Notes under the pieces: generated by a model
What the model saw: the letters and a program-made list of their open reading frames with translations, nothing else
The model's database searches: none
Told to the model about the DNA's origin: nothing
Program-made: the position numbers and the translations under genes
Assembly: GCA_025559845.1 (NCBI GenBank)
Contig: CP048469.1
Coordinates: 2,108,001 to 2,172,000, forward strand
Direction of reading: 5' to 3'
Source: Agrobacterium tumefaciens
GTDB taxonomy: Bacteria > Pseudomonadota > Alphaproteobacteria > Rhizobiales > Rhizobiaceae
Length of the DNA stretch: 64,000 nucleotides
In this document: one piece after another, positions 1 through 64,000 of the stretch
How the letters are laid out: each line of letters starts with the position of its first letter
Position numbering within the stretch: position 1 is the stretch's first letter

Positions 1-2
1 CG

Positions 3-371
3 CTGGATCTGAGCAGCGGCGAGAATCAGCTGTTCGGCACGCAGGCGATCGATAAGCGCCACTTCACCGCGTTCGCCCAGCAGCACAGCGCCGCCGCCGC
101 CGCACCCCTGGCCGATGCCGAACAGGTCAGGATGATGAACGCGATGCGCTACATCGGTGCGCCCGGCACGGCCACGTCGCGGCACTGGCGCATCCGTCAT
201 GGCACCAGGGACCGCGACACTTCACTTGCCGTGCCGGCCATCCTGGCCACGACGCTCCTGAATAAGGGCTACGACGTCGATTTCGCCTTGGCATGGGACC
301 GTCCCCATAGCGGCGATTACGACATGGATGCCCTGTTCGCCTGGATGGAGCGCATCACGCCCGTGAAGTAA
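3..371 (+). CDS. Tannase (subtype B) / feruloyl-esterase-like hydrolase, C-terminal fragment
   Basis: The reading frame is open from base 3 to the TAA at 369-371, so this is the last ~122 residues of a gene that begins before the window. The C-terminus contains HGTRDRDTSLAVP and, further on, PHSGDYDMD followed by an LFAWM tail. This matches the end of Lactobacillus-type tannases, where the Asp and His of these two motifs complete the Ser-Asp-His triad of an alpha/beta hydrolase. Tannases split galloyl esters of hydrolysable tannins to gallic acid. The nucleophile serine would lie outside the window, so activity cannot be judged. The pirins, monooxygenase and efflux pump that follow fit a role in dealing with plant phenolics, which is inference. 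A related carboxylesterase of another specificity is the main alternative. Confidence 0.7.
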   Translation: MDLSSGENQLFGTQAIDKRHFTAFAQQHSAAAAAPLADAEQVRMMNAMRYIGAPGTATSRHWRIRHGTRDRDTSLAVPAILATTLLNKGYDVDFALAWDRPHSGDYDMDALFAWMERITPVK

Positions 372-389
372 GGCTCGCAGTAGGGTCAA

Positions 390-1145
390 TTATCTGGACA
401 GTACATTGCCGCTGAACATGCCGCCTCTGAACACAGCGGCGGCAGGATCGGTGGTAAAAAGTACCAGGTCGGTATCCTCACCAGCGTCAACATCATATTC
501 CTTATCGTCGCGGATAAGGACGCTTTCTCCATTTTTCAGTCTCTGGTTACCGAGGGTTGCACTGCCCTGAAAGACGTATAGCAGCCTCACTACACCGGGG
601 GTGGGGATCGTCGGCAATGCCAGACGATTTCCCTTATGAAGTCGGACATCATGCAGCCAGGCCTGGGCGCGGAAAACCAGAGGCGCGAATGAAGGGCCTG
701 CAATCAGCCGCCAGCTATTTTCGCTGAAGGCCGAACTGAAGTCGTGAAACTGCACTTGAGGTGCGAGATCCGGTTCGGATGGTCGGACAAATATCTGCAG
801 ACATTGCATTGCATCGGTTTCACCGATGACCCGCTCTTCATGCTGGAACGTATGTCCGGCATTCATCAACATAAGACGTGTATTGGATACTTCTTCCGTA
901 TTGCCCACCGTGTCCAGATGAAGCATCTTTCCTGCGCGCACATAGGTCAGTATTTCGTCATCCCGATGAGGATGCATGGCAATGACCGTACCCGGCTGAA
1001 TAAAGGCATGGTCAATTCGGCCGATCGCGCCGATACCGCTGTCGCCTGAGTTTTCAGCCATACCCGGCCAGAGTATTTCAATGCCAAATCCCCCTGAACC
1101 ATGCTTGTGCTTCAGGCTACGGTCGATCTTGATCATTTCGGTCAT
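390..1145 (-). CDS. Pirin family protein (bicupin, quercetinase-like)
   Basis: About 251 residues. Pirins of the YhaK/YhhW type are two-domain cupins with one metal site in the N-terminal cupin; some oxidise quercetin, others act in stress responses. Visible here are the first cupin metal motif (HPHRDDEILTYV, with later LMNAGHTFQHEER) and a second, metal-less barrel in the C-terminal half. The start is set at 1145 because a GGAGAG ribosome site lies a few bases upstream; the longer frame to 1193 would add 16 residues without a comparable site. It lies downstream of the SDR on the same strand (131 bp gap) and probably shares its transcript. It is a distant paralogue of the pirin at 2477-3211 on the other strand. 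Confidence 0.8.
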   Translation of the reverse strand: MTEMIKIDRSLKHKHGSGGFGIEILWPGMAENSGDSGIGAIGRIDHAFIQPGTVIAMHPHRDDEILTYVRAGKMLHLDTVGNTEEVSNTRLMLMNAGHTFQHEERVIGETDAMQCLQIFVRPSEPDLAPQVQFHDFSSAFSENSWRLIAGPSFAPLVFRAQAWLHDVRLHKGNRLALPTIPTPGVVRLLYVFQGSATLGNQRLKNGESVLIRDDKEYDVDAGEDTDLVLFTTDPAAAVFRGGMFSGNVLSR

Positions 1146-1275
1146 ATGTATCTCTCCAGCCAGAGCATCTCTGATGCTCTGGCGCACGTTCATGTTGATG
1201 AACCGTTTGCTACGCCTGTCGACGCATCACCCTGCGATGCTCTTAAAGCATCTTTATCCAGTGCCCAGTGCTCCA

Positions 1276-2004
1276 TTACCAGTGTTCACGGTAAGGTCTG
1301 ACTTCAGTTTCAAAGCTCCAACCCTGGCGCGACTGGGTGGTCAGGCTGTAAGCCGCTTCGGCCACGGCGGCCGGGGAGACGAATTCATCGGCGGCCTTGT
1401 CGGGCATTTTTTCCCGCGTCGCAGGAAGATCCACAATGCCATCGATGATAAGCAGCGAAACATGAATGCCTGCCGGCCAGAGTTTACGCGCCATGGATTC
1501 AGCCAGACTGCGCTGTGCGGCTTTAGCTGGTGCAAATGCGGCCGTATTTGCGCCTCCACGGCGCGACGCGGTCGCCCCGATGAACAGGATATTGCCTTTC
1601 CCACGAGCTTTCATTGCCGGGATAACCTGTTTGGAACACAGCAACGCGCCGAATGCGTTGACCCGCCAGGCTGATTCAAATTGTTCCGGCGTAATCATTT
1701 CAATGTCGGAAAGCGCGCCCGAGCCGGCATTGAACAACAATACCTCCGTCTCACCCAGCTCCGTCCGTATCGCGTTAAACGCTGCCGCGACAGAGTTGGC
1801 GTCTCCTACATCGCAGGCATAAGCGCGAGCATGGGCGATTTGGGCAGCAAGCCCCTGGGTTCGCTCCAGATTGCGCGCAAGCAATGCGACGGCATAGCCC
1901 GCTTCGGCAAAACGCTGAGCCAGTGCCTGGCCATTGCCTTCCCCGGCACCGGCAATGACGGCGACAGGGCGGTTTACAGTGCTGGATAATGTGTTCTCTG
2001 TCAT
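1276..2004 (-). CDS. SDR family oxidoreductase, atypical active site
   Basis: 242 residues with a Rossmann fold. The N-terminal GAGEGNG is the dinucleotide-binding glycine motif and LLFNAGSG the NAG structural motif. The canonical catalytic YxxxK is replaced by FAPAK (Phe for Tyr), and the usual Ser 13 residues upstream is not obvious (GATASRRGG region). A group of bacterial SDRs with GATAS...AAF..AK shares this pattern, so it is probably a family trait rather than a damaged gene, but standard alcohol/ketone chemistry is uncertain. Co-oriented with and upstream of the pirin at 390-1145. The substrate is unknown. Confidence 0.8.
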   Translation of the reverse strand: MTENTLSSTVNRPVAVIAGAGEGNGQALAQRFAEAGYAVALLARNLERTQGLAAQIAHARAYACDVGDANSVAAAFNAIRTELGETEVLLFNAGSGALSDIEMITPEQFESAWRVNAFGALLCSKQVIPAMKARGKGNILFIGATASRRGGANTAAFAPAKAAQRSLAESMARKLWPAGIHVSLLIIDGIVDLPATREKMPDKAADEFVSPAAVAEAAYSLTTQSRQGWSFETEVRPYREHW

Positions 2005-2476
2005 TATGGTCGCTTCCGTATAATTACTGTTCCATAGATAAAAACACCATGATCCGAAAGATGTCCGGATTGTTCCAGCTAGATTATGACTTAATAAGTA
2101 TCGGCGTGCTCAAAAAAAATGGAATTGATTATTCCACATTTGGCGCAGCCTTGCGGTGGTTGCCGAATACAAGATCTTCTTCGTTGCTTCATAAACAGAG
2201 GTCAACTCCCCCCTGAACGGCGATCTGGTACCTTGATGATTTCGGCTATCGCTGTAACAACGGTGGCTGCTTGCAGGATCAGAAATTAGATTTGCGTGCG
2301 TTTCGCAGATCCAGCAATCAAGATTCGTCATTTCTGCATCAAGGAGACGACAAAATGTCTTTTTTATGCATTATATAACAGTGTATAGATAATTAATTAC
2401 GGGCGAAAGGAACTGAAATCATAGATAACCTTTCGATACGTATTAAGTAAAATGAGAATACTACTGGAAATTGGAT
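2005..2476. other. AT-rich divergent promoter region between SDR and pirin
   Basis: About 470 bp between two divergently transcribed genes. It is clearly more AT-rich than the flanking genes, with long A/T runs near 2100-2120 and 2340-2400 (tataacagtg, taattaatta). Short frames in it have no ribosome site or recognisable protein character. It should hold the promoters of both transcription units and perhaps an operator, but I could not define one. Confidence 0.5.
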
Positions 2477-3211
2477 ATGAATATTTTACGTGCGGATCCC
2501 GCATCAGCATTTGAATATGGTCCTTTCAGGATCCGGCGCATTCGCCCGGGCAGGATTGAGTCAGGAAAAAATGGCAGCGCTTTTGGTGCAATCGGAGTGA
2601 TCGATCATGTCAACCTTGATCCGGGGGCGCTTATCAAGATGCATGAGGAGTCCAACGATGAAATCCTGAGCTATATATGGCGCGGCTCAATGATGCATGA
2701 AGGCAGCGACGGCACGAGGATAGCGCTTTCACCCAAGAAACTGATGATGATGAATGCAGGAAAAGGCGTCAGGCATGAAGAATCCACACCGTTTGTCGCT
2801 ACCGAATTACTGCGGGTTTATATCCGTCCCCGCCATGCTGATTTGAAGGCTCGGGTTCAGTTTTTTGATCGTCTGGGAGGGGGCGATCTGAATGAGTGGG
2901 CCTTCCTGGCTGGGCCGGAAGGACAAAATGCTCCGTTGGACATTCGTCAGGACGTTATTGTTTATGATATCAACCTTGAACAAGGTGTTAGCACGGACAT
3001 TCCCTGGCATTCAGGTATGGCTCAGTGGCTCTATGTAATGGATGGGGAGATAAGGATCGATGATTCTGTCCTGGCAAAAGGTGACGCGGCCAGCAGTCGC
3101 GATGAGGGGTTATCTGCGGTGACAGCAAGCAGGAATACCACCCTGTTATGTTTTCTGGTGAACCTGGATTCACAGGGGATCATGGATGGCCTGATCAGCG
3201 GAACAGAGTGA
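2477..3211 (+). CDS. Pirin family protein, second copy
   Basis: About 244 residues, a bicupin of the pirin type. The N-terminal cupin shows GAIGVIDHVN, then HEESNDEILSYIWRG and MMNAGKGVRHEES, the same layout of metal-binding residues as in the pirin at 390-1145 although the sequences differ considerably. The ATG at 2477 is preferred over the upstream TTG at 2471 because a GGA-rich site (around 2466) is correctly spaced from it. It is transcribed alone, divergently from the SDR-pirin pair across an AT-rich spacer. Quercetinase or a redox-regulatory role are both possible; the nearby tannase makes a phenolic substrate plausible. Confidence 0.8.
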   Translation: MNILRADPASAFEYGPFRIRRIRPGRIESGKNGSAFGAIGVIDHVNLDPGALIKMHEESNDEILSYIWRGSMMHEGSDGTRIALSPKKLMMMNAGKGVRHEESTPFVATELLRVYIRPRHADLKARVQFFDRLGGGDLNEWAFLAGPEGQNAPLDIRQDVIVYDINLEQGVSTDIPWHSGMAQWLYVMDGEIRIDDSVLAKGDAASSRDEGLSAVTASRNTTLLCFLVNLDSQGIMDGLISGTE

Positions 3212-3408
3212 AAGCTAAGGCTCAAAGGTCGACAGAATAAAACTGAATTAATAATAAGTTACCCGGCGTGGCTGTCCGAAATTCATATCATTTGCAGCAG
3301 GCCACGGGCAAATTCCTGTTCCAAACCCACTGAACGGGCCCTTTGTAAATCCATTGGGACGCACAAAGGGCGCAGCGGGTGCATGGAAGCGGTTCGGTCA
3401 CGCGATTG

Positions 3409-4566
3409 TCATGTATGCCCCGGCAAACCTGAACTGTTGGATTGAGCGTAGCGGCGATATTCGGCGCTGATCCGGCTTGAATGCGTAACCAGCCCGCGAA
3501 CATAAGGCAGTCGCGCCGCCTCATAGCGAGCGAGTGCCGTAGCGATGGGCTCAGATGTTTCCCGGCAAGCCAGTATCTGGGCCAGCACCGCAGCATCTTC
3601 CACCCCGGTCAAATAACCCCGCCCGGTCATTGGCGAGACGACGTGGGCAGCATCGCCCACAACAGCCAATGCGCCGCGCGCCAGACGCGAGGGTCTATAC
3701 TCGGAGATAGGGGCTCCACTCAATACCTCGGTCGAACTCACGCCGGCCACAACCGCCTCCGCCCATTCGGCAGGCCATATCCGTGGTGCAACCGCGGCCA
3801 GTTCTTGCCTGAGCGCTCCATCGATTGTCCCACGTCCGAGGGTGCCGACAATGTGGTCATCCCCTGTCAGGCAACCGGTGCGGCGCAGCAGTTCGTCCCG
3901 ATGTGCGTCAAACCAGGCGAAGGTGATCTGGCGTCGCCCGGCTTCCAGCGAGCCGTCGCGGCCGGGAAGCGCCGCTGCAACCAGCCGATAGCCTTCCAAG
4001 AATTCGATCCACAGTCCCCCATCCGATGGCCAGGGAACCGGATGCGTCAGCGCCCGTTCCTCGATCAGCCCGCGCCACACCAGATAGCCGGCATAGCGGG
4101 CGAACGGGTCTTCCGGCGCGATTGCGCGCCGTACGACGCTGCGGTAGCCGTCGGCACCAATCACCGCAGCGGCAATTCGCTCGCTGCCATCGGCAAAAGT
4201 GACACGCGCGCAGTCGCCGAGGTCCATGAGCGAGGCGACGGCCCGGCCCTCTTCCACAACAATGCCGGGGGTTGCGGCGACGCGACCGCGCAGCCAGGCG
4301 TAGAGCGCTGGCCAGGTCGTCAGCTCACGATAGGCAGGCACCACAGGCAAAACGGGTTGCGTACGCGGATCGTAGCCCACCGTTGCGGCGACCACATCCA
4401 GATCGATGCTGAGGCTGTCGCCGCCGTGGACGTGCCCGGTTGTGCGTTCGATGATGCGAACGGGGACATTCCGCCTCGCACAGGCCAGTGCCAGCGTCAA
4501 CCCAGCCAGCGAGCCGCCGATAATGGTGATTTCCGAAGAGACGGTCGTTGTGGTGTCAGTGTTCAT
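3409..4566 (-). CDS. FAD-dependent monooxygenase (group A aromatic hydroxylase-like)
   Basis: 385 residues. The N-terminal IIGGSLAGLTLALA is the GxGxxG-type FAD ADP-binding motif; the mid-protein VIGADGYRSVVR carries the DG motif and VVGDAAHVVSPMTGRG the GD motif that binds the ribityl chain. These three mark class A flavoprotein hydroxylases, close to the 2,6-dihydroxypyridine 3-monooxygenase type. Such enzymes use NAD(P)H and O2 to hydroxylate aromatic rings. Its start overlaps the stop of the upstream MFS gene by 4 bases, so the two are translationally coupled; a pump and a modifying enzyme in one unit suggest detoxification. The substrate is unknown. Confidence 0.8.
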   Translation of the reverse strand: MNTDTTTTVSSEITIIGGSLAGLTLALACARRNVPVRIIERTTGHVHGGDSLSIDLDVVAATVGYDPRTQPVLPVVPAYRELTTWPALYAWLRGRVAATPGIVVEEGRAVASLMDLGDCARVTFADGSERIAAAVIGADGYRSVVRRAIAPEDPFARYAGYLVWRGLIEERALTHPVPWPSDGGLWIEFLEGYRLVAAALPGRDGSLEAGRRQITFAWFDAHRDELLRRTGCLTGDDHIVGTLGRGTIDGALRQELAAVAPRIWPAEWAEAVVAGVSSTEVLSGAPISEYRPSRLARGALAVVGDAAHVVSPMTGRGYLTGVEDAAVLAQILACRETSEPIATALARYEAARLPYVRGLVTHSSRISAEYRRYAQSNSSGLPGHT

Positions 4567-5747
4567 GGACGTTGCCTGTTATCCACCGGCGCGGAGGAGG
4601 AGCGACCCGCTCCGCCGCTGAGCATCAGCAGGACAGCCAGCCCGAGCCCTGCCGTCACCGCTCCGGCCACGGCGACGAATGGGTAGGCAAGCCCTGCCGC
4701 GATGACAGCGCCGCCCAGCGCCGCGCCGACCGCGTTGCCGAGATTGAAGGCGCCGATGTTCACCGAGGAAGCCAGGCTCGGCGCACCTTGCGCCGCGGTC
4801 ATGACGCGCATCTGCAGGGGAGGCATCACGGCGAAACTGGCCACGCCCCACAGGAACACAAGTACGGCAGTCGGCACACTGTGGCGCATGAAGATGGCGA
4901 AGAGCACCAGAGTGATCACAAGCGCGGCAAGCGAGATCGCAAGCGTCCGGTCCGGATAGCGGTCCGTGAACTTGCCGCCGAGCCAGTTTCCGACCGTGAG
5001 GCCGACGCCATAGGTGACGAGCATGGTCGTCACGAAAGTAGTCGAGGCCTCCGTTTCGATCCGCAGCATGGGAACGATATAGGTGAAGACCGTGAACATG
5101 GCGCTTGAACTCAGCACAGTCAGCCCGAGCGCGATCCCGACCGGGCGGCTCGCCAGCACACGCAGTTCGGCATAGGCGTTGCCCGCGGGCGGAGCCGGCA
5201 TAGCCGGCAGTGTTTTCCACAGCGCCGCCATCGTGAAAACGCCGATCCCGGTGATTCCCCAGAACGCGGCGCGCCAGCCCAGCACTTCTCCCGTCCAGGT
5301 CGCCAGGGGCACGCCCACCACGTTGGCGATCGTCAGCCCCATGAACATGGCCGAGATTGCCGCCGCCCGGCGATGGGGGGGCGCGAGGTCGGCCGCCACG
5401 ACGGAACCGACGCCGAAAAACGCGCCGTGATTGAGCGAAGTGATCACCCTGGCCATCAGGAGCATGCCATAGCTGCCGGAAACCGCGGCGAGCAGGTTGC
5501 CAAACGTGAAGATCGCGGCTAGCCCGATCAGGAGCGTGCGCCTGGGGAGGCGGCGGGTCGTCAGCGCCATGAGAGGCGCACCAATCATCACGCCCAGGGC
5601 GTAGACGCTGATCAGGATGCCTGCCGTGGGAATGGAAACACCGAGATCATGGGCGATCAGGGGTAGCATGCCCATCGGGGCGAACTCGGTGACGCCAATG
5701 CCGAAGGCACCTGCGGCCAGCGCGAGAAGGGGGAGATTTAATTTCAT
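4563..5747 (-). CDS. MFS transporter, AraJ/YdhP-like (DHA1 drug:H+ antiporter)
   Basis: About 394 residues with 12 hydrophobic segments. The N-terminus (LPLLALAAGAFGIGVTEF) and the internal LPRRTLL loop, SLNHGAFFG and VNIGAFNLGNA stretches closely resemble E. coli YdhP. The start at 5747 is chosen because AGGAAAAG stands just upstream; the longer frame to 5816 adds 23 polar residues before the first membrane helix. The family exports small organic compounds from the inner membrane. It follows the EmrB-like gene after a 105-bp gap and overlaps the FAD monooxygenase by 4 bases, so it may be the last part of the efflux operon or a separate two-gene unit. Confidence 0.85.
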   Translation of the reverse strand: MKLNLPLLALAAGAFGIGVTEFAPMGMLPLIAHDLGVSIPTAGILISVYALGVMIGAPLMALTTRRLPRRTLLIGLAAIFTFGNLLAAVSGSYGMLLMARVITSLNHGAFFGVGSVVAADLAPPHRRAAAISAMFMGLTIANVVGVPLATWTGEVLGWRAAFWGITGIGVFTMAALWKTLPAMPAPPAGNAYAELRVLASRPVGIALGLTVLSSSAMFTVFTYIVPMLRIETEASTTFVTTMLVTYGVGLTVGNWLGGKFTDRYPDRTLAISLAALVITLVLFAIFMRHSVPTAVLVFLWGVASFAVMPPLQMRVMTAAQGAPSLASSVNIGAFNLGNAVGAALGGAVIAAGLAYPFVAVAGAVTAGLGLAVLLMLSGGAGRSSSAPVDNRQRP

Positions 5748-5852
5748 ATGACTTTTCCTGTTATATCCACCCCGAGTGGTCATGGACGATATTTGGGCGC
5801 CTCTTGTGCAAAGCACCCGTGTGAAACACTTGCAGAAACAACGACAATCCCT

Positions 5853-7373
5853 TCACTGGAACACCTTTTGCAGGACGGAAAGCACCGCGGCACTCACGGC
5901 GATCCAGATCACAATCCAGAAAAACTCTATCCCCGCCATCAGGGAAGCCTGCTGGCTGATTTGCTGGGCGACCTGTGCCATGGCCATCTGGGTGGCCTGC
6001 CCAGCTTCATGGGACAAAGAAAAGAACTGGCTGAGTTGCTGCAGTTGTTGCGTGAAGATGGGGTCTTCATGAGTCAGCCTGATATTTAAAGCGCCGTATT
6101 GGACCGTGCTTCTCCATTGCAGGAAGATAGTCGCAATGCTGGTGCCCGCCGCCATTGCGATCTGCCCGAGCATATTCTTGACCTGCTGCGCATGGGCGAA
6201 CAGCACATCCTCATGTCCGACATCGCGGAAGGTCTGCATCGCGGTGGTCGCCAGCACCAGCATGACAAAGCAGCCGTTGAGCGCGAGCGCCGGCAGGATG
6301 TGCAGCCACATATCGGCGACTGGCGTCAGCGAGGACAACAGCCAGCCGAAGGCCGCCAGCGAAAGAAACCCCAGGACGAAGAACTTCTTCGGCGCCGGGT
6401 ATCTGGGCAGCACGCGCATCATCACCAGCCAGGTCAGCAGCGACGCGGAGAGTCCCAGAGCTTGGAACTTGCCGATGGTTTCCCAGGAATAGCCCAGGCC
6501 GCTTTGCAGGAAGAACGGCAGGATGTAGTTGTTGGAACCCAGGATAAGGTAGCTGAAAGAAAACATACCCACGCCCAGGACATAGCGCGGCGTCATCAGT
6601 TCGCGGATCTTCAGTAACGGGCGCTCATGGTTATGTTCAACGTGGAAGTAGGTATAGAGTGCGAACACGGCCAGCGTGGCGAAGACCAGCATAATGCCGG
6701 TGTCGTTATAGAAGTCGTAATAGGACCGCTGCAGGACGTACAGCAGGAAGAACGAGCCGAGAGCCAGTAGCAGCAAGCGTGCGGGGCTGGTCCGTGTGCG
6801 TTCCTGCTCCGGGTGGGGATCTCTGGGCAGGAACCGAATCGAGAGCCCGGCAGCCACCAGCGCGCAGGCGATCAGCACCCAGAACATGGCCTGCCAGGTG
6901 TCGTGTGTGACGGCCAGGGATGCGACCAGCGGCGCAGCCGCGGTGCCGCTGGCCAGGCCCACGGCGAATACCTTGATACCGACGAAGCGGCCGGGTCCGG
7001 GGGGTATGTGATTGACGAGGATACGCGACGTCGTCATGAACGAAGCGCCACCCAGCGCCATCACCACCCGACCGATGGCAAACGTGCTCAGATTGTGACT
7101 CAGGCTGCACAGTAGAGCACCTGCGATGTAAACGATGATCGACCCGATCATGTAGTTGCGCCAGCCGAGGCGTTCGGTCAGCCAGCGCTGCTTGGCGATC
7201 ACGACCACGGCGACGCAGGCGTAGAGCGCTGCGACCAGGCTGTATTCCTCGGGGCTGGCGTCAATCTCCCCGCGGATTGGGACAGAGGCGAAAGCTATCA
7301 TGCCGGTCTGGAGAAACTCCAGGCCGCACAACAGGCAAACCGTCGCCAGAAGTGCGCCGTGTTTTCTGTACAT
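5853..7373 (-). CDS. MFS efflux permease, EmrB/DHA2-like
   Basis: 506 residues, about 14 hydrophobic segments, the normal length and topology of EmrB/FarB-type pumps. It has the typical long C-terminal loop (QQLQQLSQFFSLSHEAG) before the last helix. The gene starts 9 bp after the stop of the HlyD-type adaptor, which follows the outer-membrane factor, so the three make a complete tripartite pump across both membranes. EmrB-type pumps expel hydrophobic weak acids and phenolics such as uncouplers, salicylate and fatty acids. Substrate here is inferred only from context. Confidence 0.85.
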   Translation of the reverse strand: MYRKHGALLATVCLLCGLEFLQTGMIAFASVPIRGEIDASPEEYSLVAALYACVAVVVIAKQRWLTERLGWRNYMIGSIIVYIAGALLCSLSHNLSTFAIGRVVMALGGASFMTTSRILVNHIPPGPGRFVGIKVFAVGLASGTAAAPLVASLAVTHDTWQAMFWVLIACALVAAGLSIRFLPRDPHPEQERTRTSPARLLLLALGSFFLLYVLQRSYYDFYNDTGIMLVFATLAVFALYTYFHVEHNHERPLLKIRELMTPRYVLGVGMFSFSYLILGSNNYILPFFLQSGLGYSWETIGKFQALGLSASLLTWLVMMRVLPRYPAPKKFFVLGFLSLAAFGWLLSSLTPVADMWLHILPALALNGCFVMLVLATTAMQTFRDVGHEDVLFAHAQQVKNMLGQIAMAAGTSIATIFLQWRSTVQYGALNIRLTHEDPIFTQQLQQLSQFFSLSHEAGQATQMAMAQVAQQISQQASLMAGIEFFWIVIWIAVSAAVLSVLQKVFQ

Positions 7374-7382
7374 AAGGCGAAC

Positions 7383-8600
7383 CTATTGCGCGGCCGCGGT
7401 CTGCGGCTGCCCTTCGTTATCCCGGATCACCGCTTCCACAATGGCGTCGGCATCCTGCAACTCATGGTTATAGACTTCGGTCTTGTAGACGAAGCCAGGC
7501 TTGATTTCCTTTGAGATCATCTCGCCGCTGCGATCCTGGGCGTTTACCGACACGCGCATCGACAGCCCTACACGCAGCGGTTGGCGGGCGATCTCCTGCG
7601 GGTCCAGCGCGATCCTGACCGGCACGCGCTGGGTGACCTTGATCCAGTTGCCTGTCGCGTTCTGGGCGGGCAACAAAGCAAAAGCACTGCCGGTTCCGGC
7701 ATCCAGGCCCACGATCTTCCCGTGGTAAACCACGCTACGGCCGTAGATATCAGCGGTCAGTTCGGCCGGCTGGCCTATGCGCAGATGCTCAAGCTGCGAC
7801 TCTTTGAAATTGGCGTTGACCCATAGCTGATCCAACGGGACCACGGACATCAGCGACACACCCGGACTGATACGTTGTCCCAGTTGCACGCTGCGTTTGG
7901 CCACGGTGCCATCCACCGGTGACGGAATGGCCGTGCGGGCCCGCGCTATATACGCATCACGCAGGTTGGTCGCGGCAGCGAGCACATCAGGATGTGTGCG
8001 CAAATCGGTGCCATCGACCATTGCCCGGCGCTGCGCCAGTGACTGATCTACTGCGGTCAGGGCCGCCTGCGCATTCTTGAGCACATCTTCTACATGGCTG
8101 ATCTCCTCGCGTGAGACGGCGCCGCTGGCGGCGAGCCGGGTACGGCGCGCCAGGTCGGTCCTGGCTTTCTGGACATCGTTCTGACGCTGCGCAACCTCGG
8201 CTTCCAACTGCCGGACCTGCGAATATTGCGTCCGGGCCATCCGCGTGGCCTTGGCCAGTTCGGTTCTGGCTCGCTCGAATTGAACTTCCTGGTCGACCGG
8301 ATTGAGCGTGACCAGCGGCGCACCGGCTTTCACATAGTCAGTGTTGTCGGCCCCGATAGCCGTCACGGTGCCGCTGATCTGAGCGGTCACCTGCACGACG
8401 TTGCCGTCCACATAGGCATCCTCGGTCCGCTCGACAGTACCTTGCAAGGTATACCAGGCGACCCCAGCGACCAGGAGCAAGATCACCGCAGCGGTTACCG
8501 CCTGGCCACGTGTCTGAAACGGCAAGGGCGCTTTGCCGTCGTCCGGATGACTGGGCGGCGTTTGTGCCAGACCGGGTTGTGTATTTTGATTCATGTTCAT
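7383..8600 (-). CDS. HlyD/EmrA-family membrane fusion protein
   Basis: About 405 residues. One N-terminal membrane anchor (AVTAAVILLLVAGVAWYTLQ), a lipoyl half-motif (GNVVQVTAQISGTVTAIG), a long alpha-helical hairpin with many Gln/Arg/Glu residues (about 130-230) and a second lipoyl half (AIPSPVDGTVAKRSVQLGQRI) define the adaptor family. The start at 8600 has AAGGAAT just upstream; the frame to 8663 would overlap the previous gene by 56 bp. It bridges the inner-membrane EmrB-like pump and the outer-membrane channel encoded on either side of it. Confidence 0.85.
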   Translation of the reverse strand: MNMNQNTQPGLAQTPPSHPDDGKAPLPFQTRGQAVTAAVILLLVAGVAWYTLQGTVERTEDAYVDGNVVQVTAQISGTVTAIGADNTDYVKAGAPLVTLNPVDQEVQFERARTELAKATRMARTQYSQVRQLEAEVAQRQNDVQKARTDLARRTRLAASGAVSREEISHVEDVLKNAQAALTAVDQSLAQRRAMVDGTDLRTHPDVLAAATNLRDAYIARARTAIPSPVDGTVAKRSVQLGQRISPGVSLMSVVPLDQLWVNANFKESQLEHLRIGQPAELTADIYGRSVVYHGKIVGLDAGTGSAFALLPAQNATGNWIKVTQRVPVRIALDPQEIARQPLRVGLSMRVSVNAQDRSGEMISKEIKPGFVYKTEVYNHELQDADAIVEAVIRDNEGQPQTAAAQ

Positions 8601-8607
8601 GGATTCC

Positions 8608-10107
8608 TTATTCTTTGGCGCCATCACGAGGCAAATCGGGAACGTAGCCGCCGCCCAGGGCACGGCTCAGGTTCGCTTCCAGGGCCAGACCCCGGGATTG
8701 CAGCTGGACGAGTTGCCGCCGCTGCGAGAGCGCATCGCTTTGCGTGGCCAGCACCTGAATGTAGGTCGCCAGTCCAGCGGCGTAGCGTTGATCGACCAAC
8801 TTAGCGGCATCATCGGCCGTCTGCACCGCCTGTTGTTGCTGGTCGATGCGCTCGCGCAGCCAGCGGATCGATGAGAGCTGGTCCGAGATGTCGTGCAGCG
8901 CATCGACCAGCGTCTGGTTGTAATCCTCGACCGCAATGTCATAGGCGGCGTTCTGCGCGGCCAGATTGGCGCGCAGCCTTCCCCCCTCGAAGATCGGCAG
9001 GCTGATGGCGGGCCCGATGCCCAGAATTCGGCTGCTGGCCTCGGTGAGCTGATCAAAGCCGAGGCTCTGGTAGCCGGCGAAAGCCGACAGGTTGATGTTC
9101 GGATAAAAGCGTGCCTTCGCGCCTTCGATCTCGTGGCTTGCTGCCTCCACGCGCCAGCGTTGGGCGACAATGTCCGGGCGATGGCCCAGGAGCTCCGCAG
9201 GCAAGGCACTGGGAATGGTCACTGTATCGGGGCGCCTGAGTTGCGGCGTGGTGATAGCGCGGCCCCGGTCTGGTCCCTTGCCAAGCAGGGCTGCGAGCCT
9301 GTTACGGCTCAACTCCATCGATTCGCCCAGCGCCGCAATCCGGGCACGGGTTGCAGGGATGGCAGCCTGCGATTGCTTGATATCGATCTGCGAATCCAAT
9401 TCCGCAGCAAATCGCTGTTGCGTAAGCGACAAAACCTGCTCTTGTCGCCTGAGCATCTGACGTTCGATTGCCAGTTGCTCATAGCTCTGCTGCAGCTCGA
9501 TATAGGCCTGCACGATTGCTGATGACAACATTAACCGGGTGGCATAGCGGTCTACTTCCATCGCTTTGCCACGCCCCAGGGCCGCCTCGACGGCGGCCCT
9601 GTTCTTGCCCCAGAAGTCCAGTTCATAGCCGACATTAAGCGTGCCCTGGTTAACTGTCTGCCAGGTGCCAGCCATCACTGCCGGTGTGGTGCCGTTCTCA
9701 CTATACCGCTGGCGCGTGCTGGAGATATTGGCATCCATGTGGGGCATTAACTGCGCCTGTGCCATGTTCTGCATCGCTTCCGCCTGGCGGACCCGTGCAG
9801 CGGCACCCCGTAAGGTCGGACTACTGGCTAGTGCCTCGTCAACAAGTTGGTCCAACTGGGCGTCGCCGAAACCGCGCCACCACTTTTCCTGTGGCCAGTG
9901 GGCATCGGAAACCGTTATGCCGTCCAGTGCTCTGCTGGCTGCCAGGTCGGCAGCATTGCCTATGCTCGAAGATGGCTTGAGATTCCCGGGTACACATCCG
10001 GTCAAAACCGATCCACTGACCAGCGCCGCGGCCAGCAGGTGCACGCTTCGCGGTGAGCAGCGTATGCTACGCTCCGGCGGTGATGATAAAGTTTTCATAG
10101 ATACCAT
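8608..10107 (-). CDS. Outer-membrane efflux lipoprotein, NodT/OprM family
   Basis: 499 residues. The N-terminus has a signal sequence ending in a lipobox (LTGC, about residue 38), then two repeated outer-membrane efflux (OEP) domains rich in coiled coil; WWRGFGDAQLDQL and YELDFWGKNRAAVEA are hallmark stretches of the NodT group. It is the TolC-like exit duct of the tripartite pump encoded downstream. The 7-bp gap to the adaptor gene indicates an operon. The start codon lies inside an imperfect palindrome (10097-10117) that may be the operator for the TetR repressor just upstream. Confidence 0.87.
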   Translation of the reverse strand: MVSMKTLSSPPERSIRCSPRSVHLLAAALVSGSVLTGCVPGNLKPSSSIGNAADLAASRALDGITVSDAHWPQEKWWRGFGDAQLDQLVDEALASSPTLRGAAARVRQAEAMQNMAQAQLMPHMDANISSTRQRYSENGTTPAVMAGTWQTVNQGTLNVGYELDFWGKNRAAVEAALGRGKAMEVDRYATRLMLSSAIVQAYIELQQSYEQLAIERQMLRRQEQVLSLTQQRFAAELDSQIDIKQSQAAIPATRARIAALGESMELSRNRLAALLGKGPDRGRAITTPQLRRPDTVTIPSALPAELLGHRPDIVAQRWRVEAASHEIEGAKARFYPNINLSAFAGYQSLGFDQLTEASSRILGIGPAISLPIFEGGRLRANLAAQNAAYDIAVEDYNQTLVDALHDISDQLSSIRWLRERIDQQQQAVQTADDAAKLVDQRYAAGLATYIQVLATQSDALSQRRQLVQLQSRGLALEANLSRALGGGYVPDLPRDGAKE

Positions 10108-10117
10108 TAGTGTCTAT
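10097..10117. promoter_or_regulatory. Imperfect palindrome over the start of the efflux operon, candidate TetR operator
   Basis: ATAGATAC-CATTA-GTGTCTAT: 7 of 8 positions of the arms are complementary, 5-bp centre. It spans the start codon of the outer-membrane factor gene, 55 bp downstream of the TetR gene. TetR repressors bind such 15-25 bp palindromes. Assignment is by position only. Confidence 0.35.
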
Positions 10118-10171
10118 ATGGACAAAAAAGAAAGGCCGCAGGGACCTCTCGCTACCGCGCATTGTTTATCG

Positions 10172-10813
10172 TTAGGGGGCGCGAAGCCCTGATGTCACGA
10201 TGTGGACAGCATCTTTGATATTCTGCCTGGCTTTCAGATTGCCTGTGAGCAGATGCAGCCATGACATCCCGGTCAACATCACAGCAGCCGCTTCAACGGC
10301 CGATGTATCCTCAATTTCGCCCCGCGCAACCGCGCGTTCAAAAATATGCCGCATCGTACGTTCCCTGCGTGGCAGGAAAGTCTCGCGAAACTCTTCCAGC
10401 GAGTCTGGATTTAACTGGATTTCCGTGATGAAGCTTCGCAGGGCCTCGCCGGAACGGGTCGAGGCCCACCAGTGCCATAAAGAGCACAAATGAACGTTAA
10501 GATCCTGTTCCAGATTCCCCGTGTCAGGAATGATCAGAGAAGCCTCGCCGGAACGTTCGTACACTTCCCTGATCAACGCAGCCTTGCTGCCCCACCAACG
10601 ATAGATGGTGGGCTTGCTGGCGCCAGCGCGGGCAACCACTGCGTCCAGCGTAAACGCCCTGTAGCCGTTCTCCTCCAGGAGGTCGGCGGCAGCGGTCAGA
10701 ATGGCCTCGGTACTCTCCGGGCTGCGGACGGCACCTATCGATAGTCGGCTCCGACTTTTTGCCTTGGCCTTCTTGTCCCCAGAGGAGGTATAGGCCTGTT
10801 TTCTGGTATTCAT
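10172..10813 (-). CDS. TetR/AcrR family transcriptional repressor
   Basis: About 213 residues. The N-terminal helix-turn-helix is plain (residues about 35-75: ILTAAADLLEENGYRAFTLD, then AGASKPTIYRWWGSKAALI), followed by a helical ligand-binding domain of the TetR_C type. The start at 10813 has an AGGA site upstream; the frame to 10906 would run through the palindrome at 10888-10909. It is encoded directly upstream of, and in the same direction as, the outer-membrane factor/EmrA/EmrB genes and is presumably their repressor. The inducer is unknown. Confidence 0.85.
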   Translation of the reverse strand: MNTRKQAYTSSGDKKAKAKSRSRLSIGAVRSPESTEAILTAAADLLEENGYRAFTLDAVVARAGASKPTIYRWWGSKAALIREVYERSGEASLIIPDTGNLEQDLNVHLCSLWHWWASTRSGEALRSFITEIQLNPDSLEEFRETFLPRRERTMRHIFERAVARGEIEDTSAVEAAAVMLTGMSWLHLLTGNLKARQNIKDAVHIVTSGLRAP

Positions 10814-10887
10814 AGGCGTATGGTTCCTGCAGATCATCGCAAGTGTCAGCATCACCCAATAGCGACGCGATGTATATTTTGGCTGAT

Positions 10888-10909
10888 CCCATGCCAGAAC
10901 TGGCATGGG
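10888..10909. promoter_or_regulatory. Perfect 10-bp inverted repeat upstream of tetR
   Basis: CCCATGCCAG-AA-CTGGCATGGG, a perfect 22-bp dyad with a 2-bp centre, 75 bp upstream of the TetR start codon. There is no T-run on either side, so a protein-binding site (autoregulation by the TetR protein or another regulator) is more likely than a terminator. Confidence 0.5.
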
Positions 10910-11671
10910 CGTACGATGAGTTATCCGGGCTTGAGGCCCAAAGTCGTTGCCTACCGATGGAGTCTCGGGGACAAGCGACCATTGCTGGATAGATACCGTC
11001 AGTATTTATACAATTTTCCAGAGTTCTCGTCAATCATTAGGCATTGCGCGGTTGAAACTTATGGCCTTCCCGTCCTCGCATCCGGGCGGATGCTCCCTTG
11101 CGAAAACCAGTACGCAATAAGGGAGGTACGTTCGACGTCACCACCGGCATCAGCAACAAACATCTACGAACCAACCGGGCAGTCGATAAAAACATGATCC
11201 AAAAGTTCAGCGTCAGCAAGGAACCCGACAAGCCGATAACGGAGTTGTACGACAACCTATGCAAGAGCTGCCAGTCGCAGCTGCTACTTGATTGACCGGA
11301 TGGATGAGGGGTGACTCTACCGTATTCGCCATCGTACCGGTCCTTGCCGTAAGCTTGGGCGGCCCGCTTATGCTTGATTTACGAGTGTGATCGGAGAAGT
11401 TTGATTAGCCCCTTCCCCTAAAACAATGCGTTCTATTTTTTTGACTTCAATCACTTCGTTCAAAGCCGAGCGCGACCAAAAGCACCAAGTGCAATTCTAT
11501 TCTTCGTTTATCAATATTTGTTGCGAGTACACATCGAAAAATATATTCTCGAAAAATATCAATTACAAAATAAACTAATTATAAATCCTAATAAATCACG
11601 AACATAACCGATTGTTATTATGTGAAAACTGACATTCCAAATTTTCATGCAATCAAAAGGAATCTCAATCA
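10910..11671. other. Gene-poor stretch, strongly AT-rich in its right half
   Basis: No frame with convincing protein character. The left half (10910-11380) has mixed composition and may be decayed coding DNA; two opposed 65-75 codon frames at 11037-11295 have no recognisable family. The right half (11380-11670) is very AT-rich and leads up to the Hha-like gene. AT-rich upstream DNA is what H-NS/Hha-type silencers bind in their native hosts; a role here is inference. Confidence 0.45.
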
Positions 11672-11875
11672 ATGATAAGAAAGAAATACCTGTTGAAGTT
11701 CCGACGGTGCCAGACCTTGCACACACTGGAGCAAGTTTACAGCCACATGAAAGACAGTGTTCCGTCCTCTGAGCTGGGCGAATTTGAAGGGGCCTGCGAC
11801 CATCGGCGCGCCGAAATCACCCACGGCCATTTGTGGGACAAAGTACCTGCATCAGCATGGAAGAATGTCAGCTAG
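11672..11875 (+). CDS. Hha/YmoA family nucleoid-associated modulator
   Basis: 67 residues, the exact size class of Hha and YmoA. Conserved family features are visible: YLLKFRRCQTLHTLEQV, where Hha has YLMRLRRCQTIDTLERV, then ELGEFEGACDHRRAEIT (Hha: ELAVFYSAADHRLAELT) and the end LWDKVPASAWKNV (Hha: LYDKIPSSVWKFI). Hha binds the H-NS dimerisation domain and strengthens silencing of AT-rich foreign genes. AAGGA precedes the ATG by about 10 bases. The family is essentially confined to Enterobacterales and their plasmids, so its presence beside rhizobial chromosome genes marks the island as foreign. No H-NS gene is visible in the window. Confidence 0.85.
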   Translation: MIRKKYLLKFRRCQTLHTLEQVYSHMKDSVPSSELGEFEGACDHRRAEITHGHLWDKVPASAWKNVS

Positions 11876-11933
11876 GATCCGCGACCGCGTTACCAGATAC
11901 GGAAAACTCTCCTGCTGACGCACGGTTAGAGCA

Positions 11934-12260
11934 TCAAGTGTCGCTGACGTGTTTCACTTCCGTCAAAGTACCTGCGCGAACAAGCTTCAGGCAGCTTTCC
12001 GTCTCTTCGATAAGAAGAGCCGCGCTGCATTCCAGTGCAGCCGCAATTCGCAGGATCAGTGCCAGGGTGGGCATGTGTTCGCCCCGCTCGATCCTGCCCA
12101 TGTGCGCCCTCTCAATCCCGGCTAAATTTCCCAGTGCCTCCTGCGCCGTACCGCGCTCCGTTCTCAACGCCTTCACCGCCATGCCAAAAGCCTTGGCCGG
12201 CTCCGCTTCATAACTTGTACTGCCTGTAGGCCGGCCCCGCCTTATTTCACGCTTTTGCAT
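11934..12260 (-). CDS. XRE-family HTH repressor
   Basis: 108 residues. A short basic N-terminus (KREIRRGRPTGS) precedes a complete Cro/C1 helix-turn-helix at about residues 25-85 (GMAVKALRTERGTAQEALGN, IERAHMGRIERGEHMPTLA), then a short tail. The start codon sits in the 10-nt loop of an 11-bp inverted repeat (12245-12276), with only GAAAG directly before it, so translation may be weak or controlled. It is divergent from the LysR-type ligand-domain gene, and the pair lies next to the integrase. A role in controlling the island or its integrase is inference. Confidence 0.8.
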   Translation of the reverse strand: MQKREIRRGRPTGSTSYEAEPAKAFGMAVKALRTERGTAQEALGNLAGIERAHMGRIERGEHMPTLALILRIAAALECSAALLIEETESCLKLVRAGTLTEVKHVSDT

Positions 12261-12276
12261 CTTTCAAAGCGTGAAA
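12245..12276. promoter_or_regulatory. Perfect 11-bp inverted repeat enclosing the XRE start codon
   Basis: Arms TTTCACGCTTT (12245-12255) and AAAGCGTGAAA (12266-12276) are perfectly complementary with a 10-nt spacer that contains the ATG (12258-12260). As DNA it is a typical operator for a dimeric repressor; as mRNA it would form a hairpin presenting the start codon in its loop. Confidence 0.6.
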
Positions 12277-12296
12277 GAAGACCGCAAATTAAACCA

Positions 12297-12310
12297 CGTT
12301 TAATTAAACG
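12297..12310. promoter_or_regulatory. 14-bp perfect palindrome in the divergent XRE/LysR-like promoter
   Basis: CGTTTAATTAAACG is fully self-complementary and lies in the 106-bp space between the two divergent regulatory genes, 37 bp upstream of the XRE start. It is a plausible operator or an overlapping -10 region for one or both promoters. Confidence 0.45.
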
Positions 12311-12366
12311 CGGCCTGCTATTATCTGGCTCTGTCTAACGCATCCTTCTTTACGGGAGAGCCAGCC

Positions 12367-13017
12367 ATGCACAGCCAGTACCCCATTGATTCAATACGGA
12401 TAGCCATCTCCTTTGGAGCCTTCACTGCGCCGCTTGCGGAGCTATTGGCAAAGCAGCGCGCAGAGGAACCCCGTACAGAGATCTGCCTCCTGGAGACGTC
12501 GTTTTCTGAACAGGTGCAGGGGGTGGCGGAAGGCCGCTACGATCTGGGGTTTGCCATAGCTCCGCCGGCGAATGCCAATCTCGATAGCGAGGCGCTATGG
12601 CACGACGAGATTGCCGTGGCTGTTCCTGAACTCTCACCGCTACTCGCGTTCGAGGAAATTACATTGGAAGAAGTCGTTCGGTACCCTCTGGTGCTCTGGT
12701 CCGCGGAAGACTGTGAACCTCTTAGCCGCCGGGTTATCGAATTGCTTAATTCAGCGACGGTGAAATTCAACGTGATTGACCGTGCCAGATCTTTCGAATT
12801 GATGGCCGTTCTGGTCGCTGCAGGCTACGGGATCGGCTTCGCAGGAAAATCACGCATCGATAAAGCGCGGAAGCTGGGCATCGTTATGCGTCCGCTGGCC
12901 GGATCACCGAACGACCTGAGTACGTATTTGCTTCGCACTCACGACATGTCTTCCTCGCCTATCGAACGGCTGATCGAGCGAGCACGCAAGCTCGACCAGT
13001 CTGTGTCGTTCAACTGA
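12367..13017 (+). CDS. LysR-type substrate-binding domain protein lacking the DNA-binding domain
   Basis: 216 residues that correspond only to the periplasmic-binding-like effector domain of LysR regulators: it opens at IDSIRIAISFGAF, the point where the ligand domain normally begins, and contains QGVAEGRYDLGFAIAPP and the second-lobe stretch VLVAAGYGIGFAGKSRI. The normal ~60-residue winged helix is absent, and the upstream DNA is a promoter region shared with the XRE gene, so this is a stand-alone gene rather than a truncated one. Such proteins occur beside integrases on mobile islands. It may bind a small molecule and act through the XRE partner, which is inference. It ends 3 bp from the convergent integrase stop. 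Confidence 0.78.
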   Translation: MHSQYPIDSIRIAISFGAFTAPLAELLAKQRAEEPRTEICLLETSFSEQVQGVAEGRYDLGFAIAPPANANLDSEALWHDEIAVAVPELSPLLAFEEITLEEVVRYPLVLWSAEDCEPLSRRVIELLNSATVKFNVIDRARSFELMAVLVAAGYGIGFAGKSRIDKARKLGIVMRPLAGSPNDLSTYLLRTHDMSSSPIERLIERARKLDQSVSFN

Positions 13018-13020
13018 GGA

Positions 13021-14856
13021 CTATGCCAGCCGAAGCATCGCCTGATTGTCCTTCAACGAAAAGCACACCGACATAACGACTTCATGCAGGTTCTCCGCGG
13101 TCACCGCGTCGACCGGCGCAAGGCCCTTGAAGTCATCGTGCGGCTGGGAAAGCGCACGGTAGATTTCCCATGAGTCCGCCTCGCGTGCGAACTTGAGCAC
13201 CGCCTGAATCAGCTTGTGCTTCAGCAGCGTGAAATGCCAGTCCGGTACGCGCTGCCCCAGGTTGCCGAGGCTGAGTGCCAACATCTTGCGACCGCTGATC
13301 TCGTAGCTGATCCATCGCCGTGACTTGCCAGCCATCTTCGCAAAATCGGCTGCGGAAAGAAGGTGTGGCGAATTGAAGATGTCCAACCGCTCCAGTTGCT
13401 CGCGTTGGCTTTCAGACAAGACCGGCGGTGTCCGCGGTCTCGTGATAGCGGACAGTCGATGCACGGAGTCCGGCAGCGTCGGCATACCTGCTCCAGGCTT
13501 CGAGACCAACACAATGGGGGCAGGTGGAATTGCTGCTTCAGCACCCTCTGGCACTTCATCAGGCACCTCCGGAACACCTTCCAGATGGACGGTCAGGTGC
13601 ATGCTCGCGGCTTCGACCTGATGCTGCTCGAACAGATCAAGCCGATCAGCCCAATCCTGCATCATGCGTCGGCGTTGCTCCACGTATTCGGCGTGGTTGT
13701 AGGCGGCGCTTACCTTGTCGGGGTCTGAATGCGAAAGCTGTGCGTCGACCCAGACTTTCGGATACCCGATTTCATTCAATGCGGTCGAAATCGTCGCCCG
13801 GATACCGTGTCCCGTTAGTTGATCGGTGTAGCCCATACGCTTGAGGGCCTGGTTCAGGGTGTTCTCGCTGATGCGCTTCTTCAAGTCCCAGCCGTGGGAG
13901 AACAGGTAGCGCTGTGCCGGCTTGAACTGCTCCAGCATGTACTGAACGATTTCCATGGCCTGTGCCGACAAAGGCACGATGTAGGGAGGAATATCACCGG
14001 GGCGCTTGCCCTCCTTACGCATCTCTAGCTGCAACTGTTTCACGACCTCCGGAGGAATGATCCATAGGCCCTGGTCGAGATGAAACTGATCCGGTGTCGC
14101 CAGACGCAGCTCGCCGGTACGCACCCCTGTCAGGAACAGCAGCCGCAGCCCGAGCTGGGTCTGAAGTCGGCCGTGGTACTTGCGCAGCCGTGACAGCATC
14201 GCCGGCAGTTCATCCATTCGCAGGAACGGGTTGTGGCGAACAGGAGGCATAGGCAGCGCCACCACATCCAGATCGAACGCGGGGTTCTGCGGCAAGCCGG
14301 GCACGATGATCAGCGCGTAGCGGAACATTTGCCTGAACCAGGTACGCACCTTCTCTGCCACGCTGAGCGCCTTCCGCCGTTCAATCCTGGCAACGACCTC
14401 CAGAAGGTCCGGCCGTTGGATTTCATAGATGGGCCGTTTTCCAAGTGTTGGAAGGATGTCCTTGGCGAAGATGCGCAGGATCTGCGTCAGCGTGCTCTGC
14501 CGACCCTCCTTGAGGACAAGCCTGCGGTGCTCGACCCACTTGTCGAATACGGCCTGGAAGGTGTGTTCGTCGGCCAGCCGGACGGCCTGCCGCTTCTGCT
14601 TGCGATCCGCTCGGGGATTGATGCCCTTGGCCAGCAGCGCACGCGCCGCATCGCGGAGGGCGCGTGCTTCCCGGAGGCCTACCTCCGGATATGTGCCCAG
14701 CGACATGCGCTTCTGCTTGCCAGCCCAATAGTAACGGTAGTGCCAGGTCTTGCCTCCGGTCGGAGAGACCGCGAGGGAGAGTCCGTCGATATCGCTGACG
14801 GTGTAAGCCTTGCCGGTCGCCTTGGCGTTCCGGGCGGCCATATCTGAGAGTGCCAT
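13021..14856 (-). CDS. Tyrosine recombinase / island integrase (P4 type)
   Basis: 611 residues. The N-terminal arm-binding DUF4102 domain (about 5-90: SDIDGLSLAVSPTGGKTWHY, MSLGTYPEVGLREARALRD) is followed by a SAM-like core-binding domain and a catalytic domain with the Arg of LTGVRTGELRLA, HGIR, the His of LSHSD and the Tyr in SAAYNHAEY. The catalytic set is complete. Beyond the catalytic domain is an unusual ~190-residue extension with no recognised fold, making it longer than the ~400-aa norm. The gene faces away from tRNA-Gly, with candidate arm-type repeats in the 226 bp between them. The start at 14856 is the first ATG before the conserved domain. Confidence 0.92.
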   Translation of the reverse strand: MALSDMAARNAKATGKAYTVSDIDGLSLAVSPTGGKTWHYRYYWAGKQKRMSLGTYPEVGLREARALRDAARALLAKGINPRADRKQKRQAVRLADEHTFQAVFDKWVEHRRLVLKEGRQSTLTQILRIFAKDILPTLGKRPIYEIQRPDLLEVVARIERRKALSVAEKVRTWFRQMFRYALIIVPGLPQNPAFDLDVVALPMPPVRHNPFLRMDELPAMLSRLRKYHGRLQTQLGLRLLFLTGVRTGELRLATPDQFHLDQGLWIIPPEVVKQLQLEMRKEGKRPGDIPPYIVPLSAQAMEIVQYMLEQFKPAQRYLFSHGWDLKKRISENTLNQALKRMGYTDQLTGHGIRATISTALNEIGYPKVWVDAQLSHSDPDKVSAAYNHAEYVEQRRRMMQDWADRLDLFEQHQVEAASMHLTVHLEGVPEVPDEVPEGAEAAIPPAPIVLVSKPGAGMPTLPDSVHRLSAITRPRTPPVLSESQREQLERLDIFNSPHLLSAADFAKMAGKSRRWISYEISGRKMLALSLGNLGQRVPDWHFTLLKHKLIQAVLKFAREADSWEIYRALSQPHDDFKGLAPVDAVTAENLHEVVMSVCFSLKDNQAMLRLA

Positions 14857-14950
14857 GCTCCAGCTCCTGAACTATGAGTCAGGACTAGATGCTTGTCTCG
14901 TTGACCTCGCTCCTCCAGCAACAAACCGGAAAGCGCCTCACCCGTATTCA

Positions 14951-15012
14951 TGGACTTAAAAATGGACTTAAAAGTCCCGGATGTTGGCGGTTTCCAGTGG
15001 ACATCACTGGAA
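14951..15012. repeat. Tandem and inverted repeats between integrase and tRNA-Gly
   Basis: TGGACTTAAAAA (14951-14962) is followed immediately by TGGACTTAAAAG (14963-14974), a 12-bp tandem repeat. A perfect 8-bp inverted repeat TTCCAGTG-GACAT-CACTGGAA follows at 14992-15012. Their position between integrase and attachment site suits arm-type integrase or excisionase binding sites. Function is inferred from location. Confidence 0.45.
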
Positions 15013-15013
15013 T

Positions 15014-15036
15014 GAAAAAAGGGCCTTTCGGCCCTG
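15014..15036 (-). terminator. Rho-independent terminator downstream of tRNA-Gly
   Basis: On the minus strand AGGGCC-GAAA-GGCCCT followed by a T run: a strong stem with a GNRA tetraloop. It would end transcription coming from the tRNA-Tyr/tRNA-Gly operon before the integrase. Confidence 0.75.
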
Positions 15037-15082
15037 TTTTCAATGGCTTGCAGAATTCAGTGGAACTCTACAGAACCTAAAT

Positions 15083-15156
15083 TGGAGCGGGTAGCGGGAA
15101 TCGAACCCGCGTATTCAGCTTGGAAGGCTGCTGCTCTACCATTGAGCTATACCCGC
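15083..15156 (-). tRNA. tRNA-Gly (anticodon TCC), island attachment site
   Basis: The minus strand folds as a complete cloverleaf: acceptor GCGGGTA/TACCCGC, D arm AGCTCAATGGTAGAGC, anticodon loop CTTCCAA (TCC), T arm GGGTTCGATTCCC, and encoded CCA. The 3' end (15083 side) faces the integrase, so the attachment core is expected in the T arm/acceptor part, and the island restores an intact tRNA. Confidence 0.93.
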
Positions 15157-15181
15157 GGTGGTGATTTCGATCCGTGCAGAA

Positions 15182-15266
15182 TGGTGGAGGGAGTTGGATT
15201 TGAACCAACGTAGGCTGAGCCAACGGATTTACAGTCCGTCCCCTTTAACCACTCGGGCATCCCTCC
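15182..15266 (-). tRNA. tRNA-Tyr (anticodon GTA)
   Basis: 85-nt class II tRNA on the minus strand with acceptor GGAGGGA/TCCCTCC, anticodon loop CTGTAAA (GTA), a long variable arm, T arm TGGTTCAAATCCA and encoded CCA. It lies 25 bp upstream of tRNA-Gly in the same direction, so the two are co-transcribed. Divergent from rlmB. Confidence 0.93.
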
Positions 15267-15509
15267 AGTATTCTGCGAGGATCAAGCGACCAAGCTTTGT
15301 CCAGATGTCCGTTCGGCGCTGCGCCGTTCGTCGTCTGTGGGGGCGTATATGACGGCCTCGTTCGCTTCTGTCAACACGGTGTCATACGAATTTTTTCGAA
15401 AAATTTCGTGCGCCTTCAAAGCCCTGTGGATAGTTTGTCGTGACCGGAGATAATTAGGCCCGACGTTGTCAGGGCTGGTGCGGGCAACACGCCGGAGATA
15501 TAAGGCGAC

Positions 15510-16397
15510 ATGAGCAACGACGCCCCCAAAGACAAATCCACCCGCGATACGCACTACGCCAACCTTCGCCGCGCCGTGCGCGATGCAAAGCGTGAGCGTG
15601 GCGAAATCCCGACCCCTCCCCAACAGAAGCGCAAGCATAAAGGCGCGGATGACTGGAAGCCGCCGCAACTCGCAGCGGATCAGGTCTATCTTTACGGACT
15701 GCATACGGTGCGTGCCGCCCTTTCCAATAAAGAGAGGCAGATCATCAAGCTGTCGGTCACGCAGAACGCTTTTGCCCGTCTAGACATTGGCGAAGCGGAA
15801 GGCCAGTCCTTTCCGGTCGAGTTCGTTTCCCCCCAGGATATCGACAAGGTGCTTGGCCCCGAGGCAATCCACCAGGGTGTGATGCTGGAAACCAAGCCCC
15901 TGCCGGTAAAAAGACTGGGTGCGCTGAAAGACAGCCCCTTGATCCTCGTTCTGGATCAGGTCACCGATCCGCACAATGTCGGCGCCATCATGCGCTCAGC
16001 CGTCGCATTCAATGCTGGCGCGCTGATTACCACGATGCGCCACAGCCCGACCGAATCCGGCGTGCTGGCGAAATCGGCGTCCGGCGCACTGGAACTCATT
16101 CCCTATATCCAGATCACCAATCTCGCCGACGCGTTGGGTGAACTGCACAAGCTGGGTTTCACATCCATCGGACTGGATTCGGAAGGCCCTGCCCCGATCG
16201 AGCAGACATTCAGTGGTGACAAGATTGCCCTGGTGCTTGGCGCCGAAGGCAAGGGACTGCGCCAGAAGACGCGCGAAACCGTTTCGGCGCTGGCGCGTCT
16301 CGACATGCCGGGCGAAATCAAATCGCTGAACGTTTCGAATGCGGCGGCGATCGCCCTCTACGCAACACAGCAATTCCTGGGAAAAGCCTCGTCGTAA
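15510..16397 (+). CDS. rlmB: 23S rRNA (guanosine-2251-2'-O)-methyltransferase RlmB
   Basis: 295 residues, SpoU/TrmH class of SPOUT methyltransferases. After a basic ~60-residue N-terminal tail typical of rhizobia comes the RNA-binding substrate domain (YLYGLHTVRAALSN), then the SPOUT motifs: motif 1 with LDQVTDPHNVGAIMRSA, motif 2 IALVLGAEGKGLR and motif 3 IKSLNVSNAAAIALY, which form the SAM-binding knot. It methylates the ribose of G2251 in the ribosomal P-loop. GGAGATATAAGG precedes the ATG. Its position opposite tRNA-Tyr/tRNA-Gly matches the conserved rhizobial order. Confidence 0.9.
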   Translation: MSNDAPKDKSTRDTHYANLRRAVRDAKRERGEIPTPPQQKRKHKGADDWKPPQLAADQVYLYGLHTVRAALSNKERQIIKLSVTQNAFARLDIGEAEGQSFPVEFVSPQDIDKVLGPEAIHQGVMLETKPLPVKRLGALKDSPLILVLDQVTDPHNVGAIMRSAVAFNAGALITTMRHSPTESGVLAKSASGALELIPYIQITNLADALGELHKLGFTSIGLDSEGPAPIEQTFSGDKIALVLGAEGKGLRQKTRETVSALARLDMPGEIKSLNVSNAAAIALYATQQFLGKASS

Positions 16398-16417
16398 GGC
16401 ACGTCTTTCTTGCGAAA

Positions 16418-16449
16418 AAATAAGGCGCGACGCATGCTGCGCCTTATTT
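16418..16449 (+). terminator. Perfect 11-bp hairpin after rlmB
   Basis: AAATAAGGCGC and GCGCCTTATTT flank a 10-nt loop; the T-rich end of the stem could serve as a terminator for rlmB. It leaves the next ribosome site free. Confidence 0.5.
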
Positions 16450-16472
16450 GCACGCATGGAGACCAGGATACG

Positions 16473-16862
16473 ATGCCCGATATGATCAAACCGACCGGCG
16501 AACTGACGCTTAGAACGCTCGCCATGCCCGCAGATGCAAATCCGGCGGGCGACATTTTCGGTGGCTGGGTCATGTCGCAGATGGACTTGGCCAGCGGCAT
16601 CCGCGCCGCCGAACGTGCTCGCTGTCGCGTCGTGACGGCAGCGGTGAAGGAAATGGCCTTCGAACTGCCGGTCAAGATCGGTGACACGCTGTCGATCTAC
16701 ACAGAGATCGTTCGCGTCGGCCGGACTTCCATCACCCTTTCCGTGGAAGCATGGGCGCAGCGCTCACGCTTCGACAAGCTGGAAAAGGTCACCGCCGGAA
16801 CCTTCATCATGGTGGCGATGGACGAAGAAGGTAAGCCCACCCCCATTCCGCCGGCGGAGTAA
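16473..16862 (+). CDS. Acyl-CoA thioesterase, YciA-type hotdog
   Basis: About 129 residues. NPAGDIFGGWVMSQMDLASG is the signature stretch of the YciA/acyl-CoA hydrolase group of hotdog-fold thioesterases, with the catalytic Asp in it, and the C-terminus has the normal short tail. They hydrolyse acyl-CoA esters in the cytoplasm. The start at 16473 is chosen over 16410 because the upstream codons overlap the hairpin after rlmB and AGGA precedes this ATG. The following gene starts 4 bp after its stop. Confidence 0.85.
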   Translation: MPDMIKPTGELTLRTLAMPADANPAGDIFGGWVMSQMDLASGIRAAERARCRVVTAAVKEMAFELPVKIGDTLSIYTEIVRVGRTSITLSVEAWAQRSRFDKLEKVTAGTFIMVAMDEEGKPTPIPPAE

Positions 16863-16866
16863 GACC

Positions 16867-17460
16867 ATGGAGGCCGCCGTCAATGCTGCGGAAGCTTATT
16901 CGCACATTCGTGCCGTCATGGGCATGGTCGTCGGCCTCAGTCTCGCCCGCCTTCTGACCGGTCTCGCCGGTTTCGTACAGCATCCGAAAAAGGAACGTAT
17001 CTATCTCGTCCATCTCGGCTGGGTGGCGTTTCTGTTTCTCATGCTCGTGCATTTCTGGTGGTGGGAACACCGCCTGGCGGCATCCGGCCACGTGCTGGGC
17101 TTCGGAGCATTCCTTTTTCTCATCCTGTTCTGCTCGCTGTTTTATTTTCTCTGCGCGCTGCTGTTCCCGACGGAAATGAAGGAATACACCGGATACGAAG
17201 ATTATTTTTTCTCGCGCAAAGGCTGGTTTTTTGCGTTTCTGGCCGCGCTCTTCGTCACCGATATTGCCGACACACTGCTGAAAGGCCGCGATTATTTCGC
17301 CGCTCTTGGTCTGGAATATATCCTCCGCAACATCGTGTTCGTGGCTTTGTTCACGACAGCGGCTTTCGTTGCCAATCGCCGCTTCCACCAAGGCCTCATC
17401 GCCTTCGCACTGATCTATCAGGTCGTCTGGATTTTCCGCACTTACGACCTGCTGACCTGA
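16867..17460 (+). CDS. Hypothetical multi-pass membrane protein
   Basis: About 197 residues with roughly six hydrophobic segments (for example MGMVVGLSLARLLTGLAGFV, VAFLFLMLVHFWWW, FLFLILFCSLFYFLCALLF). I do not recognise a named family. The frame reaches back into the thioesterase gene, but the ATG at 16867, four bases after the thioesterase stop, is the natural start and implies co-translation with it. Confidence 0.65.
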   Translation: MEAAVNAAEAYSHIRAVMGMVVGLSLARLLTGLAGFVQHPKKERIYLVHLGWVAFLFLMLVHFWWWEHRLAASGHVLGFGAFLFLILFCSLFYFLCALLFPTEMKEYTGYEDYFFSRKGWFFAFLAALFVTDIADTLLKGRDYFAALGLEYILRNIVFVALFTTAAFVANRRFHQGLIAFALIYQVVWIFRTYDLLT

Positions 17461-17467
17461 GCAGTCG

Positions 17468-17881
17468 TCAGAAATTATGGCCCGGCAGGGCCGCGGCCTG
17501 TTTCACCCAGTCCGCGAGCTGGGCTTCATCCAGAATATCGTCCTCGTAGATATTGAAGTATCGCACATTAGCCTGTTTCGAAGCCACCGGTGGAACGGGC
17601 ATGAGCGCACTTCCTCGCATGAAAGCAAGCTGAACGTATTTTTTGTAGCAGTACATCGAGCAGAACCAGCCATCCTCTTTACCGTAAAGCGGCGTATTCC
17701 ATTTCACGGCTTTTCGGACAGCCGGAAACACGTCCTCCACGATCCGGTCGACACGGCGGCCAATCCCGGATTTCCAGCCCGGCATCGCAGTAATATAAGC
17801 CTGAACCGGCTCGTTGCCATGGCCCAAAGGGATCTGCGGGTTGCCGCTGGAGAGCAGCTTCGGTTGGCTTTTCTCGATCAT
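17468..17881 (-). CDS. DUF1801 domain protein
   Basis: About 137 residues with the DUF1801 (YdhG-like) pattern: VDRIVEDVFPAVRKAVKWNTPLY, then YKKYVQLAFMRGSAL and the C-terminal LADWVKQAAAL. Members are small cytosolic proteins, one of which has been described as an iron chaperone in Bacillus; the general role is unsettled. ATG at 17881 is preferred over an upstream GTG because AAGG lies at suitable spacing. Convergent with the membrane protein upstream. A second, distantly related DUF1801 gene is at 24511-24930. Confidence 0.78.
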   Translation of the reverse strand: MIEKSQPKLLSSGNPQIPLGHGNEPVQAYITAMPGWKSGIGRRVDRIVEDVFPAVRKAVKWNTPLYGKEDGWFCSMYCYKKYVQLAFMRGSALMPVPPVASKQANVRYFNIYEDDILDEAQLADWVKQAAALPGHNF

Positions 17882-17996
17882 GGGCACCCTTATAGCACGA
17901 ATGCAGGGTGCCGACGATTGCGCCGCTTTGCGCCGTCAGCCCGGGATCACCTTTGTCGCAGTGACATCGGAAGAAGAATATGGCACCTCACAAGCC

Positions 17997-18401
17997 ATGA
18001 GGTTTATTCGCAAGATCATGCAGGATCGCAGTTCGGCTGGCGCCATCGCCACGCTGGCGCTTTTGCTGTTCCTGTTGCAGGGCCTTGTAAATGGCGCTGC
18101 TAACGGCAGCATGGCGGCAGCGGCCCTCGCAGCGGGCGACGTTATCTGCTCCACCCATTCCCCTGATGGTGCGACTGGCAAGGAAAATCCAGCCTCCAAA
18201 CTGGCCAACAATTGCTGCGGCGCGCTTTGCCGCCTTGCTTCCCTCTCTACGGCCGCCCTTCCCGTCACCCCTGATGACCTGCCCGCCGACATTATCCCGA
18301 AGGTGCAGATCGCCGTCCTACCAGCCGACGCGGCCCTGCCGCCCTCTCCGCCCAACAGGGATTCTCGAGCCCGCGCCCCACCCCTTTCTCTGCAGATCTG
18401 A
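17997..18401 (+). CDS. DUF2946-like small membrane/secreted protein
   Basis: About 134 residues: an N-terminal hydrophobic segment (AIATLALLLFLLQGLVNGAA), then cysteine-bearing stretches (DVICSTHS, NNCCGALCRL) and a proline-rich tail, a layout like DUF2946 proteins found beside TonB receptors and PepSY-TM proteins. The frame extends upstream to 17814, but that part overlaps the opposite-strand DUF1801 gene; ATG 17997 is the best start although its ribosome site is weak. It stands 56 bp upstream of the PepSY pseudogene and was probably co-transcribed with it. Confidence 0.6.
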   Translation: MRFIRKIMQDRSSAGAIATLALLLFLLQGLVNGAANGSMAAAALAAGDVICSTHSPDGATGKENPASKLANNCCGALCRLASLSTAALPVTPDDLPADIIPKVQIAVLPADAALPPSPPNRDSRARAPPLSLQI

Positions 18402-18457
18402 CGCATGAACCATCCGGCCGGGAAAGGCCGGACTATCCTTATCTTGCGGAGACACCC

Positions 18458-19876
18458 ATGTCCGTCACCACTTCTGTCGAAGGGGAGCGCCCGCGTGCGC
18501 AATCTTCGTCCACCAGCCTTTACCGCGCCGTCTGGCGCTGGCACTTTTATGCCGGTCTTTTCGTCCTGCCGTTCATGGTAACGCTTGCTGTCACCGGCGC
18601 GCTTTATCTGTTCAAGGATGAACTGGACAACGTCATCCACGCCAATATCAAGCGTGTCGAAGCAGTACAAAACGCGCCGAGAGCGCTTCCATCCGAGATC
18701 ATCGCCGCCGCGCTTGCAGCGGTTCCCGGCACGGCAGTCAAATACACCACGCCAAGCGACCCCGCCGCCTCGGTAGAGATCACCGTCAACACGACGGATG
18801 GCAGGCGCGCCGTTTATGTCGATCCTTATACACGCGAGGCTCTCGGCTCGCTTCCGGATCGCGGTACCGTCATGTGGACGATCCGTTATCTGCACAGCCT
18901 GAAATATTTTGGCACCTATGCACGTTACCTCATCGAGATCGCGGCGGGCTGGTCCATCCTGCTGGTCGCAACCGGCATCTATCTCTGGTGGCCGCGCAAA
19001 CAGACCGGCGGCGTGCTGTCTGTGCGCGGCACGCCGAAGAAGCGCGTCTTCTGGCGCGACACCCATGCCGTCACCGGAATTTTCGCTGGTATCTTCATCG
19101 TTTTCCTCGCCCTTACCGGCATGCCCTGGTCGGGCGTCTGGGGCGGCAAGGTCAACGAATGGGCCAATGGCAACAACTTCGGATATCCCTCGGGCGTGCG
19201 TATCAACATCCCCATGTCCACCCAGAAACTGGATGAGATTTCCAGAACGTCCTGGTCACTGGAACAGGCTCAAATTCCGATCTCGCAAGGGCATGACCAC
19301 GGTCAGCACAGCGCAGAAGACATGACGCGGCCCATCGCTGAAAGCACCCTGCCTGTTACCTCTATCGGCGTTGATCAGGCTGTAGCACGCTTCGATCAGC
19401 TCGGGCTTTCACCGGGCTATGTGGTCGCCCTGCCGACAATACCGCGAGGCGTCTATAGCGGTTCTGTTTATCCTGACGACCTTCAGAAACAGCGTGTCAT
19501 TCATCTCGATTAATATAGCGGCGAGCCATTGATCGACATGAGCTACGCCGACTATGGACCGCTCGGCAAGGCGCTGGAATTCGGCATCAACACGCATATG
19601 GGACAGCAATTTGGCCTGACGAACCAGATCGTGCTGACCCTGGCCTGCCTCGGCATCATCTTGCTCGCCACCTCCGGCGGCATCATGTGGTGGAAACGTC
19701 GCCCAACGGGCTCTCTCGGTGTTCCACCCATGCCGCAAGACAGACGCGTGCTCTATGGGCTCATTGCCATCCTTGCCATGGGAGGCATCATCTTCCCATT
19801 GGTCGGAATGAGCCTGCTTGTCATGTTGCTGCTCGATCTCTTGATGCAGTCACGCCAGAAGCGCCGTGGCGTCTAA
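18458..19876 (+). pseudogene. PepSY-associated TM helix protein, interrupted by an in-frame TAA
   Basis: The frame encodes a PepSY-TM protein of 472 codons: an N-terminal membrane helix (FYAGLFVLPFMVTLAVTGAL), PepSY-like periplasmic parts (TVKYTTPSD region and DDLQKQRVIHLD), and more helices near 18930, 19080, 19630 and 19770. Such proteins accompany iron and siderophore uptake. A TAA at 19511-19513 follows HLD; reading continues in the same frame without another stop as YSGEPLIDMSYADYGP through the last three helices to 19876. A CAA or CAG to TAA change explains it. The first part (351 residues) would lack the last membrane helices. A second start at 19529 (ATT) or 19538 could make a fragment. 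Confidence 0.8.
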
Positions 19877-19893
19877 AAACATCTGATAACTGT

Positions 19894-19913
19894 GGCCGGG
19901 AGCAATCCCGGCC
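19894..19913. terminator. GC-rich hairpin between PepSY gene and DUF486 gene
   Basis: GGCCGGGA-GCAA-TCCCGGCC, a perfect 8-bp stem in a convergent intergenic region; no T run follows on either strand, so terminator function is only likely from position. Confidence 0.4.
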
Positions 19914-19926
19914 GTCGCTTCGACCA

Positions 19927-20277
19927 TCAGGATCTGAAGATAAACGACGCGCCCAGCGCAATCAGTGCAAAACCGATGACATGATTGATGGTGATGCTTT
20001 CCTTCAGCCAGAAAACCGAAAACAGCGCGAACACCGCCAGCGTAATGACTTCCTGAATGGTCTTGAGCTGCGCCGTCGAATAGACCTCCGATCCCAGCCT
20101 GTTGGCCGGTACTGCAAGGCAATATTCGAAGAAAGCGATACCCCAGCTCGCCAGAATGGCCAGAAACAGGGCGCTGCCCTTGTGCTTGAGGTGCCCGTAC
20201 CAGGCAAAGGTCATGAAAACATTGGAGGCAACGAGCATCAGGACAGGCCAGATGTGAGCAGGGCTGATTGCGGGCAT
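19927..20277 (-). CDS. DUF486 family small membrane protein (DMT-like)
   Basis: 116 residues with four hydrophobic helices, a half-size drug/metabolite-transporter-like unit. Stretches WGIAFFEYCLAVPANRLG and QLKTIQEVITLAVFALFSVF are characteristic of DUF486. Half-size units of this fold usually work as dimers. Substrate unknown. Convergent with the PepSY gene; its upstream side holds a rhizobial repeat and then uvrB in the opposite direction. Confidence 0.8.
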   Translation of the reverse strand: MPAISPAHIWPVLMLVASNVFMTFAWYGHLKHKGSALFLAILASWGIAFFEYCLAVPANRLGSEVYSTAQLKTIQEVITLAVFALFSVFWLKESITINHVIGFALIALGASFIFRS

Positions 20278-20311
20278 GACAAATCCTTGGGAAACGAAGA
20301 TAGAAAACGGC

Positions 20312-20360
20312 TTAGAGCATCGGACCGAAAAGTGTAACGCCGATTTCCGAAAATCCCGGC
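20312..20360. repeat. Remnant of a rhizobial dispersed palindromic repeat
   Basis: TAGAGCATCGGACCGAAAAG followed by a degenerate second arm (GATTTCCGAAAATCC) resembles the imperfect palindromes scattered between genes in Agrobacterium and Rhizobium. The left arm is well kept, the right arm is decayed. Identified from memory of such elements, not from a search. Confidence 0.5.
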
Positions 20361-20526
20361 GTTGCAGCCAAAAATTTCGAGCGACTGCGAATGCTGAGCG
20401 CAGTTTTCGGCCAGCAGAAACGAAGATCCAGCCATTCGGTTCCCAGGCAGACGACGTTTCCCTTTTGTACTCATTTTTTCATCGTCGCCCCTTCCTTTCT
20501 CCACTGACTCCCTCCATATTCTCGCC

Positions 20527-23436
20527 ATGGCCAGATCACCGAAAAATTCCACATCCTCAAACTCCGGGTTCGAGGAAATGCCGCAGGCGCCGTTTGAAGG
20601 CGCACCGCTTTCCGGCAGCGTTGCCGACTGGGTGAAGCAGCTCGAGGCAGAGGCAGAAGCCTCCTCTGTTGAAACACAGCGCGAGATCGCCTCCAAGGCC
20701 GGCAAACACCGCAAAAAAATCGAGATCGAGGCCCGCAAGGAAGCCGAAAAGGCTGCGCCTGCGAAGACAGCCAAGAAAACGACTGCCTCCAAAACCGCGC
20801 GTGGCGTGTCGATAGGCGGATCGTCCGACCCTAAAACACGTGCGGCAGCCGGCCTTAATCCGGTCGCCGGTCTGGATGTTTCGCTGGAAGATGCCGGCGC
20901 CCTCGCTCCCGGCGCCGTGACGGCGACGGTCGACGCACTCTCCAAGCTGATTGAAAGCGGCAATCCGCTGTTCAAGGACGGCAAGCTGTGGACGCCGCAC
21001 CGCCCTGCCCGCCCGCCGAAATCCGAAGGCGGCATCGCCATCGAGATGGTTACGGAATATAAACCGTCCGGCGACCAGCCGACCGCAATTGCCGATCTGG
21101 TCGAAGGTATCAATTCCGGTGATCGTTCCCAGGTGCTGCTCGGCGTCACCGGCTCTGGCAAGACCTTCACCATGGCCAAGGTGATCGAGGCGACACAGCG
21201 TCCGGCTGTCATCCTTGCACCGAACAAGACGCTCGCCGCGCAGCTCTACTCCGAATTCAAGAACTTCTTCCCGAACAACGCGGTCGAATACTTCGTTTCC
21301 TACTACGACTATTACCAGCCGGAAGCCTATGTGCCGCGCTCGGATACCTATATCGAGAAGGAATCGTCGATCAACGAGCAGATCGACCGGATGCGCCACG
21401 CCGCCACCCGCGCCATTCTGGAGCGCGACGACTGTATCATCGTCGCCTCGGTCTCCTGCATCTACGGTATCGGCTCGGTCGAAACCTATACGGCCATGAC
21501 ATTCCAGATGCAGGTCGGTGACCGGTTGGATCAGCGGCAGCTTCTGGCCGACCTCGTGGCCCAGCAGTACAAGCGGCAGGACATCAATTTCGTGCGCGGC
21601 TCCTTCCGGGTGCGTGGCGATACCATCGAAATCTTCCCCGCCCACTTGGAAGATGCCGCCTGGCGCATTTCCATGTGGGGCGACGAGATCGAATCCATCA
21701 CTGAATTCGATCCGCTGACAGGCCAGAAAACCGGTGACCTGCAATCGGTCAAGATATATGCCAACTCGCACTATGTGACGCCACGCCCGACCCTGAACGG
21801 TGCCATCAAGTCGATCAAGGAAGAGCTGAAAATGCGCCTTGCCGAACTGGAAAAGGCCGGCCGTCTTCTGGAAGCGCAACGTCTGGAACAACGCACCCGT
21901 TACGATATCGAGATGCTTGAGGCGACAGGTTCCTGTGCCGGCATCGAGAACTATTCGCGTTATCTCACCGGTCGCAATCCCGGCGAGCCGCCACCGACCC
22001 TGTTCGAATATATTCCCGACGACGCCCTGATCTTTATCGATGAAAGCCACGTCACCATTCCGCAGATCGGTGGCATGTATCGCGGCGACTTTCGCCGCAA
22101 GGCGACACTGGCGGAATATGGCTTCCGCCTTCCATCCTGCATGGACAACCGCCCACTGCGCTTCGAGGAATGGGACGCCATGCGCCCGCAGACCGTTTCA
22201 GTTTCCGCCACGCCAGGTGGCTGGGAAATGGAGATGGCCGGCGGCGTGTTCGCCGAACAGGTTATCCGTCCGACCGGTCTGATCGATCCACCGGTGGAAG
22301 TTCGCTCGGCACGTACGCAGGTGGACGACGTCCTTGGTGAAATCCGCGAAACCGCCGCCAAGGGATATCGCACCCTCTGCACCGTGCTGACCAAACGAAT
22401 GGCGGAAGACCTCACCGAATATCTGCACGAACAGGGCGTTCGCGTGCGCTACATGCACTCGGATATCGACACGCTGGAGCGTATCGAGATCATCCGCGAT
22501 CTTCGTCTCGGCGCCTTTGATGTGCTGGTGGGTATCAACCTGCTGCGCGAGGGTCTGGACATTCCCGAATGCGGCTTCGTCGCCATTCTCGATGCCGACA
22601 AGGAAGGCTTCCTGCGGTCCGAAACATCGCTCATCCAGACCATTGGCCGTGCGGCGCGTAACGTCGACGGCAAGGTCATCCTTTACGCCGACAACGTCAC
22701 AGGCTCGATGAAGCGAGCGATGGAAGAGACCAGCCGTCGCCGCGAAAAGCAGATGGCTTATAACGAAGAGAACGGCATCACGCCGGAATCGGTCAAGGCC
22801 AAAATCTCCGATATTCTTGATTCTGTTTATGAGAAGGATCACGTAAGAGCCGATATTTCCGGCGTTTCCGGTAAGGGCTTTGCCGATGGCGGCCACCTCG
22901 TTGGCAACAACCTGCAGGCCCATCTCAACGCGCTGGAAAAGTCCATGCGCGATGCCGCGGCCGATCTCGACTTCGAAAAGGCCGCCCGACTGCGCGACGA
23001 AATCAAGCGCCTCAAGGCCGCCGAACTCGCCGCCATGGACGACCCGATTGCCAGAGAAGAGGCTTCGAGCGCCGAAGGCGGGAGAGGCAGAGCAAAAGCG
23101 GCTTCCAAAGGCGCTGGCAGTGAATCGCTCTTCACCAAACCGTCACTCGATGACATGGGACCAGGCACAGACACCGCCAGACCGCTGTTCCGCAAGAACA
23201 CCCTCGATGAGATGACAGTGGGCCGCACCGAAAAACCTGTTCGTGGTGCAGTCCCCGACAAACCGGATGAGCCGGGCAAACGGTTCTCACCACTGCTGGA
23301 AGGCCAACCGGAAAAACGCACCGACGACCCGCGCCCGATCGTGCGCGGCAAGGTCGGCGCGGGCTCTTACGAAGACCCGGTCGATGAAAAGCGCAAGGGC
23401 CGCACCAAGGGCAAGACGGGAAGGCCGGGACGTTGA
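20527..23436 (+). CDS. uvrB: Excinuclease ABC subunit B
   Basis: 969 residues, far above the ~670 of E. coli UvrB. The canonical protein starts near residue 180 ([17 protein letters not shown]) with Walker [10 protein letters not shown], the beta-hairpin [16 protein letters not shown]-like DESH, the helicase motifs [11 protein letters not shown] and [19 protein letters not shown], and the UvrC-binding UVR motif [20 protein letters not shown]. The extra ~175 N-terminal and ~150 C-terminal residues are charged and low-complexity, a known trait of rhizobial UvrB. The protein verifies DNA damage and loads UvrC in nucleotide excision repair. Confidence 0.95.
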
Positions 23437-23508
23437 CAGACTAGCGCTCCGGAACCCGGCACTCCCACAAACGTTGGTTGTGTTTAGGGACCCGCAAGGG
23501 AGATTGGC

Positions 23509-24477
23509 ATGCTTCGAAAAAATCTGGCGAGACTTTGTTTGTTTCTCGCTTCAGGGCCGGCGTTCGCCGGACAAATCGAAGACGCCACTTTCAAAAGCAA
23601 AGCGCTGGGGAGTGATCTTTCCGTCAACATTTACCGGCCGGATGGCGACCCGCCGGACAACGGCTGGCCGGTGCTCTATCTGCTGCATGGCCATGACGGC
23701 GATCAGAACAGTTGGCGCGATCTCGGCAATATCGAAAACACGCTGGACGGCATGATCGCATCGGGCACGATCCGTCCGCTTGTGGTGGTAATGCCGGGCG
23801 CTAAAAATAGCTGGTATGTCGATTCGAGTTCTATCGAGGGACCGGGTGACTACGAAACGGCCATCACCCGCGATCTTCGGTTCCACGTCGAAACGACGAT
23901 GCCCGTACGCAAGGACAAGCAGGGACGCGCGATCGCCGGCCTGTCTATGGGTGGGTTCGGTGCGCTCCGCCTCGCCTACGGCCACGAAGATTTATACACT
24001 GCGGTCGCAAGCCTGTCGGGCGCGATCTGGCAAAATGTTCCGGCCGGAGACGTGGACAAGACGCCGGCCGAACTCAGGCTCATTCAGGATAGCGCATTCT
24101 TTCACCGTATCGACCGCGCCACCATCACCAGCGGCATCGTGCTGCCTTCCACCGGCGATCATTTTTCCGGCGCCTTCGGTACGCCCTTCGATGCACGACT
24201 GTTCAACGACAAGAACATTTTCACACTCATAGCCAGACACGTTGTTCAAAGCCAGGATTTACCGGCAACCTATCTGACGGTCGGCGACGACGATGGCTTC
24301 AACCTGTGGCGCGGCGCCGTGGCCCTGCATGAGACATTGCAGGCCGATAACCGTAAATCCGAGTTACGGATCACCGATGGCGATCACCTCTGGTCCGTAT
24401 GGAAAATATCGATCATCGACGCACTGAAATTCATCGATAGCCAGTGGGACAAAGACATGAATGTTGCTCAGGACTAG
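23509..24477 (+). CDS. Secreted alpha/beta-hydrolase esterase (esterase D / feruloyl-esterase-like)
   Basis: 322 residues. A short signal peptide (RLCLFLASGPAFAG) is followed by an esterase fold with LYLLHGHDGDQNSW, the nucleophile elbow GLSMGGFG (Ser about residue 147) and a His in TDGDHLWSVW; the Asp in VGDDDGF may complete the triad. It belongs to the putative-esterase (PF00756) family with S-formylglutathione hydrolase and mycolyl transferases; the export signal argues for a periplasmic carboxylesterase. AAGGGAG precedes the ATG. Stands alone 72 bp after uvrB. Confidence 0.8.
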   Translation: MLRKNLARLCLFLASGPAFAGQIEDATFKSKALGSDLSVNIYRPDGDPPDNGWPVLYLLHGHDGDQNSWRDLGNIENTLDGMIASGTIRPLVVVMPGAKNSWYVDSSSIEGPGDYETAITRDLRFHVETTMPVRKDKQGRAIAGLSMGGFGALRLAYGHEDLYTAVASLSGAIWQNVPAGDVDKTPAELRLIQDSAFFHRIDRATITSGIVLPSTGDHFSGAFGTPFDARLFNDKNIFTLIARHVVQSQDLPATYLTVGDDDGFNLWRGAVALHETLQADNRKSELRITDGDHLWSVWKISIIDALKFIDSQWDKDMNVAQD

Positions 24478-24510
24478 CGATCCAGGTCTCTATCAATCCC
24501 TCTGGCGAGC

Positions 24511-24930
24511 TTACTTCCGCTTCTTCGCGGCTTTCCCCACAGCGTTTAACGCGGCAGCAGCGCGGATCAAGGCTGCCAGTGCCTCCTCGTCAACCTTATC
24601 GCCCTCGTGAAGATCGATGGCGCGCCGGGTATTGCCTTCGAGGCTGGAATTGAACAGACGACCTGGGTCGTCCAGCGACGCCCCTTTGGCGAAGGTCAAT
24701 TTCACGGCGCTCTTGTAGGTCTCGCCCGTACAGATGATACCGTCATGCGACCAGACGGGCACCCCACGCCATTTGACCTCCTCCACGACGTCTGGATCGG
24801 CCTTTTTGATAATGGCCCGTACACGCGCCAGCATATCGCCTCGCCAATCGCCAAGGTCGGCGATCTTCTGATCGATGAAATCTGACGCTGCAGTCTCCTC
24901 GATATCATTTTCCGACGCTTTTTTGACCAC
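24511..24930 (-). CDS. DUF1801 domain protein, second copy
   Basis: 139 residues with the DUF1801 pattern (ARVRAIIKKADPDVVEEVKW, GVPVWSHDGIICTGE, VKLTFAKGASLDD) and a basic tail (AVGKAAKKRK). Small cytosolic protein of unsettled role, related to but clearly divergent from the one at 17468-17881. Transcribed alone; convergent with the esterase. Confidence 0.78.
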   Translation of the reverse strand: MVKKASENDIEETAASDFIDQKIADLGDWRGDMLARVRAIIKKADPDVVEEVKWRGVPVWSHDGIICTGETYKSAVKLTFAKGASLDDPGRLFNSSLEGNTRRAIDLHEGDKVDEEALAALIRAAAALNAVGKAAKKRK

Positions 24931-25094
24931 GCCATCCTCCCTCTATTCCCGCTGCTTTAACCATTTCGTGCTGCGCACGAACGGTCACGGATCATCATAA
25001 ACACGATTTTTCATTTCGTCTCACAGGAACCAATTCCGCCTCCCTTCGTTACTTCCCCGAACGCAACGTTCAGCATACAAAGGGAAGAAACATC

Positions 25095-25568
25095 ATGAAA
25101 AACAAGGTTTTCGCACTGGCTGCCGTCGCAGCCCTGACCTCTTCTGTTGCCTTCGCGCAGACCGCCACCACGGCACCGGCCGAGACGGCTCCTGCAGCAG
25201 TTGGTGCGGATGCGGCACTTTCTGGCCCTGGCTTCACCATGGGCACGAAGGCCAGTGGTCCGCTGAAATTCGTCAACGTGCAGAAGACCGACCTGACCGC
25301 CTCGCAGCTCGATGGCATGGATATCTACAATGCCAAGGGCGAGGACATCGGCGAAATCGAAGATGTGGTCATTGGCGAAGGCAAGGCCGTGATCGGTCTC
25401 GTTGCCAGCGTCGGCGGTTTCCTGGGCATCGACAAGAGCTACGTGGTTCTCGACCCGGCATCCGTTGCGATCAACAACGACAATGGCACCTGGAAAGCCT
25501 ATGTCGACACTACCAAGGATGCGCTGCAAAACGCGCCCAAGCTCGATTACGACAAGCTTGATGACTGA
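25095..25568 (+). CDS. Exported PRC-barrel domain protein
   Basis: 157 residues: a signal peptide ending in SSVAFAQ, an Ala/Thr/Pro-rich linker, then a PRC-barrel (GMDIYNAKGEDIGEIEDVVI, KAVIGLVASVGGFLGIDKSYV). Periplasmic PRC-barrel proteins are abundant in rhizobia and are linked to envelope stress; precise role unknown. AAAGGGAAG precedes the start and a strong terminator follows at 25589, so it is a single-gene unit. Confidence 0.82.
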   Translation: MKNKVFALAAVAALTSSVAFAQTATTAPAETAPAAVGADAALSGPGFTMGTKASGPLKFVNVQKTDLTASQLDGMDIYNAKGEDIGEIEDVVIGEGKAVIGLVASVGGFLGIDKSYVVLDPASVAINNDNGTWKAYVDTTKDALQNAPKLDYDKLDD

Positions 25569-25588
25569 CACCCCTACAGTCACAAGCG

Positions 25589-25617
25589 GCCCCTGCGATC
25601 CGTCGCAGGGGCTTTTT
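25589..25617 (+). terminator. Rho-independent terminator after the PRC-barrel gene
   Basis: Perfect 10-bp stem GCCCCTGCGA-TCCG-TCGCAGGGGC followed by TTTTT. Confidence 0.9.
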
Positions 25618-25727
25618 GTATGGAGATGGCCGCAGCGATAAATGCCGTCGCGGGGCCGATGCAACGCTTGCCTTGCCGCCCACCCCTCGCCTATCTTCGG
25701 CCCGCAAAACCATCCAAGGATCGATGC

Positions 25728-26339
25728 GTGCCCGCCTCAAAATACTCTTCGCTCACTTTCACCGTAGCGTCTTTAGTGTCGGCTTTGCTGGCGCCTTCGG
25801 CTCAGGCCGCAGACTGGAAACCAGCCGAGCAGATCAAGACCTATACCGTCACGGGCAACTCAGGGGCAGCGCTTTACGATTCCATCGGCGAGCGCGGTCC
25901 CATGGCGGGCGTGCAGGCCATCGCCCACACCACGTTCAAGCTGACATGGCGGCGTGACTATCGCCCGCAACCTGATGGCGCCTGCGTGCTCGCCACCGCG
26001 CGCCCCAACCTCACCATCATCTACACCTGGCCAAAGGCACCGGCGAAGCTGCCGACCGCCGTCGCGGCGAGCTGGAAAACCTTCATTAGCGGAGTGGAAA
26101 CCCACGAGCGGGTGCATGGCGAGCACATCGTCGACATGGTGAAGAAGATCGAAGCCTATAGCGTCGGCTTGCGGGCCGAAAGCGATCCGGGATGTCAGAA
26201 AGTCCGTGCGGTGCTGCAACAGCGGCTGGGCGAATTGTCCAACGAACAGCGACAACGCGGCAGAGACTTTGACCGAGACGAACTCTCACCTGGCGGTCGC
26301 GTTCATCAGCTCATTCTGGCACTGGTCAACGGCCCCTGA
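25728..26339 (+). CDS. DUF922 family exported putative metalloprotease
   Basis: About 203 residues. A GTG at 25728 with AAGGA upstream gives a clean signal peptide (SSLTFTVASLVSALLAPSAQA); the longer frame to 25620 runs into the terminator of the previous gene and lacks a ribosome site. The mature part holds WKTFISGVETHERVHGEHIV, whose HExxH-type HERVH is the zinc-protease motif of DUF922. The C-terminus is rich in Arg/Gln. Periplasmic; substrate unknown. Confidence 0.8.
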   Translation: MPASKYSSLTFTVASLVSALLAPSAQAADWKPAEQIKTYTVTGNSGAALYDSIGERGPMAGVQAIAHTTFKLTWRRDYRPQPDGACVLATARPNLTIIYTWPKAPAKLPTAVAASWKTFISGVETHERVHGEHIVDMVKKIEAYSVGLRAESDPGCQKVRAVLQQRLGELSNEQRQRGRDFDRDELSPGGRVHQLILALVNGP

Positions 26340-26347
26340 TCGATCGG

Positions 26348-26509
26348 TGGCCTGCGCAGATAAGCATTGCCGTACTCGGCAGCCTCGCCTTTCAGCACCG
26401 GTTCCGGCCCTAGCAGGCCGCGCAAAAGTGTAAGCGGTTTTGCGATCATGGCCTGCGCAGAAAAAGCCTTGCCTTACTCGGCAGCCTCGCCTTTCAGCAC
26501 GGGTTGCGG
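26348..26509. repeat. Direct repeat of the J-domain protein gene's 3' end
   Basis: Two ~60-bp near-identical copies (26348-26407 and 26449-26509), about 100 bp apart. The right copy encodes the last residues of the J-domain protein, PVLKGEAAE then stop; in the left copy, downstream on the minus strand, the same residues are followed by a Tyr codon and reading continues as YGNAYLRRP. Confidence 0.75.
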
Positions 26510-27076
26510 CAAGGACATGGCCTCCAGTTCGTAAGAATATCCTTCAAGCATCGTATAGGCTTGTTCGATTGCTTCGATCTGCGCCTCGGCATTGCGGATC
26601 GCCTCGGCAATCGACTGGCTGCGGGCACGTAGCATGGAGCCGAGAACATCGGTTTCCGGTTTTTTGCCCAACCGGTCCATATGTTTGCGGACACGGGTGC
26701 GGTGCCGCTCAAGTTCCAGAATGTGAAAGCGACTTTTCAGGATATCGTCGGTCAGTTTGCGGCGCATCGCCGCCACGGGATCGAAGCTGCCCGGCTCGCG
26801 TTCATCGAGAATGAACTCGTTGACGAGCGTTTCCAGCATCAGCAGACCCTTGAGATCCTTGGCATCGGCCAGTTGCGGATCGTAGCCGGTATCGTCGAAC
26901 ACCTTGCGGCGTACCGGGTCCTTCAACAGTTCATAGGCTGTCTGAAGTTTCGCGAATTGCTCGGCGTCACCGCCGCTGTCGGGATGAGCAGCCTTGGCCA
27001 CCTTCCGATAGGCGGATTTGATCGCAGCCTCGTCGGCATCGCGCTCCACACCTAGCAATATATAAGGATCGATCAC
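26474..27076 (-). CDS. J-domain (DnaJ-like) protein
   Basis: 200 residues. The N-terminal J domain (about 3-65) is complete: DPYILLGVERDADEAAIKSA, the HPD tripeptide in AAHPDSGGD, and QTAYELLKDPVRRKVFD. The rest is a helical, charged region (about 75-200) without the Gly/Phe-rich or zinc-finger parts of DnaJ, so it is a class III co-chaperone that should stimulate an Hsp70 on specific clients. Its 3' end is part of the direct repeat at 26348-26509. Confidence 0.85.
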   Translation of the reverse strand: MIDPYILLGVERDADEAAIKSAYRKVAKAAHPDSGGDAEQFAKLQTAYELLKDPVRRKVFDDTGYDPQLADAKDLKGLLMLETLVNEFILDEREPGSFDPVAAMRRKLTDDILKSRFHILELERHRTRVRKHMDRLGKKPETDVLGSMLRARSQSIAEAIRNAEAQIEAIEQAYTMLEGYSYELEAMSLPQPVLKGEAAE

Positions 27077-27467
27077 GAAAACACCTTCAAACGCAACTCT
27101 TCACCAGCATGCCGAACATATCCTGACGGCAGCGGACTGATCATAGGCGAAAAGCGCGCCACGAGCACCCCTGCTGCACCAGTCAAAGCGGTAAAACCCT
27201 AAAAAGGATGCACCGCCATAGCGATATAAAACCGGGCGAAAAGCCCTTGGTCCCGAAATTTGTCGAGGCCAAGGCCACTATAAAGGCAGGCCGGACAAAA
27301 TTGTGGACAGCCGCGACGAAAGAGATTTCTAGGCACTCTGCTCGACAGGATCGAGACAGAGTTACGGCTGACCCGCGGGCGCAAAAACACTGCGTGGCAA
27401 GGGGTTATGGCGAAATACCATCAACGGGTGTACTCTTGATCATCGATCTGAAGGGAGGGTCAGTCCG
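27077..27467. other. Intergenic region without recognisable gene
   Basis: About 390 bp between the divergent J-domain and NTF2-like genes. It should hold both promoters; GATCATCGATC and an AGGGAGGG ribosome site lie just before the NTF2-like gene. I see no RNA gene or repeat. Confidence 0.45.
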
Positions 27468-27821
27468 GTGCCGCAAACGATCACACAGACCGTCACAGAC
27501 TATGTTCATGCCATGGCCTACGCGGATGAAGGGCTGATGCGCGATGTTTTCGATCCGCGCGCCTCAATCGTCGGGAATTATCTGGGAGAAACCGAATGGC
27601 TTTCGCTCGATGATTTCGTTGGCCAGATCAGGGAGAACGAGCGCGGTCTCCCCGACCACGATCCGTCCTTCGAGATATTGGGGATAGACAAGGAAGGCGA
27701 CAGCGCCTCCGTCAAACTGACCACCAGCTTCGACGGCACCGACTTCTGTGAATATCTTTCGCTGCTGGAACGCGATGGAAACTGGTTCATCGTCCACAAG
27801 CTCTATCACGTGAAGCCGTAG
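27468..27821 (+). CDS. NTF2-like / SnoaL-like small protein
   Basis: 117 residues with GTG start and a strong AGGGAGGG site upstream. The fold pattern (TQTVTDYVHAMAYADEGLMR, DPRASIVGNYLGETEWLSLDDF, DFCEYLSLLERDGNWFIVHK) fits the cone-like NTF2 superfamily (lumazine-binding-like). Catalytic or binding role unknown. Confidence 0.75.
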   Translation: MPQTITQTVTDYVHAMAYADEGLMRDVFDPRASIVGNYLGETEWLSLDDFVGQIRENERGLPDHDPSFEILGIDKEGDSASVKLTTSFDGTDFCEYLSLLERDGNWFIVHKLYHVKP

Positions 27822-27846
27822 AACACAGGCAACACATTGCCGGAAC

Positions 27847-27871
27847 ACAGCGGTCGAACCACGACCGCTGT
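27847..27871. terminator. Hairpin between convergent NTF2-like and LOG genes
   Basis: Perfect 10-bp stem ACAGCGGTCG-AACCA-CGACCGCTGT. There is no T run, but its place between two convergent stops suits bidirectional termination. Confidence 0.45.
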
Positions 27872-27884
27872 CAGCGCCGTAGCG

Positions 27885-28466
27885 TCACAGCCACTTCGGA
27901 ATATCAACCCGTTGATAGGTCTGCAATTTTCCGATCAAGGCTTCCGCATTGGCGTCAACAGAGGTCGAATGTCGGTGCGCGGCCGGCAGAAATTTCTCGA
28001 CAACCATGTGGTCGATGAAGCCCAGGAAGCTGTCGAAAAATCCCCGTGTATTCAAAAGACCGATCGGCTTGTCGATTTCGGAAAGCTGGTTCATCGTCCA
28101 GACTTCCATGAACTCCTCCATCGTCCCGATGCCGCCAGGCAAAGCAATGAAGGCATCCGCCAGTTCCGCCATGCGTTGCTTGCGTTCGCGAAGCGTCTGC
28201 GTCACTTCACAAAAGGTCAGCCCCTCGTGCGAGTGACCCTTTTCGTGAAGGCGAGCGGTGATGATGCCGTGAACCTCCCCACCGGATGACAGTGCCGCGT
28301 CGGCCACAACACCCATCAAACCCTTGGTCGTGCCACCATATATGAGTTGGATGCCGGCGTTACCAAGTGCGCGCCCCAGCGCCCTCGCCCCTTCTGCAAA
28401 CTCTTCCGATGCACCGTGGTTGGAGCCGCAAAACACGGCAATCGATTTGATATGACGGATCATCAT
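27885..28466 (-). CDS. LOG-family nucleotide 5'-monophosphate phosphoribohydrolase
   Basis: 193 residues with the Rossmann-like LOG fold: IAVFCGSNHGAS, LIYGGTTKGLMG, and the signature PGGIGTMEE (residues about 109-117), which binds the phosphoribosyl group. Family members release the free base from cytokinin or purine ribonucleotides (Lonely Guy, PpnN). Its start overlaps the stop of the acetamidase gene (ATGA), so it is the last gene of the amide operon rather than a separate housekeeping gene. That link is unusual and may mean the operon handles a nucleobase-like compound. Confidence 0.85.
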   Translation of the reverse strand: MMIRHIKSIAVFCGSNHGASEEFAEGARALGRALGNAGIQLIYGGTTKGLMGVVADAALSSGGEVHGIITARLHEKGHSHEGLTFCEVTQTLRERKQRMAELADAFIALPGGIGTMEEFMEVWTMNQLSEIDKPIGLLNTRGFFDSFLGFIDHMVVEKFLPAAHRHSTSVDANAEALIGKLQTYQRVDIPKWL

Positions 28467-29425
28467 GGCATTCCCTGATCAGACATGGCGGGCGACAGCG
28501 CCGATTTGGGGATCATCACATGTGCCCCCTTTTTGATGTTGACGAGCTGGGTGATCCGAACGTCCGCCGCAACGCTGCAGAAGGTATATGCATCCTCCGC
28601 GCTCATGCCCGTTCGCTTCCGGACAAGCGTGATGGCGTGACGCAAAGCCTCGCGCACCGCCCTCTCCAGCTCCTCGTCGAAACCCATAGAGATCAGGTGA
28701 GTCGATGTCTCGGCAAAAGGAGCGGAAATGTCGGTATTTTTGATCACCGTGATCCGAACACGACCAGACAATCCGGTCTCCACAGCGGTGAGACACACCT
28801 CGCCATCGCCCTGGGCCGCGTGTCCATCTCCGATCGAGACAAGAGCACCTTCGACGGATACAGGCAGGTAAAGCGTCGAGCCTGACGACAGCTCCTTATT
28901 GTCGATATTCCCGCCGAAATAACCGGGCACGACAGATGAACGTCGGCCATCCTCACGCCGTGGAGCAGTTGCAATAACGCCAAAGAAAGGACGCGCCAAA
29001 AGCGTACCTCCCCAGGGCGCAGCAATCGTGCCCATCGTCATGTCGATACCGAAATGCACCGTCCTTGATGCATCGAAATCGTCGGGCAACGCGCCCTTTC
29101 CTGGACGGATGATGTTGAAACCCCAATCATCGCGCAGGCTGACATCGAGAATGTCGATTTTGAGCATGTCGCCGGGCACCGCGCCATTAACGCGGATCGG
29201 CCCGGTGAGGATGTGCGGGCCAAGTTCAGGCGCAAGTGTCTGGTGGATGACGCCAAGTTCGGGGCGAACGCGATATCGGCCGACGGGGGCCTCTTCCGCA
29301 GACCCGCTGACCGAATGAACGGTCACGATGTCACCGCTGTCGATGCTGAGAACCGGTGAGAGGTTCCCGTCAAGGTAACCCCAGTGTACCGTCTCAACGC
29401 CCGGAAAAAGCTCATGCTCGGCCAT
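28463..29425 (-). CDS. Acetamidase/formamidase family protein
   Basis: About 320 residues, the usual family length. Recognisable stretches: VHWGYLDGNLSPVLSIDSGD at the N-terminus, GPHILTGPIRVNGAVPGDML, a central Gly/Asp-rich metal-binding part (GGNIDNKELSSGS, GDGHAAQGDGEVC) and the end LVNIKKGAHVMIPKS. The family hydrolyses short amides such as formamide and acetamide to ammonia and acid. Start placed at 29425, four bases after the DUF3830 stop; the frame to 29485 would overlap that gene. In this operon it could release formate or acetate from a ring-opened product. Confidence 0.88.
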   Translation of the reverse strand: MAEHELFPGVETVHWGYLDGNLSPVLSIDSGDIVTVHSVSGSAEEAPVGRYRVRPELGVIHQTLAPELGPHILTGPIRVNGAVPGDMLKIDILDVSLRDDWGFNIIRPGKGALPDDFDASRTVHFGIDMTMGTIAAPWGGTLLARPFFGVIATAPRREDGRRSSVVPGYFGGNIDNKELSSGSTLYLPVSVEGALVSIGDGHAAQGDGEVCLTAVETGLSGRVRITVIKNTDISAPFAETSTHLISMGFDEELERAVREALRHAITLVRKRTGMSAEDAYTFCSVAADVRITQLVNIKKGAHVMIPKSALSPAMSDQGMP

Positions 29426-29429
29426 CGGT

Positions 29430-29843
29430 TCAGGCCAGTTCGAAACGGATGGGCTGTGCGCCTTCCCAGAGCGTCTTCTTGCCAAGTGCCGCCAAGTTCT
29501 CCAGCCCCGATGTCAGTGTGATGAAATGGTTTCCGGCAAGCTGCCCCATTTTCGATGAGAAGTCGACGCCGCCATAGGCCAACAGAATTTCCGTTTCGCT
29601 GATACCTCCGGGGTAGAGGATGATGTGGCCCGGTGCGGGATGGCTGGTGTGGTTCTCGTAACCCACGCCAAAATCCTCATCCCCCAACGGCACCCAGACG
29701 CCCTCACCGCTCCACCGGACATGGACGATCTGACTGTCATAAGGGAGGCGCTCCAGGAAGGCCGCGCAGGTTTTCGGTGCATCCTGCATTTCAAGGCGAG
29801 CGGTGAAGGTGAACGGGCCGGCGGTGATCGTGAGTTCGGTCAT
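29430..29843 (-). CDS. DUF3830 family cyclophilin-like protein
   Basis: 137 residues, matching DUF3830, a cyclophilin-like beta barrel (TCAAFLERLPYDSQIVHVRW, HPAPGHIILYPGG, SETEILLAYGG). These proteins are repeatedly found beside hydantoinase, allantoinase or amidase genes, but their activity is not established. It sits between the ABC permease and the acetamidase in a tight operon, so a binding or accessory catalytic role in the same pathway is likely. Confidence 0.8.
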   Translation of the reverse strand: MTELTITAGPFTFTARLEMQDAPKTCAAFLERLPYDSQIVHVRWSGEGVWVPLGDEDFGVGYENHTSHPAPGHIILYPGGISETEILLAYGGVDFSSKMGQLAGNHFITLTSGLENLAALGKKTLWEGAQPIRFELA

Positions 29844-29888
29844 GAAAATTGTCCTGTAAATCCTGCATGAATGCCTTGGGGGGAGCGG

Positions 29889-30665
29889 TCAGCCGTTGGT
29901 GGCGAAACTGTCGCTGCGAACGGCCCAACCTGTCACTCGCGCCTCGATAGCCGAGAAGATGATGTAGAGAGTGACACCGAGCGCAGCGAGAATGAACAAT
30001 CCGGCAAAGACCAGCGGCACATCGAAGCTGGAGCTTGCGATCATCATCAGATTGCCGATGCCACGGTTCGATGCAACGGTTTCGGCAATGACGGTGCCGA
30101 CAAACGCCAGCGTCGCAGCGACTTTCAGTGAGGCGAAGAAATACGGCATGGTGCGTGGCAGGCCGATATTCCAGAGGATTTCGAGTTTCGTCGCCTTCAG
30201 CGTGCGCATGACGTCCTGCAACTCCGGTTCGGTAGAGGCGAGCCCGGTCGCGACATTGACGACGATGGGGAAGATGCACATCACCATTGCGGTCAAGATG
30301 GCTGGCACGGTTCCAGCCCCGAACCACAAGACCAGGATCGGCACGATCGCCACTTTCGGGATTGACGAAAAGCCGACCAGCATCGGATAGGCCACATCGT
30401 AAGCAAGCTTCGAAGAGCCGATGAGCATGCCGAGAAGCACACCAAGAAGAATGCCAAGCCCAAGCCCGACCAGCGTCGTGTAGATGGTCTGAAAGGCATG
30501 CGGCCAGATTGCCGGGAACTGGGTGATGAGCGTTGAAATCGCCTGCGTCGGTCTCGGCAGAACCATTTCAGATATGCCGAACATGAGGCAGATCAACTCC
30601 CAGGCGACGAAGGCCCCGAGAATGCAGCAGGCTGACAGAACGCGACGTTTGGTGTCCGGCTTCAT
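29889..30665 (-). CDS. ABC transporter permease, NitT/TauT (SsuC) type
   Basis: 258 residues with six hydrophobic helices and the binding-protein-dependent permease EAA loop (MRTLKATKLEILWNIGLPRT). The family imports nitrate, sulfonates, taurine, pyrimidine precursors and similar small anions or heterocycles. Overlaps the ATPase gene by 4 bases and forms the importer with the ATPase and the binding protein of this operon. Confidence 0.88.
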   Translation of the reverse strand: MKPDTKRRVLSACCILGAFVAWELICLMFGISEMVLPRPTQAISTLITQFPAIWPHAFQTIYTTLVGLGLGILLGVLLGMLIGSSKLAYDVAYPMLVGFSSIPKVAIVPILVLWFGAGTVPAILTAMVMCIFPIVVNVATGLASTEPELQDVMRTLKATKLEILWNIGLPRTMPYFFASLKVAATLAFVGTVIAETVASNRGIGNLMMIASSSFDVPLVFAGLFILAALGVTLYIIFSAIEARVTGWAVRSDSFATNG

Positions 30666-31501
30666 GGCTGATGCTCCTTGACGGCCCGGGCCGCGACGAT
30701 GCGCTCGCGAAGCCTCTGTGTGAGGGATACGAATTCGGGTTCGAACGAGATGTCGATGGTCCGCGGCCGGGCAAAGGGCACTGCACGATCCTCAATGATC
30801 CGCCCTGGTCGGGCCTGCATGATGCAGATGCGCGACGCCAGATACGCGGCCTCCTTGAGGTCATGGGTCACGAGCAGAACGGTCGGCTTCTTCTCGATCC
30901 AGAGGTTCTGCATGATCTCCCAGAGTTCCTCGCGGGTGAACTGGTCGAGCGCGCCGAACGGCTCGTCGAGCAACAGCAGCGTCGGGTCATGGATCAGCGC
31001 GCGGCAGAGCGAGGCGCGCTGTTGCATTCCCCCTGAAAGCTGCCAGGGAAACTTGTCGCCGAAACCGGATAACCCCACCTGTTCCAGCAAAGCCTCGGCC
31101 CGATCGCGATATTCGCCTTTCTTTTTCTTCGCATAGGCATGTTTGAATGGCGCAACGATTTTCAGCGGCATCATGACGTTGTCGCGCACATTGAGCCATG
31201 GCAGCAGTGTCGGGTTCTGGAAGGCCATGCCGATACGGACATCATTTGCGCCGATCTCACGGCCGGCCACGAAGATGTGGCCCTCCGACGGCGAGAGTGT
31301 TCCCGCAACGAGTTTGAGGATTGTCGACTTGCCGCAGCCGGAGGGTCCGACCAATGCGATGAACTCGCCATTCTCGATCCGCAGCGATGTTTCGGCCAGA
31401 GCGACGGTTTTGTTCTTTTCGCCACCGAAGGTGACGTTCACCCTTTCCAGATCGATGATTGCGTTGCGGACTGCAATTTCGGGAGCGAAAGCGATGGTCA
31501 T
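30662..31501 (-). CDS. ABC transporter ATP-binding protein, NitT/TauT (SsuB) type
   Basis: 279 residues. Walker A GPSGCGKST, Q-loop AFQNPTLLPW, signature LSGGMQQRASLCRALI, Walker B LLLLDEPFGALD and the switch His in LLVTHDLKEAAYL are all present. Its start overlaps the stop of the amidohydrolase gene (ATGA) and its end overlaps the permease, showing tight translational coupling of uptake and catabolism. Confidence 0.92.
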   Translation of the reverse strand: MTIAFAPEIAVRNAIIDLERVNVTFGGEKNKTVALAETSLRIENGEFIALVGPSGCGKSTILKLVAGTLSPSEGHIFVAGREIGANDVRIGMAFQNPTLLPWLNVRDNVMMPLKIVAPFKHAYAKKKKGEYRDRAEALLEQVGLSGFGDKFPWQLSGGMQQRASLCRALIHDPTLLLLDEPFGALDQFTREELWEIMQNLWIEKKPTVLLVTHDLKEAAYLASRICIMQARPGRIIEDRAVPFARPRTIDISFEPEFVSLTQRLRERIVAARAVKEHQP

Positions 31502-32952
31502 GCCGCCGCACTCCCCGTGTGAGATGGCACCTGAGAGGTAACGGCCGCAATCGTCTGATTCTCGTTTCGCACGTCCGGCACCGGCATAGACTGGATGTCA
31601 TGCACCGACCGTCCCCAACCGCGGGCATCTGCCTGAAGTTGGCGATCCTTCATGGCAAAGCGGCCGCGAACGATCGTGTGGATCGGCAGAGCAGTTGCGC
31701 GCATCCCGTGCCAGGGAGAGATTTTCGCCGTAGACTGGATCAGCGCATCATCGATCGTCCAGGCACGATTGGTATCGACAATGGCGATATCGGCATCCGA
31801 ACCAACCATCAGTGCGCCCTTCCTCGGGAAAAGTCCGAAGGATTTTGCCGGGTTCTCCGCACTCCAGCGCACATAATCCGACAGGCTGGCCCCGCGGCGG
31901 GCTATTTCCGTCAGCATCAGCGGCATCTGGGTTTCCACACCGGGAAAACCGCAATCGACCGTCCAGATATCGGCCCGTGTCTTTTCTTCAGGCGCATGCG
32001 GAGCGTGATCAGTGGCAATCATGTCAATGGTGCCATCAACAAGCGCCTGCCAGATCGGGTCCTGGTTTTCAACTTCACGGACCGGCGGATTGACGCGGAT
32101 AACCCCGCGCTTGGCTTCATAATCATCCGCAGACAACAGCAGATATTGCGGGCAAGTCTCACCGGTGATGTCAACGCCGCGTGCCTTTGCATCCGCCAGC
32201 GGCCGAAGCTCTGCGGCTGAGGAGATGTGGAGAATATGGATGCGCGCGCCGGTCCATTCGGCAAGGATCGCGGCGCGGGCAACCGCCTCCGTTGCCACCA
32301 CCGCCGGACGGGCGGCAAGGTGGGCAAGTGGATCGCTGCGCCCCATCTGGCGAAGGCGCGCTTCGCGACGCTCCATGATGGAGTTCGTTTCGGCATGCAG
32401 CGAAATGCGTTTGCCGGTCGGAGCGACGATCTCGAACAGTTCCAGCATCGCACCGGTTGTCGGCGACGGGATGCGACCGAAGGTATTGCCCATGTAGCAT
32501 TTGAAGCCGATCACGCCGCCTTCGATCAATTCACCGATATGCGGCAGGCTGTCCTCGCCAAGCACAGCATAAAGGCCGTAATCGACATGCGCCTTGGCAC
32601 TGGCAATCGCGTGCTTTTCCTTCAGCGATGCCGCGTCGGAAATTGCCGGCAGGGTGTTGGGCATGTCGAAGACAGTGGTGACACCGCCGAAGGCTGCCGC
32701 TGCCGTACCCGAGGCAAAGTCCTCCTTCTGCGCATAACCGGGATCACGGAAGTGCACATGGACGTCGATGGCGCCAGGAAGAATGTGCAGACCGGTCGCG
32801 TCAAGTTCCTCTTTTGCCTTCGGCATGGCGCTCTGCTCGCCAATCGCCAGGATCGCACCGTCCTTGATTGCGATACTGGCCTTGTACTCGGTGTCCGGTG
32901 ACACGATCGTGCCGCCGTGGATGACGAGATCGGCGATGATATCTGTGGTCAT
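31498..32952 (-). CDS. Allantoinase-like cyclic amidohydrolase (dihydroorotase family)
   Basis: About 484 residues; TIM-barrel metal hydrolase. All metal ligands of the hydantoinase/allantoinase group can be seen: HVHFRDPG, the carboxylated Lys in IGFKCYMGNTFG, His in SLHAETNS, His in ILHISSAAE and Asp in IATDHAPHAPEEK. Family enzymes open cyclic amides such as allantoin, hydantoins and dihydropyrimidines. About 30 residues at the C-terminus after VRNEN are extra. Start at 32952 has GGAAGG upstream; frame to 32982 adds 10 residues. It is 14 bp from the SDR and coupled to the ABC genes, so the substrate is probably imported. Sequence alone does not fix it as an allantoinase. Confidence 0.88.
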   Translation of the reverse strand: MTTDIIADLVIHGGTIVSPDTEYKASIAIKDGAILAIGEQSAMPKAKEELDATGLHILPGAIDVHVHFRDPGYAQKEDFASGTAAAAFGGVTTVFDMPNTLPAISDAASLKEKHAIASAKAHVDYGLYAVLGEDSLPHIGELIEGGVIGFKCYMGNTFGRIPSPTTGAMLELFEIVAPTGKRISLHAETNSIMERREARLRQMGRSDPLAHLAARPAVVATEAVARAAILAEWTGARIHILHISSAAELRPLADAKARGVDITGETCPQYLLLSADDYEAKRGVIRVNPPVREVENQDPIWQALVDGTIDMIATDHAPHAPEEKTRADIWTVDCGFPGVETQMPLMLTEIARRGASLSDYVRWSAENPAKSFGLFPRKGALMVGSDADIAIVDTNRAWTIDDALIQSTAKISPWHGMRATALPIHTIVRGRFAMKDRQLQADARGWGRSVHDIQSMPVPDVRNENQTIAAVTSQVPSHTGSAAA

Positions 32953-32966
32953 GACTTCCATCCTTC

Positions 32967-33758
32967 CTAGAGCGCGGCCCAACCGCCATCGACGGGCATA
33001 TCGACGCCGGTGATCTGGCGGGATACATCGCTGGCGAGAAACAGGCAGGCATTGGCAACGTCTTCATCGACGGTGATGCGTTTCAGCGCATAGTCCTCGG
33101 CGTGACGAATGGCGGCCTCTTCTTCCGTGATGCCGAGCTTTTGGGCCATCGTCCTGCAAACCTTGTCGCGGAAGCGCGGGCCATCCACCATGCCGGGGGC
33201 GACACAGTTGACGTTGACATTGTGCTGACCAACCTCAAGCGCGAAGCTCTTGGTAATGCCGCGCAGACCCCATTTGGAAGCGGAATAGGCAAGACGCCCG
33301 GCACGCCCCTTCATGCCGAAGGTGCCGCCGACATTCACGACCTTGCCGTAACGCTGGTCGATCATTGCCGGCAGAACGCTGCGGATCGTGTGGAAGCAGC
33401 CATTCATGTTCAAGGTGACGATCTCATCAAACTCCTCCGGCGTCGTCTCGGCGCCTGTCTTGCCCATCGGGCCGGAGCCGCCGGCGACATTGACCAGCAC
33501 ATCGATACGGCCGAACGTCTCGAGTGTTTTCGCAGCCGCCGCATCGCACTGCGCCGCATCGGTAAGATCGCAGCCAATGACGATAGCCTCGCAGCCCTTT
33601 GCTTCAAGCTCTTCGGCAATAGGCTCAATGGCTGCGGTGTCTCGGCCGATGAGTGCCAGTTTGCTGCCTTCGGCGGCGAATGCCCGCGTAATGGCTGCGC
33701 CCATGCCCTTTGCCGGGCCGGTGATGACCACGACTTTATCCGTGAGCTTCAGGTCCAT
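32967..33758 (-). CDS. SDR family oxidoreductase of the amide operon
   Basis: 263 residues. The TGPAKGMG cofactor motif, VNVAGGSG (NAG-equivalent) and YSASK catalytic pair are present; at the usual catalytic Ser position the sequence reads VVNVGGTFGMKGR, with Gly/Thr instead of Ser. The C-terminus DMPVDGGWAAL is typical. It probably reduces or oxidises a ring carbonyl or an alcohol on the imported substrate. Located between the binding-protein gene (62 bp gap) and the amidohydrolase gene. Confidence 0.87.
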   Translation of the reverse strand: MDLKLTDKVVVITGPAKGMGAAITRAFAAEGSKLALIGRDTAAIEPIAEELEAKGCEAIVIGCDLTDAAQCDAAAAKTLETFGRIDVLVNVAGGSGPMGKTGAETTPEEFDEIVTLNMNGCFHTIRSVLPAMIDQRYGKVVNVGGTFGMKGRAGRLAYSASKWGLRGITKSFALEVGQHNVNVNCVAPGMVDGPRFRDKVCRTMAQKLGITEEEAAIRHAEDYALKRITVDEDVANACLFLASDVSRQITGVDMPVDGGWAAL

Positions 33759-33820
33759 GATGTATTCCGTTCTCAGTATCTGGAGGATGAAAGGGAAACG
33801 GCGCCTGACGCGCCGCCCTT

Positions 33821-34870
33821 TTAGTTGACCGCAGTCAACAGATCGGTCTTGGCCGGAAGGAAGCTGCGGTCGAAGACTTCGCCGACGGCAGGCGTGCGCG
33901 GCAGGCCATTGGCGTTGACCAGAATGTCGATCGACTTGGCAAGACGCGCTTCATCGACATCCCCAAGGCCAACTTTGGCGACTTCGGGATGCGCCATTTC
34001 GTCGGCAATGGTCGCATCGAAACGTTCACGCTCGACGTCAGTCTTGAGCAGCGATTCGCGTGTCTTAACCGAAGCGACGGCGGCTTCGGGGTCCTTGATG
34101 GCATCCTTGATGCTTCTGTTGAGCGCACGCAGGAACCCCTTGATCGCTTCGGGATTCTCCTTGAGGAAGGACTTCGAAACGATGATGGCGTTGGAATAGA
34201 GATCCATGCCGTAGTCGCCGTATTTGATGAAGCGGATTTCCTTGTCAGGGTCGACACCGATCAGCTTGGCGCTGAAGCGGATGGTGTTGACGTAACCAAA
34301 AACGCCGTCGACCTGTCCTTTCATCAGCATCTGCTCGCGCAGGTTGGGCTGCATGTTGGTGACTTCCACCTTCGAGCAATCCGTCTTGCTGATCGAGCAG
34401 AAAGCCGGGAACAGCTTGAGCGCGCCGTCATTGGCAGCACCACCCAAAGTATGGCCGGCAAAATCTGCGGGTGATTTGATCGGGCTGTCAGCTTTGACGG
34501 CAATCGTGAAAGGCGGCTGATTGTACATCATGAAGACGCCAACCGGTGCATCCTCGGGTTTCTTCGCGGCGAACTCGATCAAGGCGTTGATGTCGCCAAA
34601 ACCCATGTCATAGGCACCATTGGCAACCAGCGGAACCGCAGCGCCCGAACCGTTTCCCTGGTCCATGGTGACGTTCAGACCCTCCTCCTTGAAGTAACCC
34701 TTGTCCTCGGCAAGGAATAGCAAACCCTGTGGCCCCTGATATTTCCAGTTCAGAACAAGCTTGATGTTGGTCTCGGCCTGTGCAGCTGCCGCCGTGGCGA
34801 ATGTTGCAAGCGCAGTCATAGCGGCAAGTGCTGCCATACGGGCACGCGTTTTCATCTGGTGGTGAGCCAT
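33821..34870 (-). CDS. ABC substrate-binding protein, NMT1/THI5-like
   Basis: 349 residues with signal peptide (MAALAAMTALATFATAAAAQA). The mature N-terminus NIKLVLNWKYQGPQGLLFLA has the Asn-Trp pair of the NMT1/THI5 group, which includes binding proteins for pyrimidine precursors of thiamin. Two cysteines (FCSISKTDC) may form a disulfide. AAGGGAAC precedes the ATG at 34870. First gene of the eight-gene operon, divergent from its LysR regulator. The ligand is unknown; heterocycles such as pyrimidines or hydantoins are reasonable candidates. Confidence 0.87.
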   Translation of the reverse strand: MAHHQMKTRARMAALAAMTALATFATAAAAQAETNIKLVLNWKYQGPQGLLFLAEDKGYFKEEGLNVTMDQGNGSGAAVPLVANGAYDMGFGDINALIEFAAKKPEDAPVGVFMMYNQPPFTIAVKADSPIKSPADFAGHTLGGAANDGALKLFPAFCSISKTDCSKVEVTNMQPNLREQMLMKGQVDGVFGYVNTIRFSAKLIGVDPDKEIRFIKYGDYGMDLYSNAIIVSKSFLKENPEAIKGFLRALNRSIKDAIKDPEAAVASVKTRESLLKTDVERERFDATIADEMAHPEVAKVGLGDVDEARLAKSIDILVNANGLPRTPAVGEVFDRSFLPAKTDLLTAVN

Positions 34871-35016
34871 TGCTTGTTCCCTTTATCTTGTTAGTTGGGG
34901 CCGCCGTGTCCGGCTGCTCGTTATGTTGCAACGCGACAATGCCACTGTTCAGTGAATACATCTACCGCTATTCTTGTGTTTCAGCGGTGCCAAAAAGGCC
35001 TCACTCGGAGATGACG

Positions 35017-35907
35017 ATGCGCCACCTCAAGCTGTTGCAGCAGATATCTGAAATCGCACGCGTCGGCTCGATCCGCCTGGCGGCGGAAAAGATGAACATC
35101 ACCGCCTCGGCAATGAACCGGAAAATCCAGGATCTCGAAGTTGAACTTGATACGCCGATCTTCGAACGACATGCGCGCGGTGTGAAATTGACGGCAGCGG
35201 GCGAAATGTTCGTGCGTTACGCCCGCAGCCAGATCGCCGATGCGGAGCGCCTGAGTTCTCAGGTTGAAGACCTGCGTGGCCTCCGGCGCGGTCCGGTCAA
35301 GATTGCCTGCAGTCAGGCACTGGCGCTTGACTTCCTGCCTTCACAGATCGGCGAATTTCGCAAGGCAAACCCTCGCCTCGTCTTCGACATCAAGGTCATG
35401 GACCACAATGCGGCCATTAACGCGCTGATCGACTACGACGTCGACCTCGCCATCGTCTACCGGGCAGTGATGCGACCCGCTGTGCGAATTCTGGCCTCAG
35501 TGCCTCAGCGGCTTGTCGCGATCATGCGCGACGACCACCCTCTCACCGCCAAGCAGACCTTGCGACTGTCCGACTGTGTCGGGTATCCGCTCGCATTGCC
35601 CGATCAAAGCCTCGGAGGCAGACAGGTTCTCGATGAAGTCATCGCCAGACGTGATTTTCGCTTCGATGTCATGGCCGAGTCCAACTCCTTCGAAATGCTT
35701 CGCGGTCTGGTGCTGCGCGGGAACATGATCTCGTTCCAGATCGATGTCGGTGCTCCGCGCCAGGAGTTCGGCATGGGCGTCGTCGGTCGCCCCATCGACG
35801 AACGCGACATCCCGCGCTCCGATCTCGTCATGTGCCAACTCAGAGGACGCATCCTGCCACTGGCGGCAGCAAGCTTCGCCGATCAGATCGTGCGGGCGAC
35901 GGCGTAA
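35017..35907 (+). CDS. LysR-family transcriptional regulator of the amide operon
   Basis: About 296 residues. The N-terminal winged helix (MRHLKLLQQISEIARVGSIR, then AAEKMNITASAMNRKIQDLE and PIFERHARGVKLTAAGE) and the effector domain (KIACSQALALDFLPSQIGEF, YDVDLAIVY) are intact. Two ATGs occur; the one at 35017 is correctly spaced from CGGAG, while the one at 35011 abuts it. Divergent from the binding-protein gene across 146 bp, the normal arrangement for a LysR activator and its target. Confidence 0.9.
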   Translation: MRHLKLLQQISEIARVGSIRLAAEKMNITASAMNRKIQDLEVELDTPIFERHARGVKLTAAGEMFVRYARSQIADAERLSSQVEDLRGLRRGPVKIACSQALALDFLPSQIGEFRKANPRLVFDIKVMDHNAAINALIDYDVDLAIVYRAVMRPAVRILASVPQRLVAIMRDDHPLTAKQTLRLSDCVGYPLALPDQSLGGRQVLDEVIARRDFRFDVMAESNSFEMLRGLVLRGNMISFQIDVGAPRQEFGMGVVGRPIDERDIPRSDLVMCQLRGRILPLAAASFADQIVRATA

Positions 35908-36113
35908 CATCGCGATGGCCACTCTGTTCTCAAGGCCAGCCCGAAAACTTTTGATCGCCGGTCTGGAAAATGAAGGAATATTCTGCGCGAGGCGAAAGGC
36001 CGTCCAACGCGCAACTGGTCCGTTACGCCGGCAACAAGCCGTAAAACGCGCAACACGCTATAAAACGACCTTCTAGATCATTTTTCTTAATGCGCTGAAT
36101 TTCAAGAGAAAAC

Positions 36114-36189
<76 letters not shown>

Positions 36190-36393
36190 AATCCAGTAAG
36201 ATGCCAAGTAACAGATTCTCGTCGTGTGTAAAGCGAAAACTGGCGAGATCGTATTCAGATGTTCGTTTTCCACACCCGTTCAAGAACACGATGAGGTCAT
36301 GAACGCTGTGCGTATCGCGGTATAAGCGAAGTGTTTACATGAAACAGCTATAATGGTGATGAAATACAACCAAGCGAAGAGAATGATCCGCGT

Positions 36394-38133
36394 ATGCGCA
36401 CCAGCATCCAGAAGACACAGCTCAAAGGCACCATTCTTATTGCCGTGAGCTCCATGTTGCTGGCGACGCTTGCCGCAGCTCCAAGCGTCAACAACTATGT
36501 CAGATCCAGCATAAATGCCGAACAACTCAGTCGTTTCGAAATCGCGCTGCGTTCCGTTTGGCTCGTGTCTGCCGAACGCGGACCGTCCAATAATCTTATG
36601 GGCGCAGATGTGCCCGATGAAGCGCTTGTTATCGCACTGGCCTCGGCAAGAAAGGCAACGGACGAGAAACTGGCACAGCTACGCGTCGCGTTCGAGCCGG
36701 AGTTGCGCCAGCAACCGCAATTGGCCAATGTCTTCGCCGACATCAAGCAGCAACTCTCACAGTCGCGTACGGCCGTTGACGATTTTGTCGATCTGCCGGT
36801 CGCAACGCGCGACCGAAGGCAGATGGCTGACGCCATACAATTGATGTTCCAGAGCGCAGACAGCATCAACACGCTTCGCGGCAGACTGGCAGCAGCCATC
36901 ATCAAGGAAACACCCGATGTCGCAATGGATATTGCCACAACGGCGACAGCCGGCGTCATGCGCGACCGCATCGGTCGCCTGGGCTCCTATGTAGTCATGA
37001 GCCTTTCAGCGAGCCCATCTGAACGACAGGCCTATCGTGCAAAGTTCGATGCGGATCTGCAAAGCCTCGCGCTGCTCAAAGCATCACTGAACAACTACAC
37101 GGCCGCCTATCTCGGCGTTCCGAAAATCGACATGGCGCTGAAAGACCTTGAAAGTTCCTACTTCGGTCAAGCGCTTGCGTATGCGCAAAATACGATTGCC
37201 ATGGCCGTGCCGGATGCGAGGCCAAGCGTGACCGACTTTTCACAGACCTACATTCGAGGCATGCAGTCCGCCGACATACTGCGCGATCTCGTCCTTGCCG
37301 AAACACGTTCGAAAACCGAGGCCATGAAGGACAAGGCCCTGTCCTATGGGATTGCCTCCGTTCTGCTGGCGGCGATTGCCATGTATGTGCTGCTGAGACT
37401 GGTGGCAGTCTACAAGACGGCACTGTTCCAGCCGATGCAATCGGTCCGGTCACAGATTGCCGCAATTGCTGAAGGTAATCTTGCGGACGTCGAGCATCAG
37501 AGCCGCGTCGCGCCGGAAGTGCGCAAGATGTTTCAGGAACTCGATTTCCTGCGTGGGCAGTTGCGGCAGAAGCGCGATATGGAAGAGCAGCAACATGCCT
37601 TGGCCGAGCAATTAAGGCGGCTTTCCGAAACCGATGCTCTGACGGGTGTCTTCAATCGTCGTGCACTCGAAAAATCCGTGCGCAAGGCCCTTGATGACAG
37701 GGAACTGTCTGCGACGCTGACCGTGATGATCGTCGACATCGATCATTTCAAATCGATCAACGATAAATTCGGTCACGCGATGGGAGATCTTGCTCTGCAG
37801 AAGACCGCAGATCTTCTCAAGGGCGCCCTAAGGAAAAGCGATATCTTGGCACGTTACGGCGGAGAAGAATTTGTCATCGTCCTGCACGATGTCAGCCACG
37901 CCACAGCAACTGCGACTGCGGATCGTCTGCGACGCGCCATACAGGCCAATGTCATCGATGACGAGCATGGGATTTCGCTGACGGCCAGCTTCGGTGTGGT
38001 CTGGCAGGAAACGCGCACCGTCAGCAACTGGGAAAGTCTGATCGCGGTTGCGGATGAGCGGCTCTATCAGGCCAAGAGAGCTGGACGAAACCGTGTCTGG
38101 GCGACCTACTATCAAAAGATCGCCTCTGCATAG
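36394..38133 (+). CDS. Membrane diguanylate cyclase (GGDEF)
   Basis: 579 residues. A membrane helix (TILIAVSSMLLATLAAA, 13-29), a ~290-residue helical periplasmic sensor, a second helix (GIASVLLAAIAMYVLLRLVA, about 320-340), a HAMP-like linker and a C-terminal GGDEF domain. The active loop is intact as RYGGEEF, the metal/substrate part ETDALTGVFNRRALEK and FGHAMGDLALQ are present, and RKSD upstream is a product-inhibition I-site (RxxD). It should make cyclic-di-GMP in response to an unknown periplasmic signal, affecting motility and attachment. Single-gene unit. Confidence 0.9.
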   Translation: MRTSIQKTQLKGTILIAVSSMLLATLAAAPSVNNYVRSSINAEQLSRFEIALRSVWLVSAERGPSNNLMGADVPDEALVIALASARKATDEKLAQLRVAFEPELRQQPQLANVFADIKQQLSQSRTAVDDFVDLPVATRDRRQMADAIQLMFQSADSINTLRGRLAAAIIKETPDVAMDIATTATAGVMRDRIGRLGSYVVMSLSASPSERQAYRAKFDADLQSLALLKASLNNYTAAYLGVPKIDMALKDLESSYFGQALAYAQNTIAMAVPDARPSVTDFSQTYIRGMQSADILRDLVLAETRSKTEAMKDKALSYGIASVLLAAIAMYVLLRLVAVYKTALFQPMQSVRSQIAAIAEGNLADVEHQSRVAPEVRKMFQELDFLRGQLRQKRDMEEQQHALAEQLRRLSETDALTGVFNRRALEKSVRKALDDRELSATLTVMIVDIDHFKSINDKFGHAMGDLALQKTADLLKGALRKSDILARYGGEEFVIVLHDVSHATATATADRLRRAIQANVIDDEHGISLTASFGVVWQETRTVSNWESLIAVADERLYQAKRAGRNRVWATYYQKIASA

Positions 38134-38150
38134 AGCGAGATAGAGAGACG

Positions 38151-39260
38151 TCAGATCAAGTCCAGCGTCATCACCACGGCACAATGGTCGGAGGCCTTCG
38201 GGCGATCCCATCCCGTCCGGGGATAACGTTCCACCTCCTGCCCCGGCGGAAAGATCGTGCGATAGGGCTGGCCAGCCCGAACAATTTCGGGAATGCGCGT
38301 CGCATTGGTTTCAGCCAGATGCGGAGAAAGCCAGATATAATCGAGCTGGCACAGATGCTGCTCCAGCGGGCCACGCGAATGATAGAGCGTCCAGCGATCC
38401 ATGACATCCCGACGCAACATCGGGTTCACTGCAAAACCGTCTTTTGAGAAGACGTCGAGCGCGCTGCGCTCCTCGCTGACTGGCGTGAAGGTGTAGCCGT
38501 TACGCCTGTCGCCGGCGATCATGACACGTTCCTGATAGTCGTTCATGTCGCCGCAGATGGCGAAGTTCATTCGCCGTGCCTTGTCTGCACCCCAACGTCC
38601 CTCGATGATACGTCGAACAGCCATCGCCTCCGCCTCGCGGATCGGCATGGTGCTGTAACGGGCATCGGTTGCCTCGCGGGAATTTGTCATGGATTTCAGA
38701 TGCGTGACGTAAAGTGTCAGCGGCTTTCCACCAATCCTGAGATCGATTTCGAGACAATCCCGCTTGAAGATCTTGTCATCGATATGGTTCGTCAGGGCGA
38801 TTTCTTCATTGAACAGGCCAAGATTACGATAGGTTACCGCAGCGTGACTCTTGATATCCACCACCTCGATCCGTTCGCCATCGCGCGTCTCCTCGCGCAT
38901 GACAACGGCCACATCGATACCGCGACTATCATTGCCTTCGACCAGATACTTCTGACGATAACCATTGCCGACCATACGGTAGAGATAACCGTATTCGAAG
39001 GCCTGCAGGGCAGCCATGTTGTCCACTTCTTGAAGGCAGAGGATATCGGCGTCCGTATCGGCGATGGCGAGAGCGGAAAGCTGGCGCGTATCGTCCGTGG
39101 AGGCAACAAGCCGGGCACTCTCCAGTGCCTGATATGTTGCCTCGTCGCGGATGTCGTAAAGCTGAATTGCCCTGTCGCGCCGCGTCTGGTTGCGAAAGCC
39201 GGTAAAATCGAAACGGGTCAGCAGGTTCTCGATATTGAAGGTAGCAAGCCGAAGCGACAT
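38151..39260 (-). CDS. Endonuclease/exonuclease/phosphatase family protein
   Basis: 369 residues without signal peptide. EEP-superfamily marks: LATFNIENLL, ILCLQEVDN (catalytic Glu), VTHLKSM, CGDMNDY (Asp/Asn pair) and KASDHCAVVMTL (Asp-His). The fold hydrolyses phosphodiesters in nucleic acids, lipids or sugar phosphates. It lies 58 bp downstream of the ABC importer genes at 39319-43025 on the same strand; since AfuABC-type importers can carry sugar phosphates, a joint role is possible but unproven. Confidence 0.85.
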   Translation of the reverse strand: MSLRLATFNIENLLTRFDFTGFRNQTRRDRAIQLYDIRDEATYQALESARLVASTDDTRQLSALAIADTDADILCLQEVDNMAALQAFEYGYLYRMVGNGYRQKYLVEGNDSRGIDVAVVMREETRDGERIEVVDIKSHAAVTYRNLGLFNEEIALTNHIDDKIFKRDCLEIDLRIGGKPLTLYVTHLKSMTNSREATDARYSTMPIREAEAMAVRRIIEGRWGADKARRMNFAICGDMNDYQERVMIAGDRRNGYTFTPVSEERSALDVFSKDGFAVNPMLRRDVMDRWTLYHSRGPLEQHLCQLDYIWLSPHLAETNATRIPEIVRAGQPYRTIFPPGQEVERYPRTGWDRPKASDHCAVVMTLDLI

Positions 39261-39318
39261 GATTCATTCCTGTTTTACAGGAAAAGCTTAGCCGCTGCCG
39301 GTGCTGCTTGCCAACCGT

Positions 39319-40350
39319 CTAAAGATGCCATGCCTCGCGAATGGCAACCGGCAACCGTTCTCCAGCAACAACAGGAAAGCGCGAGTATGCTCTGAGCGAC
39401 TGGCCGTCGGAGAGTTCAAGCCGCACGGCGTAACGCTCGCCCTCATACAGAACCGAAGTGACGGTCGTCATCACCCCGCCGTCCTCGAAAGCGACATCCT
39501 GCGGCCGCACCAGAACATCCGCAAGCGGCGCATCCCCCGAACCGCCATTCAATGCGATCTGCAATGCGGGCCAGTCGAGTTGGCGTTGTCCACCGGTGGC
39601 AAGTTTCAGCGAAAGGATCGCTCCCTGCCCTACCAACGAACCGACGAGTTTGCCTTCCGGTCTTGCATAAAGCTCGGCTGGCGGCGCAACCTGCAGCAGT
39701 TTGCCATGCGACATGACGGCGACATCGGTTGCCAGCGCCATCGCCTCGGCCTGATCGTGGGTGACATACACCATCGTCGCGCCTGAGCGGGCATGAAACT
39801 CCCGGAAGGTTTCCTCCATCTCCTGTCGCAGATGGCGATCGAGATTGGCGAGCGGTTCATCGAGCAGCACGACATCCGGTTCGGTCACCAGGCAGCGGGC
39901 GAGCGCCACACGCTGCCGTTGGCCACCGGAAAGCTCCGCCGGACGTCGGTCGGCAAACGCTTCCAGCCTGACGGCAGAAAGCGCGGAGCGGACCTTCTCG
40001 CGATATTTCTCGCCGGAAATGCCCCGCACTTTCAGCGGATAACCGGCATTGTCCGCGACCGTCATATGCGGCCAGAGAGCATAGGACTGGAACACCATCG
40101 CCATGTTGCGCCGCTCCGGCGACACCATGGTTGCAGCATCGGCCAGAACCCGTTCGCCCAGCAGAATGGAACCATCGGATGGTTGCTCGAAGCCCGCGAT
40201 CATGCGCAGCACGGTCGTCTTGCCGCAGCCCGAAGGGCCAAGCAGGGCCAGAAAACCACCTTCACGGACGGTCAGCGAGACATCGTCGACCGCGGGTTTC
40301 GCATTCGCTGCGAACCGCTTGGAAAGACGGTTGAGGATCAGTTTCGCCAA
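39319..40350 (-). CDS. ABC transporter ATP-binding protein (FbpC/AfuC/PotA type)
   Basis: About 343 residues. Walker A GPSGCGKTT, signature LSGGQRQRVALARCL, Walker B VVLLDEPLANLD, His loop YVTHDQAEAMAL, then a TOBE-like C-terminal domain (ADVLVRPQDVAFED). A TTG at 40350 is preferred as start because AAAGGAG stands 8 bases upstream and the conserved N-terminus (KLILNRLSKRF) follows; this makes a 13-bp overlap with the permease gene. Confidence 0.88.
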   Translation of the reverse strand: MAKLILNRLSKRFAANAKPAVDDVSLTVREGGFLALLGPSGCGKTTVLRMIAGFEQPSDGSILLGERVLADAATMVSPERRNMAMVFQSYALWPHMTVADNAGYPLKVRGISGEKYREKVRSALSAVRLEAFADRRPAELSGGQRQRVALARCLVTEPDVVLLDEPLANLDRHLRQEMEETFREFHARSGATMVYVTHDQAEAMALATDVAVMSHGKLLQVAPPAELYARPEGKLVGSLVGQGAILSLKLATGGQRQLDWPALQIALNGGSGDAPLADVLVRPQDVAFEDGGVMTTVTSVLYEGERYAVRLELSDGQSLRAYSRFPVVAGERLPVAIREAWHL

Positions 40351-42032
40351 GGCACGACTCCTTTCGGCAGATAGCACCCCAGAATTTCCAGCAGCAACAT
40401 CAGCAAGATAACCATGATGACAACCAGTACCGAAAGCGCCGAGGCGAGATCGAAACTGCCGCTGTCATCCAGATTGTAGATCAATACGCCAAGCGTCTGT
40501 GTTCCCGCCGACCAGAGAAGCGCGGAAACGGTCAGTTCATTGCAGGCGATCAGGAACACCAGAATGACGGATGCACCCGCTGCCGGTCCCACCAGTGGCA
40601 GAATGATATCCTTCATCCGTTGCCAGAACCCCGCCCCCGACAATCGCGCCGCCTCTTCCAGCGACGGGTCGAACTGCAGGAAGGCGCTGACCATCGGCTT
40701 CAGACTGACAGCAAAGAAGGACGAGAAATAGGCCAGCATGATGATCCAGATCGTTCCGTAAAGCGTCACGCCGAGAAGCGGAATGGGGGCTGCAAACAGC
40801 AAAACGAATGATACCGAAATCACCACCCCTGGCAGTGCATAGGGAATGTCGACTAGAGCCGACAAGACGAACATGAAACGGCTCTTGCCACGCACCAGGA
40901 AATAGGCCGTCAAGATCGTCACTGCCAGGAGACATATCGATGTCGCGGAGGCGAGAAACAGAGAATTGCGGAATGCGGTGCGCGTCACCGTCTGCCGGTA
41001 AAGCAGTTCCTCATAGGCGTGCAACGTCGCCGTCTTGAGTGTCAACGGCACACCGTAAGCCGGCGCAAGAGAGCTGGCAACCAGGGCTGCCAGCGGTGCG
41101 ACCAGCATGAAAAACAACATCAGCCAAAGCGCCGCTTCGACGACCGGGCGCCAGTAGGACAGCCGAAACGTTGCGGCCTTTCCTGAAAGACCGATGATGC
41201 GATAGTCCCGCCCCTTCAACGCCCGCTCCTGCAGGGCGAGACCGGCCACGGAGATGATGGCGATCATCGTCGACAGAATGGCGATATCGCCAAAGGTGCT
41301 GGAGCCGAAACTGGCGAAACGGCTGTAGATCAGCGTTGGCAAGGTGAAGATCGAAGCCGGAATGCCGAGAATGGCCGGAATGCCGAAGTTTCCGATACCG
41401 GAAACGAAGGAAATGGCTGCACCAGCGATCAGTCCGGGGGTCGAAAGCGGCAGGATGATGTCGAACAGTACGCGGCGTGGCGATGCACCCGAAAGCTTGG
41501 CAGCCTCGATACCATCCTGCGGCAGGGCCATCAGCCCGGACCGCAGCGACAGAAACACCAGTGGCGCGTGCTGCACACCGAGCAGCAGGGCAATACCTGC
41601 AATGGAATAGAGCGGTTGCGGCGAACCGATGGGCGGCGCCAGACCAAGTGCCTTCAAAAGCGTGCTTGAGGGGCCCGTCATGCCGATCCACGAGAGTGCT
41701 GTCACCTGCGGCGGGATCATCATCGGCAGCATGAACAGGAAGCTCAGGATCGACTTGCCGCGCACATCGCAAAGCGTCAGCGCAAGCGCAAAGGCGCCGC
41801 CGATAGCAAGTGAAATCAGCATGCCAAAGAACGAGGTGGACAAGGTGTTGAGCACCGCGTCCCACAAGGCAGGATCAGCAAGCAGACGCCATATATTGCC
41901 ATTCAGTGCCGAGATGACGCCCGTATAGGCCAGACGGCCGAGCGGCAGTGCACTCAGAACAAAGACGGTCGAGACCACAAAAGGAAACAGCCAGCGTGGC
42001 TGGCTGCCTCCATAAGCATTGGATTGCGACAT
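40338..42032 (-). CDS. ABC transporter permease (FbpB/AfuB type, fused double)
   Basis: 564 residues with about 12 helices and two permease EAA loops (GIEAAKLSGASPRRVLFDIILP and LEEAARLSGAGFWQRMKDIILP regions), so both membrane domains are in one chain as in FbpB-type importers for ferric iron or phosphorylated compounds. Starts 9 bp after the binding-protein gene and overlaps the ATPase gene. Confidence 0.9.
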   Translation of the reverse strand: MSQSNAYGGSQPRWLFPFVVSTVFVLSALPLGRLAYTGVISALNGNIWRLLADPALWDAVLNTLSTSFFGMLISLAIGGAFALALTLCDVRGKSILSFLFMLPMMIPPQVTALSWIGMTGPSSTLLKALGLAPPIGSPQPLYSIAGIALLLGVQHAPLVFLSLRSGLMALPQDGIEAAKLSGASPRRVLFDIILPLSTPGLIAGAAISFVSGIGNFGIPAILGIPASIFTLPTLIYSRFASFGSSTFGDIAILSTMIAIISVAGLALQERALKGRDYRIIGLSGKAATFRLSYWRPVVEAALWLMLFFMLVAPLAALVASSLAPAYGVPLTLKTATLHAYEELLYRQTVTRTAFRNSLFLASATSICLLAVTILTAYFLVRGKSRFMFVLSALVDIPYALPGVVISVSFVLLFAAPIPLLGVTLYGTIWIIMLAYFSSFFAVSLKPMVSAFLQFDPSLEEAARLSGAGFWQRMKDIILPLVGPAAGASVILVFLIACNELTVSALLWSAGTQTLGVLIYNLDDSGSFDLASALSVLVVIMVILLMLLLEILGCYLPKGVVPWRN

Positions 42033-42041
42033 GTCGCTTTA

Positions 42042-43025
42042 TCAGCCCTTGGAGCCGAAAATATCCGAGAACGTCTTCAGATCCTGTTCGGAGTTCTTCA
42101 GAGCATCGGCAGCGTTGAGCGGCAGAACCTTGATTGTGTCGCGGGCCGGGAAACCTTCCGGCATACCCGCATCTGCACGAGCCGGGATGTAACCGAGCTT
42201 CACGAAGCCCTGCTGGCCCTTTTCGGAGAGCACATAGTCAACGAACTTCTTGGCCGCTTCTTCGTGCTTGGTGCCCTTGAGGATTGCAACCGGCTCGGTC
42301 ACGGCGGACACGCCCTCTTCCGGGAAAACGAACTCAACCGGAGCACCTTTGGCCTTTTCACGGATCGGCATGTAGTCAACGACAACGCCGTAGGCCTTTT
42401 CGCCGGAGGCGACAGACTTCAGGATGGCGCCATTGCCACCGGCTGCAACTGCCTCATTGGCCTTGAGCGCCTTGTAATAATCCCAGCCGAGATCCTTGGA
42501 AGCGGCAAGCGTCTGCGCATGGATAAGGGCAGCACCCGAGGTCAGCGGGCTCGGCATGGTGACCAGACCCTTGGCTTCAGCCTTGGCAAGATCCTTCCAG
42601 CTCTTCGGCTTCATGGCTGCCGAAGTGTTGTACATGATGCCGGTGGTGATGAGCTTGGTGGAATAATAATAGCCATCCGCATCGTAGAGCGACGCGTCGA
42701 TATTCTTGGCTTCCGCAGACTTGTGAGCGAGAAGCTGGCCGGCCTGCTTCATGCGCTCCAGCGTCACCGTGTCGGCAATCAGCAGCACATCGGCAACCGG
42801 ATTGCCGGCGTCGATTTCGGCCATCAGCTTGGCCATGATTTTCGGTGTTCCGTCACGAACCCACTCGACCTCGAGGCCGGGGTTTGCGGCCTTGAAGCCG
42901 TCAACGGTCGCCTGTGCATCCTCGTTTGGCTGGCTGGTGTAAAGCACCAGGTCGGCCGCGTTGGCAGCGGTTGCAATAAAGCCGAGTGAGACGATCGCAG
43001 TGAAAGCGGAAAGCAGCGTCTTCAT
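42042..43025 (-). CDS. ABC substrate-binding protein (AfuA/FbpA-like)
   Basis: 327 residues with a signal peptide (LLSAFTAIVSLGFIATAANA) and a mature start DLVLYTSQPNEDAQATVDGF typical of the ferric-binding-like type 2 solute-binding fold. A tyrosine cluster (DGYYYSTK, VVVDYMP) may include ligand residues, but iron, sugar phosphate or phosphonate substrates cannot be told apart by eye. First gene of a three-gene importer operon. Confidence 0.85.
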   Translation of the reverse strand: MKTLLSAFTAIVSLGFIATAANAADLVLYTSQPNEDAQATVDGFKAANPGLEVEWVRDGTPKIMAKLMAEIDAGNPVADVLLIADTVTLERMKQAGQLLAHKSAEAKNIDASLYDADGYYYSTKLITTGIMYNTSAAMKPKSWKDLAKAEAKGLVTMPSPLTSGAALIHAQTLAASKDLGWDYYKALKANEAVAAGGNGAILKSVASGEKAYGVVVDYMPIREKAKGAPVEFVFPEEGVSAVTEPVAILKGTKHEEAAKKFVDYVLSEKGQQGFVKLGYIPARADAGMPEGFPARDTIKVLPLNAADALKNSEQDLKTFSDIFGSKG

Positions 43026-43113
43026 GGGTCCATTCCCTGTTGAAATTCGGGACCGCTAAAACACGCTTGCATAACACGTATGTGACAGAGAAGACGTCTT
43101 GCCACCGTAAATG

Positions 43114-43144
43114 AAAAACCCTCCCGCCTTTCTGGCGGAAGGGT
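43114..43144 (-). terminator. Rho-independent terminator after the aminotransferase gene
   Basis: On the minus strand ACCCTTCCGCC-AGAAA-GGCGGGAGGGT followed by TTTT; one mismatch in an 11-bp stem. Confidence 0.8.
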
Positions 43145-43167
43145 CGGCATATTGGACCATGAAAGGC

Positions 43168-44418
43168 TCAGATCGCAGCTATCGTCTCGTTGTTCAGTTC
43201 ATTGACCTGCGCTGCAGCGATCAAGCGGCCAAGACGCTTCATGCCTTCTTCGATCATTGCTTCGTTGGCGCAGGAGAAACTGATGCGCAACGTGTTCGCG
43301 CCCGAACCATCCGCATAGAAGGCGCGCCCCGGAACGAAAGCAACCTTCTCGGTGGCGATGGATTTCGCCAGCAAAGCGGCGCCGTCCATTCCTTCAGGCA
43401 ACGTCAGCCAGATGAACATGCCGCCTTCCGGCTTTGTCCAGCGCGTGCCCTCAGGCATGTATTTCGCAAGCGCTGCCAACATCGCATCGCGACGGGCGCT
43501 GTAAGCTGCCTTGACCTTGGCGACCTGCTTGTCGAAACCACGCGAGGCAACGTGTTCGATCGCGATCTGGTTGATGGTCGACGAATGCAGATCTGCTGCC
43601 TGCTTCATCAGCACCAGCTTGCGGATGACAGGCGTGGACGCAACAATCCAGCCAACGCGAAGACCGGGTGCCAGCGTCTTCGAGAAGCTGCCGCAATAAA
43701 TGGTGCGGGTCTTCTCGATGCCGCCGGAACGGGCAATATCGAGCGACATGATTGGCGGGACAGGCTCGCCGTCGTAACGCAACGACTGATAGGCCGCATC
43801 CTCGATAACGGCAATATCGAGTTCGTCCGCGAGCTCCAGCAGTTTCTTGCGCCCTTCCAGATCAACCGTTTCGCCGGTAGGATTGGAGAAGTCTGCAGAG
43901 AGGTAAGCAAATTTGACCGAGCCACCGAGCTTGGCGGCATTGTCGCGATAGGTCGCCGGTGTGCGGTTTCCACCAGGATTGAGCTGGTCGTAGTTCGGCT
44001 CATAGGCGTTGAATGCCGAGAGTGCGCCGAGATAGGTCGGCCATGTCACGAGGGCGGTGTCCTTCGGCGACAGGAACAACTTGCCGAGATAATCGAGACC
44101 CTGCTGCGAACCCGACACGATGAAGACGTTTTCGGCCGTGCACTCGATACCGATCTTGCCCATCTCGCCGGCCAGCCAGTCGCGCAGCGGCTTGTAACCC
44201 TCACTGACGGAATACTGCAGCGCGGCATTGACCTGTGGGCCGGAAAATATGTCGGAATAGGCCTGCTTGAATTCCTCGTCCGGGAACAGCGCCGGGTCAG
44301 GAATACCGCCCGCAAAAGAGATGATATCGGGCTGTTCAAGCAGCTTCAGCAGCTCGCGGATTTCGGACGCCTTCATGCGCGACGAGCGCGTGGCGAAAAT
44401 ATGTTCCCAATCAAGCAT
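43168..44418 (-). CDS. PLP-dependent aminotransferase, class I/II (2-aminoadipate/MocR-like fold)
   Basis: About 416 residues. Fold type I features: FAGGIPDPALFP, FIVSGSQQGLDYLGKLF, SNPTGETV, the Asp in VIEDAAYQ, and the PLP Lys in YCGSFSKTLAPGLRVGW; the end has LRISFSCANE. Closest in character to LysN/2-aminoadipate transaminase and branched-chain or aromatic aminotransferases. Start at 44418, with GAGGAAAC upstream, drops 22 residues from the longest frame. Amino-group transfer in the cytoplasm; substrate not determinable. Monocistronic. Confidence 0.88.
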   Translation of the reverse strand: MLDWEHIFATRSSRMKASEIRELLKLLEQPDIISFAGGIPDPALFPDEEFKQAYSDIFSGPQVNAALQYSVSEGYKPLRDWLAGEMGKIGIECTAENVFIVSGSQQGLDYLGKLFLSPKDTALVTWPTYLGALSAFNAYEPNYDQLNPGGNRTPATYRDNAAKLGGSVKFAYLSADFSNPTGETVDLEGRKKLLELADELDIAVIEDAAYQSLRYDGEPVPPIMSLDIARSGGIEKTRTIYCGSFSKTLAPGLRVGWIVASTPVIRKLVLMKQAADLHSSTINQIAIEHVASRGFDKQVAKVKAAYSARRDAMLAALAKYMPEGTRWTKPEGGMFIWLTLPEGMDGAALLAKSIATEKVAFVPGRAFYADGSGANTLRISFSCANEAMIEEGMKRLGRLIAAAQVNELNNETIAAI

Positions 44419-44673
44419 GGGCACGTTTCCTCTTGTGTCGTTTTTTATGCGTGAATGTTTACAGATATTTCGATACGTCAGCAATACTGACTTATCAGTT
44501 TTTCGAATTATTTCTGCCCACTTGCCTGCATTATCTCAATTGCAGGCAACGCCAAATATACCCTCGCACGAGGCTTAACAATCATCCGATTGCGATTGAC
44601 GCGACGGCGTTTTCCGGCTGGATTGCAATCCGGAAGCCGCGAGACGGCTCAGGCATGAATGGGAGGTTATGGC

Positions 44674-45129
44674 ATGCTCAAGAACATCGATCCGGCACTC
44701 AACGCGGATGTGCTGCACGCACTTCGCGCCATGGGTCATGGCGACACCCTGGTCGTGACGGACACCAATTTTCCGTCAGACAGCGTCGCGCAATATACCA
44801 GCGTCGGTCAGGTTTTGCGCATGGAAAACATCTCGGCGGCCCGCGCGATAAAGGCGATTCTTTCCGTGCTGCCGCTGGACACCCCTCTCCAGCCCTCCGT
44901 GGGTCGCATGGAAGTGATGGGCGCTCCGAACCAGATCGAAGCGGTTCAAGCGGAAGCGCAAAAAGAGATCGATTCAGCGGAGGGCAAATCAGCGCCAATG
45001 TACGGCATCGAGCGCTTCGCATTTTATGAGAAGGCCAAGGAAGCCTATTGCGTCATCACCACCGGCGAAACGCGCTTCTACGGGTGTTTTCTGTTGACGA
45101 AGGGCGTGATCCCGCCACAGGGATCATAA
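44674..45129 (+). CDS. RbsD/FucU family sugar mutarotase
   Basis: About 151 residues. MLKNIDPALNADVLHALRAM, MGHGDTLVVTDTNFPS and the C-terminal ETRFYGCFLLTKGVI match the RbsD/FucU fold; the His in GHGD is the catalytic base in family enzymes. They speed anomer exchange of sugars such as fucose or ribose. GGGAGG 7 bases upstream fixes the ATG at 44674. No sugar operon is nearby. Confidence 0.85.
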   Translation: MLKNIDPALNADVLHALRAMGHGDTLVVTDTNFPSDSVAQYTSVGQVLRMENISAARAIKAILSVLPLDTPLQPSVGRMEVMGAPNQIEAVQAEAQKEIDSAEGKSAPMYGIERFAFYEKAKEAYCVITTGETRFYGCFLLTKGVIPPQGS

Positions 45130-45140
45130 ACACAAACAGA

Positions 45141-45166
45141 AAGGCCGGAGCTTTCACTCCGGCCTT
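45141..45166. terminator. Bidirectional terminator between the RbsD/FucU gene and ilvC
   Basis: Perfect 10-bp stem AAGGCCGGAG-CTTTCA-CTCCGGCCTT in a convergent spacer. Confidence 0.8.
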
Positions 45167-45192
45167 CTTCATTTCAGTCCAGGCGTCAAAGC

Positions 45193-46915
<1,723 letters not shown>

Positions 46916-46943
46916 GCTTTTCCACTCCAGAGGCTCGATTAAT

Positions 46944-46957
46944 GTACCGTACGGTAC
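46944..46957. promoter_or_regulatory. 14-bp palindrome, likely TetR operator
   Basis: GTACCGTACGGTAC is fully palindromic and belongs to the ACCGTACGGT class of sites bound by several TetR repressors. It lies just upstream of the TetR gene, where its promoter is expected. Confidence 0.65.
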
Positions 46958-47095
46958 GGTTCGAGAGACGTTTATGCGGAGAGAGCTTTCCGGTCAAGCG
47001 CTTTCTTAAAGAAAGGAAAGAATTGGTGCGACGCAGCAATACAATGCGAGAGACACACCAAACGAAAGATTGTTACCAAGGCGGCGGGCTGCTGC

Positions 47096-48004
47096 CTATT
47101 CGGCCGCCATCGTTTCCCGCGCAGCACCGATATCCCGCGACGGCGATACACCGTAAACGCGGCTATATTCGCGACTGAACTGGGACGGACTTTGATACCC
47201 GACGCGATGACCTGCCGTGCCGGCATCCAACCGTTCCAGCAGCATCAGCCGCCGTGCCTCATGCAGCCGCAACTGCTTCTGATACTGGACCGGCGTCATG
47301 GCCGTGATGGACTTGAAATGGTGATGGAAAGACGAAACGCTCATCCCGACATGCTCGGCAAGTTCTTCGATGCGCAATTGGCGCGCAAAATTCTCGCGCA
47401 GCCAGGCGATGGCCCGGGCGATACGGTTGCCCTGACTGTCCGAAGCTACGATGTTCATCAACTGCCCACCGGCCGGCCCGGTCAGAATTCGATAGAGAAT
47501 TTCCTGTTCGATCAGCGGTGCCATCGCCGGAATGTCATCTGGACGATCAAGCAAACGCATCAGCCGGATTGCAGCATCGAGCAACTCCGGTGTCGCCGTG
47601 TTGACCATGATCCCTCGCTGTCCGTTCACCTGTTCGGCGGGGCGCTCGATATGAGCTCGGCTCATCAGGTCCAGTAGCTTTTCACTGCTGAGCGCGAAGG
47701 AGATACAGAAATGCGGCACTTCCTTGCTGGCCTCGACCACACGCCAGGCAACCGGCAGATCAAGTGACGTCAACAGGTAGTCACCGGCACCGTAATTGAT
47801 GGTATCCGTTCCTAATTGCAGGCTTTTTGCCCCTTGGATCACCATCGCGAGACAGGGACGGTAGCTGCCGTGACAGGGTGCGCTCGGTGCAGATCGCCGG
47901 CTGATGCCAAGCGCCTCGATTGCCGTCTGGTTTTCGCCGTCCTCGCTTGCATGGCGCCCGGCGAGGGAAACGATCTCGGAGTAGAGATTGAAAGGCAAGG
48001 TCAT
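47096..48004 (-). CDS. AraC family regulator
   Basis: 302 residues. An AraC-type N-terminal domain (PCHGSYRPCLAMVIQGAKSL, ITY-like cupin) precedes the C-terminal double helix-turn-helix (RIEELAEHVGMSVSSFHHHF, VGYQSPSQFSREYSRVYGVS). Divergent from the zinc alcohol dehydrogenase; this pairing is frequent in Proteobacteria, with the AraC protein activating the dehydrogenase in response to aldehydes or alcohols. Confidence 0.88.
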   Translation of the reverse strand: MTLPFNLYSEIVSLAGRHASEDGENQTAIEALGISRRSAPSAPCHGSYRPCLAMVIQGAKSLQLGTDTINYGAGDYLLTSLDLPVAWRVVEASKEVPHFCISFALSSEKLLDLMSRAHIERPAEQVNGQRGIMVNTATPELLDAAIRLMRLLDRPDDIPAMAPLIEQEILYRILTGPAGGQLMNIVASDSQGNRIARAIAWLRENFARQLRIEELAEHVGMSVSSFHHHFKSITAMTPVQYQKQLRLHEARRLMLLERLDAGTAGHRVGYQSPSQFSREYSRVYGVSPSRDIGAARETMAAE

Positions 48005-48194
48005 GGGAAATCCCCGAAAAAAGGCGGCGATATGTCTGATGACATCTATCTAGAGAGTGCTCCGGTTTCCGCAAATAGTACCGCATCGTTTTTTGCAGGA
48101 TCGTGCAAAAAGCTTGGAGGATCGCTCTAACGCGTCGCAACCCATCCATAGCATGATCCGCCATCACTTTCCCAACCCCGAAAGGATACTTCAG

Positions 48195-49241
48195 ATGGCT
48201 ATTGCCAGAGGCTATGCAGCCACCGACGCGTCGAAGCCGCTTACCCCGTTCACCTTCGAACGCCGTGAGCCGAACGACGACGATGTTGTCATCGACATCA
48301 AATTTGCCGGCATCTGCCACTCCGACATTCACACCGTTCGCAACGAATGGAAGAACGCGGTTTATCCGATCGTACCCGGCCATGAGATTGCCGGTGTCGT
48401 CACCGCCGTAGGCTCCAAGGTCACCAGGTTCAAGGTCGGCGACCACGTCGGCGTTGGTTGCTTCGTCGATTCCTGCGTTGGCTGCGCCACACGCGACCTC
48501 GACAACGAGCACTATATGCCGGGTCTGGTTCAGACCTATAACGACGTCGACCCCGCGACCAACACCGCAACCCACGGCGGTTACTCCGACTCGATCGTCG
48601 TCAAGGAAGGTTATGTCCTGTCGATCCCGGACAATCTGCCGCTTGACGCCTCCGCGCCACTACTGTGCGCTGGCATCACGCTCTATTCGCCGCTGCGCCG
48701 CTGGAACGCCGGTCCCGGCAAGAAAGTCGCGATCGTCGGCATGGGTGGTCTCGGCCATATGGGCGTGAAGCTTGGTGCCGCCATGGGCGCCGATATCACC
48801 GTTCTTTCCCAGACCTTGTCGAAGAAAGAAGACGGCCTGAAGCTCGGCGCCAAGGAATATTACGCCACGAGCGATGCATCCACCTTTGAAAAGCTGGCAG
48901 GCACCTTCGATCTCATCATCTGCACAGCAGGTGTCGCGATCGACTGGAACGCCTATCTCGGCCTTCTGAAACCCAAGGGTAGCATGGTTGTGGTGGGCGC
49001 GCCCGAACATCCGATTCCTATCCATGCCTTCTCGCTCATCATGGGCGCACGAAACCTCTCCGGTTCGATGATCGGCTCCATCAAGGAAACCCAGGAAATG
49101 CTGGATTTCTGCGGTGAACACAACATCGTTTCGGAAATCGAGAAGATCAACATTCAGGACGTCAACGAAGCTTACGAGCGCGTCCTGAAAAGCGACGTCC
49201 GTTACCGCTTCGTCATCGATATGGCATCGCTCGACGCCTGA
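48195..49241 (+). CDS. Zinc-dependent NAD(P) alcohol dehydrogenase (YahK/cinnamyl type)
   Basis: About 348 residues. Catalytic zinc ligands in [11 protein letters not shown] (Cys) and VPGHEIAG (His-Glu) are present; the structural-zinc loop reads [18 protein letters not shown], short of the usual four Cys (two seen) as in some YahK relatives. Cofactor motif [12 protein letters not shown]. It reduces aldehydes to alcohols, generally with NADPH. AAAGGA upstream fixes the start at 48195. Divergent from an AraC regulator. Confidence 0.88.
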
Positions 49242-49255
49242 TCCTTTAAAATTCA

Positions 49256-49286
49256 GGGCGGGACGCGAAAGCGCCCCGCCCTTTTT
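49256..49286 (+). terminator. Rho-independent terminator after the alcohol dehydrogenase
   Basis: GGGCGGGACGC-GAAA-GCGCCCCGCCC followed by TTTTT; one mismatch in an 11-bp stem. Confidence 0.85.
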
Positions 49287-49304
49287 CCATTCTTTGCCGC
49301 GTTA

Positions 49305-50570
49305 TCAGGACTCGTCCTTCAACGTTTCCTTCTGCGTGATGAGCCGGGCGCTGTGCTGGCCGCTCATGTAAATCCACAACCAGCTCCACGCGACGGCAAG
49401 ACGCGAGCGTGTGCCGATCAGGAAGTAGATATGGGCCAATCCCCATATCCACCAGGCTATGCCGCCCTTCAGCTTGATCTTGCCGAAATCGATAACGGCA
49501 GCGCGTTTGCCGATCGTTGCGAGATTGCCCTGATGTTTATAGCGGAACGGCGCAGGCTCGGCTTTGCCGGCAAGACGTGCCTTGATCAGCTTCGCTACAT
49601 AACCTCCCTGCTGCTTGGCGGCAGGAGCAATCCCCGGGACCGGCTTGCCATCCTCCTGCGAGACGGCCGCGGTATCGCCGATGACAAAGATATTGGGATC
49701 GTCGTTCAGGTAGAGATGCGGGCCGACCACGGCGCGTCCTGCCCTATCTGCCGGCGCATCAAGCCACTTTGCCGCCGGAGACGCCTGCACACCCGCAGCC
49801 CAGACAACCGTCCGGCAAGGATAATAGGTCTCGCCGACGGTCACCCCTTCATCCGTGCACGCCGTCACCGGCGTTCCAAGCAGCACCTCGACGCCGAGTT
49901 TTTCGAGGGCTTCCTTGGCATAGGTCGAAAGTTCTTCGGTGAAGACCGGCAAGACGCGCGGACCGGCCTCGACCAGCAACACCCGTGCCTTGGTGGTGTC
50001 GATATTGCGGAACTCCGGTGGCAACACCTTGTGGGCAAGTTCGGCAATCATGCCTGCCATTTCCACACCAGTCGGACCTGCACCGATAATCACAAAGGTC
50101 AGAAGAGCCTGCCGTTCCTGCTCACTGGTCGCGAGTTCGGCTTTCTCAAACGCCAACAACAGGCGACGGCGGATTGTCGTCGCATCCTCGAGCGTCTTGA
50201 GGCCGGGCGCAGAACGCTCCCATTCATCACGGCCGAAATAGGCATGCCGCGCACCCGTGGCCAGAACGAGCGTATCAAAACCGATGGTCTCGCCGGAACT
50301 CAAATGCACGGTGCGGGCATTCCGGTCGATACCGGTGACTTCGGCCAGGAGCGTCGTCACTTCCTTGCGGTTGCCGTAAAGCCGCCGGATCGGCCAGGCA
50401 ATCTCCGATGTTGCCAGAACGGTCGTGGCAACTTGGTAAAGCAATGGCTGGAAAAGATGGTGATTGCGACGGTCGATCAAGGTGATACGCACAGGAGCCC
50501 CCTCCAGCCCATGTACGAGTTGTAAGCCGCCGAAGCCTCCACCCACGACGACAACATGATTTTCTTGCAT
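49305..50570 (-). CDS. ndh: Type II NADH dehydrogenase (NDH-2)
   Basis: About 421 residues. FAD motif VVVVGGGFGGLQLVHGLEG at the N-terminus, the NADH motif VIIGAGPTGVEMAGMIAELA in the centre, the NDH-2 quinone-site stretch AAKQQGGYVAKLIKARL, and an amphipathic, Trp-rich C-terminal part (AWWIWGLAHIYFLIGTRSRL) for membrane attachment. It oxidises NADH and reduces quinone without pumping protons. Start at 50570 chosen because the FAD motif must be near the N-terminus; the frame to 50675 overlaps pdxJ. Confidence 0.9.
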   Translation of the reverse strand: MQENHVVVVGGGFGGLQLVHGLEGAPVRITLIDRRNHHLFQPLLYQVATTVLATSEIAWPIRRLYGNRKEVTTLLAEVTGIDRNARTVHLSSGETIGFDTLVLATGARHAYFGRDEWERSAPGLKTLEDATTIRRRLLLAFEKAELATSEQERQALLTFVIIGAGPTGVEMAGMIAELAHKVLPPEFRNIDTTKARVLLVEAGPRVLPVFTEELSTYAKEALEKLGVEVLLGTPVTACTDEGVTVGETYYPCRTVVWAAGVQASPAAKWLDAPADRAGRAVVGPHLYLNDDPNIFVIGDTAAVSQEDGKPVPGIAPAAKQQGGYVAKLIKARLAGKAEPAPFRYKHQGNLATIGKRAAVIDFGKIKLKGGIAWWIWGLAHIYFLIGTRSRLAVAWSWLWIYMSGQHSARLITQKETLKDES

Positions 50571-50644
50571 AGTCTTCTGCCTTTTTAAAAGCGCGCGCAC
50601 GGAGCATACGCGCGACCGACTATAGGCAAAAAAATTGACTTTAG

Positions 50645-51400
50645 TTATGAAATAGACTGCCCGCAGGCGCGACAAAAACGCCGTACCGTTTCAGCCATGC
50701 CGTATTCCAGCGCATCCGCCGTCAATCCGTGACCGATCGAAACTTCGGCAAGAAACGGGATGCGTTCCATCAATTTCGGCAGATTGGCAACGGTCAGATC
50801 ATGCCCTGCATTGACGTCGAGCCCGAGTGCCCTGGCGTGATCAGCGGTTTTCCCGAGCGTTTCGAGAAGCGCTTCAGCCTTTTGCGGATCGTCAAAGCAG
50901 CCACCATAAGGTCCAGTATAAAGCTCGATACGGGCAGCACCGGTCTCAGCGGCAAGTTCCACCGGCTCACGCTCGCCGTCCCCATCGGCAAAAAGCGAGA
51001 CACGCATGCCGCCGGCCTTGAGGCGCGAGACCACATCTTTCAGGAACGTCGCGTGTTTGCGAAAGTCCCAGCCGTGATCGGACGTGGCCTGGGCGGGATC
51101 GTCAGGCACCAAGGTTACCTGCTCCGGTTGCGTCTGTTCACACAGGACGAGAAAATCCTCGCTTGGATATCCCTCGATGTTGAATTCCGTCTTCGGAAAG
51201 GAATCATCGATCAGCGCACGCAGCACGGGAAGATCCGAAAAGCGAATATGGCGTTGGTCCGGACGCGGGTGTACAGTCAGGCCGCTGGCGCCTGCCGCCA
51301 ATGCGATTCTCCCGAAATGCGCGACATCCGGCCAGGGAAGATCGCGACGGTTGCGCAACATGGCAATTGCGTTCAAATTGACGGATAGTTTTGCAGGCAT
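50645..51400 (-). CDS. pdxJ: Pyridoxine 5'-phosphate synthase
   Basis: 251 residues, TIM barrel. [51 protein letters not shown] and [11 protein letters not shown] are PdxJ signature stretches carrying the active-site His, Glu and Arg residues. It condenses 1-deoxyxylulose 5-phosphate with aminoacetone phosphate in the vitamin B6 pathway. Same strand as ndh, 74 bp upstream of it. Confidence 0.95.
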
Positions 51401-51631
51401 GGCAATCGGCTCACATTCGGAAATCTCCTCCCTGTTTCACGCAGCTTGGGGGCATTCGCAAGGAGGGTCGCTAAAATTTTTAACATCACGGAACGAAAAG
51501 ACAAAAGATACGTTCGTTATGTTTGATGCGTTAGGCATGATGCTGACACGTTAAAAAATGGGGTGGCCGGGGATCAGGCCGGCATGACCTCAAAGTCGGC
51601 GGAATGTCAGTCCACGCAGAAGGGGGAGACA

Positions 51632-52330
51632 ATGCGGGATGGTCGGATGCCGTTCAACAACCACGGCGACGAAGAAAGACTACACCAACGTCCGGGCAAC
51701 TTTCTTCCGGATATCAGTTTACCGTCGTCTTTACCGCCCGAACCCGTCCCTATTGCCGACATGGCCAATATCTTCGGCGTCACACACCGCACCCTGCACT
51801 TCTACGAGGAAAAAGCGCTTCTGACCTCAAAACGGGTCGGCCAGATGCGCGTCTACTCCTACCGTAACGTGCACCGCATGGCGGTGATCAATTTCTGCCG
51901 CGAAATCGGCATCTCCGTTGCGACAATTACCGAGATCATGGAACGGCTGTTGCGCTCTTCCTCACAGGAAGAGGCTGACGATGTCTTTCATCACGCCCTG
52001 CGACAGCGAAAGAGAGAGCTGACCGCAGATCTCTCCACAATTCAGCGCCAGGTGCAGCAAATCGAAGATGTCCTGGTGATCGGGCCTGAGAGCGATGACG
52101 GCGATTACCGCCAGCATGGACACACGAACGACGTCCTGCTCACGGATAACGAGCGGAAATGCCTCGAACTGATGGCCGAAGGTTATGCACCTGTCAGGCT
52201 TGCGCGTGCATTGGGTCTGTCAGGCGACGAACTCAATGACCTTGAAACGAGGATTATCGGCAAGTTCAACGCCAGCAATCGTTTCCAGGCAGTCGCAAAA
52301 GCCGTGCTGCTCGGCGTCATCCGCGCCTGA
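51632..52330 (+). CDS. MerR-LuxR fusion transcriptional regulator
   Basis: About 232 residues from ATG 51632, with GGGGGAG upstream. A ~40-residue polar lead is followed by a MerR winged helix (IADMANIFGVTHRTLHFYEE, then RVGQMRVYSYRNVHR) and a coiled-coil dimerisation helix, and the C-terminus (about 170-230) is a second DNA-binding unit of LuxR/GerE type (LTDNERKCLELMAEGYAPVR, NRFQAVAKAVLLGVI). Two DNA-binding domains in one chain is unusual for MerR proteins. No metal-binding cysteines are seen. Transcribed alone, convergent with the helicase gene. Confidence 0.8.
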   Translation: MRDGRMPFNNHGDEERLHQRPGNFLPDISLPSSLPPEPVPIADMANIFGVTHRTLHFYEEKALLTSKRVGQMRVYSYRNVHRMAVINFCREIGISVATITEIMERLLRSSSQEEADDVFHHALRQRKRELTADLSTIQRQVQQIEDVLVIGPESDDGDYRQHGHTNDVLLTDNERKCLELMAEGYAPVRLARALGLSGDELNDLETRIIGKFNASNRFQAVAKAVLLGVIRA

Positions 52331-52339
52331 GCAGCATTC

Positions 52340-53467
52340 TCAACGCACGATCGTCAGCCGTTCAGCCGCTCGGGTGACGGCCGTATAAAGCCATCTCTCG
52401 CGCGAATCGCGGAATGCGTAGCTCTCGTCAAAGAGAACGACATTGTTCCATTGCGAACCCTGCGCCTTGTGCACGGTCAGGGCATATCCGAAATCAAATT
52501 CGTCGTAACGCTTGCGCGTCGACCAGGGGATCTCGGTTTCCGTTTCCTCGAAGGCTGCCTTGAGCAGCTTTATCTTCGCAGCTCCGCGATCCATATCGTC
52601 GTCTTCGGGACGGATCATCAGGTTGATACCGGGTTTGACCGTTTCGCGAGAGGAACTCATCACTTGCCAGAGCGAACCGTTCAGCAGACCTTTTGCTGGA
52701 TCGTTGCGCAGGCAAACCAGCTTGTCGCCGGACTGCGGGTAGTCTGCGGAAAAACCCTTCAGTTCGCGAAGTCGCTGGTTGTAGCGGCGACGCGTACGGT
52801 TTGTGCCAACCAGCACCTGATCGGCATCAAGAACAAGCGACTGCGTCACGTCGGACTTGGATATCACCTGCGCCGAACCATAATCGCCACGCATGATCTC
52901 GCGGCCCTCGCGAACATCCATGGCAAGCTGAATGATCGGGTTGTCCTTCGCCTGCCGGTGAATTTCGCTCAGGAGGAAATCCGGCTCCTGCTCGGTGAAG
53001 AAACCGCCGCCAGTCACCGGCGGAAGCTGTCCGGGATCGCCGAGAACGAGGATCGGCGTACCGAAGCTCATCAGATCCCTGCCGAGCTGCTCATCCACCA
53101 TCGAGCACTCGTCGATGATGATCAGGGCTGCCTTTGCAAGCGGACTTTGACGGTTGATGGAAAACATCGGCGCGACGGACGTCTTGCCGGTTTCCTCATC
53201 TTCAACCGTTTCCTCGCCACGCGGACGGTAAATCAGCGAATGGATCGTACGAGCGTTTGAAGCGCCGCGCGAGCGCAACACCTGCGCCGCCTTGCCGGTG
53301 AAGGCTGCAAACAGCACGTCACCGTCGACATTTTCCGCGAAATGTTTGGCGAGCGTGGTCTTGCCCGTTCCGGCGTAGCCGAACAGACGGAAAACCGGTG
53401 AACGGCCTTCCTTCAACCAGCGTGAAACAGCCTTGAGGGCTTCGTCCTGTTGCGGTGAAAATTGCAT
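52340..53467 (-). CDS. RecD-like ATP-dependent DNA helicase (small)
   Basis: 375 residues, superfamily 1B. Walker A FGYAGTGKTT, Walker B IIIDECSMVD, motif III LGDPGQLPPV, motif IV region VGTNRTRRRYN, and C-terminal YALTVHKAQGSQW with YTAVTRAAERL. It lacks the long N-terminal domains of RecD2, so it is a minimal form found in rhizobia and phages (Dda-like). Probably unwinds DNA 5' to 3' in repair or recombination. Confidence 0.87.
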   Translation of the reverse strand: MQFSPQQDEALKAVSRWLKEGRSPVFRLFGYAGTGKTTLAKHFAENVDGDVLFAAFTGKAAQVLRSRGASNARTIHSLIYRPRGEETVEDEETGKTSVAPMFSINRQSPLAKAALIIIDECSMVDEQLGRDLMSFGTPILVLGDPGQLPPVTGGGFFTEQEPDFLLSEIHRQAKDNPIIQLAMDVREGREIMRGDYGSAQVISKSDVTQSLVLDADQVLVGTNRTRRRYNQRLRELKGFSADYPQSGDKLVCLRNDPAKGLLNGSLWQVMSSSRETVKPGINLMIRPEDDDMDRGAAKIKLLKAAFEETETEIPWSTRKRYDEFDFGYALTVHKAQGSQWNNVVLFDESYAFRDSRERWLYTAVTRAAERLTIVR

Positions 53468-53612
53468 GCGCTCTCATCGCAGGATTCGAGCGCCAAGCGC
53501 AACAGAAAAAGAACGAAAGAAGAATCAGGCATAGCCGGAACACCCGCATTCTTTGTTTCATCAGGCAGGAATGGCGATAGCGGCGACGCACATCCATGAA
53601 TAGAGTTGGCGC

Positions 53613-54896
53613 ATGAAAATTCTGATTCTTGGCGCGACCGGTTTCATCGGCTCTGAAATTGCCCGCAGGCTTGCTGCCGATGGCCATGCCGTCACCGGTC
53701 TTGGCCGTACGACGGCATCCGCAAGACGGAAATTTGCCTTTGCTGAATGGGTTACCGCCGATCTCTCTCACATGACGCAGCCAGCCAACTGGCATTTGCT
53801 GCTCGGACGACACGACGCTGTCGTCAATTGCGCCGGGGCGCTGCAGGACGGTCTTTCGGACGATCTTGCCGCCACACAGGAAAAGGCGATGCGCGCCCTC
53901 TATCAGGCCAACGCCGATGACGGCAACAGGTTGATCGTGCAGATATCGGCCCGCACCACAGGGTCGGCCGCGGAGACACCATTCCTGTCAACCAAACAGC
54001 GTGCCGACGATGCCTTGGCCGCAAGCGGTGTACCGCACATCATCCTGCGCCCGGCTCTGGTGATTGGACGCAACGCCCACGGCGGGACAGCGCTGCTGCG
54101 AGCACTGGCAAGTATTCCCTGTTTAATTCCGCTCGTCCATTCGCAAAGCCCGGTTCAAACGGTCGCCCTGGACGACGTGACCGAGGCCGTTTCGCAAGCC
54201 ATTCGTGGAGAGATTGCTCCCGGAAGCGACCTGCATCTGGCCGCCGACCAGTTACTGACACTAGGCAACCTGGTTGGAATGCATAGACAATGGCTGGGAC
54301 TGGCAGAGGCGAAAACCATATCCTTGCCTGTATGGCTGGCAAAGCCGGTCAGTTGGGCAGCAGATCTGGCGGGTTCGCTTGGCTGGCGCTCCCCGCTCCG
54401 CTCCACCGCGATGGCGGTAATGTCACAAGGCGTGACCGCAGACGGCGCCCGTATGCAGGGCTTTGCGTTCAAAACTGCCAGTCAGACACTGGCCGGCAAT
54501 CCGTCCGGCGTTCAGGATCTATGGTTCGCACGGCTCTTCCTGCTGAAACCCGTCTCCATTGTCTGTCTTTCCGTGTTCTGGCTGCTGTCCGGAGTAATCC
54601 CGCTTCTCGACCTGACGAGAGCATCCAGCCATTTCTTGCCCTTCATGCCGGAAACGTCGGCGCTGGTGCTGACGGTGGCGACGTGCCTGATCGACATCGC
54701 ACTTGGCATCGCTGTTCTGCTGAGGCCCTATGCTCTCAAAGCCATGCTCGGCATGTTGCTGGTGACCGCCTCCTATCTAGCCGGCGGCACCATGCTCGAA
54801 CCGGCACTGTGGCTCGATCCTCTGGGGCCGCTTGTCAAAGTCCTGCCCTCCATCACCCTGACACTTGCCGCTATGGCAATCCTCGATGAACGATAA
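53613..54896 (+). CDS. NAD(P)-binding epimerase-like domain fused to DoxX-like membrane domain
   Basis: 427 residues. The N-terminal half is an atypical extended SDR (ILILGATGFIGSEIARRLAA; FLSTKQRADDALAASGVPHIILRP). From about residue 305 the protein is a four-helix membrane domain of DoxX type (LFLLKPVSIVCLSVFWLLSG, LVLTVATCLIDIALGIAVLL, ALKAMLGMLLVTASYLAGGT). The fusion tethers a nucleotide-binding domain to the inner membrane; electron transfer or quinone-linked chemistry is conceivable. It is 8 bp upstream of the DUF2269 gene. Confidence 0.85.
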   Translation: MKILILGATGFIGSEIARRLAADGHAVTGLGRTTASARRKFAFAEWVTADLSHMTQPANWHLLLGRHDAVVNCAGALQDGLSDDLAATQEKAMRALYQANADDGNRLIVQISARTTGSAAETPFLSTKQRADDALAASGVPHIILRPALVIGRNAHGGTALLRALASIPCLIPLVHSQSPVQTVALDDVTEAVSQAIRGEIAPGSDLHLAADQLLTLGNLVGMHRQWLGLAEAKTISLPVWLAKPVSWAADLAGSLGWRSPLRSTAMAVMSQGVTADGARMQGFAFKTASQTLAGNPSGVQDLWFARLFLLKPVSIVCLSVFWLLSGVIPLLDLTRASSHFLPFMPETSALVLTVATCLIDIALGIAVLLRPYALKAMLGMLLVTASYLAGGTMLEPALWLDPLGPLVKVLPSITLTLAAMAILDER

Positions 54897-54904
54897 ACTG
54901 CACC

Positions 54905-55384
54905 ATGTTTGAAGAGATCATTCGCCTTGCCCACGTCATTGGCGCGACCGTCCTGTTCGGCACCGGCGCCGGTATCGCCTTCTTCATGGTGATGGCACGC
55001 AGAACCGAAAACCCGGCGCTGATCGCTCATGTGGCGGGAACTGTTGTCATTGCCGATACGGTCTTTACGGCGACAGCCGCCGTTTTTCAGCCTATTACCG
55101 GCTATCTGCTGGCCGACATCATCGGTTGGCCGCTGACCGAAGGCTGGGTTTTTCTATCCCTGCTGCTTTATGTTTTCACCGGTATCTTCTGGCTGCCCGT
55201 GGTTTGGATACAGATACGGTTACGCGATATCGCCCGGGCTTCCGCCACGGCTGGCACACCTTTGCCTGCTCAATGGTTTCGTCTCTATCGCATCTGGTTC
55301 GCCTGCGGTTTTCCGGCATTTTTTGCGGTGGTCGGCATCATCTGGCTGATGTTGATGAAACCCGACATTCCGCTCTGGAGCTAG
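54905..55384 (+). CDS. DUF2269 integral membrane protein
   Basis: 159 residues with four hydrophobic helices and a His near the N-terminus (IIRLAHVIGATVLFGTGAG), as in DUF2269 proteins. Function unknown. Starts 8 bp after the SDR-DoxX gene, so the two are one operon and may work as one membrane complex. Confidence 0.82.
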   Translation: MFEEIIRLAHVIGATVLFGTGAGIAFFMVMARRTENPALIAHVAGTVVIADTVFTATAAVFQPITGYLLADIIGWPLTEGWVFLSLLLYVFTGIFWLPVVWIQIRLRDIARASATAGTPLPAQWFRLYRIWFACGFPAFFAVVGIIWLMLMKPDIPLWS

Positions 55385-55406
55385 AGAAACTTTTTTCAGG
55401 CAGCCG

Positions 55407-55435
55407 GGAATAAAACGCGGACCTGCGGTGTCTCA
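55407..55435 (+). promoter_or_regulatory. Candidate ECF-sigma promoter
   Basis: GGAATA and GTCTCA separated by 17 bp, 47 bp upstream of the first gene of the sigma operon. A GGAAT-type -35 with a GTC-type -10 is usual for ECF sigma factors that drive their own operon. Inferred from spacing and position. Confidence 0.4.
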
Positions 55436-55481
55436 TTGATCGTTAGCGAAAACATCGCCTGCAACCAAGGAGGATTGGTCC

Positions 55482-55856
55482 ATGAATATCCGCTTTATCG
55501 CCCCCGCCCTCGTTCTGGCGCTTGCCGGAACAGCCTATGCCGCCCCAATGGTCGAAACCGTCAAGACCGAAAAGGGCAACGTGCTTGCGGGGGCAAAAGG
55601 CATGACGCTCTACACTTTCAAGAACGACAAGAAGGGCGTATCCAATTGTTACGACAAGTGCGCGACCAACTGGCCGCCCTTCTTCGCCACCGATAGCGAC
55701 AAGGCAGACGGTGCCTATTCGATCGTGACACGCAAGGACGGCAAGAAACAATGGGCCAAGGATGGCATGCCGCTCTATTACTGGGTCAAAGATATGAAAA
55801 CGGGCGATGCTACCGGTGATGGCGTGAACGGTGTGTGGGATGCCGCAAAACCCTGA
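55482..55856 (+). CDS. Secreted COG4315-type repeat protein
   Basis: 124 residues. Signal peptide ending AGTAYAA, then the characteristic repeats of the secreted-repeat family: GMTLYTFKNDKKGVSNCYDKCATNWPPF and GMPLYYWVKDMKTGDATGDGV. Two Cys (NCYDKC) could form a disulfide or bind a metal/haem. AAGGAGG precedes the ATG. It heads the operon with the sigma/anti-sigma pair and may be its chief target. Function not established for the family. Confidence 0.85.
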   Translation: MNIRFIAPALVLALAGTAYAAPMVETVKTEKGNVLAGAKGMTLYTFKNDKKGVSNCYDKCATNWPPFFATDSDKADGAYSIVTRKDGKKQWAKDGMPLYYWVKDMKTGDATGDGVNGVWDAAKP

Positions 55857-55860
55857 TGGC

Positions 55861-56397
55861 ATGAACGACAGACCGCGGGGGAATTTTTCCCCCGCTCCCG
55901 GCTCTTTTGAGGCGGAAATGCTGGCATTGATGCCGGCGCTGCGACGTTACTCTCGCAGCCTCTCCCACACCGACGCCGATGGCGAGGATCTGCTGCAGGA
56001 CTGCGTGGAAAAGGCGCTTGCCAATCGTCGGCAATGGCGCGGAACAGGTTTGAAGTCATGGGCTTACACCATCATGACAAACCTTTACCGCAACCGACAC
56101 CGGTTCGAGCGACGGCATCCATCCGAAAGCCTCGAAGACCATGAAAATATAACGGGCGGCGACGTGCTGGGCGACACGCTCGAAAACGACCGGCTTCATG
56201 GCGCCCTGGCGCTCTTGTCACCCGATATGCGCGCAGTGCTGATTCTGGTGACAGTGGAAGGCTACAGTTATCAGGAAGCGGCGGAAACGATGTCGATACC
56301 GGTCGGTACCGTCATGTCGCGGCTGTCACGCGCCCGCGAAACATTGCGCCAGCATCTGGCGACAAACAATATCATTCCCCTGCGGAGACCGAAATGA
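55861..56397 (+). CDS. ECF RNA polymerase sigma factor
   Basis: About 178 residues. Region 2 (ALRRYSRSLSHTDADGEDLL, DCVEKALANR, W/YTIMTNLYRNRHR) and region 4 (LSPDMRAVLILVTVEGYSYQ, ETMSIPVGTVMSRLSRARE) are complete. ATG 55861 is 2 bp after the previous stop and fits translational coupling; ATG 55840 is an alternative. The stop overlaps the anti-sigma gene start (ATGA), the standard arrangement for a sigma factor kept inactive by its partner. Confidence 0.9.
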   Translation: MNDRPRGNFSPAPGSFEAEMLALMPALRRYSRSLSHTDADGEDLLQDCVEKALANRRQWRGTGLKSWAYTIMTNLYRNRHRFERRHPSESLEDHENITGGDVLGDTLENDRLHGALALLSPDMRAVLILVTVEGYSYQEAAETMSIPVGTVMSRLSRARETLRQHLATNNIIPLRRPK

Positions 56398-57173
56398 ACA
56401 GGCTGGACGCCATTACCGAAGACGATTTGCATGCTTATGCCGACGGGCTTCTTTCCGACGAGCATAAGGCAATCGTCGAGGCGTGGCTTTCCGAGCGGCC
56501 TGACGAACTGGAGCGCGTCGAAGCCTGGAAACAGCAGGCAGCAATGCTGCGCAGTGCCTTTGCGCCTTATGAGGCATCCCGCCCCGATGACGCCACCATG
56601 CTGGCGGAGAAAATCGATCCCTCTTCCACACGCTGGAAGTCCGTCCTGGTGCGGACTGCCGCCGCGGTATTGATCTTCGCAGCCGGAGCGACAACCGGCA
56701 GACTTCTGACCACCGGGGCCCCTGACAACGAACCCGGACTGCAAACAGCAGATATTTCGACGCAGGCGAAATCCGCCTATCTGATCTATGCCAGTGAGGT
56801 ACGCCACCCTGTTGAGGTCGGCGCCTCGGAACAGCAGCATCTGGCGACATGGCTGGGCAAGCGGCTGGGCTATCCCTTTGCCATCCCTGATCTGACGAAA
56901 CTCGGTTACGATCTTGTCGGCGGTCGTCTGGTGCCAGTCAGCGGCAAACCCGGCGCCATGCTGATGTACCAGGACAAGACCGGAAAACGCGTCACCGTCC
57001 TCATCGGTCACAACGAAGAAAACCGCACCACAAGCTTCCGCATGGCAAGTGCCGATGGCATCGAGACCTTCTACTGGATCGACAACGAACTTGGTTACGC
57101 CGTATCGGCGGAACTGACGCAGGCGGAAGTCCAGAAGATCGCCGAGGAATGTTATCGCCAGTTTCCGACCTAG
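56394..57173 (+). CDS. Membrane anti-sigma factor
   Basis: 259 residues. The N-terminal ~70 residues (ITEDDLHAYADGLLSDEHKA) form an anti-sigma domain without the zinc-finger HxxxCxxC, then one membrane helix (VLVRTAAAVLIFAAGATTG, about 83-101) and a periplasmic sensor part with YDLVGGRLVPVSGKPGAML and TFYWIDNELGYAVSAEL, a pattern shared by rhizobial and Caulobacter anti-sigma proteins. It should hold the co-encoded sigma factor at the membrane until an envelope or redox signal. Confidence 0.88.
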   Translation: MNRLDAITEDDLHAYADGLLSDEHKAIVEAWLSERPDELERVEAWKQQAAMLRSAFAPYEASRPDDATMLAEKIDPSSTRWKSVLVRTAAAVLIFAAGATTGRLLTTGAPDNEPGLQTADISTQAKSAYLIYASEVRHPVEVGASEQQHLATWLGKRLGYPFAIPDLTKLGYDLVGGRLVPVSGKPGAMLMYQDKTGKRVTVLIGHNEENRTTSFRMASADGIETFYWIDNELGYAVSAELTQAEVQKIAEECYRQFPT

Positions 57174-57182
57174 AGGCCGTGG

Positions 57183-57776
57183 CTATTTCAACATCGGCCA
57201 CAAGCTGATCACCAGCAGCACGGCCATGGTAATGTTAAACCACTTCAGCCGGACGGGAACGGATAACCAGTCCCGTAACGCTGAGCCAAAACCTGCCCAT
57301 GTCGAGACGCTGGGCAGATTGACGGCTGCGAAAGCCAGCCCGACGAGCATCACGGTGAAGAAGTACTGATCTTCGTTCGTATAGGTCGCCATCGCCGTGA
57401 CCGCCATGACCCATGCCTTCGGATTGACCCACTGGAAGGCGGCAGCACCGATGAACGTCATGGGCTCTGCCCCGGTCGTTCCATCGCTGAGACTTCTGGA
57501 TGTGCCGATCTTCCAGGCAATCCAGAGCAGATAGATGCCGCCTGCGAATTTCAGCGCCGTATAGAGCAACGGGATCGAGTGCAGCAACGCACCTAGACCA
57601 AAACCGACACCGATGAGAAGCGACAGAAACCCCACGCCAATGCCCAGCATGTGCGGGATGGTCCGGCGAAAACCGAAATTCACGCCGGAAGCAAACAGCA
57701 TCATGTTGTTCGGTCCAGGCGTAATGGACGTGGTGAAGGCAAACAACACCAGCGCGATGAAGGTCTCGATTGTCAT
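57183..57776 (-). CDS. LysE/RhtB family amino-acid exporter
   Basis: 197 residues with six hydrophobic segments. SITPGPNNMMLFASGVNFGF is the family signature and FQWVNPKAWVMAVTAMATY the second conserved stretch. These proteins export amino acids, homoserine lactones or related compounds. Convergent with the anti-sigma gene. Confidence 0.88.
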   Translation of the reverse strand: MTIETFIALVLFAFTTSITPGPNNMMLFASGVNFGFRRTIPHMLGIGVGFLSLLIGVGFGLGALLHSIPLLYTALKFAGGIYLLWIAWKIGTSRSLSDGTTGAEPMTFIGAAAFQWVNPKAWVMAVTAMATYTNEDQYFFTVMLVGLAFAAVNLPSVSTWAGFGSALRDWLSVPVRLKWFNITMAVLLVISLWPMLK

Positions 57777-57942
57777 GGCGTCTCCTCGAAGACAGGGAAT
57801 TTATCCCCCTCGAGGTGGACTAGCCAGCCTTAACGCCTGATCGCCAGGGTCAATTCTTTTGATGGATCGCGATCTTGGGATTGTCTGTTGAGAAGGTGGG
57901 GCAAGTCGCTATTGTCCACTCATTGATCATGGGAGCACGCCG

Positions 57943-58788
57943 ATGAACGACGATATTCCATCCGTATCCTTACCTTCGGGGAAAGAGATCCCTGCCCTTG
58001 GCCTTGGCACATGGAACATGGGCGAGCAACGCGCCGGTGAAACTCAGGAAATCCGCAGCATACACAAGGCCATCGACGTCGGGATGACGTTGATCGACAC
58101 CGCTGAGATGTACGCCGATGGCAGATCCGAAAAGGTCGTCGGGAAGGCGATTACCGGCCGGCGCGACGAGGTGTTTCTGGTCAGCAAGATCTACCCATGG
58201 AATGCCAGTGCTGCGGGCACGATCGAGGCTTGCGAGCGCAGTCTGGCCAGACTCGGCTCCGACCACCTGGATCTCTACCTCCTGCATTGGCGCGGTGGAA
58301 ATCCTCTGGAGGAAACCGTCGCCGCTTTCGAGAAGCTGAAAACGCAGGGCAAGATCGTTGACTGGGGCGTTTCGAACTTCGATGTCGACGATATGGAAGA
58401 ACTCTTCGATGTCCCCGATGGCAACAAATGTGCTGCCAATCAGGTGCTGTATAATCTCTCCCGACGAGGACCGGAATTCGATCTCCTTCCCTGGTGTCAG
58501 GAACGCAGCATTCCGGTCATGGCGTACTCGCCGATCGAACAGGGACGAATCCTCGACAACCATGCTCTGATCCATATTGCCAAAGCCTATCAGGCCACAC
58601 CGGCCCAACTCGCATTGGCGTTCCTGCTGGAGCGCGACGGCGTCATCGCCATTCCGAAATCCGCAAGACCGGAACGTGTCGAGGAAAATCGCGGCGCGAT
58701 TGAGCTTGAAATCACCGAAGAAGACTGGGCAGCGCTCGATGCTGCCTTCCCGCCACCGTCCCGCAAGATCGCTCTCGAAATGCTGTGA
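57943..58788 (+). CDS. Aldo/keto reductase
   Basis: 281 residues, TIM barrel. The catalytic tetrad is visible: Asp and Tyr in [14 protein letters not shown], Lys in VFLVSKIYP and His in LYLLHWRGG. The C-terminal phosphate-binding part [16 protein letters not shown] suits NADPH. Resembles the YeaE/DkgA-type group reducing aldehydes and ketoaldehydes. Monocistronic. Confidence 0.88.
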
Positions 58789-58923
58789 TATGTCATGAAG
58801 ATGACGGGGTTTCCGGAATCGGTCCGGCAACAGCTTGAATCGGATTATCAGAGCCGAACGACGCTTTGAAAGTCAAAGAAAGCCGCCCGGTGCACCGGAC
58901 GGCTCTAGCATTCAAGAAAGCAC

Positions 58924-59463
58924 CTAACGCGGAATTCTGTCTTCATATTCCTTTTTCAATACCAGCCACCGATCCCAGAAAGGACCGGGCGCCTTGTCGT
59001 GCAGGAGGTCGGCAAGAATATCGAGATGGACGTGCCAGCCGGAGCTGACACCCAGCATTTCCGCGCGGTTGGCGAGCCGACGATGAACGAGCGTCAGCAA
59101 CACCTCTTTGCCCAGGGCCTGCAGTTCGATTGACACTTCACCACCTTCATCCCAGCTAAACACAAGCCGGTGCGGCGGAATGACGGTGATGATACGGCTC
59201 GCCATCTTGTGCTCCTCCGAAAAACCGTCGGGGCGCTTGCCGGGTGGGTCCGTCAATTCATCGTTTCGCCAGACGAGTTCGAAGGGTGCCCCGGCGGCCA
59301 GTTTCATCTCACCGGAAGCCAGCCAGCGGCGGCGAAGATCGCTGTCCGTCAGATAGGACCAGACCCGCTCGATCGGTCCCGGCAAAAGTCGCTCGATCTT
59401 CACGGTCGCTGGCTCGACAATCCGGCCATAAGCGTCGGGCATTACAATATCAGTCATTGTCAT
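58924..59463 (-). CDS. SRPBCC (AHSA1-like) domain protein
   Basis: 179 residues with the START/Bet v1-like fold of the AHSA1 group (IERLLPGPIERVWSYLTDSD, RRRWLASGEM, RLVFSWDEGGEVSIEL, SGWHVHLDILADLL). The gene overlaps the ArsR gene by 14 bp; such ArsR-AHSA1 pairs are widespread and the AHSA1 protein is thought to bind a hydrophobic ligand. Function unresolved. Confidence 0.88.
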   Translation of the reverse strand: MTMTDIVMPDAYGRIVEPATVKIERLLPGPIERVWSYLTDSDLRRRWLASGEMKLAAGAPFELVWRNDELTDPPGKRPDGFSEEHKMASRIITVIPPHRLVFSWDEGGEVSIELQALGKEVLLTLVHRRLANRAEMLGVSSGWHVHLDILADLLHDKAPGPFWDRWLVLKKEYEDRIPR

Positions 59464-59818
59464 TTCCTCCGTTTAGAATGGGTTTGTCCTGATCGTGCTC
59501 CCTGAGCATCTGTTCGAGAATATCGAGACGGCTGTTCCAGAACTGCCTGTAGAAATCGAGCCACTCGTGCGCCTCTGCCAGCGGCCCCGGCGCCAGGCGA
59601 CAAAAATGGGTGCGCCCCCTCACCTCCCGCTGGATGAGACCGGCGTTCTCCAAGGTCTTGATATGCTTGGACGCTGCCGCCAGCGACATGTCGAATGGTT
59701 CTGCCAGTTGGCTGACCGTTCGCTCACCGCGCGACAACTCGCGTAGCATCGTCCGGCGTGTCGCGTCGCCGAGGGCATGAAAGACGGTGTCCAGATGGGG
59801 AGCGAGTAATTCAACCAT
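59450..59818 (-). CDS. ArsR family winged-helix repressor, apparently leaderless
   Basis: About 122 residues from ATG 59818. HTH: LDTVFHALGDATRRTMLREL, AEPFDMSLAAASKHIKTLEN, RTHFCRLAPGPLAEAHEWLD. No cysteine pair for metal sensing. The start at 59818 agrees with family length; the frame to 59914 would translate through operator, promoter and terminator. No ribosome site precedes it, but a promoter (TTGACT, 16 bp, TATATT) would start transcription at or next to the A of the ATG. Two inverted repeats over the promoter suggest self-repression. Confidence 0.85.
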   Translation of the reverse strand: MVELLAPHLDTVFHALGDATRRTMLRELSRGERTVSQLAEPFDMSLAAASKHIKTLENAGLIQREVRGRTHFCRLAPGPLAEAHEWLDFYRQFWNSRLDILEQMLREHDQDKPILNGGNDND

Positions 59819-59865
59819 ATTGTTGAATATAAGCGCCCGAGAGGAAAAGTCAACCGAATGGTTGA
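59809..59865 (-). promoter_or_regulatory. ArsR promoter with two overlapping operators
   Basis: Operator 1 at 59809-59828: ATTCAAC-CATATT-GTTGAAT, covering the start codon and touching the -10. Operator 2 at 59850-59865: TCAACC-GAAT-GGTTGA, overlapping the -35. On the minus strand TTGACT (59853-59848) and TATATT (59831-59826) are 16 bp apart. All seen directly; function inferred. Confidence 0.65.
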
Positions 59866-59892
59866 ATAACTCTGCAAGGGCGCCCGCCAAAC

Positions 59893-59921
59893 AAAAACGC
59901 CCGCGGTTTCCCACGGGCGTT
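59893..59921 (-). terminator. Hairpin in the arsR-ilvH interval region, terminator-like
   Basis: AACGCCCG and CGGGCGTT stem (about 10 bp with interior CGG/CCC) followed on the minus strand by TTTT. It lies 30 bp beyond the stop of ilvH and would end the ilvI-ilvH transcript. Confidence 0.78.
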
Positions 59922-59950
59922 ATATCGGAAACAATGACTTAGGGGCGTTT

Positions 59951-60523
59951 TTACATACCCTGCGAGCCACGGTTCATGGCAGCGATACCGGTGCGGCAGA
60001 TTTCGATCAGGCCGAGAGGCTTGATGATCGCCACGAACTGGTCGATTTTCGAGGACTTGCCGGTGATTTCAAAAATGAAATGCTCGACCGTTGCGTCGAC
60101 CACCTTGGCCTGGAACGCATCGGCAAGACGTAGAGCCTCGGCACGGTCCTCGCCGGCACCAGCAACCTTGATAAGCGCCACTTCGCGCTCGATCGGCCGC
60201 TCCTGCCCCAACTCGCGAGCGCGGACTGTCAGATCGAGAACCCGGTGCACAGGAACGATGCGCTCCAACTGGGCCTTGATTTGCTCCAGAACGACCGGCG
60301 TGCCACGGGTCACGATGGTGATACGCGACAGATGCGCCTCATGTTCCGTCTCCGAAACCGTCAGGCTTTCGATGTTGTAGCCCCGGCCTGAAAACAGGCC
60401 GATGACGCGGGCAAGCACGCCGGGCTCGTTGTTGACGAGAACCGACAGCGTGTGGTTTTCCGCAACCGCCGTTTCCTTCTGGATGAAATAGGCAGAGCCG
60501 GTGGGTTGTAGGTGTGCGTTCAT
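59951..60523 (-). CDS. ilvH: Acetolactate synthase small (regulatory) subunit
   Basis: 190 residues. N-terminal ACT domain (TLSVLVNNEPGVLARVIGLF, SGRGYNIESLTVSETEHEA) binds valine for feedback inhibition; the C-terminal domain follows (VVDATVEHFIFEITGKSSKI, GLIEICRTGIAAMNRG). It activates and confers valine sensitivity on the catalytic subunit encoded 21 bp upstream. Also called ilvN. Confidence 0.95.
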   Translation of the reverse strand: MNAHLQPTGSAYFIQKETAVAENHTLSVLVNNEPGVLARVIGLFSGRGYNIESLTVSETEHEAHLSRITIVTRGTPVVLEQIKAQLERIVPVHRVLDLTVRARELGQERPIEREVALIKVAGAGEDRAEALRLADAFQAKVVDATVEHFIFEITGKSSKIDQFVAIIKPLGLIEICRTGIAAMNRGSQGM

Positions 60524-60544
60524 GTCGTTTTCCTCTTCCCGCTC

Positions 60545-62350
60545 TTAAACCAGCTGACGGCCCTTGGCGTCGATGGCATTGGCAACAGCCTCGTCCGTCG
60601 CCTCATCCGGCAACAGCATCTCGTTATGGGCTTTACCAGACGGGATCATCGGGAAGCAATTGGCAAGATTGGCAACGCGGCAATCGAAGATAACCGGCTT
60701 CTTGACCGCAATCATCTCAGCAATCTTGTCGTCCAGTTCCCTCGGGTCGTCGCAGTACATGCCGACCGCGCCGTAAGCTTCCGCCAGCTTGACGAAATCA
60801 GGCATCGCTTCGGTATAGGAGTTGGACAGGCGGTTGCCATGCAGCAACTGCTGCCACTGACGAACCATGCCCATATACTGGTTGTTCAGAATGAAGATCT
60901 TGACCGGCAGGTTATACTGGATGGCGCAGGACATTTCCTGAATGCACATCTGGATCGAGGCATCACCGGCAACGTCGATGACCAGCGCATCCGGATGGGC
61001 AACCTGAACGCCGATGGCTGCAGGCAGACCATATCCCATGGTGCCGAGGCCACCGGATGTCATCCAGTGGTTCGGTTCTTCGAAACCAAAGAACTGCGCT
61101 GCCCACATCTGGTGCTGGCCGACTTCGGTAGTGATGTAGGTGTCACGTCCCTTCGACGCCTCATACAGACGCTGAAGCGCGTATTGCGGCATGATGACAT
61201 CGTTTGAATTCTTGTAGGCGAAGGAATTGCGGGCACGCCAACGATCGATTTGCTCGTGCCAGTCTGCCGTCTGCGCTTTTTCAGGCTTCTTCGGCAGCGC
61301 ACGCCACAGGCGAACCATATCCTCCAGAACATGGCTGACATCGCCGATAATCGGAACGTCGACACGAACGTTCTTGTTGATCGAAGACGGATCGATATCG
61401 ATGTGGATCTTCTTGGAGTTCGGCGAAAACGCATTCAGACGGCCGGTAATACGGTCATCGAAGCGCGCACCGATACAAACCATGACATCGCAATCGTGCA
61501 TGGTCATGTTGGCTTCGTAAGATCCGTGCATGCCCAGCATGCCGAGCCAGTTTTTGCCAGATGCGGGATAGGCACCGAGCCCCATCAGGGTCGAGGTAAT
61601 CGGGAAATTGGTCAGCTCGACCAGTTCGCGCAGCAAGCGGGTTGCCTCCGGCCCGGAGTTGATAACACCGCCGCCCGTATAGAAAACAGGCTTTTTCGCC
61701 TTCGACATCAATTCGATGGCCGCATGAATGGCGTTCAGATCGCCCTGGACCTTCGGCTTGTAGCTCTTCTGCTGAACGGCAGCGGAAGGCGGCGTATAGG
61801 TGCCGGTGGCAAACTGGATATCCTTGGGAACGTCGACGACAACCGGACCCGGACGGCCGGTCTGTGCGATGCGGAAAGCCTCATGGATGATGCCAGCCAG
61901 TTCGTTGACGTCCTTTACCAGCCAGTTGTGCTTGGTGCAGGGGCGCGTAATACCAACCGTGTCGCACTCCTGAAACGCATCGGAACCGATCAGTGTGGTC
62001 GGAACCTGGCCGGAAATGCAAACGAGCGGAATGCTGTCCATCAACGCGTCCTGCAGAGGCGTAACCGCATTGGTGGCACCAGGACCGGAGGTGACAAGCA
62101 TGACGCCGACCTTACCAGTGGAACGGGCATAACCTTCGGCCGCATGGCCGGCGCCCTGTTCATGGCGCACGAGGATATGCTGAATGTCTTCCTGCTGGAA
62201 AATCTCGTCATAAATCGGAAGGACGGCACCGCCCGGATAACCGAAGATGTGCTCCACACCGTTATCCTTGAGGGCTTTCAGAACGATTTCCGCGCCCGTC
62301 ATGCGATTGCTGTTTTCCGTATTGTCCTTATCCGTCATTGCCTGTTCCAT
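60545..62350 (-). CDS. ilvI: Acetolactate synthase large (catalytic) subunit
   Basis: About 601 residues. Thiamin-diphosphate enzyme: N-terminal Pyr domain with the catalytic Glu in ILVRHEQGAGHAAEGYAR, central FAD-binding domain (IGARFDDRITGRL), and C-terminal PP domain with the ThDP/Mg motif VAGDASIQMCIQEMSCAIQYNLPVKIFILNN (GDG-like to NN). It makes acetolactate from two pyruvates in the first step of valine, leucine and isoleucine synthesis. ATG 62350 or 62338 may be the start. Its leader holds an attenuator (62401-62512). Also called ilvB. Confidence 0.95.
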   Translation of the reverse strand: MEQAMTDKDNTENSNRMTGAEIVLKALKDNGVEHIFGYPGGAVLPIYDEIFQQEDIQHILVRHEQGAGHAAEGYARSTGKVGVMLVTSGPGATNAVTPLQDALMDSIPLVCISGQVPTTLIGSDAFQECDTVGITRPCTKHNWLVKDVNELAGIIHEAFRIAQTGRPGPVVVDVPKDIQFATGTYTPPSAAVQQKSYKPKVQGDLNAIHAAIELMSKAKKPVFYTGGGVINSGPEATRLLRELVELTNFPITSTLMGLGAYPASGKNWLGMLGMHGSYEANMTMHDCDVMVCIGARFDDRITGRLNAFSPNSKKIHIDIDPSSINKNVRVDVPIIGDVSHVLEDMVRLWRALPKKPEKAQTADWHEQIDRWRARNSFAYKNSNDVIMPQYALQRLYEASKGRDTYITTEVGQHQMWAAQFFGFEEPNHWMTSGGLGTMGYGLPAAIGVQVAHPDALVIDVAGDASIQMCIQEMSCAIQYNLPVKIFILNNQYMGMVRQWQQLLHGNRLSNSYTEAMPDFVKLAEAYGAVGMYCDDPRELDDKIAEMIAVKKPVIFDCRVANLANCFPMIPSGKAHNEMLLPDEATDEAVANAIDAKGRQLV

Positions 62351-62400
62351 CCCGAGTTGGCTTTGGATATCGCTGAGCCTTACGGCCCGTGTGAAGACAT

Positions 62401-62424
62401 AAAAAAAGGCCCCTAGAGGAGCCT
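62401..62424 (-). terminator. Attenuator terminator upstream of ilvI
   Basis: On the minus strand AGGCTCC-TCTA-GGGGCCT followed by seven T: a 7-bp stem (one G-T pair) that ends about 50 nt before ilvI. With the leader peptide just upstream this is an amino-acid attenuator. Confidence 0.8.
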
Positions 62425-62430
62425 CGTTTA

Positions 62431-62477
62431 GCGCATGGGTGCTTTCGCCGGATGGTTACACCATCCTGCCCATGCGC
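62431..62477 (-). promoter_or_regulatory. ilvI leader hairpin (pause/antiterminator region)
   Basis: Outer arms GCGCATGGG and CCCATGCGC (9 bp), inner arms GGATGG and CCATCC (6 bp) with a 5-nt loop. The leader-peptide stop codon is in the loop, so ribosome position decides whether this stem forms. Confidence 0.7.
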
Positions 62478-62512
62478 CGTCCCACCACGATAAGTACGTT
62501 AAGATTTTTCAT
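62456..62512 (-). CDS. ilv leader peptide
   Basis: 18 codons on the minus strand reading MKNLNVLIVVGRRMGRMV and then TAA. Six of the seven residues from position 4 to 10 are Leu, Val or Ile (Leu-Asn-Val-Leu-Ile-Val-Val), far above chance, and the stop lies in the loop of the leader hairpin. This is the layout of branched-chain amino-acid attenuators: with scarce charged tRNA the ribosome stalls in this run and the terminator at 62401-62424 is avoided. No clear ribosome site precedes the ATG. Confidence 0.78.
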   Translation of the reverse strand: MKNLNVLIVVGRRMGRMV

Positions 62513-62716
62513 GGGGCGGAGTGTTAGCCACAAACGCGGCAGCCGTCAACGCATATTGCGGAAAAAATCATCTTCCGTTCATTTTATTGCCAGAACGACC
62601 GCCAAAACGAAATTTTCGAACGATATCGCTACACCAGTTGTTAAATAGGTTCATCTTATACTGGAAAGCACAGGCGCTGTCCGAAATGCGGTCTTGTCCA
62701 GCGCCCGGGATGACAT

Positions 62717-64000
62717 GTGAACAACGGCGAGTTTTATTCATCGTCCAGGACGGACGAAAACGAGCGACGATCCAGCCAGCAAGCGCCCAATCGGCAGCTT
62801 GGGCGTGTGATCGCCTGCGATGGCGCACGCGCCACAATCGCCGCAGATACCGATCCCGGTTCCACCGATCTTTCACAACTCTGGTCCGTGGGCCGCCTGA
62901 TCTCCATAGAGATGGGCACCAGCCGGGTTGCCGCCCTCACCTGCTCGATGCGCACCAAAGACGACGGCTGGTCGAGCGACGGTAGCAACACGTTGCTGAT
63001 AGAGGTTGACCTGTTGGGCGAAGTCTACCGGACGGAAGATGGCAGCGAACGCTTCTCGACCGGCATCTCACGATATCCTTATCTTGGCGCTGTGGCGCAT
63101 CGCATCCGAACAAGCGATCTCTCGAAAATCTACGATAGCGGCAAGCGCGACGCCTGTGTCATTGGCAAGCTCACACAGGACGATGCCATCGACGCAACGA
63201 TCAGCATTCCGCAGATGCTGGCCAAACACTTTGCCGTCGTCGGCTCCACGGGTGTCGGCAAATCGACCGCTGTTTCATTGCTGCTCAACAAGGCAATCGA
63301 AACCGACCCGAAACTTCGTATCCTCATTCTCGATCCGCATAACGAATTCGCCGCCGCCTTCCCCAGCAATTCCGTCGTCATCGACACCGATACGCTCGAT
63401 CTGCCGTTCTGGCTGATGCGACTGGATGAGTTTGCCGAAGTGGTGTTTCGCGGGCGAAAGCCGGTTCCTGAAGAGATGGACATCCTTCGTGATCTGATCC
63501 CCGATGCAAAACGGGTTTTCCGGGGATCAGAGGGTTCTGCCGTTCGGCGCAGCTCCGACAAGAGCGCGGTCACCTCGGACTCGCCCATTCCCTATCGGAT
63601 CGCCGACCTGCTGGCGATGATCGACGAACGCATTGGCCGACTTGAAGGACGCAGCGACAAGCCCGCCTTGCGCTCGCTCAAGATCCGTATCCTCTCCGCG
63701 ATCAATGATCCGCGCTATCACTTCATGTTCTCCAGCAACACGATCAGCGACACGATCATGGAAACGCTGGCACATATTTTCCGTGTTCCCGGCGATGGCA
63801 AACCGATCTCTGTCTTTCAGCTCTCTGGCATTCCCTCTGAAGTCGTAAACTCCGTTGCGTCGGTGCTTTGCCGGATGTCGTTTGAACTCGCCGTTCTGGC
63901 ACGTGGTTCGCTGCATATGCTGGTGGTTTGCGAGGAAGCGCACCGTTATGTTCCGGCAGACCCGGAGCGCGGCTTTTTCCCGACCCGACAGGCGATTGCC
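62717..64000 (+). CDS. HerA/DUF87-type hexameric ATPase, 3' end outside window
   Basis: 428 codons are seen from a GTG at 62717, with the frame open to the right edge. A ~150-residue N-terminal HAS-barrel-like domain (QLGRVIACDGARATIAADTD, GRLISIEMGTSRVAALTC) is followed by Walker A VVGSTGVGKST (about residue 180), the Walker B-like ILILDPHNEFAAAF, a long insertion and a second conserved stretch VVCEEAHRYVPAD. This is the FtsK-HerA family of DNA-translocating ATPases, members of which act in DNA repair, end resection with NurA, or antiphage defence. The partner nuclease, if any, would lie to the right. Confidence 0.82.
   Translation, partial: MNNGEFYSSSRTDENERRSSQQAPNRQLGRVIACDGARATIAADTDPGSTDLSQLWSVGRLISIEMGTSRVAALTCSMRTKDDGWSSDGSNTLLIEVDLLGEVYRTEDGSERFSTGISRYPYLGAVAHRIRTSDLSKIYDSGKRDACVIGKLTQDDAIDATISIPQMLAKHFAVVGSTGVGKSTAVSLLLNKAIETDPKLRILILDPHNEFAAAFPSNSVVIDTDTLDLPFWLMRLDEFAEVVFRGRKPVPEEMDILRDLIPDAKRVFRGSEGSAVRRSSDKSAVTSDSPIPYRIADLLAMIDERIGRLEGRSDKPALRSLKIRILSAINDPRYHFMFSSNTISDTIMETLAHIFRVPGDGKPISVFQLSGIPSEVVNSVASVLCRMSFELAVLARGSLHMLVVCEEAHRYVPADPERGFFPTRQAIA

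Follow-up and report, generated by a model that had tools for sequence, protein, structure and literature searches.

Which compound is taken up and broken down by the products of an eight-gene operon in Agrobacterium tumefaciens? The operon lies in the window, which is the whole stretch of DNA that was analysed (64,000 nucleotides of contig CP048469.1). An earlier note, made from the letters of the window, had described a single operon, with a divergent LysR gene, by which a cyclic amide or a compound resembling a nucleobase is catabolised, and the analysis presented here supports that reading. The eight genes are on the minus strand and the LysR gene is on the plus strand, and all were confirmed at the positions given:

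33821..34870, minus strand: SBP, an NMT1/THI5-like periplasmic binding protein, the first gene of the operon (PF09084, 142.8 bits)
32967..33758, minus strand: SDR, reductase (PF00106; 67 sequences compared)
31498..32952, minus strand: AHase, cyclic amidohydrolase, dihydroorotase-type by its residues (metal ligands and R69/N99/H319)
30662..31501, minus strand: ABC transporter ATPase (PF00005)
29889..30665, minus strand: ABC transporter permease (PF00528)
29430..29843, minus strand: DUF3830 protein (PF12903)
28463..29425, minus strand: AmdA, amidase of the acetamidase/formamidase family, proposed decarbamoylase (PF03069)
27885..28466, minus strand: LOG-family nucleotide N-glycosidase (TIGR00730; PGGIGTMEE in the sequence)
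35011..35907, plus strand: LysR-type regulator, divergent (PF00126 and PF03466)
34871..35010, no strand: divergent region between SBP and LysR, 140 bp, presumed promoters (similar in genome G014 and locus L037)

The Pfam families agree with this description: in operon order, the first seven genes belong to NMT1, adh_short, Amidohydro_1, ABC_tran, BPD_transp_1, DUF3830 and FmdA_AmdA, the last to Lysine_decarbox (LOG), and the divergent gene to HTH_1/LysR_substrate. True 4-bp ATGA overlaps are present at three junctions: AHase/ATPase (31498-31501), ATPase/permease (30662-30665) and AmdA/LOG (28463-28466). DUF3830 and AmdA are separated by 4 bp if the ATG at 29425, instead of the TTG of the mechanical open reading frame, is taken as the start of AmdA. 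The start of AHase is the ATG at 32952 (the mechanical frame begins at 32982), and that of LysR is probably the ATG at 35011 (the mechanical frame begins at 34828). No inverted repeats of at least 7 bp were found in the divergent region 34871..35010. Among solved structures, the best matches to SBP are an unnamed solute-binding protein, THI13/THI5 and the formylaminopyrimidine-binding protein.

The earlier note had proposed searching other Rhizobiaceae for the same gene order and for extra members. The order is kept there and far beyond, and the extra members comprise an AtzD-type hydrolase, a RutB-like amidase (ISO), and a deaminase of the COG0402 type (AH2), which is accompanied by a second binding protein; all of these are missing from the window's operon. 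The comparative set consisted of 70 AHase loci (65 of the 79 found, four plasmid loci and the window itself); L100 and L103-L115, whose identity did not exceed 42%, were excluded. The core set consisted of the 48 of these 70 loci that have an SDR gene, a transporter gene no more than 9.5 kb away and 3 kb or more of sequence on either side; among them, a few (e.g. L071, L095 and L096) carry other ABC genes. Score thresholds for the counts in core loci were fixed after a first pass, and one AH2 reference, which had stops in its frame, was skipped. The set includes near-duplicates (L037 and the window share 99% identity; L042, L043 and L047 all come from Tardiphaga), and the Fisher p values given below overstate independence because the loci are related. 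Five extra genomes are only partly independent, as their species may overlap the main set (L148 resembles Skermanella loci). An SDR gene is present at 67 of the 70 loci, and at 60 of those 67 it is the gene immediately upstream of AHase. Given this adjacency and the recurrent members, the gene order is more than chance. The operon is conserved yet patchy, its members recurring in varying combinations across many species; 21 gene families, identified partly by eye, recur in at least four of the 70 loci. Two haloarchaeal loci labelled “allB” (L034 and L035) were rejected as examples of the same system, as tblastn matched AHase alone there.

The metal ligands of AHase, which had been described as complete, were all found: H65, H67, K151, H186, H242 and D315. 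The residues R69, N99 and H319 are kept in 74 of 75 aligned AHases (including second copies from some loci), the window's among them; the sole exception (L090_17801) is a stray hydantoinase-like paralogue. T157 and F158 of the active-site loop occur in 68 and 65 of the 75 rows, respectively. According to PMC12809426, the dihydroorotase of M. jannaschii binds the α-carboxylate of its substrate through Arg60, Asn89 and His306, and Thr1562-Phe1563 in the loop of human dihydroorotase touch the carboxyl groups of the substrate. Judged by these residues, the active site of AHase is of the dihydroorotase type. AHase passes the broad subfamily model TIGR00857 (330.5 bits; cut-off 279.05) and falls below the cut-off of every dihydroorotase equivalog (best PRK09060, 371.2 of 482).

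Could this be ordinary allantoin or hydantoin catabolism? AHase exceeds the allantoinase cut-off of TIGR03178 (367.3 against 357.85), and the records of several relatives carry the annotation allB. However, AHase misses the stricter PRK06189 (377 of 631) as well as PRK08044 (273.9 of 688), and its key residues are unlike those of two allantoinase references that pass PRK06189: in these, position 69 is N or D and position 319 is A or C, although position 99 is N. Their motifs (N or D after HxH, MPLN, SDHSP) differ likewise from those of AHase (HVHFRDPG, MPNT, TDHAPH). Moreover, no gene for allantoate, ureidoglycine or ureidoglycolate was recognised among the 21 recurrent families. On its active-site residues the reading of AHase as an allantoinase was rejected, the label “allantoinase-like” was misleading as a guide to the substrate, and allantoin or hydantoin catabolism as a whole is improbable.

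The reductase departs from the classical SDR pattern. The position of the catalytic Ser is occupied by Gly in all 67 sequences (Gly145 in the window), so that the Ser-Tyr-Lys set is complete in none of them, whereas Tyr158 and Lys162, together with Arg155 and Arg195, are kept in all 67. Arg39, an NADP-type residue, is found in all 66 sequences that cover the position. The change of Ser to Gly with retention of Tyr, Lys and the two Arg suggests that the substrate of SDR is acidic and is reduced at a C=N or C=C bond.

AmdA is present in 17 of the 48 core loci and ISO in another 17; no locus has both (Fisher p 8e-5) and 14 have neither. E. coli RutB acts on a ureido acid, and nine aligned ISOs, 27-36% identical to it, have D24, K133, R135 and C166 in common with it; two ISOs scored far below the cut-off of the RutB model (136.4 and 108.5 bits against 377.95). 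Because AmdA and ISO never occur together in the core loci, AmdA is proposed to be a decarbamoylase that probably takes off a carbamoyl group, and not formate or acetate. The release of formate or acetate, expected earlier, is weakened by this mutual exclusion, in which AmdA appears as an alternative to the RutB-like amidase, and by the formamidase equivalog NF045496, of whose 500 bits AmdA reaches 79.4; AmdA meets only the Pfam family PF03069. ISO was also considered as a plain biuret hydrolase. Lys145 is essential in BiuH (PMC5806882), and an equivalent is missing from all nine ISO rows, the position being set by spacing alone, three residues after the catalytic Lys. The reading as a plain biuret hydrolase was rejected on this ground; two ISOs reached 115.1 and 108.6 of the 370 bits of the equivalog.

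With these enzymes, the operon could serve the utilisation of orotate: SDR would reduce orotate to dihydroorotate, AHase would act as a dihydroorotase in catabolism, with AmdA or ISO serving as a ureidosuccinase (N-carbamoylaspartate to aspartate, NH3 and CO2). No further enzymes would be required, and the carboxylate residues and Thr-Phe loop of AHase fit. In PMC5806882, BiuH, which has the fold of ISO, is trapped covalently with N-carbamoylaspartate, there an inhibitor. Orotate, however, leaves AtzD (16 loci), AH2 (31 of 48 core loci) with its second binding protein, and LOG unexplained. In addition, orotate has a C=C bond, whereas the OCD-family protein of a parallel module is nearest to C=N reductases. 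Orotate utilisation is unlikely, if a little less so than allantoin catabolism.

That parallel module comprises a second AHase, the OCD-family protein (best NCBIfam model: cyclic-imine 2-carboxylate reductase, below cut-off) and a deaminase of the 8-oxoguanine/ammeline type (below cut-off). AtzD is a close relative of the tested cyanuric acid hydrolase (CAH) of Azorhizobium. The AtzD genes of the 16 loci retain the Ser/Lys dyads and the equivalent of Arg188, and four of four tested scored 519-550 bits, above the 360 bits of the NCBIfam equivalog; by these marks they are CAHs. In genome G421, AtzD, SDR, ISO and AHase are contiguous, with a 4-bp overlap of ISO and AHase. AtzD occurs at just two of the 17 core loci that have AmdA (p 0.05), and because it is so rare there, any argument for triazines rests above all on the ISO-type relatives. 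In the strain's own genome, AtzD gave no match in a search that matched five other genomes or records (a separate search with the AtzD family matched nothing anywhere, controls included), and no AH2 orthologue was found (best match 28% identical).

The earlier note had counted LOG as a member of the operon. This holds for the window, where LOG overlaps AmdA by 4 bp, and 18 of the 48 core loci have a LOG gene; in the sister genome G014 it is accessory, because a remnant is found there while the rest of the operon is matched. The remnant is a 92-aa open reading frame with an altered PGGxGT motif and more similarity in another frame; AmdA, DUF3830 and the permease are open frames there and the remaining operon genes were matched. 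LOG-family genes number only one to three in each relative's genome (21 of 21 genomes searched). A salvage pathway for cytokinins or thiamin pyrimidines, defined by the LOG step, would account for the LOG-AmdA overlap and for the kinship of SBP with THI5/THI13 and the formylaminopyrimidine-binding protein. LOG scores 160.4 bits against TIGR00730 (cut-off 96.35) and misses the cytokinin equivalog NF058542 (109 of 300 bits); at 30 of the 48 core loci, no LOG gene was found in the vicinity of AHase. Genes for thiamin or isoprenoids are absent from the operon, and none was recognised among the recurrent families. Apart from the LOG gene and the distant kinship of SBP, nothing was found that supports these candidates of the earlier note, and salvage is very improbable.

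The DUF3830 copies from 16 related loci are 61-89% identical to that of the window, and DUF3830 also adjoins a different cyclic amidohydrolase in the same genome and in six congeneric genomes. It may act together with cyclic amidohydrolases; a full-text literature search found no paper on DUF3830, and the operon offers a functional context for a family of unknown function. The extra genes might also form a mixed island, in which several nitrogen heterocycles, unrelated to one another, depend on a shared transporter and regulator, and AtzD, AH2, AmdA, DUF3830 and LOG are unlinked to the reaction of SDR and AHase. The extra genes are indeed combined in many ways, and among the 15 pairs tested in the 48 core loci, 12 lack association at p < 0.04. 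The mutual exclusion of AmdA and ISO, the contiguity in G421 and the second association of DUF3830 all speak against such an island, which is about as unlikely as orotate utilisation.

The gene set, its conservation, the active-site residues and the mutual exclusion come from the sequence; from these we infer every reaction and the substrate. Perhaps, and here belief and doubt are evenly balanced, the operon imports as a nitrogen source an unsaturated six-membered cyclic ureide with a carboxylate on the ring. SBP, the ATPase and the permease would import the compound, under the control of LysR; SDR would use NADPH to reduce a C=N (or C=C) bond of the ring; no SDR with this activity on such a ring is known to us. 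AHase would hydrolyse the reduced ring, giving a ureido (N-carbamoyl) acid, from which AmdA in this strain, or the RutB-like amidase in other species, would split off the carbamoyl group in the form of NH3 and CO2. LOG may cleave unwanted nucleotides built from the base analogue. Oxonate (5-azaorotate) is an s-triazine and presumably a common natural compound; it or close kin is the tentatively favoured substrate, with orotate a distinctly weaker runner-up.

More tentatively still, the operon family could be a natural catabolic system for s-triazines derived from oxidised purines. The Ser-less SDR would act on oxonate first, by reduction; the dihydroorotase-type enzyme would then open the ring, and decarbamoylation would follow. 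Amino-triazine kin would first be deaminated by AH2, and AtzD would open cyanuric acid. If true, this places CAHs in a native context. Their close relatives are found in a widespread operon family together with a reductase, a dihydroorotase-type hydrolase and ureide amidases, and the natural role of CAH-type enzymes becomes testable with few compounds. A literature search on the breakdown of allantoxanate, oxonate or biuret had one match, the crystal structure of an oxonate salt; searches on orotate catabolism, and on oxonate in connection with gut flora and cyanuric acid, gave none on point among the matches listed.

How does the operon compare with known systems? Reductive pyrimidine catabolism employs dihydropyrimidine dehydrogenase, dihydropyrimidinase and ureidopropionase, and in it, as in the classical route of orotate fermentation, the ring is reduced, opened by a cyclic amidohydrolase and relieved of its carbamoyl group. 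The proposed pathway follows the same sequence of reduction, opening and decarbamoylation, but its reductase is an SDR with Ser changed to Gly rather than a flavo-iron-sulfur dehydrogenase, its hydrolase is of the dihydroorotase type, and its last step would fall to AmdA or a RutB-like amidase. The Rut pathway is approached by ISO, which has the catalytic D/K/C and K-x-R motif of E. coli RutB, whereas the two ISOs tested are far below the RutB cut-off and RutA is not among the recurrent members. AHase shares the cyclic amidohydrolase superfamily with AllB of allantoin catabolism and exceeds one allantoinase cut-off, but its substrate-binding residues are those of dihydroorotase and no other allantoin gene was recognised among the recurrent neighbours; the allantoinase label on several such genes warrants caution. 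In cyanuric acid catabolism, we know of no counterpart of SDR and AHase. That system (CAH/AtzD and BiuH), as described in PMC4051656 and PMC5806882, differs in that the aligned ISOs have no Lys at the position of BiuH Lys145 and this strain has no AtzD match; it resembles the operon family in that the AtzD of relatives is a CAH by sequence and ISO and BiuH have one fold.

The genome that holds the window comprises 6.3 Mb in four contigs. The eight minus-strand genes that the earlier note had placed in one operon, together with the divergent LysR gene, were all found where it had put them, and the gene families it had named were borne out by family and model matches: an NMT1/THI5-like binding protein (SBP), a short-chain dehydrogenase-type protein (SDR), a cyclic amidohydrolase (AHase), an ABC ATPase and permease, DUF3830, an acetamidase/formamidase-family amidase (AmdA), a LOG-family protein and LysR. 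The 4-bp ATGA overlaps that had been described are present at three junctions (AHase/ATPase, ATPase/permease and AmdA/LOG). The starts are probably at 32952 for AHase, 29425 for AmdA and 35011 for LysR.

The distribution of the operon is patchy. When up to four candidates per genome were scored, AHase reached an E value of 1e-120 or better in 6 among 385 genomes from the class, one of them being the own genome; AmdA at more than 70% identity occurs only in the sister genome (G014) among 120 relatives searched. A tRNA-Thr gene lies at 36114-36189 of the window, just past the LysR gene, and, because the distribution is patchy, it could mark an island border. Despite this patchiness, the operon family is found far afield. 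With the window counted, 70 loci from a scan of named genomes and plasmids were usable, mostly from Alphaproteobacteria, with others from Salinisphaera, Halomonas, Halopseudomonas and Burkholderiales; the closest named genome was Rhizobium sp. RM (AHase 99% identical). Gene order, which the earlier note had proposed comparing in other Rhizobiaceae, shows a recurring SDR-AHase pair: 67 of the 70 loci have SDR, and in 60 of these it lies immediately upstream of AHase, on the same strand and no more than 250 bp away. Of the three loci lacking SDR, two have AHase at the end of a contig or of the examined stretch (L052, L074), and in L097 an OCD-family gene stands in its place. In the five further genomes from the 385-genome search, AHase has the R, N and H described below (5/5), the nearby SDR has Gly at the Ser position (5/5), and SDR adjoins AHase in four; in the fifth (L151, genome G421) the order is cyanuric acid hydrolase-type gene (AtzD), SDR, RutB-like amidase gene (ISO), AHase. 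The SDR of L152 is only 48% identical and is without Arg155. The L151 island (1-15000) continues with an M20 hydrolase, two Rieske oxygenases, a creatininase-family gene and another amidohydrolase.

Extra conserved members, for which the earlier note had suggested looking, do recur across the 48 core loci (those with SDR, a nearby transporter gene and enough flank): a COG0402-type deaminase (AH2) in 31, ISO in 17 and AtzD in 15, beside DUF3830 in 20, LOG in 18 and AmdA in 17. One Hoeflea locus (L086) combines ISO, SBP, SDR, AHase, transporter genes, a second SBP, AH2, AtzD, DUF3830 and LOG. Eight loci of a sphingomonad type (L033, L069, L071, L078, L079, L081, L085, L099) have HyuA/HyuB and LysR beside SDR-AHase, a 2OG oxygenase in seven (in L099 the contig ends there), and no ABC genes of the operon's kind beside AHase; L071 has ABC genes past the oxygenase. 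In five loci (L065, L070, L092, L098, L102) a parallel module lies downstream of the main set and combines an OCD-family gene with a second deaminase (AH19) and a second AHase; in L097 this module comes with ABC genes of its own. A 4-bp overlap joins the OCD and deaminase genes of L065, L070, L092, L097 and L102. For two OCD proteins the best NCBIfam model was Delta1-pyrroline/piperideine-2-carboxylate reductase (145 and 154 bits, below the cut-off of 322), and for two AH19 proteins, whose scores likewise fell short of the cut-off, it was 8-oxoguanine deaminase or N-ethylammeline chlorohydrolase.

AHase scores straddle the allantoinase and dihydroorotase models, and it is the residues that decide for a predicted dihydroorotase-type site, because R69, N99 and H319 are kept in 74 of 75 sequences, whereas two references passing the allantoinase model share the N at 99 but have N or D instead of R69 and A or C instead of H319. 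The sections of PMC12809426 consulted describe Arg60, Asn89 and His306 of Methanocaldococcus jannaschii dihydroorotase as binding the substrate alpha-carboxylate, and name a flexible-loop Thr-Phe pair for the human enzyme. The three AHase residues are equated with these by motif, the M. jannaschii protein being outside the alignment. The loop pair is matched by T157 (68/75) and F158 (65/75), placed by its distance from the carboxylated Lys of the human enzyme; position 158 is Thr in L151 and L152. In the tree, 74 of the 75 AHases form one group (support 99/98), joined first by haloarchaeal and next by dihydroorotase references; the branch parting these from allantoinases has support of 93/69, with long branches flagged. 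Elsewhere in the genome, on contig C1 (L119, about 1038776-1039966), a dihydroorotase-like protein has RVF in place of the metal-binding HxH; because its gene also adjoins one read as aspartate carbamoyltransferase, this protein probably serves as a non-catalytic partner.

All 67 SDR sequences have Gly in place of the catalytic Ser, Tyr158, Lys162, Arg155 and Arg195 are invariant in them, and Arg39, at the NADP-type position, is present in all 66 rows covering that site. SDRs without the Ser, enoyl reductases and dihydropteridine reductase among them, reduce C=C or C=N bonds. The residue pattern fits reduction of a conjugated ring bond in an acidic substrate. The pathway we propose would begin with substrate import, followed by reduction with NADPH, dihydroorotase-type ring opening and decarbamoylation. 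Orotate suits the dihydroorotase-type pocket but leaves AtzD and the deaminase without explanation. Oxonate fits the reductase logic, the pocket and the cyanuric acid hydrolase link; on chemical reasoning, opened dihydro-oxonate would decay to ureidoglycine. As for that link, Aquabacter AtzD aligns full-length with the Azorhizobium caulinodans cyanuric acid hydrolase of known crystal structure (PDB 4nq3, 537.8 bits), for which the portion of PMC4051656 consulted gives a kcat of about 50 per second on cyanuric acid. AtzD retains its dyads and the Arg188 equivalent across 16 loci, and all four AtzD proteins tested exceed the cyanuric acid hydrolase model cut-off; a search that matched all five other genomes or records it covered gave no AtzD in the window's own genome. 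Among the papers listed for literature queries (for three of these, 20 of 34, 20 of 25 and 15 of 5,192 matches), mostly outside subscription journals, no title or abstract opening describes this operon.

DUF3830 tends to accompany cyclic amidohydrolases, since a dihydropyrimidinase-like gene lies beside it in seven of ten stretches around DUF3830 genes outside the operon (L137, L139, L140, L141, L143, L144, L145; none in L142, L146 and L147). One of the seven, L137, is from the own genome (contig C2, 2238000-2257500): there a second, 79% identical DUF3830 copy directly follows such a gene in a different operon, whose other genes encode an ABC transporter of the SBP_bac_3 type, a DapA-family protein and a large FAD oxidoreductase. 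Across 21 genomes there are one to three LOG-family genes each, mostly two; the own genome has three, one being the operon copy. LOG may act in house-cleaning of nucleotides formed from a base analogue. In the sister operon of G014, all that is left of LOG is a remnant (L138:8067-8500) whose PGGxGT motif is altered, while AmdA, DUF3830 and the permease are open frames.

AmdA and ISO never occur in the same core locus (0/48, 17 each; p 8e-5, a value to be read with caution because the loci are related to each other and the thresholds were chosen after a first pass), and AtzD tends to be accompanied by ISO (10 of 15 loci, p 0.004) and not by AmdA (2 of 15, p 0.05). AmdA probably does the same job as ISO, since it stands in for it. 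The catalytic D, K and C of ISO are kept in 17 of 17, and neither the RutB nor the biuret hydrolase model was passed by the two proteins tested. Judged by its residues, ISO resembles a ureido-acid amidase more closely than a biuret hydrolase, because nine aligned rows share K133, R135 and C166 with E. coli RutB, whereas none has a Lys at the position of Lys145, three residues past the catalytic Lys, which BiuH requires according to the part of PMC5806882 consulted.
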